In this document: piece by piece, positions 1 through 64,000 of the stretch
Numbering within the stretch: the stretch's first letter is position 1
Layout of the letters: the number at the start of each line of letters is the position of its first letter
Assembly (NCBI GenBank): GCA_905221605.1
Contig: CAJNDS010002110.1
Location: 235,001 to 299,000, forward strand
Length of the DNA stretch: 64,000 nucleotides
Direction: 5' to 3'
Source of the DNA: Symbiodinium natans
Lineage: Eukaryota > Sar > Dinophyceae > Suessiales > Symbiodiniaceae
Notes under the pieces: generated by a model
Databases searched by the model: none
The model's input: the letters and a program-made list of their open reading frames with translations, nothing else
Told to the model about the DNA's origin: nothing
Translations under genes and position numbers: made by a program

Positions 1-118
1 TCAATCAAGCTGGTGTGCTGCGCCAGGTGCCTTACACAATCACGGTGGCAAACAATATGCCCTCCAGTCACACGCAGAGGGAGGGGACGGGACGCTTGTT
101 GTCATTTAGAACTGTCAG

Positions 119-268
119 TCAGTCCTGCCGGGCAGACAGACTCAAGTCGATGTTTGGAGACCAGGCAAACATATTCATGACGTAGTCCCTTGCCTTGGTC
201 GACTTCTCGGCCTCGTCCTTTGACTGGCTGAACCTTTCCGCATTCTCCTTGAAGAGAAGAGCCATGTC
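119..268 (-). CDS. Terminal exon of an unidentified multi-exon gene
   Basis: An open minus-strand frame of 49 codons ends in TGA at 119-121. It begins right after an AG dinucleotide (AG|GACATGG), the AG|G acceptor context common in dinoflagellate introns. The peptide is charged and helical at first (it includes KENAERFSQSKDEAEKS) and ends with SLSARQD. No family is recognised. It is probably the last exon of the gene whose other exons lie upstream on this strand between about 370 and 3477, but the joins cannot be proven without a transcript. The composition and the splice-like start support real coding; the function is unknown. Confidence 0.5.
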   Translation of the reverse strand, partial: DMALLFKENAERFSQSKDEAEKSTKARDYVMNMFAWSPNIDLSLSARQD

Positions 269-370
269 CTCACAACAAAACAGCTATTTAAGTCAGGCGC
301 TGGCACGACAGCTGGCGCTAGGAAAGAAGAAGGGCATCGCACATGAAAGGTGAGCCAGGCTGCCATTGTG

Positions 371-600
371 TCAACCATGCCTCTGTTGGTGCCATTCTCG
401 GGCAGGAGGACACTTGGGATGAGTCGGCGGAGCCTTCGACAACGACCGTCTGTCGCCAAGATCACGTCCGAGGTACTCGTGCCTCAGCTGACCGAAGACA
501 AAGCGGAAGGCTAATCCCTTTGGTGACCGCGCTACCCAAGTCGGAAGTTTCCCTGATCGAGCATTACCTAGGACCCCGAAATACAAATTCATCTCCAGCG
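371..600 (-). CDS. Possible internal exon, unidentified
   Basis: A minus-strand frame here reads a plausible globular peptide (EMNLYFGVLGNARSGKLP, then FRFVFGQLRHEYLGRDLG). Frames on the same strand compete, and the 589-999 exon overlaps its upstream end in another frame, so an exon boundary must lie near 590-640. No domain is recognised. It sits between the terminal exon at 119-268 and the stronger exon upstream, in the same orientation. Treat it as a candidate exon only. Confidence 0.3.
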
Positions 601-999
601 GAAATTCGCTTCTGTCTTGGCCCGGGTGCCTCGAGTCTGCATCCACTCCAACCTCGCGCTGAGAACAGTCTCCATCTGCTTCGTATAGACAACATCGACA
701 TAGGGATGCTTGTTGGAGCTGGATGTCTCTTGGAGGAGCTCTGAAGAGAAAATCCACAGCCGAGTCGACTTGCCCGCGTCTGCCTCGAGCGAAAAAGGCT
801 TGAAAGCCACGGCAGTGGCTCCATCCACAAAGACTCGGGCACGCTTCTCCCGGATGCGGCGCACCTTCGTGAGCAGGGTCTTTCGTTTCTGCTCGACTTT
901 CTCGACCTCATCTGCCAGCTCTGTCACGTCGTCACGTCCCATGAGCGACGTCAAAGATACGGCAGAGGTTGTCACCAGGTTCGCACGCTGATCTGACAA
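589..999 (-). CDS. Exon of an unidentified protein with a basic coiled-coil start
   Basis: This open frame of 136 codons begins at an ATG at 999. A natural exon could also start near 955 after an ACAG acceptor. Residues about 26-52 are a charged helix (LADEVEKVEQKRKTLLTKVR) that could form a coiled coil. They are followed by a mixed globular stretch containing FVDGATAVAF and RLWIFSSELL. The last residues, after about position 120, are probably intron read-through. I do not recognise the family. It lies in line with the other minus-strand exons of this region and probably belongs to the same transcript. Confidence 0.45.
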   Translation of the reverse strand: MSDQRANLVTTSAVSLTSLMGRDDVTELADEVEKVEQKRKTLLTKVRRIREKRARVFVDGATAVAFKPFSLEADAGKSTRLWIFSSELLQETSSSNKHPYVDVVYTKQMETVLSARLEWMQTRGTRAKTEANFRWR

Positions 1000-1130
1000 G
1001 CCTCGGGCTCATGGCTGCAGTGACAAAGACATTCCCTTTCCCTGGCCCTTGCCCAGCTCTGCACATGCCAGCAACCACTCACTCCCCGTCGCGACCCTTT
1101 AGCCTAACGCCATGTGACTTTCACGCCATC

Positions 1131-1256
1131 AGAAATACTGCCGGGTAACCTGCCACGACCTTGCGGAATTCCACACTGAGCTCGCTCTCCTCGTCGTTCC
1201 GGATGAACTCCAGGACCCCAGCCTTCTGCTTGGAGATGTCGACCAGGTCGTCATCC
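1131..1256 (-). CDS. Exon of an unidentified protein
   Basis: The minus-strand peptide includes LVDISKQKAGVLEFIRNDEE and KVVAGYPAVFLMA, ending at TGA 1131-1133. The probable acceptor is CAAG|GATGACG at about 1257. The acidic and basic residues alternate as in a real soluble domain, and the other two minus frames are less protein-like. A telomere-like array begins only 43 bp upstream (1299), so the array would lie in the preceding intron. No family is recognised. Confidence 0.5.
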
Positions 1257-1298
1257 TTGCACACAGTCTCACAGGCAGGAACTTTTTCGACTCTGGTT

Positions 1299-1414
1299 TA
1301 GGGTTTAGGGTGTAGGGTTTAGGGTTTTAGGGTTTAGGGTTTAATCGCCCACACTCGGACAAGCCAGGGTTTAGGGTTTAGGGTTTACGGTTTAGGGTTT
1401 AGGGTTTAGGGTTC
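1299..1414 (-). repeat. Telomere-like TTTAGGG arrays (two blocks)
   Basis: Two short runs of TTTAGGG with a few variants, at 1299-1343 and 1366-1414, separated by a unique spacer. They lie between two minus-strand exons and so are probably intronic. Confidence 0.9.
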
Positions 1415-1424
1415 AGCAGGTTAA

Positions 1425-1607
1425 TCAGGACAAGCACAGCCTTGCAATCAACATTGCACGCGCCTTCTCCCGCTCCAAGCAAGAGAACATAAAGTTCAGC
1501 ACTGGGCGGAGAGCAGGGTCAATGCTCTCCAAGTTCGACTGGATGAACTCGTGACTGTACTGGCTTGGGCTCTTGAACTGCTGCAGGGCGTCCTTGCAGC
1601 AACTCAT
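1425..1607 (-). CDS. Exon of an unidentified protein
   Basis: An open frame of 60 codons with protein-like composition: MSCCKDALQQFKSPSQYS, then SNLESIDPALRPVLNFMFSC and a basic end. The stop lies immediately next to the telomere-like array, so the true exon probably ends a few codons earlier at a donor site. It is in line with the exons at 1131-1256 and 1660-2057. No family is recognised. Confidence 0.45.
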   Translation of the reverse strand: MSCCKDALQQFKSPSQYSHEFIQSNLESIDPALRPVLNFMFSCLEREKARAMLIARLCLS

Positions 1608-1659
1608 CTTCTCTTCCGATCGTCTCTGGTACGCATGCCTGCCTAGACTGCTTACACAT

Positions 1660-2057
1660 TCAAAGTGGGTCCTTGAACGTGGAATTCACGATGCCTGGGG
1701 GCAAGAGGTCGATTGCTGCGTAGAGCGCCTCGAAGATGCGGAACATGGCACAGCCCGCGCCCGAGAACACCTCCACCACGTCGTCCGTGAGCACTTGGAC
1801 GCTGATCAGGCTTCGCTGCAAGTAGCTCAGCAGCAGCTCGACCAGGAACAACGCGACGCCAGCCCCCCACTTGCACAGGGATCGCATTTTCTTCGCACAG
1901 TGCGTGAGGGCGATGCCGTGCTCGGCAGTGAAGCGATCCAACATCTGCTGCAGCTGGGCGCCGCTCGTCGACTGCAACGCCTTGTGCACGACGACGGCTT
2001 CGGCGAGGAGGTTCTTGTCGAGCTTGCGCCCGCCGAAGGAGATCTTGCCTTGGGCAC
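1660..2057 (-). CDS. Long exon of an unidentified, partly hydrophobic protein
   Basis: The frame is open from the region of ISFGGRKLDKNLLAEAVVVH (near 2050) down to 1660, about 130 codons. The central part is hydrophobic (WGAGVALFLVELLLSYLQRS) and could be a membrane or buried helix. The C-terminal part contains VFSGAGCAMFRIFEALYAAI. The listed stop at 1660 follows what is probably intron sequence. The frame is longer and more protein-like than the competing frames. No domain is recognised. It shares strand and spacing with the neighbouring exons, consistent with one large gene. Confidence 0.55.
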
Positions 2058-2145
2058 GAGATGAACCCTAGAAGGGTTTATGGTTCATATACCTTAATTA
2101 GTAAATTATAGAGTACTCAGGGAACATGACCCCCAATTTTAGGCT

Positions 2146-2350
2146 TCATTTCGTCCCCAAGGTGCAGGGGAGGGCCTGGATCTCCTTCATCTGCACGCTG
2201 CTCGACTTCTCGACTGTGCCCGCCGGAAGCAGCTTGAAGAGCTTCTCGACAAAGAGCCCGAAACTATCACTGATCCGCACCAACAACTTGAGTCGCTCAC
2301 TGTGCATCATCGACTGTGCGATGATCGAGTCGGTGGACTTCGACTCGTGC
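2146..2350 (-). CDS. Exon of an unidentified protein
   Basis: The open minus frame starts after a CTAG|GCACGAG acceptor at about 2350 and runs to TGA at 2146-2148. The peptide includes STDSIIAQSMMHSERLKLL and DSFGLFVEKLFKLLPAGT, clearly protein-like with helical periodicity. A short telomere-like run (2364-2406) lies directly upstream in the presumed intron. The family is unknown. Confidence 0.55.
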
Positions 2351-2409
2351 CTAGGTCAAACGCAGGGTTTAGGTTTTCGGGTTTAAGGTTTATTAGGGTT
2401 TAGGGTCCC

Positions 2410-2595
2410 TTAGGGGATGCAAGGAAATTTAAGGCCAGCAAAGCCCAGGTGCAGCTGCAACGTCACCGTCAGGCCACACTGCAGCAAGTTGCGCACAGAC
2501 GTTGGATCTCCCTGCATCAGCCTCTCCGCCATTGCAACCTTCATTTGCCGTAGAAACCACATTCGACTTGCAGCATGAGTCTGCAGTTTCATCAT
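2410..2595 (-). CDS. Possible exon, unidentified
   Basis: The minus-strand frame reads MMKLQTHAASRMWFLRQMKV, AERLMQGDPTSVRNLLQCGL and a hydrophobic end. It directly abuts the telomere-like run at 2364-2406. It is protein-like but unsupported by any recognised domain, and its start overlaps the end of the upstream exon in a different frame. Confidence 0.4.
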   Translation of the reverse strand: MMKLQTHAASRMWFLRQMKVAMAERLMQGDPTSVRNLLQCGLTVTLQLHLGFAGLKFPCIP

Positions 2596-2599
2596 CGTC

Positions 2600-2964
2600 T
2601 TGAATAATTAAGTGCCCGGCCCACCAAGCGCACACCACATGTGGAGTGCCAAGCACTGCCAGCCGCGACGGCCAATGCAGGGGGTCCAGCTTCCGGCTGG
2701 TGCAGCACAAGACAACGCCGGGATATGTGATCCGCTCCTGAGCCATAACAAGGGCGTCGACACTGCGTCTGCGGCAGTCAGCTTGGCAAGCGCACAGCGG
2801 ATTGAGGGAACGCCGAGCGACACTGGTCTCTGGGAAGGCAACATCGACAATTTGCTTCAGGTCCCCGAAAGTGCATGGATCGAATCTCACCGGCATCGAC
2901 TCCTCAAGGGATCGAAACATGAGCTCCTTAAGGGTGACTGGGTCCAGCAGGACATGGACTCCTC
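2600..2964 (-). CDS. Long exon of an unidentified protein
   Basis: An open frame of about 120 codons contains LLDPVTLKELMFRSLEESMP, RFDPCTFGDLKQIVDVAFPE and HWPSRLAVLGTPHVVCAWWA. The composition, with well spaced hydrophobic residues and many whole-codon Glu/Lys/Asp, indicates real coding. A Cys-rich middle (CACQADCRRR) may mark an unspliced short intron. No family is recognised. It is in line with exons on both sides. Confidence 0.5.
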
Positions 2965-3239
2965 CAAAGAAATCCAGGCAATGTTACCGCCGGCTTCGTA
3001 GAGCCCGTTGGCCTGCATACTTTTGCAGGCATTGGCTTTCCTTAGTTGCTGCGGTCAATTAATAAGCCCGAAAAAGACAATAATAGAGGAGTGTCGAATC
3101 CCAACAAGTGTGAAGTCTACTCACTCAGCGACCAAGACTCTGCCAGTTCTCTTTGAACGTCGACATAGCACCTGTTGGGGTTTGGGGTTTAGGGTTTATA
3201 GGCTTCAGGTCCGGGTTTAAGGGTTTAAGGTGTCTAGGG

Positions 3240-3477
3240 TTGACAAAGACATCTCGCCTGCTGCCAGCGTGGAGTCGGGGAACGGGGCCGGCGCTTCCAA
3301 ATGCAGGTCCGGATAATGGGCTCGAACAAACGCCTCAGCCTTCTTGCCCGCCTCTAGGCCGCAGTCTTCGACTGACGGACTTTGCCACGCGAGCTTGAGC
3401 TTCTTCGCAGGGGGCTCCGGATTTGCACTCGACCGGGAAGGCGTTGTCGATGTCGACTGTTCTCCTTCAGTCAGCAC
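3240..3477 (-). CDS. Exon with a basic nuclear-localisation-like motif
   Basis: The minus frame reads a Ser/Thr/Pro-rich start, then PEPPAKKLKLAWQSPS, in which AKKLKL resembles a short basic nuclear localisation signal. It continues with EAGKKAEAFVRAHYPDLHLE. The frame ends where a telomere-like run (3179-3235) begins, so the true exon end is probably near 3245. The N-terminal ATG at 3477 could be a real start, which would make this the first exon of the gene cluster reaching down to 119. No family is recognised. Confidence 0.45.
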
Positions 3478-3507
3478 GCGTGATTGAGGTGAAGCCGAAT
3501 GTCTGAT

Positions 3508-3993
3508 TCATTGGACGCAATGAAACGCGCACACGGACTGCAGGCACCTGCAGCTTTTGCCAATGCAGGCCCGACAACAGCCTCTTGCTTCCTTGGGCGA
3601 TGCAGAGTGATGCTGACTGAAGTGAAGATTACATTGGTACTTGTCAAGCAACGTGTCTGCGGTCGTGTCCTTGTCATCCTTGACTAGCCTTAGCTGAAGG
3701 CAGGGTTCTGCAGGCAGGCCATGAAATAGGAACAGGGACTGGTCAGCTGCAGCATGAGTCTTCTTCCTAGGGGTCAAACAGGCTGAAGCGGAAGATCCGA
3801 TGTCACACTGAGGATAATGAATAGGCATGGGGGCTTCCCAGCTGCAGGCTGCGGAGGCCGTGTCGCCTGACTGGCCTTCCTGGGGTCGGACAGGGTGACA
3901 AGCTGAAGATCTGTTATCACACTGAAGGCATGGTTCCGCAGGACTAAATTTGCCCAGGCACGCTGGTGCTCCCGATTTCTTCGGTTGAGTCAT
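3508..3993 (-). other. Cys-rich open frame overlapping a degenerate tandem repeat
   Basis: A 161-codon minus frame is open across degenerate repeats whose units each read a motif like KPKxxAAP...DxRSSACHPV. Because the frame is made of repeat units it may be non-coding. The alternative is a repeated exon, since each unit has one short protein-like block. No function can be given. Confidence 0.25.
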
Positions 3994-4240
3994 GGCCGAG
4001 TCGACACAGCGACAAGCTGAAGATCTCTTATCACACAGGAGTAAAATTAGCCAGGGACGTTGGTGCTGCCGCTGTCTTCGGTTTAGTCATGGGCGAGTCG
4101 ACTGGGTGACAAGCTGAAGATCTCTTATCACACTGAAGGCATGGTTGCTGCAGGAGGAAAATTTGCCAGGGACGGCTGCCGCTGTCTTGGGTTTAGTCAT
4201 GGGCGAGTCGACTGGGTGACAAGCTGAAGATCTGCTATCA
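3897..4240. repeat. Degenerate tandem repeat, period about 97-114 bp
   Basis: Units start at the shared string GACAAGCTGAAGATCT at 3897, 4011, 4108 and 4218. Each unit also carries TATCACACTGAAGGCATGG-like and GTCATGGGCGAGTCGAC-like blocks. An older, more divergent unit lies at about 3780-3896. Confidence 0.8.
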
Positions 4241-4394
4241 CAATGACAATGAAGGCATCGCCGCTGGCTTTGACATGCTGCGGGAGAAGTGGTAGTTCAC
4301 TGATGGCAACAGATCACCCGGTCTTACATTCACGTTCCTTCTCGTGTTGTGACTGTCTGGCCCTGCCTGGAAGAAAAAGTCGAGCTGCGATGCC

Positions 4395-4502
4395 TTTTCC
4401 CACACAACAGGCATGGATGGCATGACAAGTACAGAAATGAGCCACTCTTTTCCCACACAAGAAACATGGATGGCATGACAAGTACAGAAATGAACCACTT
4501 TT
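4395..4502. repeat. Two-copy 53-bp tandem repeat
   Basis: Two copies (from 4395 and 4448) share CCCACACAA and GGATGGCATGACAAGTACAG, with a few mismatches between them. Three GAAAATTACCTC-like strings follow nearby (about 4504, 4565 and 4622). Confidence 0.8.
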
Positions 4503-4782
4503 TTCTGGAAAATTACCTCAGCGGGTCGCCCGGGCAGCTGGCGTAAAACCGCCACTAAAATCTCGAAAATTACCTCGCCTTATAAGCCTTGCACAGCGCC
4601 GTGAAAAACGCAAGAAAAAAACGGTAATTTACCTGGGCCTCCCGGCCCAGCCGTCTGCGTATTCATCCGTTTCAAAATGGATCAGCTGACAACTGATGTT
4701 CTCGCTCGGGGAGTTTTGTTCATGTCAACGGAGGCTCGCTCTGTTTCCCGGCGCAGCTTCCACTGACAGCTCACGAGGTGTG

Positions 4783-5353
4783 TGCCGGCTTGCGCCTGGA
4801 TTAGAAAGTCGTGTTCAGGTGTTTCCCGGCGTAGACCTGGATTAGAGGGTGGCTTTCAGATGTTTGCCGGCGTACGCTCGGATTACCCATGTTTCTTCCG
4901 GCGTTTGCCGGCGTACACCTGGATTACAGAGTTGCTTTTCAGGTGTCTGCCGGCGGACGCCTGGATTACGAAGTGCTCTGTGGTAGTCTAGGGGTCGGCC
5001 CAGGAACGCCTCTGTAATCTAGGCGTCCGCCGGAGGACGGCTCTGTAATCCAGGCGTCCGCCGGAAGACGCGCCGTACACCTGGATTACAGAGATTGCCT
5101 TTGAGGTGTCTGCCGGCGGACGCCTGGATTACCAAGGGGTCGGCCCAGGAACGCCTCTGTAATCTAGGCGTCCGCCGGAGGACGGCTCTGTAATCCAGGC
5201 GTCCGCCGGAAGACGCGCCGTACACCTGGATTACAGAGATTGCTTTTGAGGTGTCTGCCGGCGGACGCCTGGATTAGCAAGGGGTCGGCCCAGGAACGCC
5301 TCTGTAATCTAGGCGTCCGCCGGAGGACGGCTCTGTAATCCAGGCGTCCGCCC
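4783..5353. repeat. Hairpin satellite: 145-bp units plus older short units
   Basis: The 5' part (4783-4990) holds short degenerate units around CCGGCGTACACCTGGATTA. From 4991 there are two and a half copies of a near-identical 145-bp unit starting at GGGGTCGGCC (4991, 5136, 5281). Inside each unit TGTAATCCAGGCGTCCGCCGG and its reverse complement both occur, so each unit can fold into a hairpin with an arm of about 21 bp. Open frames here merely read the repeat. Confidence 0.9.
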
Positions 5354-5750
5354 GTCAGCGTTTTAAAGGAATTTCGGCGGTGGGCCCGTCTGCTGACTGA
5401 CAAAGCATAATGCCACACAGCGCAATCTGATAGCCGAGCCCTGGACCCCAAGCTCTGGCCAGCAGCCTCAGGCAAGCTGAACGGACATGCCATGTTCTGC
5501 TGCTCATCGAGAGGCACTGCGGCCTACTATTTTTTTCTTCTTTTTGCAGCCAGAGCTTGCCCCTGGCAGGTCTTGCGTTCCTGAAATCTACAGGGTATCC
5601 AGCCCAGGCAATCATAACGAATTTCTACGCGGATCTTGCATCGACTCGCATGCCTACTTGCTCTCCTCCTGCGGAAGTAACGCAACACCCCTTATCGAAG
5701 CACTGATCCGCAATGCAGACTGACATTCTGAATTTGACTTGCGACTGACT
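5354..5750. other. No confident gene
   Basis: Unique sequence with competing open frames on both strands (minus 5355-5615, plus 5487-5723). None has a recognisable domain or a clear splice context. It may hold 3' untranslated or intergenic DNA downstream of the lysine-rich gene. Confidence 0.4.
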
Positions 5751-6053
5751 CTATCGGTGCCTCGCAACCAACTCGAAAAGGCTGGGAATGCGACGATGAC
5801 CATGGCACGGCTTGTGTAGTGGCAAGGACTTGCCGCGATGTCCACTTTTTGCTGTCTTCGTCGTTGCGCCAGAAGGCTTCTTGCAGACCTTCTTCAGCAC
5901 AGAAGGCTTCTTGCAGACCTTCTTCAGCACTTTCTTCTGAGCCATTGCGCCAGAAGGCTTCTTGCAGACCTTCTTGAGCACTTTCTTCTGAGCCGGTTTG
6001 GGCGTTTTGTTGCGACTCTGCCCTCGCTGCTTCCTTTGGTGCCCAGGACTCAT
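5751..6053 (-). CDS. Small lysine-rich basic repeat protein
   Basis: An ATG at 6053 opens a frame of 100 codons ending at 5751. After a basic N-terminus (SPGHQRKQRGQSRNKTP), three copies of a KKVLKKVCKKPS-type unit follow, two of them with a trailing GA. These correspond to 30-60 bp direct repeats in the DNA at about 5866-5984. The tail is GHRGKSLPLHKP then FELVARHR. The composition (Lys, Arg, Ser, Pro, no acidic patches) suggests nucleic-acid binding, as in basic nuclear proteins, but no named family is matched. It starts 103 bp after the stop of the DNA methyltransferase gene on the same strand. It could also be a repeat-rich untranslated region. Confidence 0.5.
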   Translation of the reverse strand: MSPGHQRKQRGQSRNKTPKPAQKKVLKKVCKKPSGAMAQKKVLKKVCKKPSVLKKVCKKPSGATTKTAKSGHRGKSLPLHKPCHGHRRIPSLFELVARHR

Positions 6054-6155
6054 GATGCGACAAGAACCAAAGCGGGTTAGCCTTAGTTCAATGCCAAGAG
6101 CGTCACTGCATGACATCCTGCGACTCGTCATGAAAAGAATGGACATTTATTAACA

Positions 6156-7893
6156 TTACTGTCTGTATGCGGAATCTGCGTCCAGGTGCTCGACTCGCAG
6201 AAATAGAGCCGGCGTGCCAATGTCCTGGCTTTCCAAGCCTGGCTCCGTCAAAGACATGGCCATAAGCATAGCCGCCGCAGCAGCTCGAACATGCTGGGTG
6301 TTGCCGACCATGTCTCGCTTGGCAGTAACGCCAAGCCTTCCCCAGGACAACCCCTCTGGGAAGGAGTGGAGGTCCAGTGCCGTGGCAGTGTCCAGAAGAC
6401 GCGCAGTCCGCGCGTCCTGGCCTGGGTGAAGAACTGCCATGCGACTCGATCTGGCATACGTTGGGGCTTCGCCAAGACCAGAACGTGCGAATCGCGCACT
6501 CTGGCCGACATCGGTAATGATGGGCAAGCGTGAGAAGGACTCCGAGCCTGCAGGGGCGGGATCAAGAGCTGCCTTAGGAAGCTGACATGCCATCAGACCT
6601 GAAGCCTTCGCTAGCCTTCAACCTCCCCACCTTCGAACTTCTTCACTGCCGCACGCATCACTTGGACCTCTCTCTGATTCAGCTGCCTCTTCTGATTCTG
6701 TGCGCCAGCTCTGAGAGAAGCCTGAAGAGATGCCTTTTCTCGACTGCCTGCTGAAACAAGAGCACGCCAGACGCGCTGGAGGAGGCTCGACATCTCGCTC
6801 TTGGAGTTCCAGTGGCATGCTGTAGTTCTAAGCAGCAGAAACCACACGCGCGGACGGCGCACGGCAGATCCCAACCAAGTCGGGCAGAACCGGACCTCAG
6901 ATTTCGTGATGCGTATCATCTGGGCAGGTTCTGCAAAACGCTGTCGCAGACCGAACGAAAGCAGTCGTGCCGGGAAGCTATGAGCACATGGTAGCGGTCG
7001 CCCAAGTGCTGCTTGAACTCCTGCTCGACTCCATCAAGATGCGCCAATATCCCAGGGACATTCTCGAGCAGTGCCTTAGTTTGATCCGCGTGCTGCGCAG
7101 CATGCAACATGGAATCATGAGAAAGAAGCAGTCGTAAGTGTCACTTCGAGTTGCGAAGACTGGTGACGTGCAGCTGATCGTTTGCAGCACTCCTCTCCTG
7201 ACAAAGATCGAATCAACTTCATGCAAGTGACACCCGCGAGTGTGAATATGTCTGCGCTGTGAAGCATGCAGCGAAGAAGCAAAGCAGCTGCTCGACTGGC
7301 ATCTTGCAACCCGCGACGGAGCCCCAAGGTACTGTAGCTCTGGCAGGGGAACCCCGCTGTGTAGACCCCGCGCGAGACCAACCTCAGGCACGTCTCACAA
7401 GTAAGGTCACTTGATGTGTGTTCCTTCTTGGCAGGATTCTCTAGCAACGCACACCTGACTGCGCTAATAACAAAGGAAGGCAACGACGGAAGAGATTCAT
7501 GGCGCCGATTCGTCAAATCTCGAAACAGCTGGCGGGGTTCGTAGTTCTGTCGAATGAACTGGGCCACGCGGTCATCCAAGTCGCTGGACCACATGTGGTG
7601 GCACTGCAGGCTTAAAGCTTGCGCTGCAAGCAAGGGCGCTTCTAGTCCAGAACAATCACTGCCAAGAAGAAAAGGCGTCCTCGAACGTAACCATGACATG
7701 TTCCTTGGGCGCGCTAGTAAGGATCGACGTGCGTAGTTTCTAGTTTCCATCTCTCTGCTTTGTCTGACTGACGAAACACTGTTTATCCCGGATTCTGACT
7801 CGACAGTCCGCGCTCTTGCCACCAGCCGGTCAGGGCTTCCTCGACTGCCTCACGGAAGCTGCTTCCCCAGGTCTGCATCTTCGACTGTGCCAT
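6156..7893 (-). CDS. C5 cytosine-specific DNA methyltransferase (multi-exon)
   Basis: This gene encodes an enzyme that transfers a methyl group from S-adenosylmethionine to C5 of cytosine in DNA. Motifs appear in the canonical order down the minus strand. Motif I is GSDCSGLEAP (about 7625-7665), followed by SSDLDD (motif II-like). Motif IV is GFPCQSYSTLG, with the catalytic Cys codon at 7343-7345. Motif VI is LLENVPGIL, with the Glu-Asn-Val codons at 7057-7065. Motif VIII is RRPRVWFLLL (about 6838-6858). Motif X is KRDMVGN (Gly-Asn at 6300-6305). The frame ends at a stop at 6156. An N-terminal exon with ATG at 7893 (MAQSKMQTWGSSFREAVEEA) is likely. The motifs fall in three or four frames, implying introns near 7110-7260, 6900-6960 and 6600; exact joins are not resolved. 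No chromatin-reader domain is seen. Decay cannot be excluded. Confidence 0.82.
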
Positions 7894-8530
7894 CTCGGGG
7901 AGCGAGCTTCCAAATCGAGTTTCGACGGCTAGCCGGCTATTGGAAAAGGCCGGCCTTAAACCAGAAATGCTTCCCAGCAGATCCTAGTGTGCAACAACAG
8001 TCAAGAGGCAATGGGATCTCACATCTTTGGCGTCAACCATGTCAGTGGCTGGACGTACAAAGGCGCTGGCGACGGACATCGCACGCGCGTGGCCCAGGTT
8101 GCGGCCTGACATGCGCGACGAAGCACTCAACTGCTGTTGCCGTGCCTCATGCTATGCTCAGCGTATTCGCGGAGATGTGTCACATGGACAGAGCCTGTTT
8201 AACGCAAGGAAGGGCCCCGGTCAATCGCAAGCCCCAAGATTGGCAAACTTCATGCTTTCCGCACTAAGGATCACGACCTCGACTCCTTCACGGACTTGAG
8301 CAAGACCTCTAACTCCACGGCATGGAAAGCTTTGTTCATGAGCACCGTCCACTCAGCATGTTGCAGACAGTTACTGCTGCCTGGAACCAGGACGAGACCT
8401 CAAAATTCAAACCCCTCAGCACCCGGAGTCGCCGGAGCCTCCTGGGCTTCCTGCCTACTGCTGCCTGGAGCAAGAGCCTTCCTGGGCCTACTGAGCTGGC
8501 AGCCAGAAGCTCTAACTTAACTCTAACCGG
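7894..8530. other. Unresolved, mildly coding-like
   Basis: Both strands are open over parts of this stretch (plus 7887-8267, 8027-8299 and 8322-8630), with no recognisable domain. It lies upstream of the methyltransferase start and may contain its promoter or another gene's exons. No decision is possible. Confidence 0.3.
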
Positions 8531-8758
8531 TTACAGATCGACTACCACTCTGAACCTGGCAAGCTGGCCAGCTAGTTCCTTACAAGAGGGTGGAATTTTA
8601 CGTTCCGCCTCAAGGAAAGGAAAGGTATAAGCACGGCGTAGACCGAAGCCCACGGCCGGATACAAGACCAGATTGTAGTCGAGCCCTGGGACAACGAAGC
8701 CTTGCTGCTGCTCAAGCATAAAAAGCTTCCAACCCGGGCCCGCCAATCTTTTTGACAT
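8531..8758 (-). CDS. Possible exon, unidentified
   Basis: The minus frame contains FVVPGLDYNLVLYPAVGFGL and RRAYTFPFLEAERK, which is protein-like. It has the same orientation as the methyltransferase gene. A competing plus frame covers part of it, and no domain is recognised. Confidence 0.35.
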   Translation of the reverse strand: MSKRLAGPGWKLFMLEQQQGFVVPGLDYNLVLYPAVGFGLRRAYTFPFLEAERKIPPSCKELAGQLARFRVVVDL

Positions 8759-8859
8759 CTCCGGGCAGCCCTGCCCACGTAGATTTCTTGTCGAGTCGTC
8801 CTCGAGCTCGGAAATGGAGCTGCTCGCCTCTAGCCAGTGTGACTCAGTAGCCGTGTGTT

Positions 8860-9980
8860 CTTCAGGCTTTAGGGCTTTTTGGCCACCCGCTTAGGTGACC
8901 TCTCGGACACTCTGCAGGGAAATGGTTTGGGTTTCGGGTTTCGGGTTTAAGCTCAGAAAGTTTTAGTACTGGGACACGTCGTTTCGGGAGTATCGGAATG
9001 CTTATCCTCTTGTCTTGAAGCCCTGTGACACAGAATATGGATACTGGGCTGCCCACCCCGTGGACCCTAACCCCTAAATCATAATCCTGAACCTTAAAAC
9101 CGCAGTTTCAGATCAAGGCCCGCTAAAGCGCTCGAAATATTGGCTTCAAACACTACAGCCGGTTTGGGGTTTGGGTATCTCAGCCCTACGCCCGGCCCTA
9201 AAGGCTAAACCCCTAAAGCCTAAACCCTTAACCCTCAACCCTAATCCCTGAAACCTGCTTGCACAGTCTACGCCCTTGGTTCACCCCGTCCTTTATGTAG
9301 TTCTTCTTTTCGCCCTGGAGAGCGGCCAAGATGCGCGACAAGGCCTGGCCCAGGAGGCAAGAATTTACGGTTAGGTACTTGTGGAGGTTATACCTTCAAC
9401 CCGGCATCCGCCCCTAAGCCGGAATCATGCGCCCCTGTGGTCGGTTTAGGGTTTAGGGCGGCTTAGGGTTAAGGCTAGGGTATAGGGTATAGGGTATAGG
9501 GAATAGGGTATAGGGTACAGGGTACAGGGCCCCGGAGTTTAGGAGTTTGGGGTCGTTCCTCCGAAATGGAGTTGCCGCGGCGTGCAGCGCAGGGCCATAA
9601 CCTGTGGGTTGCGGAAACACGCAACAGCAACACCCTGAACCCCGTCAAAACCTAACGCCACAAGGGCGGACCCCTTAGCCTAAGGCCACAAATTTAAACG
9701 CGGCCCTCGACCCTAAACGGGGGCGATAGGTTAATTGCAGGGTTTGGCATTGGGAGAGGGGGGGGGGGGAGGGGGCGGTGGACCTGGAGTGTTCCACCAG
9801 CACCCGCCCTGGCATTCAGGGCGAACAACGCAGAAACCGGTTGGGAGGCAGGGGAAGGGGAAGGAGGGGGATGGGTGCGAAGCTTACCATAAGTTCGGGG
9901 GTTTGGGGGGAGGCACCTTTGCAAGCAGGGAGGGGGCGGGCATGAGAATCCAAGGCTAGCGGAGGGGGGTGGGGGCACAA
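8860..9980. other. Degenerate telomere-like repeats and G-rich DNA, no gene
   Basis: Scattered single or paired TTTAGGG and CCCTAAA units occur in both orientations, with a TATAGGG run at 9480-9520 and G-runs at 9762-9780. Short open frames here read G-rich or repeat DNA and have no support. Confidence 0.6.
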
Positions 9981-9981
9981 G

Positions 9982-10215
9982 AACCTAACGCCACAAGGGC
10001 GGATCCCCTAAACCTAACGCCACAGGGCGAGTCCCTGAAACCACAAGAACCCAACGCCACAAGGGCGGATCCCCTAAACCTAACGCCACAGGGCGAGTCC
10101 CTGAAACTTAACGCCCAAGGGCGCATCCCAAAAAACTAACGCCACAAGGGCGATAGCCTGAAACCTAACGCCACGATGGCGAGACCCTGAAACCTAACGC
10201 CGCAGGGGCGAAACC
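9982..10215. repeat. Minisatellite on ACGCCACAAGGGCG, first locus
   Basis: About eight tandem units of 28-31 bp of the form CCTAACGCCACAAGGGCG plus a CCCTAAA-like tail, with point variants. A single unit lies at about 9650. The same family forms a larger array at 26268-26960. Confidence 0.85.
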
Positions 10216-10810
10216 CTATCAAGCCCCCGAGACCGCAAACCCTAGGCCCTAAACCCTAGCAAAGCCTGCACCCTCCCCGAAACCTTCAATCCGGTCCTGG
10301 AGCCTAGATCCTAAACCCTAAACTCCCTAAACCTCCCTCAGCGTCCCGCCTTTCGGGCTCCCAGCAAATTCCGCCAGGCGCCAGCCTTGGGGCTTTCGCG
10401 GCGCAGATGACCCCTGGCCGTTCCCTCCGATTGTTCCGCATGCACTGCAGCGATACGCGACGCTACACACGAAAGCCCCGCAGCTGCGAGAGCCTGAAAA
10501 ACGTTCCATGCTCATGGCGCCAAACGCACACACGCCCGCCGAGTGCATGAGGATTCCCACACACACAACATGTGGACGCCGAGAATCACACGCCCATGCA
10601 CGTGCCATGACGCAAGCTGACCTTGCAGAGTAGAGAACACTGACGACTAGTACTCCAGCCTGAGCGCCCGCGCTTCCCAGTGCACCTCTGCGGAAAACCT
10701 GGGCACGGCGAGCACAGTGTGGCCCATGCAGTCTCATGTGCACAGAGGTGCGCAGGCTCTTCTGGATTCTGTAGGGGCATTCTGTATCGGCCACGACGAC
10801 GAAAGGCAAG
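10216..10810. other. No confident gene
   Basis: A few CCCTAAA units to 10330, then GC-rich unique DNA. The 160-codon minus frame at 10327-10809 is Ala/Arg/Cys-rich with no domain and runs into the microsatellite, so it was not called as a gene. Confidence 0.4.
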
Positions 10811-10923
10811 GCTGCTGCTGCCGCTGCCGCTGCCGCTGCCGCTGCCGCTGCCGCTGCCGCTGCCGCTGCCGCTGCCGCTGCCGCTGCCGCTGCCGCTGCC
10901 GCTGCCGCTGCCGCTGCCGCTGC

Positions 10924-10971
<48 letters not shown>

Positions 10972-10982
10972 ACAACGGACTT

Positions 10983-11073
<91 letters not shown>
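10811..11073. repeat. Three adjoining microsatellites
   Basis: A (CTGCCG) hexanucleotide run of about 19 units (10811-10925) passes directly into a (CTG) run (to 10971). A 12-bp spacer and then a (CT) run of about 45 units (10983-11073) follow. Open frames in every phase here are repeat artefacts. Confidence 0.95.
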
Positions 11074-11076
<3 letters not shown>

Positions 11077-11082
11077 ACTCTC

Positions 11083-11191
11083 CCCAAAGAGCCCAATATT
11101 GCTTAACTAAGGAATATTCCTTAAATCATATAGGGATCCTTAATATGATTTAAGGTATATTCCTTAATTAAGCTATATTGGGCTCTTTGGG
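11083..11191 (+). mobile_element. Palindromic foldback/MITE-like element, family A
   Basis: A 109-bp element bounded by CCCAAAGAGCCCAATAT and its reverse complement. The two halves are complementary over about 50 bp with three mismatches. Its reverse complement differs from the copy at 63007-63115 at one base in 109. It sits at the end of the (CT) microsatellite, so any target duplication (TCTC) cannot be told from the repeat. It has no coding capacity. Confidence 0.8.
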
Positions 11192-11478
11192 TCTCTTGCT
11201 CTCCCTCTGTTACGGGTTGGTTACCTGCTGCCCTTCACCCCAAGGCCGGTTGCTGTTTTGGCATCGCAGCGGGGGCGACAGATCCAGTGTGACTCTTGCA
11301 AAAGAGTCAGAGTGCAGGCTGACGGCAACACAGTATAGGCGAGACCCCCATTTTCAGAATGGTCGAAGATTGTAAGTTGCTTCTATTGGACCACGATGGG
11401 CATGACTCGTAACAAAGAGAGGCCGTCTCCGCAAGTCAGGATGCAGTGGGCACGAGAGCATCCAGTTTCACATTGACC
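11192..11478. other. No gene seen
   Basis: Unique sequence without a convincing frame. It is downstream of the 11479-11640 exon on the minus strand and probably holds its 3' flank. Confidence 0.4.
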
Positions 11479-11640
11479 TCACAGCACTTCGCGCTGGTCG
11501 ACTTCGTTCTGTACAGCTTGTAAATCTTGGGCTTCTTGCATCAACTCCGCCAGCGCAGCATTTGCCCGGCAGCGAAGGTCACACGGGAGCGCAGCGGGAT
11601 CCGTGCGCAAATAGCCGACCTTAGTCAGGGACTGCATGGG
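11479..11640 (-). CDS. Terminal exon of an unidentified gene
   Basis: The minus frame reads LTKVGYLRTDPAALPCDLRC followed by ANAALAELMQEAQDLQAVQN and EVDQREVL, and ends at TGA 11479-11481. The helical, acidic C-terminus is protein-like and could form a coiled coil. It lies just downstream of the 11673-11875 exon on the same strand. No family is recognised. Confidence 0.55.
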   Translation of the reverse strand, partial: PMQSLTKVGYLRTDPAALPCDLRCRANAALAELMQEAQDLQAVQNEVDQREVL

Positions 11641-11672
11641 AGTGCCTTTGCCAACTCAAACTCAGCCGGCGA

Positions 11673-11875
11673 TCATGTCCAATGCAGTCTGACAGCGACT
11701 CGGTTCGAAAGCTCCACCAGGATGTCGTCACTCTCGTGCCCGAAGGACCACATAGTCTTCCCATTGAAGCGGTGACGAATCGTCACTCGCTTTGGCCGGA
11801 GCTTCCACTGCACGTCGACTCGATATAGCTCGGAGGTCTCGAACCGCCTGCGTGGCGTTTTCAGGCGACCGAATC
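11673..11875 (-). CDS. Exon of an unidentified protein
   Basis: The frame reads RRRFETSELYRVDVQWKLRP, then RHRFNGKTMWSFGHESDDI and LVELSNRVAVRLHWT, ending at TGA 11673-11675. Alternating charged and aromatic residues suggest a beta-rich domain. I do not recognise the family. It lies between the 11961-12299 and 11479-11640 exons; the GT-type microsatellite at 11896-11960 would lie in the intron upstream. Confidence 0.55.
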
Positions 11876-11895
11876 TTGCCCGTGTGAGACAAGTC

Positions 11896-11960
11896 TCTGT
11901 GTGTGTGTGTGTGTGTGTGGGTGGGTGGGTGGGTGGGTGGGTGTGTGTGTGTGTGTGTGA
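11896..11960. repeat. (GT)n-(GGGT)n-(GT)n microsatellite
   Basis: A symmetrical compound run: GT repeats, about six GGGT units, then GT repeats again. Presumed intronic. Confidence 0.95.
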
Positions 11961-12299
11961 CTACATACCATCCCCCAGCAGCCTCCTCAGGATCGACTCG
12001 GCGGCCTCCAGCTTTCTTTTGCGATTCCTACCAGACATTAGCCAATTCAGTAAGTTAGTAGCAGGCAAGAATGTTAGAAGTCGGGATAAAGCTATGGACT
12101 GTCCTCGCGTGCGGGAGAACCACCTGGCCGGCTCTTGGGGCAGCCTGGTCGACTTCTTGGGCTTCCTGGTCGATTCGAGCCGCTTGGCCGCCCTGTCGGC
12201 CCCTTGCACGCCTGCGTCGCACCAGCCCATGTGGCACCAGCCGTGCCTCGGCGGCTCGAGCCGACTGACTGAATGTGGAAAGTCACTTGTCCTGGACAC
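11961..12299 (-). CDS. Exon with a basic, helical end; possible first exon at 12038
   Basis: An open frame of 112 codons. The 3' part starts at an internal ATG (12038): MSGRNRKRKLEAAESILRRL, then LGDG. It meets a good donor GTATGT inside the codon after GD. That part is clearly protein-like, with a basic stretch NRKRK. The upstream part (containing ADRAAKRLESTRKPKKSTRL) is basic and low complexity, and may be the same exon or a 5' untranslated region. No family is recognised. The next exons downstream are 11673-11875 and 11479-11640. Confidence 0.5.
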   Translation of the reverse strand: MSRTSDFPHSVSRLEPPRHGWCHMGWCDAGVQGADRAAKRLESTRKPKKSTRLPQEPARWFSRTRGQSIALSRLLTFLPATNLLNWLMSGRNRKRKLEAAESILRRLLGDGM

Positions 12300-12310
12300 T
12301 AGGACCAGCG

Positions 12311-12508
12311 TCAGAGAACAGACTCGATAATGCGCGAAAGGAACTGCAAGCCGTTCGACTGCTGCATCTGCACATGTTTCAGATCGCTCGGCAAGACCTC
12401 ACTGTCAAGTTGCTGCAGTGACATCATTGCCATGGCAAGTGCCAGACAGACAGGAACCTTGAGTGTAACCCCCCCCCCCCTGTGCAGTCCGGCCACGACG
12501 GTGAGCAT
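12311..12508 (-). CDS. Exon of an unidentified protein
   Basis: The frame reads VPVCLALAMAMMSLQQLDSE and VLPSDLKHVQMQQSNGLQFL, then SRIIESVL. It is protein-like and helical. A C-homopolymer (12470-12480) falls at the upstream end, where the exon probably begins. Same strand as its neighbours; no domain is recognised. Confidence 0.45.
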   Translation of the reverse strand: MLTVVAGLHRGGGVTLKVPVCLALAMAMMSLQQLDSEVLPSDLKHVQMQQSNGLQFLSRIIESVL

Positions 12509-12594
12509 TCAGCATCTGCTTGATGGCTTTGGCCTCTGAGTGCTGATCAAAATCGTTCTGGGGTACCTGACGGGCGGTCAGAGGATGAGTACGA

Positions 12595-12830
12595 TTAAAC
12601 AATGTCAGCCGCAGTCGTCCATGAAATTAACGTCAAACAAGATTCCCCGTAGGAGAGAGCTGCTTTGAAGAGCACCCACTCGATGATGTCCGTGGTGGCA
12701 AACCGCTTGGTCAAAAAGGCTGGCACGACAAAGCACTCAAGGATCGACTCGTTCTTGGCGATGCCCGCTGCGCAGGGAGTCGATGGGTGCTTGAGAAACA
12801 GCCGTGTCTGTTGCACCTTGATATGACAAG
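12595..12830 (-). CDS. Exon of an unidentified protein
   Basis: The minus frame reads TRLFLKHPSTPCAAGIAKNE, SILECFVVPAFLTKRFATTD and IIEWVLFKAALSYGESC. It is strongly protein-like, with dispersed hydrophobic and charged residues. The tail after GESC is probably intron. I do not recognise the domain. It is in line with the exons at 12311-12508 and 12936-13079. Confidence 0.55.
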
Positions 12831-12935
12831 TTCAGAAAAGGCACTCAGAATTTGGTTAACGATGGCGGGGTCTCGTACTCGTACGCCCCAGCAGCCGCAA
12901 AGGCTAGTACAAGTCACTGTCACTCCTATTCCAAG

Positions 12936-13079
12936 TCAACTAAGCTGCCCAGGCGCATTTTCTTTGACGTCGGCCTTCGACTTCAAAGCTCTGATCGCAT
13001 CTTTTTGAAGAAGGCTAACGTTCGGCCGCGGAAGGTCCTGGGGTTGAGCCACCGCCATCATGCTGGTCGACTCCGTAGC
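12936..13079 (-). CDS. Exon of an unidentified protein
   Basis: The frame reads ATESTSMMAVAQPQDLPRPN and VSLLQKDAIRALKSKADVKE, then NAPGQLS, ending at TGA 12936-12938. The second half is a typical charged helix. ATG codons at 13056-13061 could be the start. The last codons before the stop may be intron. No family is recognised. Confidence 0.5.
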   Translation of the reverse strand, partial: ATESTSMMAVAQPQDLPRPNVSLLQKDAIRALKSKADVKENAPGQLS

Positions 13080-16000
13080 AGCCCTCGGACAAAGCATTCA
13101 GACGGAGAAGAGCAAAAAAAACAACGACAACGGCTGCAACTGGTGATCATGCACAAAGTACGGAACATGTGAGGCGGTAGCCCTGTGCATTCTTCCTGGA
13201 AGGACTTACCACGACTGTCATCCCAGAGGCTCTGGACCAAAGTGAGCTTCCCGTACTCGACCACAGTGAGCTTCCCCGGCTCACAGCGAGTTTCCCTTGC
13301 TCGACTTTGCAAGGCTGCTTAGCCGGACAATCGACTTAAGCCAACGGCGGCCGGGTCATGTTTACAAATGGAGTCTTGGAAGGACTTCGGAATGCAGACT
13401 CTCAGACATGGCCACAACTGTGCGCAAGACAAGCCAAAGCAACCACTGAAGTGTACAGCTGAGTCAGTGCCCCCAGTCCTTCAAATGCCTTCGGAACTGA
13501 GCACCGCACGAAGAGCTTCAACATGCAGCCGGCTGTGTGGCCTGGGCTGTGCGCAGCAGTTAAACAAGCCGGGAATTGGGGAGGAATTCTCGCCTTATGA
13601 CTTCCTTAGGAACGGAGCAGTCAGTTTGGAAGAAAAGTGGCGCTGCTCGGGGGACAGGCCCGACGCCGTAGACCAGGATGAGTTAAGCAAGCCTCATCAT
13701 TGTCAATGCACGCAATCATCTAGGCCGGCCTTTGGCCAGACGCATCCCTCACATGCTCATTGAAGTCCGAACGCTTAGATATCAAAGATCTCGCGGCGCA
13801 TTGAATTTCCTTGTGTGTTGCAGACTCCAAAACTGAATGCTAAGTGCTGCTTGAATACCATTGACAAAGGTGTACATGATGCAACAACCGTGCAGGACAT
13901 GTCACAAGCGTGTGTGACAATACACATTCTTGTCTGTGTGTGTGTGTCCGTGTCCGTGTCTGTTCCATGGATTAGATTCAATTGATTCTTACGACGCGAA
14001 ACCCCATTGCGCAAGTGAAGCTTTCCTAGATGAATGCCAATCGCGCTTCATCAAATCCCGCTGCACGATGCATTGTTCAGGAGTATAAGTATGATAGTTC
14101 AATAACGGAGAATCTGCAGGGACGTGTGTGAAGCCAGAGTTAGTGAAAGGGTCGTTGCTTCAAGATATTGTGAGAAATGGATTGCTTGCCGTTCGCGGAG
14201 CGATTGAGGAACCTGCGGGTCCGTTGCGGTTCCCGCACGCGCGTGCCGAAAGCGGTTCCCGCACGCACGTTCCCGAAGCGGTTCCTAAACGCAGCAGCAG
14301 TGTTTCAATCTAAAAACAACTCTTGTGCTACATCTGCATTGCATTGCAATTGCCTGCGTCATAAGCATCCGTAACCATCTCACGGCTTCCAGCACGATTC
14401 TGGTCGCCATTGTGGCAATCGAAACCCAACAGCATCTACCAGGTGTTATTTTAATGTACGAACTCGTGCATCACATTGGAAGGCTGACGTGTGCCTGGCC
14501 AACCTGTTGAGACGAGATCATTGTTTGTCGTCGAAGGTTTGATTGTCATTGCATTTGCTTTGAAGTCGGACGCGAATACAAACGAATATCATGAATACGG
14601 ACGACTTCGAAACCCTAATCCACAAGACCGCAACCCGACTCAACCGAAAGTCAGGCGTCCGAGTTCGAGGGCCAGGCAGTCGGGTCAAATCTTCTATCCC
14701 CCTGCGTGATTGGCTAGCGCGCTGAACCTGCAATGGCGAACTTGTGCTGCAGCTTTACATGTGCGTGCCTGCACCCGGTCCGGCAGACCCTAAATCGGGA
14801 ACCCTAAAACCTAAGCCCGTTAGCTGGGATTCTTTCCTCTGCCCCCTTCTCTTGTGGACTTAACTTTCTTATGTGCACCCTGAACTTGAAACCACGACAT
14901 GGGGCTCAACAATAACGTTGACACGAGGTGTGGCAACTGCTGCAGCCTTCTGTTACGTCTTCTCGTGCATTTTCTGCGCTTAAGTCTCATAGGCATTCTT
15001 AAGGCCATGTTGGGTTTACGGGGCTTATGGGGTCCAGGGGGTAGGGCGAGTTAAGGGCTTAGTGTTATTCTGGGTTTCTTTCGCTCTATGACACAAAAAA
15101 CGCGTGCTACAAACCATGAGGCAGCGCATCTCTCAGAAGCCCTGAACCCTAAACCCTACACCCTCAACAGCAACATCCAAAGTGAACTCTTAACCCTGCA
15201 GAATCCAACAGAACCCTGCCCTGCAGAACTAATTTGTCAGAAGTACAAAACTACAGACCCACGGGAAGCCAAGTCCCAAACCCGAAAACCCTCAAAACCA
15301 TAAATGTAAGAACCTAAGCCCTAAACTCTGAATCCTATAGATGGCGGCCTGTAGTATGGGAGCAATAGCAGGAGTGGTCTTTGTTGCTGATGTCGTTAAA
15401 CGCCTGGCGCAAATCTCGAAAGGGTTCCCTTTCTGTTAGGATTCAGGGCAAAAGGGCAAACCCTCAACCCTAGACTCTCAACCCTAAGCAGTGAAGGGTC
15501 GAGGGTGGGTTTAGAGTTTAGGACACCTCTCCCCCCATACAAAGGGGAAACGGACTCAACCGATGTACGCCCAGCCTCCGGGTACCCTGTTGAGTTGCCC
15601 GCCTTTTAAAGATAGCCTTCAACCCGGGCGCCCATACTTCAGAGCCCTTTCGAGAAGGCAAAGGGGGGCCATGTTACTGGACCGTGTAAGTACCAGGGTT
15701 TTGGTGGGGAAGCCCGAAAACCTCAAACCCGAATACTGAAGCCCAAGCCCTGCTTGGATGGCTACTTGACCCCAATTACAAGGGTTCTTACAAAGCCCCT
15801 GAGTCTTGTCTTAATTAACTACTTCCTTCTGAACCCCGAGAAATTGCAACAGAGCTGTGGGGGTTCAGTAGGAAATACTAGCAACCGAAACCCTAAACTC
15901 GAAAAACAAACCCAAAACTCCTGAACTCCAGACAACCAAACCCCAAACCCGCACTTGCTACATCGCAACCCCTAAATCCCTCAACCATAAACTTTGCAAA

Positions 16001-16628
16001 AAGGGACCCAAAACCTTCTGACGCCCTCAACCTCAAACTCCTAAGCCCCAGACTATCCAAAACCATAAACCCCAAACCCCTAAACCCCTGACCCCCTGTA
16101 AACCCCCAAACCCCAAAACTGGCAAAGGGAGCGCGCACCCTGGATACTTCGGCGCTGGCAAGGCCTCAGGCGTTTAGGAGTTTTGGGGGGTTTGGGGTTT
16201 AGCAGTGCAGGGCCGGGGGTTTAGGAGCGTCGGAGTTTAGTGAGGGGTTTATTACGGGTTTTTGCAGCGTGGGGGTGTAGGAGTTGAGGGATTAAAAATT
16301 ATGGACGAGTCTGAAGGTTGGGGAGTTGGGACCCGAAACTCCAACTCCCTGTATTCGAAACCCAAAACCCAAACCCCGAACTCTGCATCCACGCTAGACC
16401 TAGTTCCGACCCCTACGCCACGCGCAGACGCAGGCTTCTCCTACTCCCATACACGGCACACGTGCAGCCGCACTTAACAGGCATGTACGCAGGCCTACTC
16501 CTAGTCCTGACTCGGCGCACGCGCAGCCGCCCTTAGACGCCAGCAGCCTAACCTAGACCCCTGAACCCGTAAACCCCTCAAGTCCGAACCCTGAAACCCC
16601 AACCCCCTAGCCTCAGCCCTGAACAGCT
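13080..16628. other. Long stretch without a confident gene; degenerate telomere-like DNA from about 14.6 kb
   Basis: A 131-codon plus frame at 13368-13763 is open but has no domain. 13200-13312 holds short direct repeats around AGTGAGCTTCCC. From about 14600 onward, single degenerate TTTAGGG/CCCTAAA units are scattered through otherwise unique DNA, and small frames (such as 14820-15008 and 15893-16138) read repeat-rich sequence. 16400-16560 has two related copies of a CGCAGACGCAGG...CTACTCC block. Confidence 0.5.
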
Positions 16629-17185
16629 TCAGGTGGTCCGACTCCAAGAGTAAGCTGTAGAAACTCTGGGAATTTATTTGTGAAGGCCGGTTTGGGGTTT
16701 TTGGACCTGGATTAGGGCTACTGGACCCAAGCGTAGTAGCCGTCCAAGAGTAACCTATAGGAATCTGAGAGGTTTCTTTGCAAGAGACCGGTTTAGGGTT
16801 GAGGGCTATTGTATTTGAACCCCTCCCGCCCACGAAATTCCCAAAGTCCGACTTGGGGCACTCGAGGACTCCGTAAGCCCAAGATTCAACCCGCACCGTG
16901 AAACCCTGAGCCCGTCAGGGCCGGGGGGGGGGCGGGGGGGAATGAATGTTTTTTGGAATAGGGCTACTGGACCCAAGCGTAACGGTCCAAGAGTAACCGC
17001 CTATAGGATTCTGAGAATTTCTTTGCAAGAGGCCGGACCGGGTTGAGGATTATTGTATTTGAACCCCTCCCGACCAAATTCCCAAACCCCGACTTGGGAC
17101 ACTCGAACTCCGTAAGCCCAAGATTTAACCCGCGCTGTGAAACCCGCCTGCCCAAACCCCAAGAAGGTCAGGGCTGGGGGCGGGG
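16629..17185. repeat. Diverged tandem duplication of about 190-220 bp
   Basis: Two copies (16713-16930 and 16961-17185) share GGGCTACTGGACCCAAGCGT, TTTCTTTGCAAGAG, TATTGTATTTGAACCCCTCC and CTCCGTAAGCCCAAGATT. Each ends in a G-run. A third partial copy lies at 16629-16697. Confidence 0.8.
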
Positions 17186-17744
17186 GGGGGGGGGGAAGCA
17201 TCTGAGAGAGTAAGAAACATGAGGCCCAAACACTAAACACTTCATAACCTGAACCCTGAAAACCCTAAACCCTTAGACCCTTACCGCTGAACACTTCACA
17301 TTTTCGCAGGCGGCCGAAACTTCGATGCACAGCGCAGCAGCAAGCAGTGCGTATCCGGAGTGCACAACTGCATGCATTCGACTCAGGTCCAGCGGCTGCC
17401 CCAGCGGCTGCTACAGGAATGGTCGGAATGGCGTCCTTCCTCGCCGTGTCTGCTGCTCTGCGACTGGCGACCTGAGATGGATATCACGTGTTAGTCTCAG
17501 ACCCTGGACGAAGTGTGTAATAGTAAAAAGAAGCAAAAACGACGGGAGAAAAGCTTGGCACGCTGTCCATGAACCAGGAAAGCTAAGCGGCCACCATGCC
17601 ACGACTGGTAAGAGGGCTGCTCCCAGTAGTCACCATCGTCTGGCTCCTAGAATCGATGTTCTGTGTTTATTCTAGCAGCAGATTCAGATTCATTTCAATT
17701 TCACAATTTCATGAACTATAATAGGAACTGGAAGGTAAGATCTG
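17186..17744. other. No confident gene; possible short exon
   Basis: A minus-strand peptide DAIPTIPVAAAGAAAGPESN near 17350-17440 is Ala-rich and could be an exon. A competing plus frame (17325-17675) is equally open. No domain is recognised. Confidence 0.3.
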
Positions 17745-17921
17745 TCAAGCAACCTCCCGAGCCCATGGCGCCCAGCTATCCCGCGGCATGTCGGCCGACC
17801 AGTCTTGCGGGATCTCGCTCATCAAGAGCTGCATCTTGTTCAGGGTATTCTTCACGAGGTACCCGGACGTGTTCTTGCAGCTTCCCTCCATGACTGCATG
17901 GGTCAGGCGACCTTCAATCAG
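17745..17921 (-). CDS. Terminal exon of an unidentified gene
   Basis: After a GCAG acceptor the frame reads 58 codons to TGA 17745-17747: LIEGRLTHAVMEGSCKNTSG, YLVKNTLNKMQLLMSEIPQD and WSADMPRDSWAPWAREVA. It is strongly protein-like (Trp, Met and Asn present, no repeats). It is probably the last exon of the gene with exons at 18121-18860 on the same strand. No family is recognised. Confidence 0.6.
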   Translation of the reverse strand: MIEGRLTHAVMEGSCKNTSGYLVKNTLNKMQLLMSEIPQDWSADMPRDSWAPWAREVA

Positions 17922-18120
17922 CTGCTTTTTTGGCGGCCGGCTTTACTACTAAACAGAACCCTTGGAGACGTTTAAGGGAAAATACAACATGTCCTAAGGG
18001 CCAACCCTAATCCTAAACCCTAAACCCCCTAAGTATAAAATGTCCCAAGGGCCTACCCGTTTAGGGCTTATAAGCAGAGTTTGGGGTGCTGTGCTTCTGA
18101 AAGATTCGCTGAAATCTCAC

Positions 18121-18219
18121 CGGAGGCACTGATGACTTCGACTGCATAAGCCACCCCCCGGGGGCTGGGATGATCGATGAGCAGGGCGACTGCCTTGACT
18201 CGGCATCGCTTTTCGGGAT
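18121..18219 (-). CDS. Exon of an unidentified gene
   Basis: The frame contains RVKAVALLIDHPSPRGVAYA then VEVISASG. It runs into a good donor (GTGAGA) at 18119-18120. The acceptor is either AAAAG|CG or AAG|GCAG. It is in phase order with the exons upstream. No family is recognised. Confidence 0.5.
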
Positions 18220-18274
18220 TTAAAACACTTCTTTTCATGTTACAACAAATTGATACTAAACCCGAAACCCTATG

Positions 18275-18450
18275 GAAGAACAACGAACTCTTGGTCAAGG
18301 CAGGAAACGTTCCACCCGCCTGCATCGACATCGAACAGCTCCAGAGTTGCAGCGACGCTGGGAACCTTCTCGACTACGGCCCTGACCTCCGGCTTCGGCG
18401 GGCCCCGGTCTCTGAAGTCGTACTTCGTACGGTTCCCTGCATCGTACCTT
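18275..18450 (-). CDS. Exon of an unidentified gene
   Basis: The frame reads YDAGNRTKYDFRDRGPPKPE, VRAVVEKVPSVAATLELFDV and DAGGWNVSCLDQEF. It is a convincing globular peptide. The same open frame continues from the 18520-18680 exon through a less protein-like linker that is probably an intron. No domain is recognised. Confidence 0.55.
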
Positions 18451-18519
18451 AATTTCGAAACAATCGGACCTGAAACCCGACATGGAATGTGGGTCAACAA
18501 TCCGACACTTTGGGACTTC

Positions 18520-18528
18520 TGCGTCTCC

Positions 18529-18564
<36 letters not shown>

Positions 18565-18680
18565 AACGTGGCTATGAACGCCTGACCAAATCGACTCAGG
18601 TTCTCAGGCTGCTTCGACTCACCATCCTCGATGGCCCTCTGCTTGGCCCGCGCCTTCTCCTCCTGAAACGTGGCCCGCAA
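18520..18680 (-). CDS. Exon of an unidentified gene
   Basis: The frame reads ATFQEEKARAKQRAIEDGES, KQPENLSRFGQAFIATLLFD and PSMSALPIMETQKSQ. It has a charged helical start followed by a hydrophobic segment. It is in line with the exons at 18275-18450 and 18772-18860. Confidence 0.55.
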
Positions 18681-18771
18681 ATTTCAAACAGTGTCTGATC
18701 AACCGAGGGTTAGGGGTCGAGGGCTTCTGTCTGATGTAACAACCGAGGGTTAGGGAGTCGAGGGCTTTTGA

Positions 18772-18860
18772 GGCAAGCAGCTGGCGTCATGTTCAGAGTG
18801 AGCAGCTGGTCCATGTCCGGCTCAGTCTTCTTCATGTCAGTGCTGTCTTCGACTTGACTG
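18772..18860 (-). CDS. Short exon of an unidentified gene
   Basis: The frame reads DSTDMKKTEPDMDQLLTLNM then TPAACLKS. It is short but protein-like. 18700-18760 downstream carries a direct repeat of CAACCGAGGGTTAGGG. Confidence 0.4.
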
Positions 18861-19377
18861 GTATATCGAGCAGAAGGAGATGGAGAGGAACCTGATATCC
18901 AACGGTCAATGGCCAGCAGTTTGGGGTGAAGAAGGGCTGGTGGAGAAATCGCCCCGGCCACGAAACAGCGGTTTTGTGAAGCTGCAGAATACTGATGCTG
19001 AAGACGGGAGGGGACCGGCGCCAGAGACAGAGGGTGCTCGAAGTTTCGGCACAGTCAGGCGAATCTCGCCGCCATAAACCCTTTAACCCCCTGAAAGTCC
19101 TGGAGCACCAAGCGTGTTGACATGTGCTATCTGCGCTGTGTCTGACAGACTGTTGCATTTACTATTGTCCTTGAACGGTTACCGGACCTAGCAGTGAACT
19201 CACTTCCCTAAGCTGCAGCACCGCACCTGTCTGATGACGTCATGTTAGATGGCCGAAAATATAGCGAACTAGACTGGACTAGAAACATATTGCATGACAT
19301 TGGGTGCAGGCTGAGCCTTGAGTCACAGTGACTGCATAGAAACTGTCAGACTGCTGACCGTCAAAGCGCTCATGATG
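18861..19377. other. No confident gene
   Basis: Competing open frames occur on both strands (minus 18832-19158, plus 18880-19077) without domains. This may be the 5' part or promoter of the gene at 17745-18860. Confidence 0.3.
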
Positions 19378-19505
19378 TCACCCGACGTGCTGATGAAAGA
19401 TGATCGTGTCATCCGAAATGCGATGTTCAACCAGAGCACGCTGGGAACCGAACGGAATCAGGCGAATGTCCTTGACGTCGACAATGGCACGGCAGTGCCT
19501 CAGGC
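19378..19505 (-). CDS. Exon of an unidentified gene
   Basis: The minus frame reads RHCRAIVDVKDIRLIPFGSQ, RALVEHRISDDTIIFHQHVG and ends at TGA 19378-19380. It is convincingly protein-like (beta-strand pattern). The plus-strand frame over the same bases (19318-19575) is less so. No family is recognised. Confidence 0.5.
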
Positions 19506-20725
19506 CCGGCGAAACGCATCCCTAGTTAAGTCAGGCAAGAGGAAGAGACGGGGTGCAGGGTTTAGGCAGTCGTAATAGTATTAAGAAGGATCTTGCTTAG
19601 GAGCCGAAACAGGCACGATTAGGGGTTGAGGGTACATATGTCAGAAAATGTGAATGAGGTACGTACATGCACTAGAGGCAATTCGACTAAGTCCCCAAAG
19701 CTCCGGGCTTCTATGTGCGAGTTTTCCGGTTGCATTGCGTCAGGTACACAAACACTCTTGCCTCTGAAGCCCCAAACCTCTAAACCCCTAAACGCTAAAC
19801 CCGACTCGGAGAGCTACTGCCGCACGTGCGGTGAGGTGGGAGCGCAATGGCAAGCCGAAGTCTCGGCGCTGCTGACGCTGGGTGCTACGATGGGGTCAAT
19901 TAATTTAGGGGTTAGGCTTTAGGGGCGTAGGGTACATTTTCGCCCATTGTTACTGTAAGGGTGGTTGAGGGAAGTCCATGGACTAGGCCATGTTTGCGCG
20001 GGTTGACCAAAGAATGCTTTGGGCTGAGGTGGTAGCAGTTGAGCAACCATAAGCCCTAGAAACCCTAAACCCTAAACCTGAAGAAAAACCCTACAACAGC
20101 TCATTCAAATCCGGAAGGCAATGCCAAGCCACGAGACTCCCAACTTGCAGCTTCCCGAGTCCCGAGTTTCGCCAGCTTCCCTCAACTCCCGGAATCCCTC
20201 AAATATTAATATGAAAGTTATATGTAAGGTCACTGCTGCACCTGTGCCCCGTAACCCGAAACCCCAAATGGTCCCGCGCGCCTTCGTGCAAAGCGATTTT
20301 CCAGGTCCAGCCTCGAGCAGTTCAGTTTTAAGCACGACGACTTATAAATTTGACGCCACCTCGACTACGATCATGCAGTGCCCGGCCATGGTATGAACTC
20401 TGCCGTTCCCCTGTACATGTCTTGTCAACCAACAAAACCCTTCAAGGCTCGGAACTGCGCGAGCCAGGCCGGATGGAGATCAATGATCCTCGCGCGGGGA
20501 GGGGTGGGGGGGGATTCGTTAAGCGCGCTGGCTGGGGTAGGGGTGGGGGGGCGGGGCAACGCAAAGCACAGAAACTCGGACTCCGGTTTCAGGGCTTTGG
20601 GTCAGGGCAATTAATCACGAGTGTAGGATTGGTGGCTTCGGGTTCGAGGGCTTGGGTTCAAGTGTGTTAAGTTAAGACTTCGGAAATATCCACGCCTTTT
20701 TCATGGCTTGAGCAAGCGAGCAGGG
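19506..20725. other. Mostly non-coding, with one possible plus-strand exon
   Basis: 19810-19895 plus reads SESYCRTCGEVGAQWQAEVS, a possible short exon with two Cys. Single telomere-like units and G-runs (20500-20560) occur. The block at 20268-20310 (GTCCCGCGCGCCTTCGT, then CCTCGAGCAGTT) resembles the start of the exon region at 27150-27200, suggesting a duplicated segment. Confidence 0.35.
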
Positions 20726-20830
20726 TTAACGGCGTCGGCGCTTTTTGCGCGTCGCCTGCTCCTCCCGCTGCTGCTGCTCACGCCGCTGACTCTGGCGGTG
20801 CTTCTCCAACGCCGCCTCGAAGTCAGCTTC
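20726..20830 (-). CDS. Last exon of a WW-domain gene (basic tail)
   Basis: After a CAG|GAAGC acceptor the frame reads EADFEAALEKHRQSQRREQQ, QREEQATRKKRRRR and stops at TAA 20726-20728. This is a charged single helix ending in an Arg/Lys cluster that could serve as a nuclear localisation signal. It is the first exon-like block downstream of the two WW-like exons at 21000-21465 on the same strand; an eight-unit TTTAGGG array and a family G element lie in the presumed intron between. Confidence 0.55.
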   Translation of the reverse strand, partial: EADFEAALEKHRQSQRREQQQREEQATRKKRRRR

Positions 20831-20852
20831 CTGACACTTGGGACACAAAAAT

Positions 20853-20911
20853 GTTTAGGGTTTAGGGTTTAGGGTTTAGGGTTTAGGGTTTAGGGTTTAG
20901 GGTTTAGGGTT
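20853..20911 (+). repeat. TTTAGGG array, 8 units
   Basis: A clean heptamer run, presumed intronic. It abuts the family G element at 20916. Confidence 0.95.
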
Positions 20912-20915
20912 TTAA

Positions 20916-21002
20916 AACCTGGGGCAATAAAGGTTAACCTTAGGGAAGATTATTAATATTACCCCAAAAAAGTTAAAGGTTACCTACCCTACTACTACTA
21001 GG
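20916..21002. mobile_element. Truncated palindromic element, family G
   Basis: It shares AACCTGGGG, AAAGGTTAACCTT, TACCCCAAAAA and GGTTACCTACCCTACT-like blocks with the element at 45741-45844. The outer left arm is missing and replaced by the TTTAGGG array. Confidence 0.55.
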
Positions 21003-21218
21003 CCTTGCCCTAAAGCAAACCCCAACGCAGTTTCCATCAATCCGAGGCTCAAAGACAGCAAAGTCTGCTGTCACGACCCTCCCAGGGTGAAACCAGAATC
21101 TGGAGCCCTCCCCGTGCTGCAGGTAAATGGACCACAGTTGCCACCCGTCCATGTACGGCTCCGCCAGTGTCGATGATGGCGGCGGCAACTCAGGGACAGA
21201 CAGGGAACCATCGGGCAT
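21003..21218 (-). CDS. Exon with a second WW-like domain
   Basis: The exon begins at a TGTAG|ATG acceptor (21218). After a Pro-rich lead (LSVPELPPPSSTLAEP) it reads DGWQLWSIYLQHGEGSRFWF then HPGRVVTADFAVFEP. The spacing (Trp, an aromatic triplet, Thr, an aromatic two residues before Pro) fits a divergent WW domain, a small fold that binds proline-rich peptides. It follows another WW-like exon directly upstream, as tandem WW domains often do in RNA-processing factors. Assignment rests on the pattern only. Confidence 0.5.
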
Positions 21219-21252
21219 CTACAATTCATAAATTTAAAGATTCGGAAATACA

Positions 21253-21465
21253 CTACAGTAACATGCTATGCCCAAAATGCCAGGCCTCTTCCCAGGTCCT
21301 GGGTGCCTCGAAGGTGCACGTCCTACCCCGCGTGTTGAAGTAGAACGGCCTGTCGGGGTCCCTGGCGGATACCGCTCGCGTCCAGCCATGCATGAGCTCC
21401 TCCTCGCTCACGACCATGGGGACGTTGAGAATCCGGCGGATCTCAGGCGTTGGAGTTGGAGCATG
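21253..21465 (-). CDS. Exon with a WW domain
   Basis: The frame reads PTPTPEIRRILNVPMVVSEE, ELMHGWTRAVSARDPDRPFY and FNTRGRTCTFEAP, then RTWEEAW. GW, the RPFYFN triplet, the following Thr and the F-x-x-P-like end match the WW fold, with Phe in place of the second Trp. WW domains bind proline-rich partners. The exon probably ends in the RTWEEAW region; an in-frame TAG follows at 21253-21255. It lies between the repeat-rich N-terminal part of the gene and the second WW-like exon. Confidence 0.6.
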   Translation of the reverse strand, partial: HAPTPTPEIRRILNVPMVVSEEELMHGWTRAVSARDPDRPFYFNTRGRTCTFEAPRTWEEAWHFGHSMLL

Positions 21466-21577
21466 GCATCAATAGCAACACATTACTTCCTTTCTAAGTG
21501 CAAAATAAGTGCTGGTCAGTCATCAAACAAAAAATGCCAAAGGCAAGCAAGTCCAAGTTGCGCCGGAAGCGGACGAA

Positions 21578-21673
21578 GGCTCGGTTGCAGCAGCAGATGC
21601 AGGCTCGGTTGCAGCAGCAGATGCAGGCTCGGTTGCAGCAGCAGATGCAGGCTCGGTTGCAGCAGCAGCTGCC
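21578..21673. repeat. 24-bp in-frame tandem repeat, 4 units
   Basis: Units start at 21578, 21602, 21626 and 21650 (GGCTCGGTTGCAGCAGCAGA plus TGCA). On the minus strand each encodes eight residues of the type ATEPASAA, so copy-number change would keep the frame. Confidence 0.9.
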
Positions 21674-21723
21674 CCTGCAACCTTGTATGGGGCATTGCCC
21701 TCTGTTGCAGGATTCATAGTTAT

Positions 21724-21783
21724 AGGGTTTAGAGTTTAGGGTTTAGGGTTTAGGGTTTAGGGTTTAGGGTTTAGGGTTTAGGG
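21724..21783 (+). repeat. TTTAGGG array, about 8 units
   Basis: A clean heptamer run between the VNTR block and the repeated exon units. Confidence 0.95.
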
Positions 21784-21831
21784 ATGGCCAGCCCAACAAG
21801 ACAAAGTAAGCAAACTCAGAGAAAAGAACAC

Positions 21832-23240
21832 ATGCCAGCAGCAAGTCAGGTTGCTGGCTCGTCCTGCGCGAGCCCGGAAACTGCGTCGGCAGCAGATGCT
21901 ACTTCGACCTTCTACGGGGCATGGCCCAGTGTTAAATCATTGTTGCAAGGCGAGATAAGAAAGAAAGGAAATTATAAAACCCCATTGCCAGGACTTCCAA
22001 GCTGCTGCTGCCGCTTCCCGCGATGCTGCCGGAGCCGCTGCGGCACCAGTTCCATCTTCTACCTTCTGTCGGGCATTGCCAAGTGCTTAGTATGTATTGC
22101 AACGCGGGAGTCATCAAAGAAAGCTCATATCAGAAAGACGTACCAGCAAATCCAAGTTGCTGAGGCATGGTGCACAGGCTCTGGAGAGTCATCGACCAGG
22201 ACAGTAGGTGCGGCTTCGACCTTCTGTCGGGCATTGCCAAGTGCCATAGTATTTATTGCAACCCGAGTCATGGAAGAAAGCTGACATTAGAAAGACGTGC
22301 CAGCAAATCCAAGTTGCGGAGGCATGGTGCACAGGCTCTTGAGATGCATCGACAGTAGGTGCGGCTTCGACCTTCTGTCGGGCATTGCCAAGTGCCATAG
22401 TATTTATTGCAACCCGAGTCATGGAAGAAAGCTGACATTAGAAAGACGTGCCAGCAAATCCAAGTTGCGGAGGCATGGTGCACAGGCTCTTGAGATGCAT
22501 CGACAGTAGGTGCGGCTTCGACCTTCTGTCGGGCATTGCCAAGTGCCATAGTATTTATTGCAACCCGAGTCATGGAAGAAAGCTGACATTAGAAAGACGT
22601 GCCAGCAAATCCAAGTTGCTGGCGCATGGTGCGCAGACTCGGGAGATTCAGATGCTTCCAGAGTAGGAGTCGGTGATGGTTCGACCTTTTATCGGGCATT
22701 GCCAAGTCTTAGTATTTATTGAACGCGAATCAGTCATGAAAGACAGGTCACAATAGACTTAGAAACACATGCCAGCAAATCCAAGTTGCTGGCGACTTCT
22801 GCTCGGGAGATGCGTCCAGCGTAGGAGTCTGAGTAGGTGACGCTTCGACCTTTTTTCGGGCATTGCCAAGTTTAGTAGGTTCAGGGTTTGGGTTTAGGGT
22901 TTAGGGTTTAGGGTTTAGGGTTCAGGGTTCAGGGAGGCCGGTTCAGGGTTCAGGGTTTAGGGTTTAGGGTTTAGGGTTTAGGGTTTAGGGTTTAGGGTTT
23001 AGGGTTTATTAATGTAACGCGAATCAGTCAATGAAAGAAAGGTCAGAATAGAAACACATGCCAGCAAATCCAAGTTGCTGGCGCATTCTGCGGAGGCTCG
23101 GAAGACGCGTTGGCAGCATGGGCTTCTTCGACCTTCTGTGGGGCATTGCCCAGTTTGTATTTGCTTTGCAGAAAACGCGAGACAAGAAAGAAAGGTCAAA
23201 TGAGAAAAAACACATGCCAGCAACTCCAAGTGGCTGGCGC
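21832..23240 (-). repeat. Tandemly repeated exon-plus-intron units, mostly 151 bp
   Basis: The anchor CCAGCAAATCCAAGTTG occurs at 22143, 22300, 22451, 22602, 22772 and 23061, with degenerate forms at about 21835 and 23217. Spacing is 157, 151, 151, 170, 289 (holding a TTTAGGG array) and 156. Units 22300-22601 are almost identical. On the minus strand each unit reads one protein-like block (KVEAAPTVDASQEPVHHASA then TW), and the rest looks intronic. This suggests repeated duplication of one small exon with its intron, inside the WW-domain gene. Confidence 0.75.
22875..23010 (+). repeat. TTTAGGG array with TTCAGGG variants
   Basis: About 17 heptamers, interrupted by a short CCGG-containing spacer. 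It is inserted within the 151-bp repeat series. Confidence 0.95.
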
Positions 23241-23484
23241 ACCCCGTGTTGGTGCATTGTCAGCAGAAGCAGCAGCAGCTGTTGGCAAGGACCCAGCCAG
23301 GTTCTCAGTTGGTTGCACCGCATGGTGCCCCAGAAAAGGTGGTCAAACCAAAAAGTTACAGCAACCCAAAAATAAGTGCCAACAAGCCCAAGTTACTGGC
23401 TGGCCAAAGGAAAGCTGGGCCATCGCAAGCCACTGCTCAGCCTGCGGTTCTTACTCAAGCAAAAGCACACCTAAACCCTAAACC

Positions 23485-23830
23485 CTAAACCCTAGCACAA
23501 GGTTTTGATTCCCGGGCAACATCCCGCCGGAAACTGGGTTCCAACCACAAAAACCACAGGTCCTGCTCAGCCAACGCCCGCGCCATGGCCAGCGCAGCTA
23601 CAGACGCTGCGTCGACTGCATCAGCTGCCAGATCCGGAGCAGGGGCCTCGACGACTGCAGCAGGACCAGGGGCCTCGACGGCTGCAGCAGGAGCAGTGTC
23701 GGACGAAGCTGCAGCGGCGGGAGCAGCAGCGGGAGGAGCAGCGGGAGGAGCAGCGGGAGGAGCAGCGTACACCGGGTGACCTTGACGAGGTGGTACGACC
23801 TCACACCCCAAAGTTGGATTGCAAGGTTCA
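23485..23830 (-). CDS. Proline/alanine-rich exon, probable N-terminal part of the WW gene
   Basis: The minus frame reads TLGCEVVPPRQGHPVYAAPP, then repeated AAPPAAPPAAAP and long Ala-rich runs with VEAPGPAAVVEAPAPD. About 105 codons are open, with no ATG at the start, so an upstream exon or another start is needed. Low-complexity Pro/Ala linkers are common in WW-domain splicing factors, and the downstream repeated exons are similarly Ala/Glu/Pro-rich. The frame-preserving indels in the repeat (GGAGGAGCAGC units at 23720-23765) support coding. Confidence 0.5.
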
Positions 23831-24784
23831 TGGCGGGGCTTACGATGCTGGACATACTTAATTAATAATTAAAAAAGAATAATAATAAAGCATTGAATTT
23901 ATGCCAAGCAACAGGAGGCCCGTGCGTCGTCCTTGCCCTGCCACCGCGCCTGCCACCGTGGTAAAGCTGGCGCCACCACCAGTGACTGTCCATGGGGCAG
24001 AAGCCGCAGTCTGTCCAAGCTCTGGTTGAAGTCACAGCCGAAGGTCAGGGTCTGTAAGCTGCTGGTCCAAGCTCTGGTTGAAATGACGAGAGCAATGGGC
24101 AATGGCAATGGCAAGAAACTAAAGCTGGAATTGAATTGCATCTAATTTAATAGTTTTTTGCGGATTCCCGTCCCTTACATCTGGCCCATGATCAGGCTAT
24201 CAAATGATAAGGGTGCCTGGCTTTGGATATTGCAGATTGACCTTATCTCAGGGCGAGGACTTAAATTAAAGACCCTGCTGCTAAAGCCCTAATTCACTCA
24301 ACCTTGTGGTTTAGGGTACGTACAATGTAGGGGTCAGGGCCCCTAAGTCAGCCCTGGCTTGGGCCTGTGCCAGGCGGGACGAAAACAGGTTTCGGCTATA
24401 AGGGCTTTGAATCGTAGATCCGATTCCCGAAACCTAAAACCTGGTCTTGTTGTGGATTTCGGGTTTGGGATGGTAAAAACGCAACAAGTCGTGAAGCCCC
24501 CCCCCCAACAGTGAAGACTTTCCAGAAGCCCCAAGCCCTAAGTAATGGTGCGGAGTTTGGGCTGCTTCGGCAGGGATACATAGGGTTCTGGAGCGTGTAT
24601 TTTTCTAAGGTCTGGGGTTGAGGGTTAGGGTCTAATTGGGGTTGAGGGTTTCGGGTCTTGGCATTGCTCGACTTCGGGTTTGGGGTTTCGGGTTCAGGGT
24701 TCAGGGTTCAGGGTTCAGGGAATAATCAGGGTTTAGGGATTATTAGTTTTAGGGGTTCAGGGTGAGCTTTCGGACTTCGATGCC
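23831..24784. other. No confident gene
   Basis: Contains a direct repeat of GTCCAAGCTCTGGTTGAA (24015 and 24067), AT-rich DNA at 23855-23900, and degenerate telomere-like units from 24250. Short frames have no recognisable content. The WW gene's promoter could lie here. Confidence 0.4.
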
Positions 24785-25640
24785 ATCCCACCTTCCCCCC
24801 CCCCACACCCTAAGCCCCAACACCCAAAACCCTAAACCCTGAACCCTAAACCCTGAAAGGCCCTTCACCTGGGGTTGGGGGTTTCGGAGCCGTCAACACC
24901 CAAAACCCTAAACCCTGAACCCTAAACCCTACACCCTGAAAGGCCCTTCACCTGGGGTTGGGGGTTTCGGAGCCGTCAACACCCAAAACCCTAAACCCTG
25001 AACCCTGAACCCTACACCCTGAAAGGCCCTTCGCCTGGGGTTGGGGGTTTCGGAGCCCCCAACACCCAAAACCCTAAACCCTGAACCCTAAACCCTGAAA
25101 GGCCCTTCACCTGGGGTTGGGGGTTTCGGAGCCGTCAACACCCAAAACCCTAAACCCTGAACCCTAAACCCTACACCCTGAAAGGCCCTTCGCCTGGGGT
25201 TGGGGGTTTCGGAGCCGTCAACACCCAAAACCCTAAACCCTGAACCCTAAACCCTACACCCTGAAAGGCCCTTCGCCTGGGGTTGGGGGTTTCGGAGCCG
25301 TCAACACCCAAAACCCTAAACCCTGAACCCTAAACCCTACACCCTGAAAGGCCCTTCGCCTGGGGTTGGGGGTTTCGGAGCCGTCAACACCCAAAACCCT
25401 AAACCCTGAACCCTAAACCCTACACCCTGAAAGGCCCTTCGCCTGGGGTTGGGGGTTTCGGAGCCGTCAACACCCAAAACCCTAAACCCTCACTGAACCC
25501 TAAACCCTACACCCTGAAAGGCCCTTGACCTGGGGTTGGGGGTTTCGGAGCCGTCAACACCCAAAACCCTGAAACTTGAACCCTAAACCCTACACCCTGA
25601 AAGGCCCTTGACCTGGGGTTGGGGGTTTCCTAGTCCCTAA
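24785..25640. repeat. 83-bp satellite array, about 10 units
   Basis: The block CCTGGGGTTGGGGGTTTCGG recurs at 24868, 24951, 25034, 25110, 25193, 25276, 25359, 25442, 25529 and 25612. Spacing is 83 bp except one 76 and one 87. Each unit ends in several CCCTAAA/CCCTGAA heptamers. No coding. Confidence 0.95.
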
Positions 25641-25989
25641 GCCGCATTGATGCGCCCCTTGGGGTCGGTTTAGGGTTTAGGCTAGGGTATAGGGTATAGG
25701 GTATAGGGTTTAGGGTATAAGGTTCGGGGTTACGGTTTAGAGTTTAGGGTTTAGGGTCCCGCAGTTTCGGTCCTCGGACATGGACTTGCCAGCGTGCAGC
25801 GCAGGGCCATAACCTCCATGGCTGGGGAAACACTCAACCCCAACCAAGACCCTAAACCCGTCAAAACCTAACGCCACAAGGGCGGACCCCTAATGCCACA
25901 AAGGCGAAACAAACGCGGCCCTCAGCCCTAAAGTTTTGTGGGAGAGAGGGGGGACATGAAGCTGTTTAAACCAAGTGCTCGGGGATGGC
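25641..25989. other. Degenerate telomere-like repeats, no gene
   Basis: Resembles 9430-9740 in order: GGTCGGTTTAGGG, TATAGGG runs, a GTGCAGCGCAGGGCCATAACCT block, then an ACGCCACAAGGGCG unit. This indicates a duplicated segment. Confidence 0.6.
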
Positions 25990-26260
25990 GGATTAGAAAA
26001 AAGTTGGGGGGGGGGGGTGCGGGGCGAGGGGGGGGGGGGTTGGGGGGGGCGCAGCAGGCGAGTGGTTTTTTTTGGGGGGGGGGTGGGGGGGGGGTTTGGG
26101 GGGGGGGGGGGGGTTGGGGGGGGGGGGGGGGGGGTTTGGGGGGGAGGGGGTGAGAGTTTGGTTTTGGGGGGGACGGAACTAAGCAAGGGATGATATAGGA
26201 CAGGCAGGGGGACCCAACCGGAAGGAGGGGGCCGGGGGGGGGGGGGGGGGTTGGGGTGCA
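25990..26260 (+). repeat. Very G-rich tract
   Basis: Dozens of G-runs of 6-19 bases broken by TTT, TGC or A. Copy number and exact length are likely to be unreliable in any assembly. The open frames here encode only Gly/Pro and are not genes. Confidence 0.85.
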
Positions 26261-26267
26261 ACCCTAA

Positions 26268-26960
26268 CGGCACAAGAACCTGACGCCACAAGGGCGAAAC
26301 CCTAAACCTAACGCCACAAGGGCGAAACCCTAAGCCTAACGCCGCAAGGGCGAAACCCGACAACCTAACGCCACAAGGGCGGATCCCCCAACCTAACGCC
26401 ACAAGGGCGAAACCCTAAAACCTAACGCCACAAGGGCGTAACCCTAAGCCTAACGCCACAAGGGCGAAACCCCAAAGCCTAACGCCACAAAGGGCGGATT
26501 CCCAAAACCTAACGCCACAAGGGCGAAACCCGACAACCTAACGCCACAAAGGGCGGATACCCCAAAGCCTAACGCCACAAAGGGCGGATCCCCCAACCTA
26601 ACGCCACACGGGCGAAACCCTAAAACCTAACGCCGCAAAGGGCGGATCCCCTAAACCTAACGCCACAAGGGCGAAACCCTAAAACCTGACGCCACAGAGG
26701 GCGGATTCCCCAAAGCTAACGCCACAAGGGCGAAACCCGACAACCTAACGCGAAACCCTAAGCCTAACGCCACAAGGGCGAAACCCTAAAACCTAACGCC
26801 ACAAGGGCGAAACCCTAAAACCTAACGCCACAAGGGCGAAACCCTAAAACCTAACGCCACAAGGGCGAAACCCTAAAACCTAACGCCGCAAGGGCGAAAC
26901 CCTAAAACCTAAATATACAACCGGGCCACGACCTAACGCCACAAAGGCGGACCCGAAACC
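26268..26960. repeat. Minisatellite on ACGCCACAAGGGCG, second locus
   Basis: About 24 units of 27-31 bp: CCTAACGCCACAAGGGCG followed by AAACCCTAAAA or GGATCCCC-type tails. The core GCCACAAGGGC has a short inverted repeat. It is the same family as 9982-10215. Confidence 0.92.
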
Positions 26961-27178
26961 CCTTTAACTTTGCTGAACAAAACAGTGTTTAGGGTTTAGG
27001 GTTTAGGGTTTAGGGTTAAGGGGTTTAGGGTTTCGGGTCACCCTAAACCCCTGTAAACCCTAAAACTTACTAACGCTATTATGACTGCCTAGACGTTACT
27101 ATAAACCCTATAATTTTAATATACTACTATGATCCCCTAAACCCTAAATTGTCCCGCGCGCCTTCGTCGACTTGCCAT
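26961..27178. other. Telomere-like runs in both orientations
   Basis: Four TTTAGGG units at about 26988-27018, then CCCTAAA units, then AT-rich DNA. Confidence 0.7.
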
Positions 27179-27330
27179 CTAGCCTCGAGCAGTTACGATG
27201 AGGTTGAACTCGACCGTACGACAATCAGGAGAGAAGCATGCCACAATCACAAGCCGGGCCCCTGGCTCATCGGCAATCTGGTCGGCATTGATGATGGCGG
27301 CGACTTTACGCACGAACGACAACGACGACG
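27179..27330 (-). CDS. Isolated exon, unidentified
   Basis: The minus frame reads VRKVAAIINADQIADEPGAR, LVIVACFSPDCRTVEFNLIV then TARG and a stop at 27179. It is strongly protein-like (alternating hydrophobic strand pattern). It is flanked by telomere-like DNA on both sides and by a C-homopolymer (27419-27442), so it would be a single exon in very repeat-rich introns. No family is recognised. Confidence 0.5.
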
Positions 27331-28325
27331 ACAAGCATGAAAAGCCACCACAAAACCAGATCACAGTGACCAAACCAACAACCCCCCCCCCCCAAAAAAA
27401 AAAACTGTCCTGCCCTCCGCCCCCCCCCCCCCCCCCCCCCCCAAGCAAATACCCCAAAAATAAAAAATGTCTCTGAGGACTTCCCAGTAATTAAACCCTC
27501 TAAATCCTATAAACCCGATAAACCCTGTAAACCTCAAACCCTTCATGGCCCCTGTGAACGCCAACGTGAACCCCAAACCTTTAAACCCTAAAACCCTAAA
27601 ACCCTAAAACCCTAAAATCCTAGAACCCTAAACCCTAAACCCTAAAACCCTAAACCCCCTGGTCTCTATGCGCCAAAATGCAGCCTAAACCCTGAACCCT
27701 GAGCCATAAATGAACCCTAAACCCCCTAAACCCTAAACTAAAACCCCAAACCCTAAACCCTAAACCCTGAACCCATGAGCCGAAATGCAGCACGCCCTTC
27801 CACGGCTTCCGCAGTCCGACGAAGAACTCGGGCATCAGGAGCCTCCGTGAGCTTCGGGATGCAGGGCTTCTGTTGGGTGATGTGAGGGTTTAGGGTTTAG
27901 GGTTTAGGGTTTAGGGTTTAGGGTTTAGGGTTTAGGGTTTAGTGGTTTAGGGTTTAGGGTTTTCTGGTTTAGGGTTTAGGGCCGCGCGCGATCCAGAGGA
28001 TTTAGGGCTTGGGGCTGCTTAATCGCTCAGACTCGGACAAGCCAGGCGAGATACACACTGTCCCATGGTGTCTTAGGGCTGCTTAGGGTTTAGGGTTTCG
28101 TGAGCTTTCTGGGGATTTTGGGGCGTCAACACTCTTGCAAGGCGTTGTTTTGCAAACTTACCGGGCTGCGAAGACCGAGCCGGGAGGCCCAAGAGTCACC
28201 TACAAGTAGGAATACAACAATGGGGGCCCTATTTTGTGCCGAAAGGAGAGCTGTAACGAGGGAACCTAAGCCCTAACACAAAGGGAATAAGGGCCGACTC
28301 TGGGTCCGGGGATGTGTGATATGCG
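27331..28325. other. Telomere-like mosaic, no confident gene
   Basis: A C-homopolymer of about 24 bases (27419-27442), CCCTAAAA octamers (27590-27650), CCCTAAA units, and a TTTAGGG array at 27886-27960. 27780-27870 and 28010-28260 are unique islands without a clear frame. Confidence 0.6.
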
Positions 28326-28402
28326 CTAAACCCTAAACCCTAAACCCTAAACCCTAAACCCTAAACCCTAAACCCTAAACCCTAAACCCTAAACCCTAAA
28401 CC
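28326..28402 (-). repeat. CCCTAAA array, 11 units
   Basis: Perfect heptamers, directly followed by the GC-rich minisatellite. Confidence 0.97.
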
Positions 28403-28403
28403 C

Positions 28404-28690
28404 TCCGCACCAAGGCCCCCCGGGCCAAGGGCCCCCGGGCCAAGGGCCCCCCGGGCCAAGGGCCCCCGCGGGCCAAGGGCCCCCCGGGCCAAGGGCCCCC
28501 CGGACCAAGGGCCCCCCGGGCCAAGGGCCCCGCGCCAAGGGCCCCCCTTGGTTGGGCCCCCCAGCCAAAGGGCCTCCCGGGCCAAGGGCCCCCCGAGCCA
28601 AGGGCCCCCCCGGGCCAAGGGCCACGGGCCAAAGGGCCCCCGAACCAAATCCCCTCGGGCCAAAACCGCCCCACCCAGGGTCCCGCACCA
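28404..28690. repeat. GGGCCAAGGGCCCCCC minisatellite
   Basis: About 15 units of 15-20 bp built on CCGGGCCAAGGGCCCC. It is almost free of A and T apart from the AA step. Long open frames in all phases encode only Gly/Pro/Ala and are artefacts. Confidence 0.92.
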
Positions 28691-28734
28691 AGAACCTCGG
28701 ACCGACCCAAGCCCCCCCTCTAGGCCAAGACCCC

Positions 28735-29500
28735 AAGAGGCGCCAAGAGCCGCCAAAAGGCTTCAAAAGCTTCAAAAGGCACACTAAAAGAAGGGGGACC
28801 ATAAGATTTGTCCGAGCCCACAATGAAAAATGCGATTTTTGAATATTGAAAACGATGGTTTTACGCACCCCTGCCCGTAATGAAAAATGTTCTTTTTTAG
28901 TACTGAAATCGATGGCTCCCCCAAATCAGCAAGGACTTCTACGGGTCCTGACGTGCCGAAGGCCCGGAAAGGACCGAGGCTACCCCGAACCCCAACCTAA
29001 ACCCTAACACCGCAAAACCCTGCGACGGCCTTCAAGTAAATAAGGGCCACTACGGGCCCTAACGTGCCGAAGGCCCGAAAAGGGCCGAGGCTACCCCGAA
29101 CCCGAGCTTAAACCCTAGCGATTGAAATACTCATTGGCGAAAAACTCATTAATAGGTTCCCTGACCTTTAAATGAATAAAACCTCTGACACGCCGAAGGT
29201 CCGAACAAGGCCCCGAGAGACCCCAAGAGCCACCAAAATGCTTCAAAAGGCTTCAAAAGGCCCCCTAAAAGAAGGGGGACCCCAGGATGCCCGTACCCGC
29301 AATGAAAAATGCGATTTTTTGGTAGTGAAACCGATGCTTAATTGAGGCCCTTAAAGAAGGGGAATCCAGGAGCAGACACAAATGGTTTCCTTGACCTTCA
29401 AAGAAATAAGGGCCTCTACGGGCCCTGACACGCCGAAGGCCCGAAAAGGGCCGAGGCTACCCCCAACCCCAGCTTAACCCCTAACAGCGCAACTTTAAAA
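28735..29500. repeat. Diverged tandem duplication, period about 480 bp, with sub-repeats
   Basis: GCTTCAAAAGGC...AAAAGAAGGGGGACC occurs at about 28755 and 29240, and GCAATGAAAAATGCGATTTT-like blocks at 28820, 28877 and 29299. CGCCGAAGGCCCG-like blocks occur at 28951, 29061, 29191 and 29431. There are no coding frames. Confidence 0.8.
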
Positions 29501-29647
29501 ACATCAAAGCAAGCATCAGAGCACAAGAAAGTAAATTCCATAAACCCTAAACCCTAATAGAGTATAGTTTGGGTGGCCGGGGTGGGTTGACGGGCAACGC
29601 GAGCGCGCGGCCCGGGGTGTTTCACACCCGAGCGCGCGCCCTCCCCT

Positions 29648-29758
29648 GACCCTAAACCCTAAACCCTAAACCCTAAACCCTAAACCCTAAACCCTAAACC
29701 CTAAACCCTAAACCCTAAACCCTAAACCCTAAACCCTAAACCCTAAACCCTAAACCCT
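29648..29758 (-). repeat. CCCTAAA array, about 16 units
   Basis: Perfect heptamers next to a GC-rich hairpin (GGGTGTTTCACACCC at about 29616). Confidence 0.97.
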
Positions 29759-30647
29759 GCGCCAGGCCCCCCGACGGGAGGATGACGGCCTCGTTGATGG
29801 CCCTCTTTGCATCCTCTTTTAAGGCTTATAGGGCTGAGGGCTGCGGGTAGTCCTTCAAAGGGTTATGATGTATGGGCCCTTGGTTCGTATAGGGTCTGCG
29901 CGATTATATGAGGCCATATAAGGGGACCCCATTTAAGGGCCCATAGTAAGGGATCATGTAGCTACCCTATAACACTGATGAAAGAGATTGAGGCCTGAGC
30001 TTGTTGCACCCGGCCCTTATTCCATTGTACCGAAGGAAGCCTTGGGGGTTTGAGGATTCGGGGCCTTGGGCTTCTTTTGAAGGGGGTTTGGGGTGGGTAA
30101 CTACACCTGCCGCTCCTCGTCTCCTTCAAGAATACCGGGAATAGGGTCTCGGCCTTCTAGGGACATGAAATTCGAGGCAGGCGACAGAACAACAGCTGAC
30201 ATTCACCGACGAGAGCTTCTTCATCTGCACGCAAGCTACACTTCTGGACTACGGATGAAGCATCTCAGCCCCCAGAAGCCCGCGTAGAAGGTTCAGGAAG
30301 CTTAGGGCTTATAGGGTGTAGGGATGTGTAGGGTTTAGGTTTCAGGCTATACGCCTTACCCCCTTATGACCCAAAAAACCTTGGGACTCAAGACGCGCTT
30401 CCAGTTTCCAAGCCCCAAACCTAAGGGTGCCCAGAGAAAGCAAACAACAAAAGCGATCGTCGTCCTGGCAACTCAAGACTCCTCCACGCACGTCCTCAGC
30501 CTCCCCTGAAACTCAGGGTTTTTGGGACATTCAGGGTTTTGGGAGGTTTGGGGTTGCGGATTTAGGGTTTAGGGTAACCCTAAACCCTAAACCCTAAACC
30601 CTGAACCCTAAACCCTAAACCCTAAACCCTAAACCGAGAATTCCGAG
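29759..30647. other. No confident gene
   Basis: Unique DNA with short AT/GC-balanced stretches. A plus frame at 30093-30287 is open but without a domain. At 30555-30640 a TTTAGGG run meets a CCCTAAA run head to head. Confidence 0.4.
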
Positions 30648-30725
30648 GTCTTTCCCTGGCGCCTCCAGCCCACCAATGTCCTCGAATCGGACCTGCTTTG
30701 GTGCTTCGGTGACTTCCACGGCGTA
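30648..30725 (-). CDS. Exon-like island with a weak AAA-ATPase resemblance
   Basis: The minus frame reads YAVEVTEAPKQVRFEDIGGL then EAPGKDLGIL. The block VRFEDIGGLE resembles the conserved segment just before the Walker A region in AAA ATPases (of the form V-x-F-x-D-I-G-G-L). No Walker motif is visible nearby, so it would have to be in another exon. It is flanked by CCCTAAA repeats. The resemblance rests on about ten residues and may be chance. Confidence 0.3.
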
Positions 30726-30766
30726 AACGGTCAACAGGAAGCAGCAGCGGGGCCCGAGCGGATTCT

Positions 30767-30866
30767 ACCCAGATCTTCCAAAAGCCTGTAATTAAGAAGT
30801 ATGCCCGAATGCATAATCATGATTTAGGGCAGATTTCTTGATTAATGGGTTGCGGAAGATCCGGGT
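30767..30866. mobile_element. Palindromic element, family B
   Basis: A 100-bp element with ends ACCCAGATCTTCCAAAA and TTGCGGAAGATCCGGGT, roughly complementary, with an AT-rich centre. Related to the elements at 34936 and 51415. Confidence 0.65.
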
Positions 30867-31340
30867 ACCAGACCCCTCTGGCCAATACTAAGCTTCAGTT
30901 GCTAGAGTGGTTTGGAAGGCGCCTGAAGTTCGTGAAGGTTGAAAGTTGCTGGGCCCTTTTGGTCACTTGAAACTACAAGGAAAGAGTCTGCGAGACTTGC
31001 GCTCGCTAAAGTTCAGCTTCATCGTGATCATCGTGTCAACAAAAACTCCGCGTTTACTGAGTCGATGGACACAGGCTTCATGAACGCTTGGGCCTCACCT
31101 TGGGTCTCCGGTAGTGAGGGGAGTTGACTGCGAGCAACACCACCCAAACCCGCTGTTGTGCAATAGGCCATCCGCCTGAAAACGTCGCACCCGTTCTCCG
31201 AACGAGGCACGGCACAAACATCGAAGTCGCTGGCAAAAGAACTGCGGTTTAACTGCCCCTTATTTTAAAGCCTAAACCCTGAACCCTCTATGCCCTGTAA
31301 GCTTTATAGACCCTATCATAAACCCTAAACCCCTAAAAAC
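30867..31340. other. No confident gene
   Basis: A plus frame at 30939-31127 and a minus frame at 31028-31210 overlap. Neither has a domain. Confidence 0.35.
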
Positions 31341-31391
31341 TCAGAAAATGGCCTTCAGGTCTTGGCACACGATGTCGCGCTCGATTGTCAC
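31341..31391 (-). CDS. Short terminal exon, unidentified
   Basis: After a pyrimidine-containing TTTCAG acceptor (CAG at 31392-31394) the frame reads VTIERDIVCQDLKAIF and stops at TGA 31341-31343. Small, but the splice context and composition are good. Confidence 0.4.
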   Translation of the reverse strand: MTIERDIVCQDLKAIF

Positions 31392-32357
31392 CTGAAATGG
31401 TAAGCCAGGCCGCAAAAGTTGAGAGCCAAGATGCTGGACCAAAACGTCGCAGGCTAAACCCTGAACTGGCCCTGAACCCTGAACCGTTTCTATTCACCCT
31501 AAATCCTGAACCCTTTTCAGGTTTAGGGTTTGGGCTTTCACCCTAAATCCTGAACCCTTTTCAGGTTTAGGGTTTAGGGTTTAACCCAAACACCCGGCTT
31601 AACCCTAAACCCTAAACCCGGAACTCCAAAACCTAAGCTCTGGCGAGCATATCCGGCTACGTCTCCTCCTCAGCTCTCCCCCCCTCCACACGAACGTCAG
31701 CGAACCCTGCGCGAAATAGGGCTTGGGTTTAGGGTTTAGGGTTTAGGGTTTAGGGTTTAGGGTTTAGGGTTTAGGGTTGCAGGGAGGTGAACCTCCTTAG
31801 GTATATATAGTTTAGGGCTTAGGGCTCAGGATGCCGAGTTGGGTTCGAAGCAAGTAGTAAAGGCAGTCTCACAAGGAAGTGCTATTAACAAACCAAAAAA
31901 ATGTGAGACCTTTCTAAACCTCTACCCTACGCGCCTCACCAAAACCCATAACCCAAACCCCCCCCCCCCCCTTTGCTACATAACCCCCACAACCCTAGGC
32001 CCGGAACCAAAAACCCTGAACCCTGAAGCCTCGGGTTTAGGGTTTTAAACCCAAACCCCTCCCCCCCCCCAAAGCACCGCGAGGTCCATCTCCTCTGACG
32101 CCGTCGCGCCAGCAGCACCTGTGCCAGCGACCCTGCTTTCGGGCTTAGGGCTAGCCAGGACTTCGGTCTGAGGGCTTAGGAGTTTAGGGTTTCTAGGGTT
32201 TAGGGTTTAGGGTTTAGGGTTTAGGGTTTAGGGTTTAGGGTTTAGGGCTTAATTTTATCTTTTCTTGGGGGAGGGGGGGGGGAGGGGTGAACATGAATGA
32301 AGCCTCAAGCTTAGCACCTGATGGTGAGGGCTCAAACCCTGAACCCTAAAGGACTGT
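31392..32357. other. Telomere-like mosaic
   Basis: TTTAGGG arrays at 31727-31778 and 32194-32248, C- and G-homopolymers (31960, 32057, 32268), and a direct repeat of CACCCTAAATCCTGAACCCT (31495 and 31540). No gene seen. Confidence 0.6.
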
Positions 32358-32505
32358 TTCTAAGAAACATTCACCATACCCCAAACCCATACCCCTTAAC
32401 CTATATGAAAGGATAATATAAAGGAGTCTAAGGAAGGATTTTTGCCATACCCCTTAATTTCTTTCAAGGGGTATGCCCTAGGGGTATGTTGAATATTTCT
32501 TAGAA
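32358..32505. mobile_element. MITE-like element, family E, inserted into a family C copy
   Basis: A 148-bp element with 25-bp terminal inverted repeats (TTCTAAGAAACATTCACC... against ...GAATATTTCTTAGAA, 23 of 25 matching). TGTT lies on both sides (32355-32358 and 32506-32509), fitting a 3-4 bp target duplication. Removing it restores a sequence matching the right arm of the family C element at 56921-56946 (GGACTGTTAG...GGGGGAACATC). Confidence 0.75.
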
Positions 32506-32890
32506 TGTTAGCAGAAGGGGGAACATCCCAAGACATATCCTTGACAAGATCCTCGACTTCAGGTCCAAGAAGGGTAACGAAGCACGAAGATCACAGGCCT
32601 CGGGTTTAGTGTTTATGGGGGCATGCCTAACCCTGAAGTCCAAGCCCTAATATACTGCTCCCCCAAACTATGCCCTAAAAACCCTAAACTCTAAACCCTA
32701 AACTTAACCCTAAACCCTAAATCCTAAACCCTAAACGCTAAACCCTCAACCCTAAGCCCCAGCCTGCGCCCAGGATGTTCGGCGCCGCTGCGTAGGGCCT
32801 GCGCGCGGAAGGCGCCGGGGCGCCCGTCCCCGGCGCTAGAGCCAGGGGAGGCGCCTGCACAGAGCTAGGGTTTAGGGTTTAGGGTTTAGG
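32506..32890. other. Possible plus-strand exon, then telomere-like DNA
   Basis: 32525-32605 plus reads RHILDKILDFRSKKGNEARR, a protein-like block. The rest holds CCCTAAA variants and GC-rich DNA. No family is recognised. Confidence 0.35.
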
Positions 32891-32980
32891 GTTTTAGGGT
32901 TTTAGGGTTTTAGGGTTTTAGGGTTTTAGGGTTTTAGGGTTTTAGGGTTTTAGGGTTTTAGGGTTTTAGGGTTTTAGGGT
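32891..32980 (+). repeat. TTTTAGGG octamer array, about 11 units
   Basis: An eight-base variant of the telomere-like repeat, perfectly tandem, flanked on both sides by ordinary heptamers. Confidence 0.95.
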
Positions 32981-33016
32981 TTAGGGTTTACGGTTTACGG
33001 TTTCGGGTTTAGGGTT

Positions 33017-34547
33017 TAGGGAACCCCTTAACCCCTAGATCATTCTGGCAGATGCCCTACAATGATCTGGATCGCACGGATGGTCCCACTCTGGACCATC
33101 AAAACCCTTAACAGCAACTCTAAGTGCCTCTAAACCCTAAGGGTGTGGGGTTTAGGGTTTAGGCTTTTTTTTCAGGGTTTAGGGCTTTGCTTAGGTTTTT
33201 TTGGGCTTAGGGCTTTCGTTCGAGTTCGAGTTGCCGCAAGACCTAGTTGGATCGTCGAGCACCTCGTGTGAGTGTTGTCCCCCCCCAGTTGAGACGGTTC
33301 CGCCAGTTACGCAGCAACATCCGAGAAAGCTCGGGTGTAGGAAGTTTTTGTGCTCAGGAAACCCTAACCCCCCAAAGAACCCTGAGAGCCCTGTAACCTC
33401 GATAAACACTATGTCCCCCAAACCCTAAACCCTAAACCCTCCTCCACCGCCAACACCACAAGGCCATAAGGCCAGACAAACAGCCTGTGCCCCCTACAAA
33501 CCATGGAAACGCCCAAACCCTGCCGCGCACCCGCACTTCTGGGGCAGGTTTTAGGGGTCGATAAATGTTAAACGTTTATGGCTTTATAAGGATTAGATAG
33601 TAGGGATTAATGGTCATAACAATAGATAAACAACTACCCTAAACCCTAAACCCTAAACCCTCAACCCTCAACCCTAAACCCCTGACTTGGGGTCATCCCG
33701 GTCAAAGCCTCGGGCGCTGCATCCTTTGGCAGCGCCGCGACGCGGAAGCGGCGAACGTAGCAGCGCGACTTCCTCTCACTCAGAGGTTTAGGGTTTAGGG
33801 TTTTTTAGGTTTCCTCTCACTTAGAGGGGCTCACCTAGACAACTCCTTTTCAAAGAGACAGGGTTTAGGGTTTAGGGGTTAGGGTTCAGCTCAGGGCTAG
33901 GAGCCCCATGACCTTAAATTAGAAGGCCTTTGGGCCCAAATACCCTTAAAGAAGAGTCTTGGGGTCTTTAGGGACTTAGGGGTTCGGAGCTTCGGGTTTG
34001 TCCATGTGGTCTGGCGGACTGTCTCAAAGAAGCTCCTTCAAAACCTTATTAAAGACCCTTTAGAAGAGCCCTTTGGGTCTTAGGAGTCTTAGGGTCTGAG
34101 CTCCGGGAACTTACATGGTCCCTGACTATTGCCCTTTACCTTTTTCAAAGGGGTTCGGAAGTATGGGCCCGAGGGTTCTCTAGTGCATATAAAGGCCATT
34201 CGAAGACATATGCCGGGGGTCCAAAAGTCCACACCCCTGGAGCCCTAGACCCTGACCCCCTGGAGCCCTAAATCCTAAAACCCTACTGCGACCACTCTGA
34301 CGCCCAAACCCTGACCCAGCCAGATGAACCAAAAAGCAGAAGCTCTAAAACCCCCACAGCCCTCAACGCCACAACAACAACTCTAAACGTCCGGAAAAAA
34401 AAACCCTACAAACCCTAAACCACAAACCCTTTGACCCTAAACCCTAAACCCTACACACTAAACCCTAAGCCCGCCCCAACTCCCCGAACGCTCCCGTAGA
34501 CGGCTAGGCCGACGGTGGAAGGCTCGCCCCCGCAGCTTCTGGCGAGG
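33017..34547. other. Telomere-like mosaic without a confident gene
   Basis: Holds 33200-33420 (open on both strands, no domain), 33700-33785 (plus VIPVKASGAASFGSAATRKR, possible exon), and short CCCTAAA and TTTAGGG runs. 33940-34160 is rich in CTTAGGGTCTT-like strings. Confidence 0.45.
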
Positions 34548-34662
34548 TTTAGGGTTAGGGTTTAGGGTTTAGGGTTTAGGGTTTAGGGTTTAGGGTTTAG
34601 GGTTTAGGGTTTAGGGTTTAGGGTTTAGGGTTTAGGGTTTAAGGTTTAGGGTTTAGGGTTTC
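34548..34662 (+). repeat. TTTAGGG array, about 16 units
   Basis: Almost perfect heptamers, about 560 bp from the left LTR of the retrotransposon. Confidence 0.97.
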
Positions 34663-34935
34663 GGATTCAGGCTTGTTAGAGATGTTGGGGCAAAAGGTCC
34701 ATATCTCTTTTGGGTGGAGCTTAAGAATTTTTAAGGTTTGAGGTTTCAGGGTTGATAGGGTCGGGGGTTTCATCACTCAAACTTCGGACACGCCAGGCGA
34801 AGCATAAGGTCTTTTACTTACTGGGGAACCCAACGCCCGAAACCCTAAACTCTAAACTAACCTTAAACCCGGTGACCCGGTGCTACCCTAGCTGTGCCAT
34901 CAGGATTAGCGGAGCGTTGATAGGCCTACTCCTAT

Positions 34936-35047
34936 ACTCAGATCTTCCAAAAACCCTTAATGAAGGCCTCTTCCCTACTTCATAGCTATGACCCTAAATA
35001 GAAATTAGGGCACATGTCTTACTTAAGGTGTTTTGGAAGATCCGGGT
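34936..35047. mobile_element. Palindromic element, family B
   Basis: 112 bp, ends ACTCAGATCTTCCAAAAA and GTTTTGGAAGATCCGGGT. Related to 30767-30866 and 51415-51497. Confidence 0.6.
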
Positions 35048-35220
35048 CGGGCTACTCCGAAAGAGCTATACTCGATCCCCCTGCCTGTTCACTGGCAGGT
35101 TTAAGGCCACGGACACGCCGCCTCGGCTTGCAAGCCCGTGGGTTTAGGGTTTAGGGTTTAGGGCTTAGCGCCCTTGGCGTTTGGCGGCCCTGAGACTCAA
35201 GTTCCCCAAGCTTTTGAACC

Positions 35221-35368
35221 TGACAGCGCCCACTTCGAATCTATGGCTCGGACTCAATTTTACGCACACTGCAAAGTCAGTAGCTTAAGGATCAAGAGGG
35301 CCCTCTGTGGGCCGAAAAGAAAGACCGCGGGTGATATGGCCAGGGAGGAAGCCTCCACTGATTTCACA
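35221..35368 (-). repeat. 3' LTR of the copia element
   Basis: 148 bp, starting TG and ending CA, identical at all 148 positions to the other LTR. Read on the minus strand it begins TGTGAAATCAGTGGAGG. Confidence 0.97.
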
Positions 35369-35384
35369 GCTCCCAAAACTCTTT
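35369..35384 (-). promoter_or_regulatory. Candidate polypurine tract (weak)
   Basis: On the minus strand the bases just before the 3' LTR read AGAGTTTTGGGAGC. Only part is purine, so this is a weak match to the plus-strand primer site expected here. Confidence 0.35.
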
Positions 35385-35392
35385 CTGGCCAT

Positions 35393-38300
35393 TCACCGAT
35401 GTTTCACGGTCCCGGCATCTCGGCGCTCAGCCCGCTCTTCAAGCCTTTCGGTTTCGGCAACTAACTGGTATGTCCCTTTTTCTAAGAGCTTCTTTAGGGC
35501 CTCAGCGTTGCCTTGAATCTTTGTGAGGGCATCTACAATCATGGCTTGATGCTCAACCCAGCGAGCTTCGGCGCCTACGCCATCCATTCTCTCACGAGCT
35601 ATCGCCAAGTCCAGCGCGGTGTACTTGTCTTGGGCCAGCGAACCCTCCTTTCGGAGGTTGTCGTAGAGCGACTTCGCATCCACAACTGTCAGCGAATCTT
35701 TGAGCGTGTGATCTGCCTTGGCACTCTGCAGCACCAAATCGGCCTGGGCTCTGACGTTCTCTTTGAAAACTTCGAGGCTGAACTTCTCCTGGATCAAGTC
35801 ATTCCAGATTGCTTTCGCCCACAGAAGATCTCCTAGACCTTTGTTGAGCGATTGAGTCTCGGCGGCCAAGGTTGAGTTCACTTTTCTTCTCAGCTTTCCG
35901 CTCTTCCACCAGACCAGCGAGCAGGTAGCTTCGTGCCCCTGCAACATGTCCTTGTGGAATGCTATGACTCCCAAGGCCCCCTGGGTGGAGCCGTCGCTGT
36001 AGTTGGTGAAGCTTGCATCCGTGACCACGCCCCATCTCAGGTCCTCGCACTCTATTGGGAAGTAGCGCAAGGTGAGGTCTGGCCAAGCGCGCACCTTATT
36101 GATGCACTGGTTCAGCTCGAGAATGTCCTTGATCTTGAGCGTGCTCAACTTGGATGCCATTATGCTGGCTCCAGCGGCGGCATCTGGACGACATTCCTTG
36201 GCGGCCCACGCTAAAGATCCTACGGCACCTCTGAACTTGTTCTTCTCTTCCTCTGTCGCGTCCGCCTCGGGGTGAGCTCTGCGTCCCTTTTCCAGACTCA
36301 CTGGCGCCATTCTTTCGGACACGAACTTGCCCATGTCTATGCAGACGGTGTAGTCGCTCAGTTGTCTGATGCGTCGCCCGTTGAATGTCGTGCCATCCAA
36401 GAGCTGCATCAACTGCTTGAATTTTCCGAATTTAAAGCGCTCGCGCAGTTTTGCCAGCTGAACTTCATGATCTCGGTTGCCAAAGCACAGCAAGTCGTCG
36501 ATCTCTATCACTATGATCCCTTCAACGGTGCCCTCTAAGTATTTGACGAAGATGGTTGGGTCTAGCCTGCTTTGCTTGTAGTTCAAGTCCTTCACGATGT
36601 AGCTCTTCAGCGTCTGGCGCCAATGTATGGGACCATCCATGAGCCCGTAAACGCCGGCCACCACTTCGATGATCTGTTCTGGGTCCATGTTCGGTAGACC
36701 CCCTTTTGGCTGCCTCACGTAGAGCTTGCCGCCGGGTCTCACGAGAGGGTCCGACTGGGTGAAGGCTGCTTTCAGGTCCCCGCAGGACCCCTTCAGCTTC
36801 ATACTTGCGGCCAGCTGCAAAACCACTTGCAAGTTCTGTGTCGTGACCGTCGGGCTGTATCTTTCCAAGTCCAGAGCATCGGGATCCATGTCACCTCGCA
36901 CGCAAAAGCGAGACTTCTTTGACGGTGTCTCGCCAATCTGTTCCCCGGGCTTCAGCCTTCGGACCATTCTTGACCCGATCACCCGGTTCAGCTTGCCCTG
37001 CGACTCCAGCTCCTTGAGGACTCTTCTCGACTCCTCCACCGACAGCACCTTCATCGCGCCGGAACTTTCTATTTTGCTCCACTCTTCAGCGTCTTGTAGT
37101 CGCCAGGCTGGCCACTCCTCTTCGGGAATGTCGGCCTCGCTTACCTCATCCGTCGCCACCTTTTTCATGACGAAGGTCTCGGCATTGAGGACCATGAACG
37201 TATACGCTTCGGTCGTCTCCACGTCAAAGTTGGGGACCTCTTTCGGCGTTACATGCTTCAGGTTCTTTAAGGCCTTCTTGGTGACATAGAAGTCGGTGAA
37301 GCCTTTCCATTTGGCCTTCAGATCTCGCTGTGGTTTCAAACTCTTCCAATCGTCCTCCATTTCTTGCACGCTTCCATCTTTCATCTTCGCCATCGTCTTC
37401 CTCTCTCCTGTGAGATCTTCCAGCTTGACTGGCAGCCTCGTCGTCTCCCAGGGTGTGCACATCGCGCTGCGCCAGCGAACGTGATGCCTTCTCAGGACGC
37501 CCAGGGCCGGCTTTAGCTCCCAGGTGTCACGCTGCACTTCGCTTTGTCGCCGAGGTGGAACTGGCGTCGGTCCTTCCTCAAACTCATCCTGGCCAAAGAA
37601 CGAGTATGGGTTGCCCGGCTCCTGCTGCCTTCTCAGGGAAGATCGCACCGGCTCATACCCGGCGCTACTCTCTGCCTCTGCTAGCCTGCTTGGCGCTCTT
37701 GGGGGAACACCGTCCAATCTCTGGCTCTGCACCGCGGAGTCCACAGCTGCGCGTAGTCGTTCTTCTCGACCGGGAGCTTCAGGAACGGGGAGTTCGGGAA
37801 CCTCTATCTCTGCCTCGGGCTCCGGCGCTGATGCTTGCCTTGCTGGCTCTGCTGAGACTTCTGGCACTGGAGTTTCTGGCAGTTGCGCTGGATCGGGAAG
37901 TTCTTCTGGCGGAATAGGTATAGGCACCACGGGCGTCTCCGGCTCGTCAATCCTCACTCGGGGTAGCCCTCGATGTAGGCCTTCTGCGCTCACTTCATCT
38001 TCGCCAGCTTCGCGAACTATGGCTCCTCGGGAAACTCCTGGTGGAAGTGGGTCGCCCGTGTGGTCCTCGATTAAACGACTGCTCGACTTCTTGAAGCGCT
38101 CCTTTAGATCTTGGAACACTTCATGCACAGCTTCCACTCCGCGAACCTCCTCCGACGTGGCCTCCCGCACGTGCTCGTTGCAGACCTTCCAAAGTCTGCC
38201 CAACACATTGACGTAGCAGTTCGCTCCCTCAGGCATCAAAACGACGCCTGGCCCGACCCAGTTAGGCTTAAGCACACCTTTATCCTTCCACGACCGCCAA

Positions 38301-41300
38301 ATGTAGACGATCTCTCCCGGCTGAAAGGTTCGGTGCACGCGATTCCTGGCTCGGAGAGCGTGCTTAGCCGCCTCGGACAGGTTGGTCTCCACGAACGCCT
38401 TCTGGGCAGCCCTGCGCGCTGCCAACACTCTTTCCACCTCCTCACCGTGGTTCACCAGCGCGGGGTCAATGGCATCGTCCGACATGAGCTCCCCATTGGT
38501 CCGCGCTGTCTGCCCCAGCATCCTTTGAGCTGGAGAAAAGCCGGAGCGATTGAAGAGGCGATTTTTGGCTGCTTCCACCTCACGTGTCAGCAACCTGAGG
38601 TCATCCTCTGAGCACGGAGGATTCTGCCACTTCGCCTTTTCCATCATCTGCTTGAAGAGGCCGCCATGCCTTTCACAGCGCCCGTTCTGGTGTGGCGCCC
38701 TGGCCCCAATAACGTGCAGAAGCACGCCTAGTTCCGCGCATCGGTCTCGAAATTCGCCCAAGAACTCTCGCCCTTGGTCCAGAAGGAGGATCTGTGGCAT
38801 TCCTAAGAAGCGCCCCCACGTTCTGGTAAAGGCCGCCCACACACTCACGGGCTCTTTGCTTCGTAGCTTTTCCACCATCTGGAAGGAGGTGCCCAGGCAA
38901 ATCATGTTCAAGTACCAGTTCTGTCCGGAAGCATCCCAATTCGGCATCTGCAAGAGGTCGATCGCGACCACGGTGTTGGGCGCGTACGACCTGGGCACCA
39001 TCGCCGGCCTATGCGCCTTCGGAGTTCTACTGGCAGCGCAGGTAGGACATCTGAAGCTGTCCTTCGCCCAACGCCATATCCTGTCTGGTGTTCGGCTCAC
39101 CTTCAGAGTTCGCACCAGATCCGCCAAGCTGGGGTGTCCCAAGTTTCGATGCAGCTTCATCACTGCCTCCTTTTCTTGTCTTGTAGGCTCACCCACCGGG
39201 ACGACCGAGTCTTCAGGACGTTCGTCCACTGTGTCCATCGGGCGAAGGTCGAGCTCGTCGAAGATGTCCTGCTCTGCGACCTCTCCGGGGAAGCACTCGA
39301 GGTTATAGTCCATGATTGCCCCCTCCGCTCGGGGCGGCTTGCCCTTCGCCATGGCATACTTGACTGCGTCCTTGAAGTTTGTGATCTGGTACTTCTTGCG
39401 GTATAGCAGGTAGGACGCGGTGCCTTCTGAAGTGGCCTCCTTCAGGTTCTTCAAGCCTGATGACAGCGGCCCCAAGGCACTGATTACGAAGCCACGGCCC
39501 TTCCTCCACTGATGTCTCGCGATGCGACAAGCCAGCGACGACTGCTCCGACGCCACCTTGTTCATGTATATTACTTTGGGACCTTGGCTCTCGATGTCCT
39601 TCCACACCGCATTCTGGTTGACGCCCTTTAGGTCTATGGTCATGGCGTCAACCCCGGCACTAGCCCCCACGAGGTAGTCCAGGATCTGATCAGACTTCGC
39701 CTTGTCGATCTTGGTCTCGTCGCTCTGGTGCTCCAAGTACAGCTCGGGCTCTTTGACCACCACATAGACCTCCTCGTCTTCCAGGCTGCGCAGGCCCTCC
39801 ACGTCCTGCCGGTCCATTCGCTGCAGGACACCGTTCTTGGAGACCACCACAAAGTCGTCCAAGAAGGGAAGAGACTTGGCCATCCAACGACGCACCATGT
39901 TAGGCGTAGCACTTTGCAACACTCGCGTTCCATCCCACGATCTGATGTTCTGGCCTACGTTCACATTCCTGCCAGCTGCTGCGCCACTTGGGTTCGTTGG
40001 GTCATCATGCGCGCGTAGAACTGGTTCACCATGTCCACCGCTTGCTTCATCGTGGCCACGGCTTGCTCCCAGTCGCTCTTGGTTTCTCGCAAGGGCAGCG
40101 TGTTCGCTCGATGTCGGGTCTCCTGCTCGTAGCGCTGAACTCTCTTGAACTCGGAGACCATTGCCTGCACCTGGTTCGCGGTAGTCGGGTCCATCTCGGA
40201 CAGGTGAGCCTCCATTGCGGTCACGTTCTCCACCGCCCTCTCGAACTCCAGGTACTCGCCCTCGCGCAAGTCCAGCGTAGTCTGCAGCTCGTCGCTCCTG
40301 GCGCGCTCGTCCGCCAGCTGCTGCATCAGGTTTCCCATCTCCACCTGGTGCTTCTGGGCCATTCGCTTCTCTTGTTGTTTCAGAGCGTTCTCCGCCAGGT
40401 TGAGGGTCTTCTCCTTCGACTGGTTCACGGTCTCCACTGGTCGGCCGGTCAAAGCTCCGGCTGTTCTCGGGCTGAGTTTCCATCGAGCCTTGCACAGGTT
40501 GCAGTGGAACCAGTTCATGTGTCCATTGCCTCCTCCTTTGAGCTGCTGAGCTGGGTGAGCACAGCGGCCAATCTCTTGAGTCGGCACGCCTTTCACCGAA
40601 GCCAGCTGTTCGGGCCTCTCGCCTTCCAGGTAGTTCTTGTAGATCTGGCCCCTGCTGGTAGCCGAACTCGTAGTCAAGGTCGCTGGCGAAGTGGTATCCG
40701 TAGGGCTGGGCTGCTGCTGCGACTCTGGCCCGGGAAGAGAGAGCCACGGTGACACCACGGTTTGCCAGTATCCCCAGGCCAGCAGCGAGCAGAGTTTGTC
40801 CAACAAAGCCCGCCAGTTTCGGACGGCGAGCCTTGGCCGGCTGACGGGATTCCGCACTAGCTGCCATGGATTCCGCTGCCGCCCCTGCTGCTGCTGCTGC
40901 AGGGCACGAGAAGCTAGCATAGGCCTCGGACTTAAGAGTCTTGGGCGATCTTGTAGTCTTTGGTCTCGAGCCAAAAACCTGCCCAGTGCGAAAGTCGGAC
41001 TCCATACGACGCCCTGCACACGCGGAAGGCATCACCCAACCTTCAGGACCAAAGTCAAGCACATCCACAGCTGCGTGCCCTGAGGGAAGAGTCGTCATGT
41101 TGCACTCTCCATTCACTTTGCTGAAGGTGATCTTGTCTTTGCTTAGGTCAATGACTGAACCCAAGGCCCTCAAGAGACTAACCGGCAACAGCAATGGCAC
41201 GTCTTCGGCTACGACTGTCAGCTCAAGCACTGCTGGAACTCCACCGAGGCCGATGGGAACTTCGCACACGCCGACTGCTTTTGCTGCGCCTCCAATGCCG

Positions 41301-42673
41301 CGTGCCTGGGTGGCCTTGTCCGTCCAGCAGCCTTTTAGGCCTAGGGGCCTCAAAAGGTCCAGCAAACGAAGAAGGGCCGGACGACCCACCTGAGCCGCAG
41401 TGTCCACCAGGCCGTGGCATCCCTGCGTAGTCACTCCCACGAAGAGCTCGCCCGCCATCGACTCGCCCGGCCTGTCGTTGAGGAACTGGCCGAAGGACAA
41501 GAAGGTGTTCGCTCCACCAGACCCGCCATCCGTTCGGCCGGCCCAGTAGAAGGACCCTCGGCTTGCTCCCGGGCCCGACGATGACGAAGAGGTTGTCAGC
41601 GATGGCCCCGCTCGGTGCCTACACTCCTTGCTCCAATGCCCGACTTCTCCGCAAGCCCGGCATCGAGTCCTAAGCTTGAGCTGCTCTATGTGCACTCTTC
41701 GTGACGTAGGCGACCCCTTCCATGCCGAGCCGCCTTTGCCGAAGGACTTGCTGCTCTGCTTGCCGGTGTTCTTGCCGTCCTTGTTGAAGAGCTTCTTGCC
41801 CCCTTTCTTGCCAAGGTTCGGCTGGTAGTACTGCCGGCCCTTTTGCTGTTCTTTGAGCTGCTGCCGAACATGTTGGTACGACGCCAAGGCTTCCATGACA
41901 TCGCCTTCCTCGTACACCGCGTCCAGCTCGCCGTCTTCTAGGTACACGTAGTTCTCGTCTTCTTCGTCTTCCGCCTCCAGGTAGAACTCGGGCTCGACAT
42001 AGTGCTCGTGGTTCTCGTAGTACACCTCCTGGCCTTCGCCCTCTTCAGTCTCCGTCCAGAGCATCGCCTTGGACCCGGAGCTGCTCGAGTTGATGCGGTC
42101 AAGTCGCCTCAGGTTGGCGATCACCACATCCTTGGTGTAGTCGCCAGCCAACCACGTGACCACACGGGACTCCAGCTCTTTGTCCAAGTTCGCCTGCCGG
42201 AACAGCAAGTATCCGGCAGCCTTCGCCGGAAGGTCCACGCCCTCGGCTTTGAGCTCCGCCAAGGCATGCGACGCGCGCACCAGGTAATCCGGGATGGACT
42301 CCTTGGCACCTCTAGCCTGGCCATAGAACACGCCCTCCATGGCCCTCGGCAACGCTGTCTCCACATACGGCTTAAAGTTGTCGTTGAGCACTTTCATCAC
42401 CGTCTTGTAGCCGTCCGCATGCTGGAGCTCGGCCAGCGTCAAAGACGACACCGCCTCCCTTGCTGGCCCTGTGAGAGCTTGAACCAGCTTGATCGCCCTC
42501 TTCTCCTTGGGAATATCCGTCGTGGCCTCCCACAGCTCAAGATCTCGAAGCCAGGTCTTGAAAGAGACCTCTGGAGTGGAACCGTTCCAAGAAGGTGGGG
42601 GATCTCTATCTCGGTAGACATATCCTCCAGGATCGCCTGAGGACTGTCCTTCCGAAGTAGATGGCATCTTCAC
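35393..42673 (-). CDS. Copia-type gag-pol polyprotein, 2426 aa
   Basis: A single frame from ATG 42673 to a stop 24 bp before the 3' LTR. A gag domain (about 30-210) is followed by an acidic linker and a zinc knuckle Cys338-Cys341-His346-Cys351. The retropepsin site is Asp424-Thr-Ala-Ala. A long low-complexity middle follows, then the integrase: HHCC His1175, His1180, Cys1209, Cys1212, and catalytic Asp1239, Asp1299, Glu1334. Next comes a Pro/Glu-rich linker, then reverse transcriptase (Asp1966 in GDLKAAF, Asp2059-Asp2060 in IEIDDLL) and RNase H (Asp2219, Glu2272, Asp2332). The product copies the element RNA and integrates it. It is much longer than the usual 1300-1500 residues of copia polyproteins. 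Residues about 676-902 look out of frame (see the entry at 39966-40650). The Tyr normally before V/I-D-D is Glu here. Confidence 0.93.
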   Translation of the reverse strand: MKMPSTSEGQSSGDPGGYVYRDRDPPPSWNGSTPEVSFKTWLRDLELWEATTDIPKEKRAIKLVQALTGPAREAVSSLTLAELQHADGYKTVMKVLNDNFKPYVETALPRAMEGVFYGQARGAKESIPDYLVRASHALAELKAEGVDLPAKAAGYLLFRQANLDKELESRVVTWLAGDYTKDVVIANLRRLDRINSSSSGSKAMLWTETEEGEGQEVYYENHEHYVEPEFYLEAEDEEDENYVYLEDGELDAVYEEGDVMEALASYQHVRQQLKEQQKGRQYYQPNLGKKGGKKLFNKDGKNTGKQSSKSFGKGGSAWKGSPTSRRVHIEQLKLRTRCRACGEVGHWSKECRHRAGPSLTTSSSSSGPGASRGSFYWAGRTDGGSGGANTFLSFGQFLNDRPGESMAGELFVGVTTQGCHGLVDTAAQVGRPALLRLLDLLRPLGLKGCWTDKATQARGIGGAAKAVGVCEVPIGLGGVPAVLELTVVAEDVPLLLPVSLLRALGSVIDLSKDKITFSKVNGECNMTTLPSGHAAVDVLDFGPEGWVMPSACAGRRMESDFRTGQVFGSRPKTTRSPKTLKSEAYASFSCPAAAAAGAAAESMAASAESRQPAKARRPKLAGFVGQTLLAAGLGILANRGVTVALSSRARVAAAAQPYGYHFASDLDYEFGYQQGPDLQELPGRREARTAGFGERRADSRDWPLCSPSSAAQRRRQWTHELVPLQPVQGSMETQPENSRSFDRPTSGDREPVEGEDPQPGGERSETTREANGPEAPGGDGKPDAAAGGRARQERRAADYAGLARGRVPGVREGGGERDRNGGSPVRDGPDYREPGAGNGLRVQESSALRAGDPTSSEHAALARNQERLGASRGHDEASGGHGEPVLRAHDDPTNPSGAAAGRNVNVGQNIRSWDGTRVLQSATPNMVRRWMAKSLPFLDDFVVVSKNGVLQRMDRQDVEGLRSLEDEEVYVVVKEPELYLEHQSDETKIDKAKSDQILDYLVGASAGVDAMTIDLKGVNQNAVWKDIESQGPKVIYMNKVASEQSSLACRIARHQWRKGRGFVISALGPLSSGLKNLKEATSEGTASYLLYRKKYQITNFKDAVKYAMAKGKPPRAEGAIMDYNLECFPGEVAEQDIFDELDLRPMDTVDERPEDSVVPVGEPTRQEKEAVMKLHRNLGHPSLADLVRTLKVSRTPDRIWRWAKDSFRCPTCAASRTPKAHRPAMVPRSYAPNTVVAIDLLQMPNWDASGQNWYLNMICLGTSFQMVEKLRSKEPVSVWAAFTRTWGRFLGMPQILLLDQGREFLGEFRDRCAELGVLLHVIGARAPHQNGRCERHGGLFKQMMEKAKWQNPPCSEDDLRLLTREVEAAKNRLFNRSGFSPAQRMLGQTARTNGELMSDDAIDPALVNHGEEVERVLAARRAAQKAFVETNLSEAAKHALRARNRVHRTFQPGEIVYIWRSWKDKGVLKPNWVGPGVVLMPEGANCYVNVLGRLWKVCNEHVREATSEEVRGVEAVHEVFQDLKERFKKSSSRLIEDHTGDPLPPGVSRGAIVREAGEDEVSAEGLHRGLPRVRIDEPETPVVPIPIPPEELPDPAQLPETPVPEVSAEPARQASAPEPEAEIEVPELPVPEAPGREERLRAAVDSAVQSQRLDGVPPRAPSRLAEAESSAGYEPVRSSLRRQQEPGNPYSFFGQDEFEEGPTPVPPRRQSEVQRDTWELKPALGVLRRHHVRWRSAMCTPWETTRLPVKLEDLTGERKTMAKMKDGSVQEMEDDWKSLKPQRDLKAKWKGFTDFYVTKKALKNLKHVTPKEVPNFDVETTEAYTFMVLNAETFVMKKVATDEVSEADIPEEEWPAWRLQDAEEWSKIESSGAMKVLSVEESRRVLKELESQGKLNRVIGSRMVRRLKPGEQIGETPSKKSRFCVRGDMDPDALDLERYSPTVTTQNLQVVLQLAASMKLKGSCGDLKAAFTQSDPLVRPGGKLYVRQPKGGLPNMDPEQIIEVVAGVYGLMDGPIHWRQTLKSYIVKDLNYKQSRLDPTIFVKYLEGTVEGIIVIEIDDLLCFGNRDHEVQLAKLRERFKFGKFKQLMQLLDGTTFNGRRIRQLSDYTVCIDMGKFVSERMAPVSLEKGRRAHPEADATEEEKNKFRGAVGSLAWAAKECRPDAAAGASIMASKLSTLKIKDILELNQCINKVRAWPDLTLRYFPIECEDLRWGVVTDASFTNYSDGSTQGALGVIAFHKDMLQGHEATCSLVWWKSGKLRRKVNSTLAAETQSLNKGLGDLLWAKAIWNDLIQEKFSLEVFKENVRAQADLVLQSAKADHTLKDSLTVVDAKSLYDNLRKEGSLAQDKYTALDLAIARERMDGVGAEARWVEHQAMIVDALTKIQGNAEALKKLLEKGTYQLVAETERLEERAERRDAGTVKHR
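39966..40650 (-). other. Second, overlapping frame with zinc-motif and coiled-coil content
   Basis: In the frame one base over from the polyprotein, this stretch reads QIYKNYLEGERPEQLASVKG, a Cys-His ... Cys-x2-Cys pattern (RCAHP, then FHCNLCKARW), and a long coiled-coil helix (such as ENALKQQEKRMAQKHQVEM). It then meets a stop right after QQLAGM. The polyprotein frame over the same bases is Gly/Arg/Glu-rich and featureless. The switch points map to a GGGG run (plus-strand CCCC at 40649-40652) and to a GGAA near 39970. One extra base at the first and one missing base at the second would explain it. Confidence 0.7.
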
Positions 42674-42822
42674 TCACTCGCTCTTGTAGATGTCGACGTG
42701 GCTGGGCTCGATCAGATACGTCACCACCTTCCAGCGGCTGATCGGTTAGAAGGCGAGGAGGGAAACAGCAGGCCCCTGGGACCGCCGGCTGCGACGCCAC
42801 ACACGCCGCCAAGAGCCACGCA

Positions 42823-42835
42823 GGCTCCGCTGCCA
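42823..42835 (-). other. Candidate primer binding site
   Basis: On the minus strand, two bases after the 5' LTR, the sequence TGGCAGCGGAGCC starts with the TGG that pairs with a tRNA CCA end. The implied acceptor stem (5' AGCGGAG) has the A1:U72 pair typical of eukaryotic initiator Met tRNA, but the base before CCA would be G rather than A. Identity is therefore open. Confidence 0.55.
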
Positions 42836-42837
42836 AC

Positions 42838-42985
42838 TGACAGCGCCCACTTCGAATCTATGGCTCGGACTCAATTTTACGCACACTGCAAAGTCAGTAG
42901 CTTAAGGATCAAGAGGGCCCTCTGTGGGCCGAAAAGAAAGACCGCGGGTGATATGGCCAGGGAGGAAGCCTCCACTGATTTCACA
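42838..42985 (-). repeat. 5' LTR of the copia element
   Basis: 148 bp, identical to 35221-35368. It is expected to hold the element's promoter; no clear TATA box was seen. Confidence 0.97.
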
Positions 42986-43180
42986 AACCCTACCTCGTAG
43001 GCACCGCATGCACCGCGTAACCAGCTTCGGCACTTCTTAAGGAGCATCGGAAACGACGACATTAAGTCATGCACGAAACCATAAACCCTAAACCCTAAAT
43101 CCTAAACCCTAAACCCTTAACCCTAAACCCTGAACCCTAAACCCTAAACCCTACACCTAAAAGCCAGAAACCCGAAACCC
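42986..43180. other. Right flank of the retrotransposon, CCCTAAA run
   Basis: About 95 bp of unique DNA, then about 10 CCCTAAA-type units (43082-43160). Confidence 0.7.
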
Positions 43181-43287
43181 CTAAGCCCTCGACAAGAAGT
43201 TGCCAGCCCTGCGGCTCAGAGAGAGGTTCATGGTGTCGCCTCGGAATTCCACCTCCGAGCAGATCAAACTTGGCCCGAAGAGTTTAG
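43181..43287 (-). CDS. Isolated exon-like island
   Basis: The minus frame reads LFGPSLICSEVEFRGDTMNL then SLSRRAGNFLSRA and a stop at 43181-43183. Protein-like; flanked by telomere-like arrays on both sides. No family is recognised. Confidence 0.4.
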
Positions 43288-44203
43288 GGTTTAGGGTTTA
43301 GGGTTTAGGGATAGCCTAGGAAAAACAAAAAGGTTGCACTTTATGATGGGGATGACAAGTGAAAATGGGGTTTGCGTTTTGGTTTGGGCTCTTACTGTAT
43401 TGGCATTGGGGCGCGCTTGCGAGTTGCCGAGCTGCATAAACTTAAGCCTTGAGTGGCAAACCCCACACCCTGAACCCCATTTTTAAAAACAAAAATAACA
43501 AACACACACACACACACAATGAAATTAGGGTTTAGGCCCCAGAAGCCGAAGGCCCTGAGCCCCTAAGCCCCTCAACCCAAAACCCCAGGGCCCCCCTGGC
43601 CAGGACGGTGACGTAGGTTTGCGGCCGCAGCAGCGCGCAGCCGGGCTGGGCAAAGAGCCTTGGGACGAGGAGTTCGGGTTTTAGGCTGTGTTCCCTTATG
43701 GTGCCTGTGTACTTCTACTAGAATAACCGCCAAAACCCTGTTCTAGTTGTTAAGGCCCCTAAACTAGGGTTTTGCAGTTTAGGGCTTGAGGGTTTAGTGT
43801 GATGTTGAGGGTGCAGTTAGGGTTTAGGGCTTTAGGCTTTAGGGGCCTAGAGCAAGCTACACCTTTCGAAGATTCTACCCATCAACCCAAAACCCTGAAA
43901 CCTACATCCTACAAATTCCAACTTAGTGTGAACCACGGGGGGCAGAGTGAAAGACCTAAACCCTACAGTGTACAGCTTAACGCTAAACCCAAAACCTAAA
44001 CCTGAGACCCAACATGCATTACCGGGGGGGGGGGGGCTGGCGCATGTAAACCCTTTTGCATCTGGGCTTGCGGAGACGGCTCAGGGTACACGTGCCGCAA
44101 ACAAACCCTCTAAACCCTGTAATCCTGTAAGACTCTAAACCCTAAACCCTAAACCCTAAACCCTAAACCCTAAACCCTAAACCCTAAACCCTAAACCCGG
44201 GCA
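43288..44203. other. Telomere-like mosaic
   Basis: Includes a TTTAGGG run (43286-43310), an (AC) run at 43500-43518, a G-run at 44025-44036, and a CCCTAAA array at 44133-44198. No confident gene. Confidence 0.6.
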
Positions 44204-44320
44204 TGGCCTGCAGCTGTGGACCCTGTGAAGAGAATTCTAGGCCAGGGGGCGTCTGCGTGGTCGCGTTGCGCTTCTGGCTCTCCACCCGCACTTCCTGAGC
44301 CCCGGGCTGGGGGTGAGCAC
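44204..44320 (-). CDS. Isolated exon-like island
   Basis: The minus frame reads AHPQPGAQEVRVESQKRNAT then TQTPPGLEFSSQGPQ. Polar and plausible for a disordered region. It lies next to the CCCTAAA array at 44133-44198. No domain is recognised. Confidence 0.35.
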
Positions 44321-44481
44321 GGTATGCGGCTTAGGGGCTCTAGGAAAACAATTACTAAAGACTTAATAATTAACCCTAAACCCTAAACCCCCCTAAACCC
44401 TAACCCCTAACCCCTAACCCCCAAACCCTAAACCCTAAACCCTAAACCCTAGCTGCCCTCACAACTCTCTCTCTTTCTGTT

Positions 44482-44571
44482 GGACGCCTGGGCTCGCGCG
44501 AGTCGAAGCTCAGGCGCACGGCGCAGAAGTCGCAACCGGAGGAGAGATCCGTGACGCTGGTGCAGTCCTAG
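44482..44571 (+). CDS. Isolated exon-like island
   Basis: The plus frame reads GRLGSRESKLRRTAQKSQPE then ERSVTLVQS and a stop at 44569-44571, where a TTTAGGG run begins. Basic peptide; the strand is opposite to most other islands. Low certainty. Confidence 0.3.
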   Translation, partial: GRLGSRESKLRRTAQKSQPEERSVTLVQS

Positions 44572-44639
44572 GGTTTAGGGTTTAGGGTTTAGGGTTTACA
44601 GTTTAGGGTTCAGGGTTTAGGGTTCCTCTTCTGGGTTCT

Positions 44640-44780
44640 GTCGGTGGGGGGGGGGGGGTTTAGGGTTTAGGGCGAGGGTTTGGGGGGGGGGGGGGGGGGG
44701 GGGTTAGGGTTTAGGGCCAGGGGGTAGAACTAGGCATTATTTATTTATTCAATTTTTTTGTGGGGGGGGGGGGGGATTAG
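44640..44780 (+). repeat. G-homopolymers alternating with GGTTTAGGG
   Basis: G-runs of 13-22 bases at 44646-44658, 44682-44703 and 44762-44775, each followed directly by TTAGGGTTTAGGG. The pattern looks like repeated slippage at the telomere-like unit. Confidence 0.85.
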
Positions 44781-45436
44781 GGTTTAGGGCCAGGGTTTAG
44801 GGGGTTTATTTCATATTGAGGAGATCACGCCTTAGGGCGGGCTGCGTGGTTGGGGGAGTTCAAGGCGGCTTGATTGTGCTTGATACTTGTCAGTTAGCTG
44901 CCAGACATTTTTTCTGCCATGCTCATTGCCCAGAGTTTACAGGGTCTGACCCTAAGGGTCCAGGTACCCAAATAGGGAACACTGGGGCCTTGAAAGTACA
45001 TCCTATTTGGGGCCTGTGGGGTCCAAGTATATAATAATCAGGTACAGGGTAAATACACTTTGCCTGAAAGAGACCCAAGGCGCAGGATTGGTCCAGGCCT
45101 ATGAGCCTGAATTCCGACAAGAGACCAGCAGCAGGAAGATCTGTTGGTCAGGCGTCCTGGCAAAGGAGGGGGGGGGGGGGGTTAGGGTTTATGGTTTAGG
45201 GTTTTTAAGGTCTAAGGTTTAGGGTTTAGGGTCCAACTGTCTTGCCCTGGCAGGAAGGGGCCCGCTAGATAAGTGGCTTTAAGCCGGAACCTCAGTTGGC
45301 GTCAGGTTTCTCAGCCATATACACCCTACAGCCTAAGCCCCCAAACAGCGTCGGTAAAATAAGGGGCCCCTCCCTGTGGTTGCGAAAAGACTCAAGCTTC
45401 TGCTTCTGTTCTGGACGACGGTGTAGGATTGTGTCT
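44781..45436. other. No confident gene
   Basis: A plus frame at 44816-45034 and one at 45007-45222 are open without domains. 44930-45030 has a self-complementary CCTATTTGGG pair. A G-run and a TTTAGGG run lie at 45167-45235. Confidence 0.4.
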
Positions 45437-45491
45437 TTGTTCCCCAAGGATTATAGTACCCATTCAGGACTACTAGTACAAGGGGAACATC
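45437..45491. mobile_element. Shortened palindromic element, family C
   Basis: It shares GATGTTCCCC, AGTCCT, AATGGGTA and TAATCC blocks, in order, with the element at 56854-56946 when read on the minus strand. The ends (GTTCCCC / GGGGAAC) are inverted repeats. Confidence 0.5.
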
Positions 45492-45740
45492 CCTTATTGT
45501 ACCACCAGCCCCAGCAAACAAAAGGTTGCTTGCTCGACTACTAAGAAGAAAGTATGGCCTACATAGTACCCTAAACCCTAAACCCTAAACCCTAAACCCT
45601 AAACCCTAAACCCCTAAACCCTAAACCCTAAACCCTACATAGTGTTTTGACTGGCGCTGTACAATTGCATTTATGAAGCAACAGAGAATTCAGAAAGCAT
45701 CTTGCGCACCGGTTCCCAAATTAGGCACCCCAATCGTCCT

Positions 45741-45844
45741 CCTAGTTGTCCAGTAACCTGGGGGAATTAAAAGGTTGACCTTTGGGATTAGAAGCGGATT
45801 GTACTACCCCAAAAAGGGTAGAGGTTACCTACTCTAGTACTAGG
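45741..45844. mobile_element. Palindromic element, family G
   Basis: About 104 bp from CCTAGTTGTCCAGTAACC to GGTTACCTACTCTAGTACTAGG. The inner blocks AAGGTTGACCTTT and TACCCCAAAAAGGGTA match 20916-21002. Confidence 0.5.
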
Positions 45845-47517
45845 TCCTTTCTATGAACTGTGGGGGGGGGATGCAGCTCCGAGTCGAGGATTGCACGAAT
45901 GAACCCTGGCGAACTTTAACCCAGGAGATCTTTTTGAGAAAAATCTAAAAAAACAAAAAACATTTTTAGCTTCAAAATCTTTTTGCCAAATTGCTTTAGG
46001 AGAAAGAAGCGTTTCTTCCCCGAAACAGCGGCGCAAAAAGTTGAGGTTGTTCCCCAACGCATCGGCATTCTAGCTGCCGCGGCCATACGTAAGGGTTCGT
46101 GAATCCCCCTTGAATCTCAAGACTTTTCGTGGACCTTTTTTGTAAAACCAACCCTACCCTAAGTCCAATAGACCCTAAGAGGATCTAAGAGGACAAGACG
46201 CTGCTCGCCAGGAACGCACCTGTGGCGCAAGGGCTGCAAAGCCGAGAAAGGCGGCGTGTCTTGTTTGGGCTTAGGGTCCCGAGAGCTTGAATGGTTCTTT
46301 AGTTGAGGGCCGGCGTTTCCCAAGAAAAGGTCGCTGAACCACCGAGCTACAAAACATGTCCCAAATACGTGTGGCATGAGAGTCACTCCTCTTTCCCAAT
46401 ACAGCCAAACATCTCCCAGATGTCTGCAAGCCATGGGGACCACCGGGGAGTGCGCTTAAATCTCGTGGCTGCCGTAAGCGGTGACATGTACAACCAACTG
46501 ATACTCAAAGCACATTTCCAGCAACGGCCTAGAAAACCCCAACCCTCTATAAGCCTCTGACTGAATGGTGCTTGCGGAGGAGTGGGCAGTGGGGGGATAG
46601 GTGCTACAAGTGTGGTCTATTCCCAAACTCTAAGCCCTGTACCCTAAAGCGCTCCCTCATTCCCCCTGAAGCACGCTGCGCCCAAATCCCTCAACAAAAA
46701 CCTGAAAAGCCGAAAGTTTTAAAGCCCTCAAAGCATGTGCTGAGAAGGTTCGGGCTATAACCCTAAACCCTAAACCCTAAACCCTCGAAGGCACTTGACT
46801 TCCGCCGTGAGGGAGAAAGGCCCGCTTTCCATGGCAAGGCGCTCCTGTGCGGGTTTCTGGGGGCTTCGGGCTTACAAGGGGTTTAGGGTATAAAGGCCGG
46901 TGGCCTCTTTATCTGCTACCCTTATACCTTAATATAGCCCCTAGACACCCTAATAAGAACCCCCCCCTACCAAAACAGAAACCCTACTTAAATTGACCAC
47001 CAACCAACATAAGGCTTAGGGCTTTGGGTTCTTCAGGGTGCAGGGCTCTGGGTTCAGGGCGAAGAGGGCGTATGCAGGGTTGGAGTGGTGATCGAGAAAT
47101 TTTGGGCCGGGCAGGGGGGGGGGGGGGGGGGGGGTGGGGGGCAGGAACAGTAGGACAGGTTCGATTCTCTCAAATCGCATAGAACCAAAGCCGCAAGGCT
47201 ACTTACTAAACTCTCAGCCCTAAACCCTAAACCCCTAAACTCTAAGCCCAAAAACCCAAAACCCTAAACCGCATTAAGGATAAGGGTGAGGATGGCGCAA
47301 AGTCGCTTCAGTTCTGCTTCAGCCGGGGAGTGAGAAAGGCAGATGGAGGGTTAAGGTTCTGAGGGATGGTTTCAGGTAAAGTTTCGGGTTTAGCTGTAGG
47401 GAAACATGACTCTTCAACCCTCAAGCCTTCGCTCTACTCGTCCCATGACCCTAAACCCTAAACCCTAAACCCATGACCCTAAACCCTGAACCCTAAACCC
47501 TAAACCCCAGCCCAAAA
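45845..47517. other. No confident gene; telomere-like mosaic
   Basis: A minus frame at 46159-46443 (94 codons) is open but has no domain. A G-run of 19 at 47116-47134 and CCCTAAA runs at 46760 and 47450-47510 are present. Mostly unique islands between short heptamer runs. Confidence 0.45.
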
Positions 47518-47602
47518 TCCGAAGCCCATTCTGACCTCGGCGCTGCCGCCATAGCCGCCTGGCATGCTTGCTGCCATGGACGCCGAAAACGGAACAACCT
47601 GA
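47518..47602 (-). CDS. Isolated exon-like island
   Basis: The minus frame reads VVPFSASMAASMPGGYGGSA then EVRMG. It is Gly/Met/Ser-rich and sits between CCCTAAA arrays. Low certainty. Confidence 0.3.
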
Positions 47603-48431
47603 ACCACCAAACAAAAAAGAATCCTAAACCCTAAACCCTAAACCCTAAACCCTAAACCCTAACCCTAAACCCCAAAACCAATACCCTTTCTTCAAGCAGC
47701 GCCGCTCTGGTCCCTTCGTATGGGCCCCTGATTGGGGGCACAAAGGTAAGAGACCGTTTTAGGGGATCAAGAAAATCACCTTTGATCCCTGAACCCTATA
47801 AACCCTATCAAACCCCAAACCCAAACCCAAACCCCTATGAACCCTAAAACCTAAACCCTAAGCGTGGTTCAGTGCGGAACTGGGATTCCAAGAGTTCTCG
47901 CAGTGGTGATCGTTTATACGGAACCTCGAACCCCAAAGCAGCGGGGGGGGGGGGGGGGGGCGGGAAAGGACCCCCTTAACCCTAGACCCTAGACCCTAAA
48001 CCCTATCTCGGATGTGGTTTCTTTCTTCTGGGGTTTGGGGTTTAGGGTTGAGACGAAACCTAAACCCTAAAAATCAGATGAGTGCCCAAAGACCTTAAAA
48101 TCCTCACCCCCTCAGTGCCAAGCCTACCTAAAAAAGGGGCTGAACATTCAGACCCAAGAGTAACCTAGGAATCAAAAGGCTACCCTTTTCAGTTTAAAGG
48201 GCCTACTCTGGGTCCTAGACACTGAGACACAGGTGAGATGTTTTTTTGGGAGAGGGGGGCGGGGGGGGGGGCAAAACTAGGATTGAGCCATGGGCTGTGT
48301 TTTATTCTCAGGATGTTGTTTAAAGGGAACCTGACCCCGAAAGTAGGGTTTAGGGTTTAGGGTTTAGGGTTTAGGGTTTAGGGTTTAGGGTTTAGGGTTT
48401 AGGGTTTAGGGTTTAGGGTTTAGGGTTCTAC
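47603..48431. other. Telomere-like mosaic
   Basis: CCCTAAA array at 47628-47675, G-run of 20 at 47942-47961, TTTAGGG array at 48343-48426. No gene seen. Confidence 0.65.
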
Positions 48432-48542
48432 TGGCCGTCCAGCCTGGCCTCCTCTCCATGCAGCCAAGGGGCAGCCGGAGAATCCCGCCGACTTTGTGCC
48501 TTCCAAGATGAAGACGTTCTTCTCCTGCGGCTTGTCAAGGTT
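48432..48542 (-). CDS. Exon between two TTTAGGG arrays, unidentified
   Basis: The minus frame reads NLDKPQEKNVFILEGTKSAG then FSGCPLAAWRGGQAGRP and meets a possible GTAGAA donor. It lies exactly between TTTAGGG arrays at 48343-48426 and 48545-48590, a clear case of the array-exon-array layout. No family is recognised. Confidence 0.45.
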
Positions 48543-48544
48543 CA

Positions 48545-48590
48545 GGGTTTAGGGTTTAGGGTTTAGGGTTTAGGGTTTAGGGTTTAGGGA
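48545..48590 (+). repeat. TTTAGGG array, about 6 units
   Basis: Heptamer run directly upstream (minus-strand sense) of the 48432-48542 exon. Confidence 0.95.
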
Positions 48591-48832
48591 TCAGGGTTGA
48601 GGGTGCCCTCGGACTTTCAAGCTTCACAGCCGGAACACTGCATGAGGCACGAAGGGGGGGGGGGGGGTTCATTCGGTATGTAAGAGGGAAAACCTGCCCA
48701 CCTGAAATGGGACCTAACCCTAAACCCTAAACCACAAATCCCGAACCCCAAGCCCTAAACTCCAATGTTGTTGTTTTTTTTTCCTTTTTTTTTTTTTTTT
48801 GGGGGGGGGGGGAGGAGGTTTGGGGAACCATG

Positions 48833-48907
48833 ACCGAACCTCCCGTCCGCAATCTCCTTCTTGCTGAGGTACATCTTTCCATGGTCCGTCAGCTGGGTCC
48901 AGCCTGC
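48833..48907 (-). CDS. Exon-like island, unidentified
   Basis: After an ATAG acceptor the minus frame reads AGWTQLTDHGKMYLSKKEIA then DGRFGHG. Strongly protein-like, with Trp, Tyr, His and a charged helix. It lies between a T/G homopolymer block and CCCTAAA units. It may belong to the same gene as 48432-48542. Confidence 0.45.
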
Positions 48908-49230
48908 TATGACCCTAAACCCGAAACCCTAAGCCCTAAACCCCAAACCCTAAACCCTAAACCCTAAACCCTTGGAGTTGAGGGTTTCGTGTCAAGGGCG
49001 TCATACTCTCGGATCCTGCCCTGAGGTTCCCCTTCATCAACTCCTTATGCGGCCACTTGTATGCCCTTAGAGGATCGTGAAAAAGGGTTTAGGGTTTAGG
49101 GTTTAGGGTTTAGGGTACCCAAAACCCAAAACCCTAAACCCCCAAGGGTACAACCTTAAAGGCCCAAGGCAACATCCCATGACAGGGTTCATGAAGTCCG
49201 TGCCCCTAAGTCCGAAAACTAAAGGGGCTA
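48908..49230. other. Telomere-like repeats in both orientations
   Basis: CCCTAAA run (48945-48972), then a unique island, then a TTTAGGG run (49084-49117) meeting CCCAAAACCC. No gene seen. Confidence 0.6.
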
Positions 49231-49306
49231 GGGTTTTAGGGTTTTAGGGTTTTAGGGTTTTAGGGTTTTAGGGTTTTAGGGTTTTAGGGTTTTAGGGTTT
49301 TAGGGT
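49231..49306 (+). repeat. TTTTAGGG octamer array, about 9 units
   Basis: A second tandem run of the eight-base variant, decaying at its end to TTATAGGG. Confidence 0.95.
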
Positions 49307-49859
49307 TATAGGGTTATTGGGCTATAGGGCTTTAGGGTTTCAGTGTTTTTGGGTTTAGGGTTTTAGGGTTTGGTAAACTCTAACAGGGTTCCCATGGGTT
49401 GTGACATTATTAAGTAGGGTGCACGAGGGACTCGGGCGCCAGAACAGGCAGAGAAGAAGGGGGTTTAGGGTTTAAGGTTTGTTCTGGCCGATTGGCCCGA
49501 ACAGCGGAACAGGGTTTAGGGTTTCGGGTTTAGGGTGTAGGGTTTAGGGTTTAGGGGCTGAACCCTCAGCTGTCTACTCCAACCAGGTTGGCCATCGTCA
49601 GTCGCCTCTCTGGGCGACTGTGGCGCAGAGAAGTGCGCAGCAATCTGAGACCCTAAACCCTAGGCCCTAAACCCTAAGCCCTAAACCCTAAACCCTCCAC
49701 GTCCTCAAACACGAACCCGACCCTGGCACAAAGCCAGAAAATCCAAACCGGAACAAAGCAAGCTCGAGAACGGACGTGAAGTCCTTACACTCCCTGCAGC
49801 CTAGTTGTATGAACCCGGCAATCTCGGGCTCGAGCCTCAACTGTTTGGTTTTGTGCTTT

Positions 49860-49935
49860 TAGGGTTTAGGGTTTAGGGTTTAGGGTTTAGGGTTTAGGGT
49901 TTAGGGTTTAGGGTTTAGGGTTTAGGGTTTAGGGT
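49860..49935 (+). repeat. TTTAGGG array, about 11 units
   Basis: Perfect heptamers. 49307-49859 before it is a mosaic of unique islands and short runs without a confident gene. Confidence 0.97.
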
Positions 49936-50135
49936 TACCTGGAAGGTTTAGGGTTTCGGGCTTCTAAGGGTGTAAGCTATTTTTGTTCGGGGGTTGGAGG
50001 GGGGAACCCCTTATGATTCGCAAAACAACCCCCACCCCCTCTTGTTGGGACCTGAAAAAATAGCCCGGTTGGAGATGTTGTTCAGATCACCCCGCAAGGA
50101 GAGCAAAAGTGTGATACCACTGAACTTGCTAGTTC

Positions 50136-50158
50136 GTTAGGAGCAAGCTGCTCCTAAC
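50136..50158. repeat. Short perfect hairpin
   Basis: GTTAGGAGCA and TGCTCCTAAC flank a 3-base loop. It may be part of a larger decayed palindromic element at about 50090-50220. Confidence 0.6.
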
Positions 50159-50631
50159 CTGCTCAGGCCGAAGCCCTTGTTGAAAGTAACCTTCTCTTGT
50201 TGAAAGCAGCCTCCTAAACCCTTTCGTGTCAAGGGAATCCAACTTGGACCCGGATGTACCCGCATTTTTGGAGCCGTAAACCCTGAACCCGAAGCCCTAA
50301 ACCTTAAACAAACCTAAAGCCTAAACCCTAAACCCTAAACCCGAAGCCCTAAACCCTAAACCCTAAACCCTGAACTTCGTTCGGCCTGGCCCGTAATCTT
50401 CCTTGGCCGGAGGAGGGCGATCCGAGGCCAGCGACGCCGAAGGCGAGGGCGGCATGGGGATGCCACAAATTATTGGGGCTTAGGGATCTTGGGTTAGGCT
50501 TTAGGGTTTAGGGTTTAGGGTTTGGGGTTTAGGGTTTAGGGTTTGGGGTTTAGGGCTAAGGGTTTAGGGTTTAGGAGTTCGTGTCGGGTCGCGAGGGGCT
50601 GCAGATCTGGGACTTGGATGGACTTGGGGTA

Positions 50632-50743
50632 CTTGGAGGTTCATGAGCAACTGTAAGTGGGGTTATGCAAGTACCCTAGAGAGTCTTACAAGGAGAGTTT
50701 CTATACTTAAAGCCCTACTTCTTACTACCCATGAACCTACAAG
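50632..50743. mobile_element. Palindromic element, family D
   Basis: 112 bp with ends CTTGGAGGTTCATGAG and CCCATGAACCTACAAG (14 of 16 complementary). Related to 60064-60176. Confidence 0.65.
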
Positions 50744-50756
50744 TTCTCAGTGATGC

Positions 50757-50852
50757 CTAAACCCTAAACCCTAAACCCTAAACCCTAAACCCTAAACCCT
50801 AAACCCTAAACCCTAAACCCTAAACCCTAAACCCTAAACCCTAAACCCTAAA
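50757..50852 (-). repeat. CCCTAAA array, about 14 units
   Basis: Perfect heptamers beginning 14 bp after the family D element. Confidence 0.97.
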
Positions 50853-51344
50853 CCTTTGGATTGGGCATCCCTTCTTTGGGCACCCTGGGTTCTGGCCATG
50901 AGCCACAAAGTGTCAGCTCGAGAGGCCACTTCTTCGGACTGGGCTTAGGCTTTCTCGGGTTTAGGGTTTAGGGTTTAGGGTTTAGGGTTTAGGGTTTCGG
51001 GATTGGGGGTGGGCTTTGTTTTCAGTTTAGGGTTGAGGCTTTATAGGGTTTAGGGTTTTGACTCGCCACACTGCCGGGTAACCATCTCGGGATTATTGGA
51101 GACCAAGGGGAGATTCTTCAGGCCACACTGGGGGGGGGGGGGGGGTTAGGGTTCAGGTCTTAGGGTGTAAGGCATGTTTGTTTCAGCACGCGCCATGGAC
51201 GGAGAATGGAATCTAAGGAAGCGTGCTCGTTTGCCCTTGCAAGCCCAACAAACCCTTTTTCCTAAACCCTACATCCTAGGTAAGCACGGCTGCTACCCTG
51301 AAGGGCTGCTATTCTTCGCTGGGCTTGAGGGGGTGCAGATACAT

Positions 51345-51567
51345 CCCCAGAGAGCCCAACACCCCTTAGTGTTTAGGGTTTAGGATTCAGGGTCACCTTG
51401 AGTTACCCGGATCTTCCAAAACCTCGTAATTAAGAATGTGCATCCTTGGTATAAATTAGGTATATTCCTGAATTGCGAGGTTTTGGAAGATCTGGGTATA
51501 TACTGTAGGGGATTCTCAAAATGATTGAAGGCATATTCCTTAACTAACGGGTCTTGGGCTCTTTGGG
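51345..51567. mobile_element. Family A element split by telomere-like DNA and a nested family B element
   Basis: The left end CCCAGAGAGCCCAACACCCC (51345) and right end GGGCTCTTTGGG (to 51567) are the inverted ends of family A. Between them lie a short TTTAGGG run and the family B element at 51415-51497. Confidence 0.55.
51415..51497. mobile_element. Palindromic element, family B (nested)
   Basis: 83 bp with ends ACCCGGATCTTCCAAAACCT and its near reverse complement (about 27 of 30 matching). Confidence 0.75.
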
Positions 51568-52302
51568 TCCACGTAATTATCTTGTAGCAAAACTCCCACA
51601 AGAAAACCTGAATCCTTCATGCGAAACTCCAGTTGACAGGCTGCATGCGGTTTTCACGCACCTCGGCCGCCTTTTTTCGTGCCACAAGCCCTTGTCCGTA
51701 GACGCGAGATCCCTCACCCGTGCAGGGTGCAGTCATATACACCCTGAACCCTGAACCCCTGGGCTCTAAATCCATTTGCAACTTCAATCCTTCCAGATCT
51801 ACCCCCAATTTCCTCAACCCCCACACAGGAAACCTTCAGCCCTAAACCCTAAACCCTAAACCCTAAACCCTAAACCCTAAACCCTAAACCTAAACCCTGA
51901 ACCCTGAACCTTGAACCCTGAACCCTGAACGTACCTGAGCCACGGCTCAGCGAGCGCCCAACCTCAGATGGTACCCAGCGCCACCTTTGGTCAAAGGCGT
52001 CAGGCTGAAGGCTCTTTCTCTGGCTGCTGACAGGGTTTAGGGTTCAGGGTTCAGGGTTTAGGGTTTAGGGGTTAGGGTGTAGGGTTGAGGGTTTAGGGCC
52101 AAAGCTCTAGTCTTTAGTATCGGGTTTAGGGCTGAGGGTTTAGGGAACACCAACCCCATTCAACGGTTTGCAAGCTTATCGCACTTGGGGTTTCGCTGGG
52201 GCTGACAGTCGGACGTGACGAGTTTCCGTGCTTACCTTCCGGATCTGGGGCTTAGGGTTCTTTGCAGGTTGCCTGCAAGGAGGGAGCTGTAAGAAACCCT
52301 AA
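51568..52302. other. Telomere-like mosaic without a confident gene
   Basis: 51600-51830 is open on both strands. CCCTAAA array at 51838-51890, TTTAGGG variants at 52034-52098. No domain recognised. Confidence 0.5.
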
Positions 52303-52553
52303 ACTTGCTTTGTTTTTTGTTTAACTTTTTTTGGGGGGGCGGGGAGGGAGGAGTGGCCATGTTGGGCGTATTGTACCCGCCAGGGACCTCAAGCCTTCAG
52401 TTGAGGGTTTAGGGTTTAGGGTTTAGGCCCTAAACCCTAAACCCTAAACCCTCAACTGAAGGCTTGAGGTCCCTGGCGGGTACAATACGCCCAACATGGC
52501 CACTCCTCCCTCCCCGCCCCCCCAAAAAAAGTTAAACAAAAAACAAAGCAAGT
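52303..52553. repeat. Perfect 251-bp palindrome centred on head-to-head telomere-like repeats
   Basis: The left arm 52303-52427 and right arm 52429-52553 are exact reverse complements over 125 bases with a one-base centre at 52428. The centre reads GGGTTTAGG, then c, then CCTAAACCC. The arms run outward through about three heptamers and then about 100 bp of unique DNA, including a T7-G7 homopolymer pair. Confidence 0.97.
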
Positions 52554-52629
52554 GAGGGACAAAGGCCATTCCCTTGAAAGGTAGGGTTTAGGGTTTAGGG
52601 TTTAGGGTTTCGGGTTTAGGGTGTAGGAC

Positions 52630-52698
52630 CTTACAGCCTGCCTGCTCCTTGATCCATGGGATGACCTCGTCCAAGGCCTCCTCCAAGGGTGTGGTACC
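52630..52698 (-). CDS. Exon between TTTAGGG arrays, unidentified
   Basis: A CTAAG|G acceptor (52699 onward) opens a frame TTPLEEALDEVIPWIKEQAG then CK, which meets an AAG|GT donor at 52628-52629. TTTAGGG runs lie on both sides (52583-52626 and 52718-52770). It is the cleanest example of a short exon with both splice sites in telomere-repeat-bearing introns. No family is recognised. Confidence 0.5.
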
Positions 52699-52840
52699 TT
52701 AGCGGAAGCCCATCGTGGGTAGGGTTTAGGGTTTAGGGTTTAGGTTTTAGGGTTTTGGGTGTAGGGCCCAAAACAGGGCTTCCCTCTTATACGCCCCTCC
52801 AATGCTGCGACCCCTCCAACAAAAAGGAAAAGGGAACCGC

Positions 52841-52910
52841 TTCATTAGGGCCGTGGTAAAGTACCCTCATATGATGAGTCATGAGGGTACCAAGCACTGC
52901 CCCTAACGAA
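52841..52910. repeat. 70-bp imperfect hairpin
   Basis: TTCATTAGGG...GTACCCTCAT and ATGAGGGTAC...CCCTAACGAA are imperfect inverted arms around ATGATGAGTC. Possibly another small foldback element. Confidence 0.55.
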
Positions 52911-55900
52911 ACGTTTCCGAGCAACCCTGATCCCGAGTGCTTAACACGACGTCAGGCTTCATTACGATGACGCCCTGAACCTCTCAACCCCAAGGCCGAA
53001 ACCCTAAACCCTAAATCCTAAGCCCTCAACCCACCTGCTCCCAAATCGGACTCCCATGCTCTGAGAGCTTCTGGGCATGCACAGGTTAGGGCGTATAGAG
53101 TGCAACACGTCCCCCCGTGGGTTTAGGGTTCAGGGTTAGGAGAACCCCCTAAGCCATATAAGCCCCAACACCCTCAAGCGCCCTAAACCCTCAAGTGGTT
53201 AAGACTCGTACCGCTAAGCTGTACCGCTAAGAGGTCCCCTTAATAGACTCCCAATATGGCCTGTATACTTTCCTAGAGGATCTTTAAAAAGGGTCCCCAA
53301 ACCCCCAGGGTACAACCTTAGAAGTCCAAGGTACAACCCCTAAACCCTAAACCCCAAACCCTAAAAGTCCAAGAGAGTCCCATGAACCCTTTTTTGCAAC
53401 GGGCATCCGGCATGCCACGTCGCCCCACTGCGCAGTCCCATGGGTTTAGGGTTTAGGGCGAGGGTTTAGGGTTTAGGGTTTAGGGTTTCGGGCTTAGGGT
53501 CCCTAAACCCTGAACCCTGAGAATGAGCATGTCTTGGGCAGGCTGCACTCGATGCCCAGGACGGCCTGGCACTTGGCGGCTGACTTTCAGAACTTGCCAG
53601 GGTTTTAGGGTTTAGGGTTTAGGGTTTAGGGTTTAGGGTTTCGCTGTGGGGGGTTTTCTTCAGGGTTAAGCGAATACCCTAAACTGTTAACAACAAAGCA
53701 CCGAATGCGAGTTCAATTGATGCTGTTCCCCTCTACTGCAGGTTTTTGGGGGTGAAAGGGTTTCCCCGAACCCTAAACCCTAAACTCCAGGCCCAGGCCG
53801 CCCCCCTACAGTTGGGGGGCAGCGCCTAAGCCCCTCGACCTTCATGGCGCACCCAGCTCCTTCGCCCGCCTCCCACAGCTCGGAGGTCGGTAGCACCCAC
53901 GGGACCAGTACTGGTCCCTCATGAAAGTCATTACCCCAAACAAGCATCCAAGCTTCTGGAGGTTGGTGCCTGAAAAAAGGGGCCCAGCCCAGGGGGGCCG
54001 CGGACCCCTCGCCGCAGCGTGCCCAGGGACCAGGGGGCTTCAGGCCTAAAAGGAATTGGTTTGGGTGGCTTTGCCGGCTGGGACGGCGTGGGGTGGGAGA
54101 AAAGTGTTAGATGGCCCTCCACAATCGGGCCAAAGCTGCTCTCGGCACCTCACGAAGCTTTCGAGCTTGTTCCGAAACCTAACCTTCACAGCACCTACGC
54201 CCTATCACAGCGAACCCCAAACCCTAAACCCTAAACCCCAAACCCTTGAACCCTGAACCCTCAGCCCAGGGGGCTCCACATGAGGGAACTTACAGGATTT
54301 TTCAAAGAGCGCGGAAGCTTCTGTGAGTTGCGGACTCCACGCTTCCAGGGTTGACTAGGGTTTAGGGTTTAGGGTTTAGGGCTTAGGGTTTAGGGTATGG
54401 GGTTTGGGGTTTAGGGTTGAGAAGGGGTTGGTTGGGGTTTAGGATTGACGAGGGTTAAGTTTTCTCGCTCGCGGCGCGCTGCGGGGCACTGACTGGAGCA
54501 AGCGTCAACGTCGTTCCTTTACTTAACGTTCAACAGATAATTAAAGGATAAACACTTGTGCATGCTCCTTGAGGACCAAATGAACTTCTCAAAGGGTTTA
54601 TGGTTCATGAACCTTAACAGGAGTCATCGCAGTGTAGGGTATATGACTCCATCAGGGACTTGTTCAGAGTTCCGGGACTCGGGTCTAAGGGCTTGGGTTC
54701 AAGATGTTCAAGCATCAGGGTTGAGGCTTCATGGCTCTTGAAATGCTACGTGGTTGCAAATGGAGTTGCCAGCCAATCTATGGCCAGTGCGGGGGATGAT
54801 ACGTAGGACTCCGACCTCGCTGATAGCCAGTTTCTGCGTCCTGCAAACCTGACAATAGAGTTGAGGCGTCTTCGCAAGCCACTTCCTGACCCGTTCCACC
54901 CCGAGACCCCCCACCAGAACACCCGGAGCCCCCCTCAAAGTAAGGACTTAGGGTTCAGGGCCCTAAAACCCTAAAACCCTAAAACCCTAAACCCTAAACC
55001 CTAAACCCTGAACCCTAAACCCTAAACCCTGAACCCTGAGACCCTAAGGCCCTAAGCCCCCGAGCTTTTGCATTTCGGCGAGGGCAAAAGGCTGGCCTTC
55101 GCCTTCTCCACACAGGGAACCCGCATCTGCACGTCGTGCCTGTAGCAAACGGTTTCTCCCCTCCTTGGGGACCAAATGGAGGTTTGGGGTTTCGGGCTCA
55201 TATGCCTTTATTGGGGTTGTAGCTTTATAGGGTAAATGACCCCAATTTCGGGGTTCGGATCAAACCAAGGGGCCTCGAAATCCTAGCCGCCGAAACCCTA
55301 CAGCCCCAAACCCTCGATTCATCCCTAACCACCTTGACCTTAAATCCCTCTCTCTGCCCTAAAACCCCTAAACCCCTGAACCCCAAAGCCCCTAACCACC
55401 TCATAAAGGAAAAACATCATGCACTCCGGGCGACTGGAATGGCTCATCTGAGACGAACTCAAAGGGCTCGTCGGGGCCTGCACTTGTGGGTTTAGGGTCA
55501 AGGGCTCGACCCAAGAGTCCTTCAGAGAGGGCTGAGAAGGGAACCTAAGCCCTAAGCCCTGAAAAAAGGAACACGTCGTGCCTACTGGGGAACCTAAGCA
55601 CGCAACTCAATGGGTTTAGGGTAGTTTAGGGTTGAGGGTTTAGGGAAAGTTTCGGGGTTTGGGATTGCGGGAGGAAAAGAGGGGGGGGGGAGTTTCGGGT
55701 TTGCGGTTGGAGAGTTTAGGAGTTTACAGGCTTGGGTGTTGAGCGCTTTGGGGATTCGGTTGAGGGGGTGGGACGTTGAGGGGTGCAGGGATCAGGCCTT
55801 CTCTTGGTTTAAGGCACGCTTCGAACAAGGAAGGGGCAGCACTTTCACAACTTCTCTGGGCTGGATCCCCAAACCCTGAACCCTCAAACGCTTCATGCTT

Positions 55901-55985
55901 TTGCATCCTAAAACTCTAGGAAAAACTCTCAAACCCCGCAAACTCTAAACCCTCAAACCCCTCAACCCAGACAGGAAGCCTTGGC
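52911..55985. other. Telomere-like mosaic with weak exon-like islands
   Basis: Short heptamer runs in both orientations alternate with unique islands. 53535-53600 minus (SAAKCQAVLGIECSLPKTCS) and 54745-54860 minus (QKLAISEVGVLRIIPRTGHR) read like exons but lack firm splice sites. No domain recognised. CCCTAAAA octamers occur at 54961-54985. Confidence 0.45.
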
Positions 55986-56440
55986 AACCCTAAACCCTAA
56001 ACCCTAAACCCTAAACCCTAAACCCTGAACCCTAAACCCTAAACCCTAAACCCTAAACCCTAAACCCTAAACCCTAAACCCTAAACCCTAAACCCTAAAC
56101 CCTAAACCCTAAACCCTAAACCCTAAACCCTAAACCCTAAACCCTAAACCCTAAACACTAAGCCCTAAACCCTAAACCCTAAACCCTAAACCCTAAACCC
56201 TAAACCCTAAACCCTAAACCCTAAACCCTAAACCCTAAACCCTAAACCCTAAACCCTAAACCCTAAACCCTAAACCCTAAACCCTAAACCCTAAACCCTA
56301 AACCTAACCCTAAACCCTAAACCCTAAACCCTAAACCCTAAACCCTAAACCCTAAACCCTAAACCCTAAACCCTAAACCCTAGCCCTAAACCCTAAACTC
56401 TGAACCCTAAACCCTAAACCCTAGCCCTAAACCCTCAACC
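55986..56440 (-). repeat. Largest CCCTAAA array, about 64 units (455 bp)
   Basis: Nearly perfect heptamers with a handful of variants (CCCTGAA, CACTAAG, a hexamer slip near 56305, CCCTAG near the end). It is internal: unique DNA follows on both sides, so it is not the chromosome end. Confidence 0.98.
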
Positions 56441-56853
56441 CCGCACCCTCAGAGCCCTAGAAGCCCTCCACTCTGTTTTCAGGTAGATACACAAAGGTGG
56501 AGGAGGAGGATTGAAGGGTTCTGGGTATTCCAGGCTCCAGCCAGCCCTCTGGGTTGCCAGGGGCTTATCAGTTTTCCGTTATTGCCTCTTTTAGGGTTTA
56601 GGGTTTAGGGTTTAGGGTTTAGGGTTTGGGGTTTAGGGTTTAGGGTTTAGGGTCTAGGGTTTAGGGTTTAGAAGGGTTTAGAAGGGTTTGGAAGGGTTTA
56701 GAAGGGTTTATAAGGGTTGAGGGTTGAGGGTTTTCGGAATTGGGCCACCCATGAGCTTCCTTGCGTCCAAGCGCGGTGTGGCCGACGGGTGTAGAGATGT
56801 TGAAATCCTGTGGGTTTAGGGCTTAGGGCTTAGGGTTTAGGGTTTAGGGTTGT
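56441..56853. other. Unique island and TTTAGGG / TTTAGAAGGG run
   Basis: 56593-56670 TTTAGGG; 56670-56710 a GGGTTTAGAA decamer variant run. No gene seen. Confidence 0.7.
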
Positions 56854-56946
56854 GATGTTCCCCCTTATACTAACAGTCCCTAATCGGGATTACAGTACCC
56901 CCTATTTGAATACCCATTAAGGACTGTTAGTATAAGGGGGAACATC
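56854..56946. mobile_element. Palindromic element, family C, with perfect 26-bp inverted ends
   Basis: 93 bp. Left end GATGTTCCCCCTTATACTAA (56854-56879 in full) and right end (56921-56946) are exact reverse complements over 26 bases. The internal 41 bp is unique. No coding. Confidence 0.8.
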
Positions 56947-57117
56947 CCAAGTGTCACGTTTATAGGGTTCAGAGCCCTAAATGGCTTCACACAAAAGGCA
57001 AGGACCCCGCACTCGCGGCGATGAACCCCCCAACCCTGAACCCCGAGTCCTGGCAACTCGGCGCCAAGTCCAGGGTTTAGGGGTGCAGATCCCTAACACC
57101 CTGCCCCCGATAATGCA

Positions 57118-57159
57118 TATGTATGTATATATATATATGTGTGTGTGTATGTATGTATG

Positions 57160-57188
<29 letters not shown>
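57118..57188. repeat. (TATG)n microsatellite
   Basis: TA and TG dinucleotides pass into about 11 GTAT units. Open frames over it are artefacts. Confidence 0.95.
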
Positions 57189-57190
<2 letters not shown>

Positions 57191-57765
57191 GGTGAGTTCA
57201 GGAAGATTTGGAAGTGACCACATATGCATACATTCATATGTGTATGTATGTCAAATATGAGCCAGAAAACCTAAGACCAAGACCCTCATCCCCCCACCCA
57301 CCAAAAACCCATTGAAGCCTGCACAAAATTCTCCAAACCCCCCACCCCCCCCCCCCCCCCCCCCCCCCCTCCTACCCTAAGGAGGGACCCTTCCCAGGGT
57401 CAGGGGTTATTTAGGGTTTAGGGTTTTGGTTTTAGGGTTTAGAGTTTCGGGGCTACTTGGGTAGTTCGGGACTATAAGGTATACATAGGACCCCTCTCCC
57501 ACACTCTAAGGCTGGATTCCTTGGCCCTGAGTGCGGTCCTTTGCCCATATTTAGGGGGATTTACGGGGACCCCGACGTAGGGGCCTGTCCATAAGGGTTC
57601 TAAACCAGGGGACCCCAGATTCAGGGTCCATACTTCGCATCTGCGATACACCTCAAGACCCGAGCCCCTGAACCCGAAAAAAGCTCTGAAATCCGAGACC
57701 TTCGGTTGAGTGTCGAAGGTTTTTAAGTTCAGGGTTACCGAAACCCTAAACCCTGAACCCCAAAA

Positions 57766-57842
57766 CGCAGGTCCTCGTTCCGAGACTTTGGGTGCATAAT
57801 GCACTTGACGATGCCGCGGGCGAGGTCCCCTGCCTCAGGTGC
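57766..57842 (-). CDS. Exon-like island, unidentified
   Basis: The minus frame reads APEAGDLARGIVKCIMHPKS then RNEDLR. Convincing composition (Cys, Met, His and charged residues without repeats). Downstream, CCCTGAACCCTAAAC repeats begin at once. No family is recognised. 57189-57765 before it holds a C-homopolymer (57340-57369) and no confident gene. Confidence 0.45.
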
Positions 57843-60063
57843 GTGTGACTCACGGACTTTCGTTTTGGTGGCGGTGTCCTGATGGGAGGGACGTGTAGGT
57901 TTTGCATGACAGCGGGACTTGTGGGGTGTTAGAGGCTTGTTTTTTTTCGGGCTGCCGCGGGTGTTGGGATTTCGGTAGATCCAAGCCATAAGGCCACTCC
58001 TCTACACTTAGTGTCCCCTTTGGGGGGTCCTGATTGTAGGGCAGGCCCCTCACCCTAAACCCTAAACCCTAAACCCTAAACCCTAAGCCCTAAACCCTAA
58101 ACCCTAAACCCTAAACCTAGAGAGCTGACCACCTAACCCCGGTAAGCTTGAGGCTGGGCACTCTTCGCAAGCTCCATGCGCGGCCCAAAGCACCCAGCCC
58201 GGCACAAGACCCTAAAATCCTAAACCCTCAGCCCTAAGCCGCTGTGGTTTAGGGTTTAGGGTTTAGGTTTTAGAGATTAGGGTTTCGGGCTACCATTTGC
58301 CTAAGAACCTCGCAAGAAATAAAGGCTTTCTTCCTTGCAAGGGCAGTCTATGGACTACTGTTCTTCATCCTAAACCCTAAACCCTAAACCCTAAACCCTG
58401 GTTCTTCAGCAAATCGTTGCAGCACTCGAAACCCTAAGCCCTTTTAAGCCCAAGACTGCTGAGGCTCCGGCCTACCCTGAACTCGAAAACCCTACCTGTA
58501 CTTGGCTGACTTCTGAACCCCTCCTAACCCTAAACCCTAAACCCTAAACCCTAAACCCTAAAAGGTGAACTGTTAGGCTCCTGATTGTAGTTTCTACAAA
58601 AACCAAAAAAGTTAAAGTCCTAAGAGCCAGCCAGAAGAAAGCCAAGTGTGGGCTCCAATGCAGCTGATTTTTGGGGTTCGTTTTTAGGGGTGGAGAGTTA
58701 GAGTTCAGGGCTTCGGGTTATAGTATCCTAAACCCTAAACCCTAAACCCCAAACCCTGAAACCCAAACCTGCATCCAGGCAGCATAAGTATAGTGACGCT
58801 TCTGGTTTCCGGCACCCAGAATATGCAACCTCGGAGCAGCACTGCGTGTTCCATAGGTTTAATTTAGGGTTTATGGTTTAGGGTTTAGGGCTTCGGGCTT
58901 AGGGTTTAAGGTTCCGTTCGTCCGGCCCTTCCAAGAGCGACGAAAGCCTGTAACGCAGAAGAGCCAATAAAACCCGCAGCCTTTGAAGCTAGTGGGCCTA
59001 AACCCTAAACCCTAAACCCTAAACCCTAAACCCTAAACCCTTTTGAATACCGGACTCCGGACAGTCTTGCCAGCTTCACGCGTGGTACAGAAACTGTGGC
59101 AGGAATCTGAACCCTAAACCCTAAACCCTGAACCCTAAACCCTAAACCCCTAAGCAGCTAGATGCCTAAGCCCTTTGATGAAGCTGAGGGTGTAGAGAAT
59201 ATTCGGGCTTCGAGCTCCGAGGGCCCTAAACCCTAAACCCTAAACCCTAAACCCTAAACCCTAAACCCTAAACCCTAAACCCTAAACCCTAAACCCTAAA
59301 CCCTAAACCCTTCCGAGACTTGCACCTGTTCTGGCGCTGAAGGACTCCTGGGGTCCGGTTTGGGGGGGGGGGGGGGGGGGGGGGTTAGGAAGAAAGCCCT
59401 AAAAGGTTTAGGGCCTTTAAGGGTTTAGGGTATAGCGTTACCGGTTTTGGGGTTTAGGGTTTAGGGTTTAGGGTTTAGGGTTTAGGGTTTAGGGTTTAGG
59501 GTTTAGGGTTTAGGGTTTGGGGTTTGGGGTATAGGGTTTAGGGAATAGGGTTTCGTGTTTGGGGTTCAGGGTTTAAGGTAAGGTTTGAATATACTCAGGT
59601 GTAAGCCAAACGCCGTGTGGCAATTCCTTGGGTCCCGCCGGGTGGCGGCTTCTGCCCTTTCAGAATCTTCTGGACGAGGTCCGGGACGACGTGGGACATC
59701 GCCTAAGATCACGTCTCCAAGAACCCTCAAGAAAGCCCTAAACCCTCTCTCTCGCAAACTCTAAACCCTTAACCCTTAAACTTTGACGTATTCTTTTCGC
59801 GTTAGGAAGCCCAGAAGGCTTTAAAAAACCCACAATGGGCTAAGCAAGTAAGGCGTGTGCGCTTCGAGGGACAGCATTCCACGAGGCTTCGGGGGTTCGG
59901 GCTCAGGGCTTGGCGCCTGCGCAGGGTGCAAGCCCAACCAATGTGAGGCACAAACCCCTAGGGTTTAGGGTTTAGGGTTTTGGGGGGTAGAAACCCTAAA
60001 CCCCTACATAAACCCTAGCCCCCTTCAGGGACAACTGGTTTTGGTTTTCCTGGTTTAGGGTTA
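57843..60063. other. Telomere-like mosaic
   Basis: CCCTAAA arrays at 58051-58118, 58372-58398, 58525-58562, 58998-59041 and 59223-59308. A G-run of 23 at 59362-59384. TTTAGGG array at 59455-59518. 59600-59715 is open in several frames. No gene was called. Confidence 0.6.
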
Positions 60064-60176
60064 CTTGGAGGTTCATGGGCACTTACAAGCAGGGCTAGAA
60101 AAGCCCCCTAGATAGTGTTATGAGTATAGTTGCCAGACCTATAAACCCTACTTAGAACTACCCATGAACCTCCAAG
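60064..60176. mobile_element. Palindromic element, family D
   Basis: 113 bp with perfect 16-bp inverted ends CTTGGAGGTTCATGGG / CCCATGAACCTCCAAG. Confidence 0.75.
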
Positions 60177-60829
60177 CATAGGATTCTAGGTCGCCTCCTG
60201 GTTGGGCTTGTGAGTCCTTGGGGTTCAGGTTTTAGGCGCCCTCGCCATTGGGGGTCTGGCATGCGACAGGCAGGTCTAGGGTTGAGGGTTCAGGTTTGTA
60301 GGGCTTTAGGGGGTGTCAGGGGTGTAGGCTAAACCTGAACCCTAAACCCTAAACCCCAAACCCCAAACCCCAAACCCTAAACCCTAAACCCTAAACCCTA
60401 AACCCGCAAAGGAAGGCTTAGGGTTGGGGCTTCACCGCTCGGACGAGTTCCTGCTTGTCCTTTCTGGGTGGAACAGGGGGGCAGCATGAAACCTCGAACC
60501 CGAAACCATAACTCCTTTTGCAGCAGGCTTGTGATACCTCGCCCGGATGTGCACACCACCCACTCAGAGCAAACTACAACCCCTAAAGCCAAAAAAAAAA
60601 ACGAAACCCGAAACCCTTGTGAGCAACGGGCTTTGAGGCTGCCGGCACACGTGCAACTTGAAACCCTAAGCCCCAAACCTAAAGTCCATAAACCCTAAAA
60701 CCCTTTAAACCTGAATCGCAAACCCCCCCGCCAAGATGCCAGCTTCACGTTGCCACTGAGAACCTCAAGGCGAGGCCGGGCCGGGTCGGGAAGGACAGCG
60801 GGGCAGGGCGGGCCGGCCGGGGGGGGAAC
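60177..60829. other. No confident gene
   Basis: CCCAAAC/CCCTAAAC run (60345-60402). Frames at 60398-60698 overlap on both strands without a domain. GC-rich GGCCGG repeats at 60770-60825. Confidence 0.45.
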
Positions 60830-60934
60830 CCCAAAGAGTTCAGGAATATACCTTGCATTGCCTTAAATCATATTAAGGACACAATTTCATTTTTAAGGTA
60901 GTCCTTTAATTTAAGGGGTATTGGGCTCTCTGGG
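60830..60934. mobile_element. Diverged palindromic element, family A
   Basis: 105 bp with ends CCCAAAGAG and GGGCTCTCTGGG and inner blocks CCTTAAATCATATTAAGGA shared with 63007-63115. Confidence 0.6.
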
Positions 60935-61040
60935 TAAGGGCTTAGGGTTTCATGTTTCCGGGCTTCAGGTAGCACACCATATCAACATTCCCCCCCCCCC
61001 CCCTGTAATGCCCATAAAGCAACGTTCGGGCCGCGCCTGT

Positions 61041-61152
61041 CTAGGCTGCCCAGTAACCAAGGCTTAAAAAGGGTGCCTTTTTTGCTTAAAGGGGTTTATA
61101 AGGGAACTTAAACCCCCCAAAAAGGGAATAAGGGTACTACTGGGCATCCTAG
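61041..61152. mobile_element. Palindromic element, family G-like
   Basis: 112 bp with inverted ends CTAGGCTGCCCAGTA / TACTGGGCATCCTAG (14 of 15). Confidence 0.6.
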
Positions 61153-63006
61153 CTGTTCTTGGGAGTGAGAAACTGGGGCAGATTTAAGTACTGACGGCAT
61201 AATCGCCCGACAGCACTCCAGTCATACGTTCCCCTACTACTACCCCCCTCTATACTTTACACCCTAAACCCTAAAACCTAAACCCTAAACCCTAAACCCC
61301 CGCCCCTGGGTTCCAGTAGGGGAACCCAAGATCCAAGAAGCTGCTTGAAGCCGCTTGAGATAGACTTTTCGCCGTTTGGTTTTTTTAGCATTCAGGAAGT
61401 GGGAAACCTTACTAGTTGCTTAAGAACCACCCAAAAAGAACAACCCCTAGATTACCCGTATAAGAAGAACGTGTGTGTGTATATATAGATATATAGATAT
61501 CTGGACTTTTTTTTGCCGGGGGGGGGGGGTTCTTAAGCAAACAGGAGCTTCAGCTAGATGCCGATGTGCAGATTCTTCAAAGATTCTTCACTTGGGGTGT
61601 GCACGAGATTGTTTTTCGCATGGCTGTCTCGCCAACGCACTCCTACACCCTAAACCCTACACCCAAAACCCCCCAAAAACAACCCTAAACCTGAGGTAAA
61701 GGTGAGGTCGGCAGAGGACCCCAGAACCCGATAAAATGACTGAAACCTCTGAATGCTGTGACTGTGGACCCCACAGACCACCCTAAACCCTAAGGCCCTA
61801 AACCCTCATTCCCTAAGACCCTTAAGACCCTCGAGGTGCCGCGGTGCAACCCTGCAGGTCTTCACCCACCAAGAAACATCCACCCTCCACCCCTAAGAAA
61901 CTATGGAGGAGCTCAAAGCTTGAACTTGTCGTTCGGGTTTAAGGTTTAGGGCTCAGGGTTTAGGGTTTAGGGTTTAGGGTTTAGGGGCCCAAAACCCCTA
62001 AACCCACAACACCTGAAGGGTTGTGGGACCGGCCTCGGAATCGGTGGTAGCCCTCTGCTCGCCGATGCCCACGGCATTGAAAGGGCCTTGGGAGCGGGTT
62101 CATGAATCCCAGTTTTCTGGGCCCAAACACTTCAGCTCAAAACCCTAAGACCCCTAAACCCTAAAACTCTAAAGCCCTAAAACCCTAAAACCCTAGACCC
62201 TAAACCCTAAACCCTAACCCCTAAAACGTAAGGTTTATCCGATGTTGATGTAGAGGCTGAGGGCACACCATACTCCGGGACAACTTTCCCTTGGAACCCT
62301 CAACACCCCCCGATATCTTGCAACAAATCAGCCCTGGGCCCGATAACGCCTCTTTGGGTTTAGGGTTTAGGGTTTAGGGTTTAGGGTTTATCATCTCCGT
62401 GACGGGTTACAGAGGGGCTCCGTCGTCTCGGCCTTTAATTTGGGTCCCCTGTTATATAACCCTTATCTGCACTAGACATAATAAGGGCCCATACTTCGGA
62501 TCCCTTTAAGCCGCCTTTCAGCAAGGGTAAGGGACCTTTACTAAGGGCCCATGGTTCCAACCTTAGATTACAACATTCACCCCATACTTCCCTTTGTTGC
62601 ATCCAGGTCTCTTGCAGCCAGCCGGGTTAGAGCTAAAACCCTAAACCTTAAACCTCCAGACTTCCCTTAGAAACCCAGTAGGCAGACCACGCTTGGGCTT
62701 TAGATACAACACTGATGGCCCACGCGACTTTTTTATAAAGGGCAAAGGGTTTACGGTGTTGGGTTTCGAGGCTAGCGGCTGGGCCGGGTCAGAGAAGACG
62801 ATTCTGTTTACGGGTTTGGGGTTTAGGGGGAGCTCCGTTACCATGCGATCTTCTGTTCATAAGGGACATAGAAGCTAAGCTGTAGCAGCTGTGGCCCGAT
62901 AACAACGGCGTTGAAGTCTTTGGGGAATATACATTCTCAGACAAGAGGGAGTCAGTCAGAGCGAGAGAGGGAGAGAGCTGACGGGTGGATGAGTGAGACA
63001 GACACA
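61153..63006. other. Telomere-like mosaic with weak islands
   Basis: AT microsatellite at 61470-61502. TTTAGGG array at 61950-61985 and at 62356-62392. 62040-62120 minus and 62790-63007 minus are open without domains. A purine-rich GAGAGGGAGAGAG stretch at 62955-62980 precedes the family A element. Confidence 0.45.
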
Positions 63007-63115
63007 CCCAAAGAGCCCAATATAGCTTAATTAAGGAATATACCTTAAATCATATTAAGGATCCCTATATGATTTAAGGAATATTCCTTAATTAAGCAAT
63101 ATTGGGCTCTTTGGG
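63007..63115 (+). mobile_element. Palindromic element, family A (nearly identical to 11083-11191)
   Basis: 109 bp, matches the reverse complement of 11083-11191 at 108 positions. GA-rich DNA lies on its left, as (CT) does beside the other copy. Confidence 0.8.
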
Positions 63116-63266
63116 CAGAGACAGAGGCAGATTGTGCAAGCGAGTGAACACGTCGAAGTCGAAGCTACAAACCGAACTGCGCAACAGTTTCCCCCCCCCC
63201 CCCCGCCACCTAAACTCTTAAACCCTAAACCCTAAACCCTAAACCCTCCCCTCCGGTGCATCGCAT

Positions 63267-63358
63267 ATGGAAGCCGCAGGGCGAATGATGGTGTATGGCA
63301 ACCTCGAGCGCAGGGCATTTGTACAGCCTCTTCTGTTCCCAGCCCACTTTATGATCAC
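63267..63358 (+). CDS. Exon-like island, unidentified
   Basis: The plus frame reads MEAAGRMMVYGNLERRAFVQ then PLLFPAHFMIT. Protein-like, flanked by CCCTAAA units on both sides; plus strand. No family is recognised. Confidence 0.35.
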
Positions 63359-64000
63359 CCAAAACCCAAAACCCAAGACCCTAAACCCGAAACCCTAAAC
63401 CCTAAGGCCCTAAACCCAATTGCAGGCATCCTGCAGTTGAAAGAGCACCATGAACATATCCGAAGGCATCTTCGTCTAAGAGGCCCAAGTGCGCCACACC
63501 CTGAAACCCTCAACAGAAAGGTTTAGGGTTTCGGGTTTATGGGGTTTAGGGTTTAGGGTTTAGGGTTTAGGGTTTAGGGTTTAGGGTGGCCCTAAACCCT
63601 AAACCCTTTCACATCAGGCTCGCGGGCAAGCATGTCCTGGCCATCCCTGAGATTGCAAAGGTCCCGAGCGGCCGAAACTGCTGTCGGCTCGCATGAAACC
63701 CCTAGAGACTTCGTCTGAGGGCTCCATGGGGCTTTGCGGTTTAGGGGTTTAGGGTCCAGGGAGGTTTATGGGACGTACTAACAAATTGTAAAACTGCACT
63801 TATAACCAGAAAAGGGCATTTAAGGGGTTAACAGTACAGTTATAATTGGTTAATAAGTACCATGAACCTCTAAGTAGAGACTTCGTCCGTGAACTACTAT
63901 TTGCTGAAGAACCCCCCCCCCTCCCCTCCCGAAAAAAAAATCAAAAAAACTACACAAAATTCCTTATGAGGGTCATGTAGGGATCATCATCTCTTTTTTT
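63359..64000. other. Telomere-like mosaic to the window end
   Basis: 63425-63500 plus (GILQLKEHHEHIRRHLRLRG) may be an exon. A TTTAGGG run (63540-63586) meets CCCTAAA head to head. A diverged family D element lies at about 63760-63874 (GAGGTTTATGG ... CCATGAACCTC). A C-homopolymer sits at 63910. Confidence 0.5.

Follow-up and report, generated by a model that had tools for sequence, protein, structure and literature searches.

The locus described here raises the question of how a short piece of DNA came to be followed immediately by its own exact mirror image, and whether this happened in the genome or during assembly. "The window" denotes the whole stretch of DNA that was analysed, with a length of 64 kb; it contains no N and has a G+C content of 49-60% per 2 kb.

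A perfect palindrome with a heptamer centre

Positions 52303-52553 form an inverted duplication without a single mismatch. The left arm (52303-52427, forward strand) and the right arm (52429-52553, reverse strand) have 125 bases each, are complementary at 125 of 125 positions when pairing is computed outward from the centre of symmetry, and are separated by one base only (C at 52428). The same pair of arms was recovered by the repeat search. From outside to inside, the left arm consists of approximately 97 non-heptamer bases followed by about four heptamer units (TTGAGGG-TTTAGGG-TTTAGGG-TTTAGG), and this order is mirrored across the single spacer base. The centre is thus made of TTTAGGGTTTAGGTTTAGG-type heptamers that meet head to head, GGGTTTAGG-C-CCTAAACCC. 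A run of T7G7 within the left arm (52326-52339, forward strand) has its exact mirror, C7A7, at 52517-52530. Upon folding as single-stranded DNA, the element is predicted to form a single stem in which 124 pairs close a loop of 3 bases (-169.7 kcal/mol, z -34).

The original prediction, which was made from the letters alone, had described two exactly complementary arms around one base, a head-to-head heptamer centre and a turning point inside the heptamers, and the perfect palindrome is confirmed in all of these respects. It had also claimed that a whole segment has been mirrored rather than two arrays being placed face to face. This holds as well. The approximately 97 non-heptamer bases of each arm are found at full length nowhere else in the window. 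A search with this 97-base core returned two full-length places, which are the two arms; another 89 matches at E<=10 were partial. Among the best 13 of these 89, which were inspected, the top three cover 42-45 bases with 77-81% identity and are T/G-rich runs.

The symmetry ends abruptly. Past base 125 of either arm the pairing breaks down, with offsets 126-128, 131-138, and 141 as the first 12 mismatches, while the window continues outward for 52,302 and 11,447 bases, respectively. On the left, a heptamer CCCTAAA (52297-52303, reverse strand) reaches the edge, its last base being the first base of the arm. The right outer flank (52554-52565, forward strand) reads GAGGGACAAAGG and is unlike the left one. 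A target-site duplication was not found at the edges of the palindrome, where the flanks (CCCTAA and GAGGGA) have no direct repeat in common. When 1 kb of left flank was compared to 1 kb of right flank, heptamers made up a fraction of 0.35-1.0 of the tracts that gave the best 40 matches. Because each arm carries approximately 97 non-heptamer bases and the sequences beyond the two outer edges differ, the palindrome is a short, two-ended event.

The palindrome ranks first among 1326 inverted pairs within 3 kb; the second-ranked pair has 126 bases with 81% identity and 752 bases between its arms, and none of the other pairs among the best 25 of the 1326 has a spacer below 100 bases. In an ungapped hairpin scan of the window with loops of 0-39 bases, the palindrome scores 125 and the runner-up 43 (47 of 49 arm bases). 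Once the palindrome is removed, the longest perfect arm left in the window has 18 bases (loops 0-40), and in dinucleotide-preserving shuffles it has 9-16 bases in 20 of 20 cases. With an arm of 125 bases to be set against these values, an origin by chance is excluded.

Heptamer tracts are frequent and randomly oriented

TTTAGGG has been described as the telomere repeat of dinoflagellates and plants (PMC11453091, PMC11508785). Exact heptamers occur 700 times in the window (383 CCCTAAA, 317 TTTAGGG), and all but 38 of them lie beyond 20 kb. Dense tracts of mixed orientation extend over 20000-36000 and 43000-63600. They are absent from 36001-40000, which lies within the reading frame of a retrotransposon. 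Between 48 and 62 kb, the heptamers cover 16.5% of the sequence when exact, 28% when one mismatch is permitted and 48% when two are. The tandem-repeat survey of the window covered 150 of 166 entries, and the comparison of the window to itself covered part of the 757 entries with a heptamer fraction <0.4.

There are 121 runs of at least two exact units, which merge into 97 arrays (48 G-type and 49 C-type). Along the window, their orientation switches 55 times, where 48.5 +- 4.9 switches are expected for random orientation. Such an arrangement fits many independent insertions or rearrangements. We also considered that the region may be a decayed chromosome end. A decayed telomere should retain a single orientation, and the random orientation of the arrays therefore disfavours this interpretation. 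As heptamers fill the whole window, their presence at the centre of the palindrome is unremarkable in itself. The same applies to its edges. On the left the boundary coincides with CCCTAAA and on the right with GAGGG, which could be taken as microhomology in heptamers at the boundaries, but with a local coverage of 16.5-48% so much of the surrounding sequence is heptamer-like that the coincidence carries little weight.

At three places in the window (near 30568, 52415, and 63580), heptamers face each other head to head at a distance of no more than 8 bases. Only at the contact near 52415 does a perfect mirror extend beyond the heptamers. Around the junction near 30568 the mirror is imperfect (71-77% over 93-107 bases), as it is around that near 63580 (92% over 39 bases), and by eye both consist of heptamers and degenerate heptamer-like sequence. 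These two junctions are plausible precursors of such palindromes.

Sequence collections were also searched. A 24-base piece of the arm has no match in viral_contigs, a viral collection. The head-to-head heptamer pattern was found neither in viral_contigs nor in genome_contigs, which says little since these collections are by description viral and prokaryotic. Four heptamers in a row occur in nine stretches of viral_contigs; none of the nine has a head-to-head junction, and none has a perfect hairpin arm of more than 14 bases (loops 0-20).

Other hairpins and coding content of the window

Two near-perfect hairpins of 109 bases are located at 63007-63115 and 11083-11191, with 47 and 46 of 49 arm bases paired, respectively. 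They are 98% alike over 115 bases and have the ends CCCAAAGAG...CTCTTTGGG. The region 51509-51568 is 82% similar to half of one of them. Both are flanked by 2-base repeats (CA/CA and TC/TC), which is suggestive only. The pair may belong to a MITE or introner family; hairpin introners have been described in the dinoflagellate Amoebophrya (PMC7789003). The 17-base end of this hairpin was found in five stretches of viral_contigs, and we attribute this to chance, based on a rough estimate with an assumed collection size. Two further hairpins of about 100 bases are imperfect. One, at 56850-56950, has 38 of 42 arm bases paired and follows immediately upon a heptamer tract. The other, at 51404-51498, has 28 of 31 arm bases paired, starts with TACCC and ends with GGGTA. 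In addition, a tandem repeat of 145 bases (4990-5352, 2.5 copies, 99% match) contains inverted copies of GTAATCCAGGCGTCCGCCGG.

The only long reading frame of the window (35393-42673, reverse strand) is uninterrupted and codes for a copia-type retrotransposon protein of 2426 aa. It matches the Pfam profile RVT_2 (5.1e-14), and a CCHC zinc knuckle is just above the cut-off while the integrase profile rve is below it. The protein presumably resembles counterparts from Symbiodinium-like dinoflagellates, and six peptide patterns taken from it have no match in viral_contigs. Pfam profile searches covered 10 + 3 of the 46 reading frames of at least 130 aa. A frame at 7115-7849 (reverse strand) has a weak match to C-5 cytosine methylases (24.9 bits, cut-off 22), in which no single stretch passes E 0.001, and ten other frames of 131-178 aa have no match at E<=0.01. 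tRNAs were not found in the window by ARAGORN in its bacterial setting. A piece resembling LSU rRNA (18471-18599, reverse strand) just reached the gathering score of 50 (with 50.1) when the whole window was searched, and was absent when 18000-19000 was searched alone. The dinoflagellate spliced leader has no match in the window at up to three mismatches, which weakens the case for a dinoflagellate. The DNA looks eukaryotic and may come from an alga.

Strand switching in heptamers as the probable origin

We think it rather probable, if by no means assured, that the palindrome is a small inverted duplication which arose when DNA synthesis went wrong at telomere-type heptamers. A growing strand would have entered a TTTAGGG tract and then switched to the complementary strand, or onto itself when folded at a small, older head-to-head heptamer junction. 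It would then have copied in reverse, out of the tract and through approximately 97 bases of adjoining DNA, before resuming its original course, which would leave mirror arms of 125 bases between two different flanks. Perfect arms, a 1-base spacer and abrupt, differing edges are the pattern expected of two nearby strand switches. We infer the switching mechanism, which of the arms is the older, and that the duplication is probably recent.

The size of the spacer is informative with respect to the mechanism. In fold-back priming, the bases of the loop remain as a spacer (PMC3907307), and a single base is too small for a plain fold-back unless the loop bases pair with one another. It rather speaks for a switch from one strand to the other, or for extension that started at an older and smaller head-to-head palindrome. 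Of the foldback duplication primed in the heptamers that the original prediction had offered as one explanation, the mirror duplication seeded in heptamers has been retained, while a plain fold-back is less favoured than a strand switch or an older palindrome. A short fold-back loop could, however, be hidden in self-complementary bases such as GGCCC at the centre.

Short-range template switching, as described for the events covered by one study (PMC7954356), typically acts on near-perfect inverted repeats and renders them perfect. Within the gold-standard ape set of that study, 65.0% of the events lengthen the sequence, and the copied stretch has a median of 12 and a maximum of 128 bases. By this comparison, the 125 bases of the present case are at the upper end of what has been described and extreme relative to the median.

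Homopolymer runs readily change their length. The identity of T7G7 and C7A7 thus indicates that the copy is young, or that the arms have been kept alike by gene conversion, or that the structure is an artefact. An older palindrome whose arms were made alike by gene conversion could also account for the perfect match.

The leading alternative, although we consider it unlikely, is an assembly artefact, in which two loci or alleles with the 125-base arm in common (one with the left flank next to the arm, the other with the reverse complement of the right flank next to it) were joined head to head via their heptamers, or in which one side of a foldback read was prolonged through another incorrect overlap. 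Heptamer tracts are abundant here, re-use of one sequence would make the arms exactly identical, homopolymers included, and foldback reads are a known artefact of long-read sequencing that may recur at the same places (PMC12870357; the tool described there makes its call when the turn is within 10% of the read midpoint). Moreover, palindromes whose arms are long and similar and have little or no spacer between them have been reported to be difficult to clone and to carry a higher risk for genome stability (PMC7999016); this lowers the likelihood that such a structure persists and raises that of an assembly error. Such palindromes do persist, however, as the same source counts 718 near-perfect ones of more than 200 bases in the human genome. 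A foldback read alone would have mirrored the left flank also, but the sequence differs from the 126th base on, so that an artefact would require either two errors or two true copies. A single chimeric foldback read, which the original prediction had named as the artefact explanation, fails on its own to yield two different flanks at 125 bases from the centre, and it is only a compound assembly error to which we assign the probability stated above. The window is free of N, and a second full-length copy of the arm was not found elsewhere in it, both of which argue against an artefact.

Fusion of sister chromatid ends after telomere loss, for which inverted repeats have been described (PMC3463808), would yield identical arms joined in TTTAGG/CCCTAAA, and the 1-base asymmetry would mean that one sister end was a base shorter than the other. 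It would require, however, a second break a mere 125 bases from the first, and each side has no more than about four heptamers. The arms that remain after fusion cycles are usually much larger, and we regard this origin as improbable. A true telomere-to-telomere fusion of two chromosome ends with subsequent inversion, which had also been proposed from the head-to-head centre, we hold to be extremely unlikely: both sides have the same sequence for 125 bases instead of two different ends or subtelomeres, the central tracts are short (about four units per side), and the two orientations are mixed at random in the window. A mobile element of the foldback or MITE-like kind, with long terminal inverted repeats and, by accident, heptamers at its centre, is considered very unlikely. 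The other hairpins of about 100 bases (63007-63115, 11083-11191, 56850-56950, and 51404-51498) show that such elements may exist here, but the palindrome lacks a target-site duplication (...CCCTAA on the left, GAGGGA... on the right), a second full-length copy in the window and any sequence between its arms, and its ends are dissimilar to those of the other hairpins. A mobile element was rejected on the first two of these grounds and on the dissimilar ends.

Strand switching in heptamers could be extended to the whole region. The tracts in this lineage would then recurrently trigger strand switching, their head-to-head meetings would seed hairpins that copy neighbouring unique DNA in mirror, and the imperfect 100-base hairpins described above would be older, decayed products. 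We find this generalization quite doubtful. Apart from being a site that forms a hairpin and is potentially unstable, the palindrome is assigned no function here.

Comparison with known systems

With the short-range template switches of the four-point model (PMC7954356), the palindrome shares the formation of nearby perfect inverted repeats by reverse copying and return. It differs from the events reported there in its copied length (125 bases against a median of 12 and a maximum of 128), in being centred in telomere-type repeats, and in that it is known from the duplicated arrangement alone. Foldback inversions and inverted duplications at short inverted repeats (PMC10622511, PMC3907307; a replication-fork model is given in PMC10766183) likewise begin their mirror duplication at a small inverted repeat. 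In the cases described in these sources, however, a spacer lies between the short inverted repeats, whereas it is a single base here, and the duplications are large and end in a telomere, a translocation or a second inversion, whereas the present arms have 125 bases and the sequence continues on both sides. Interstitial telomeric sequences from break repair and that at human 2q13 (PMC7215372) have in common with our locus that telomere-type repeats occur away from chromosome ends, at 2q13 also head to head. The 2q13 sequence is attributed to a fusion, while here one sequence has been mirrored and the tracts recur throughout the window. Heptamer-centred palindromes in dinoflagellates are not named in the titles and abstract openings listed from the open-licence literature that we consulted, which is on related topics and not exactly on this one.

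In summary, the palindrome is a further instance of a mutational process that is already known, here in an unusual setting, and by itself it is one mutation and not a system. If real, it would make an instability hotspot testable with long reads, and it provides a clean, young example of how mirror duplications could be seeded by internal telomere-type repeats where such tracts are dense.
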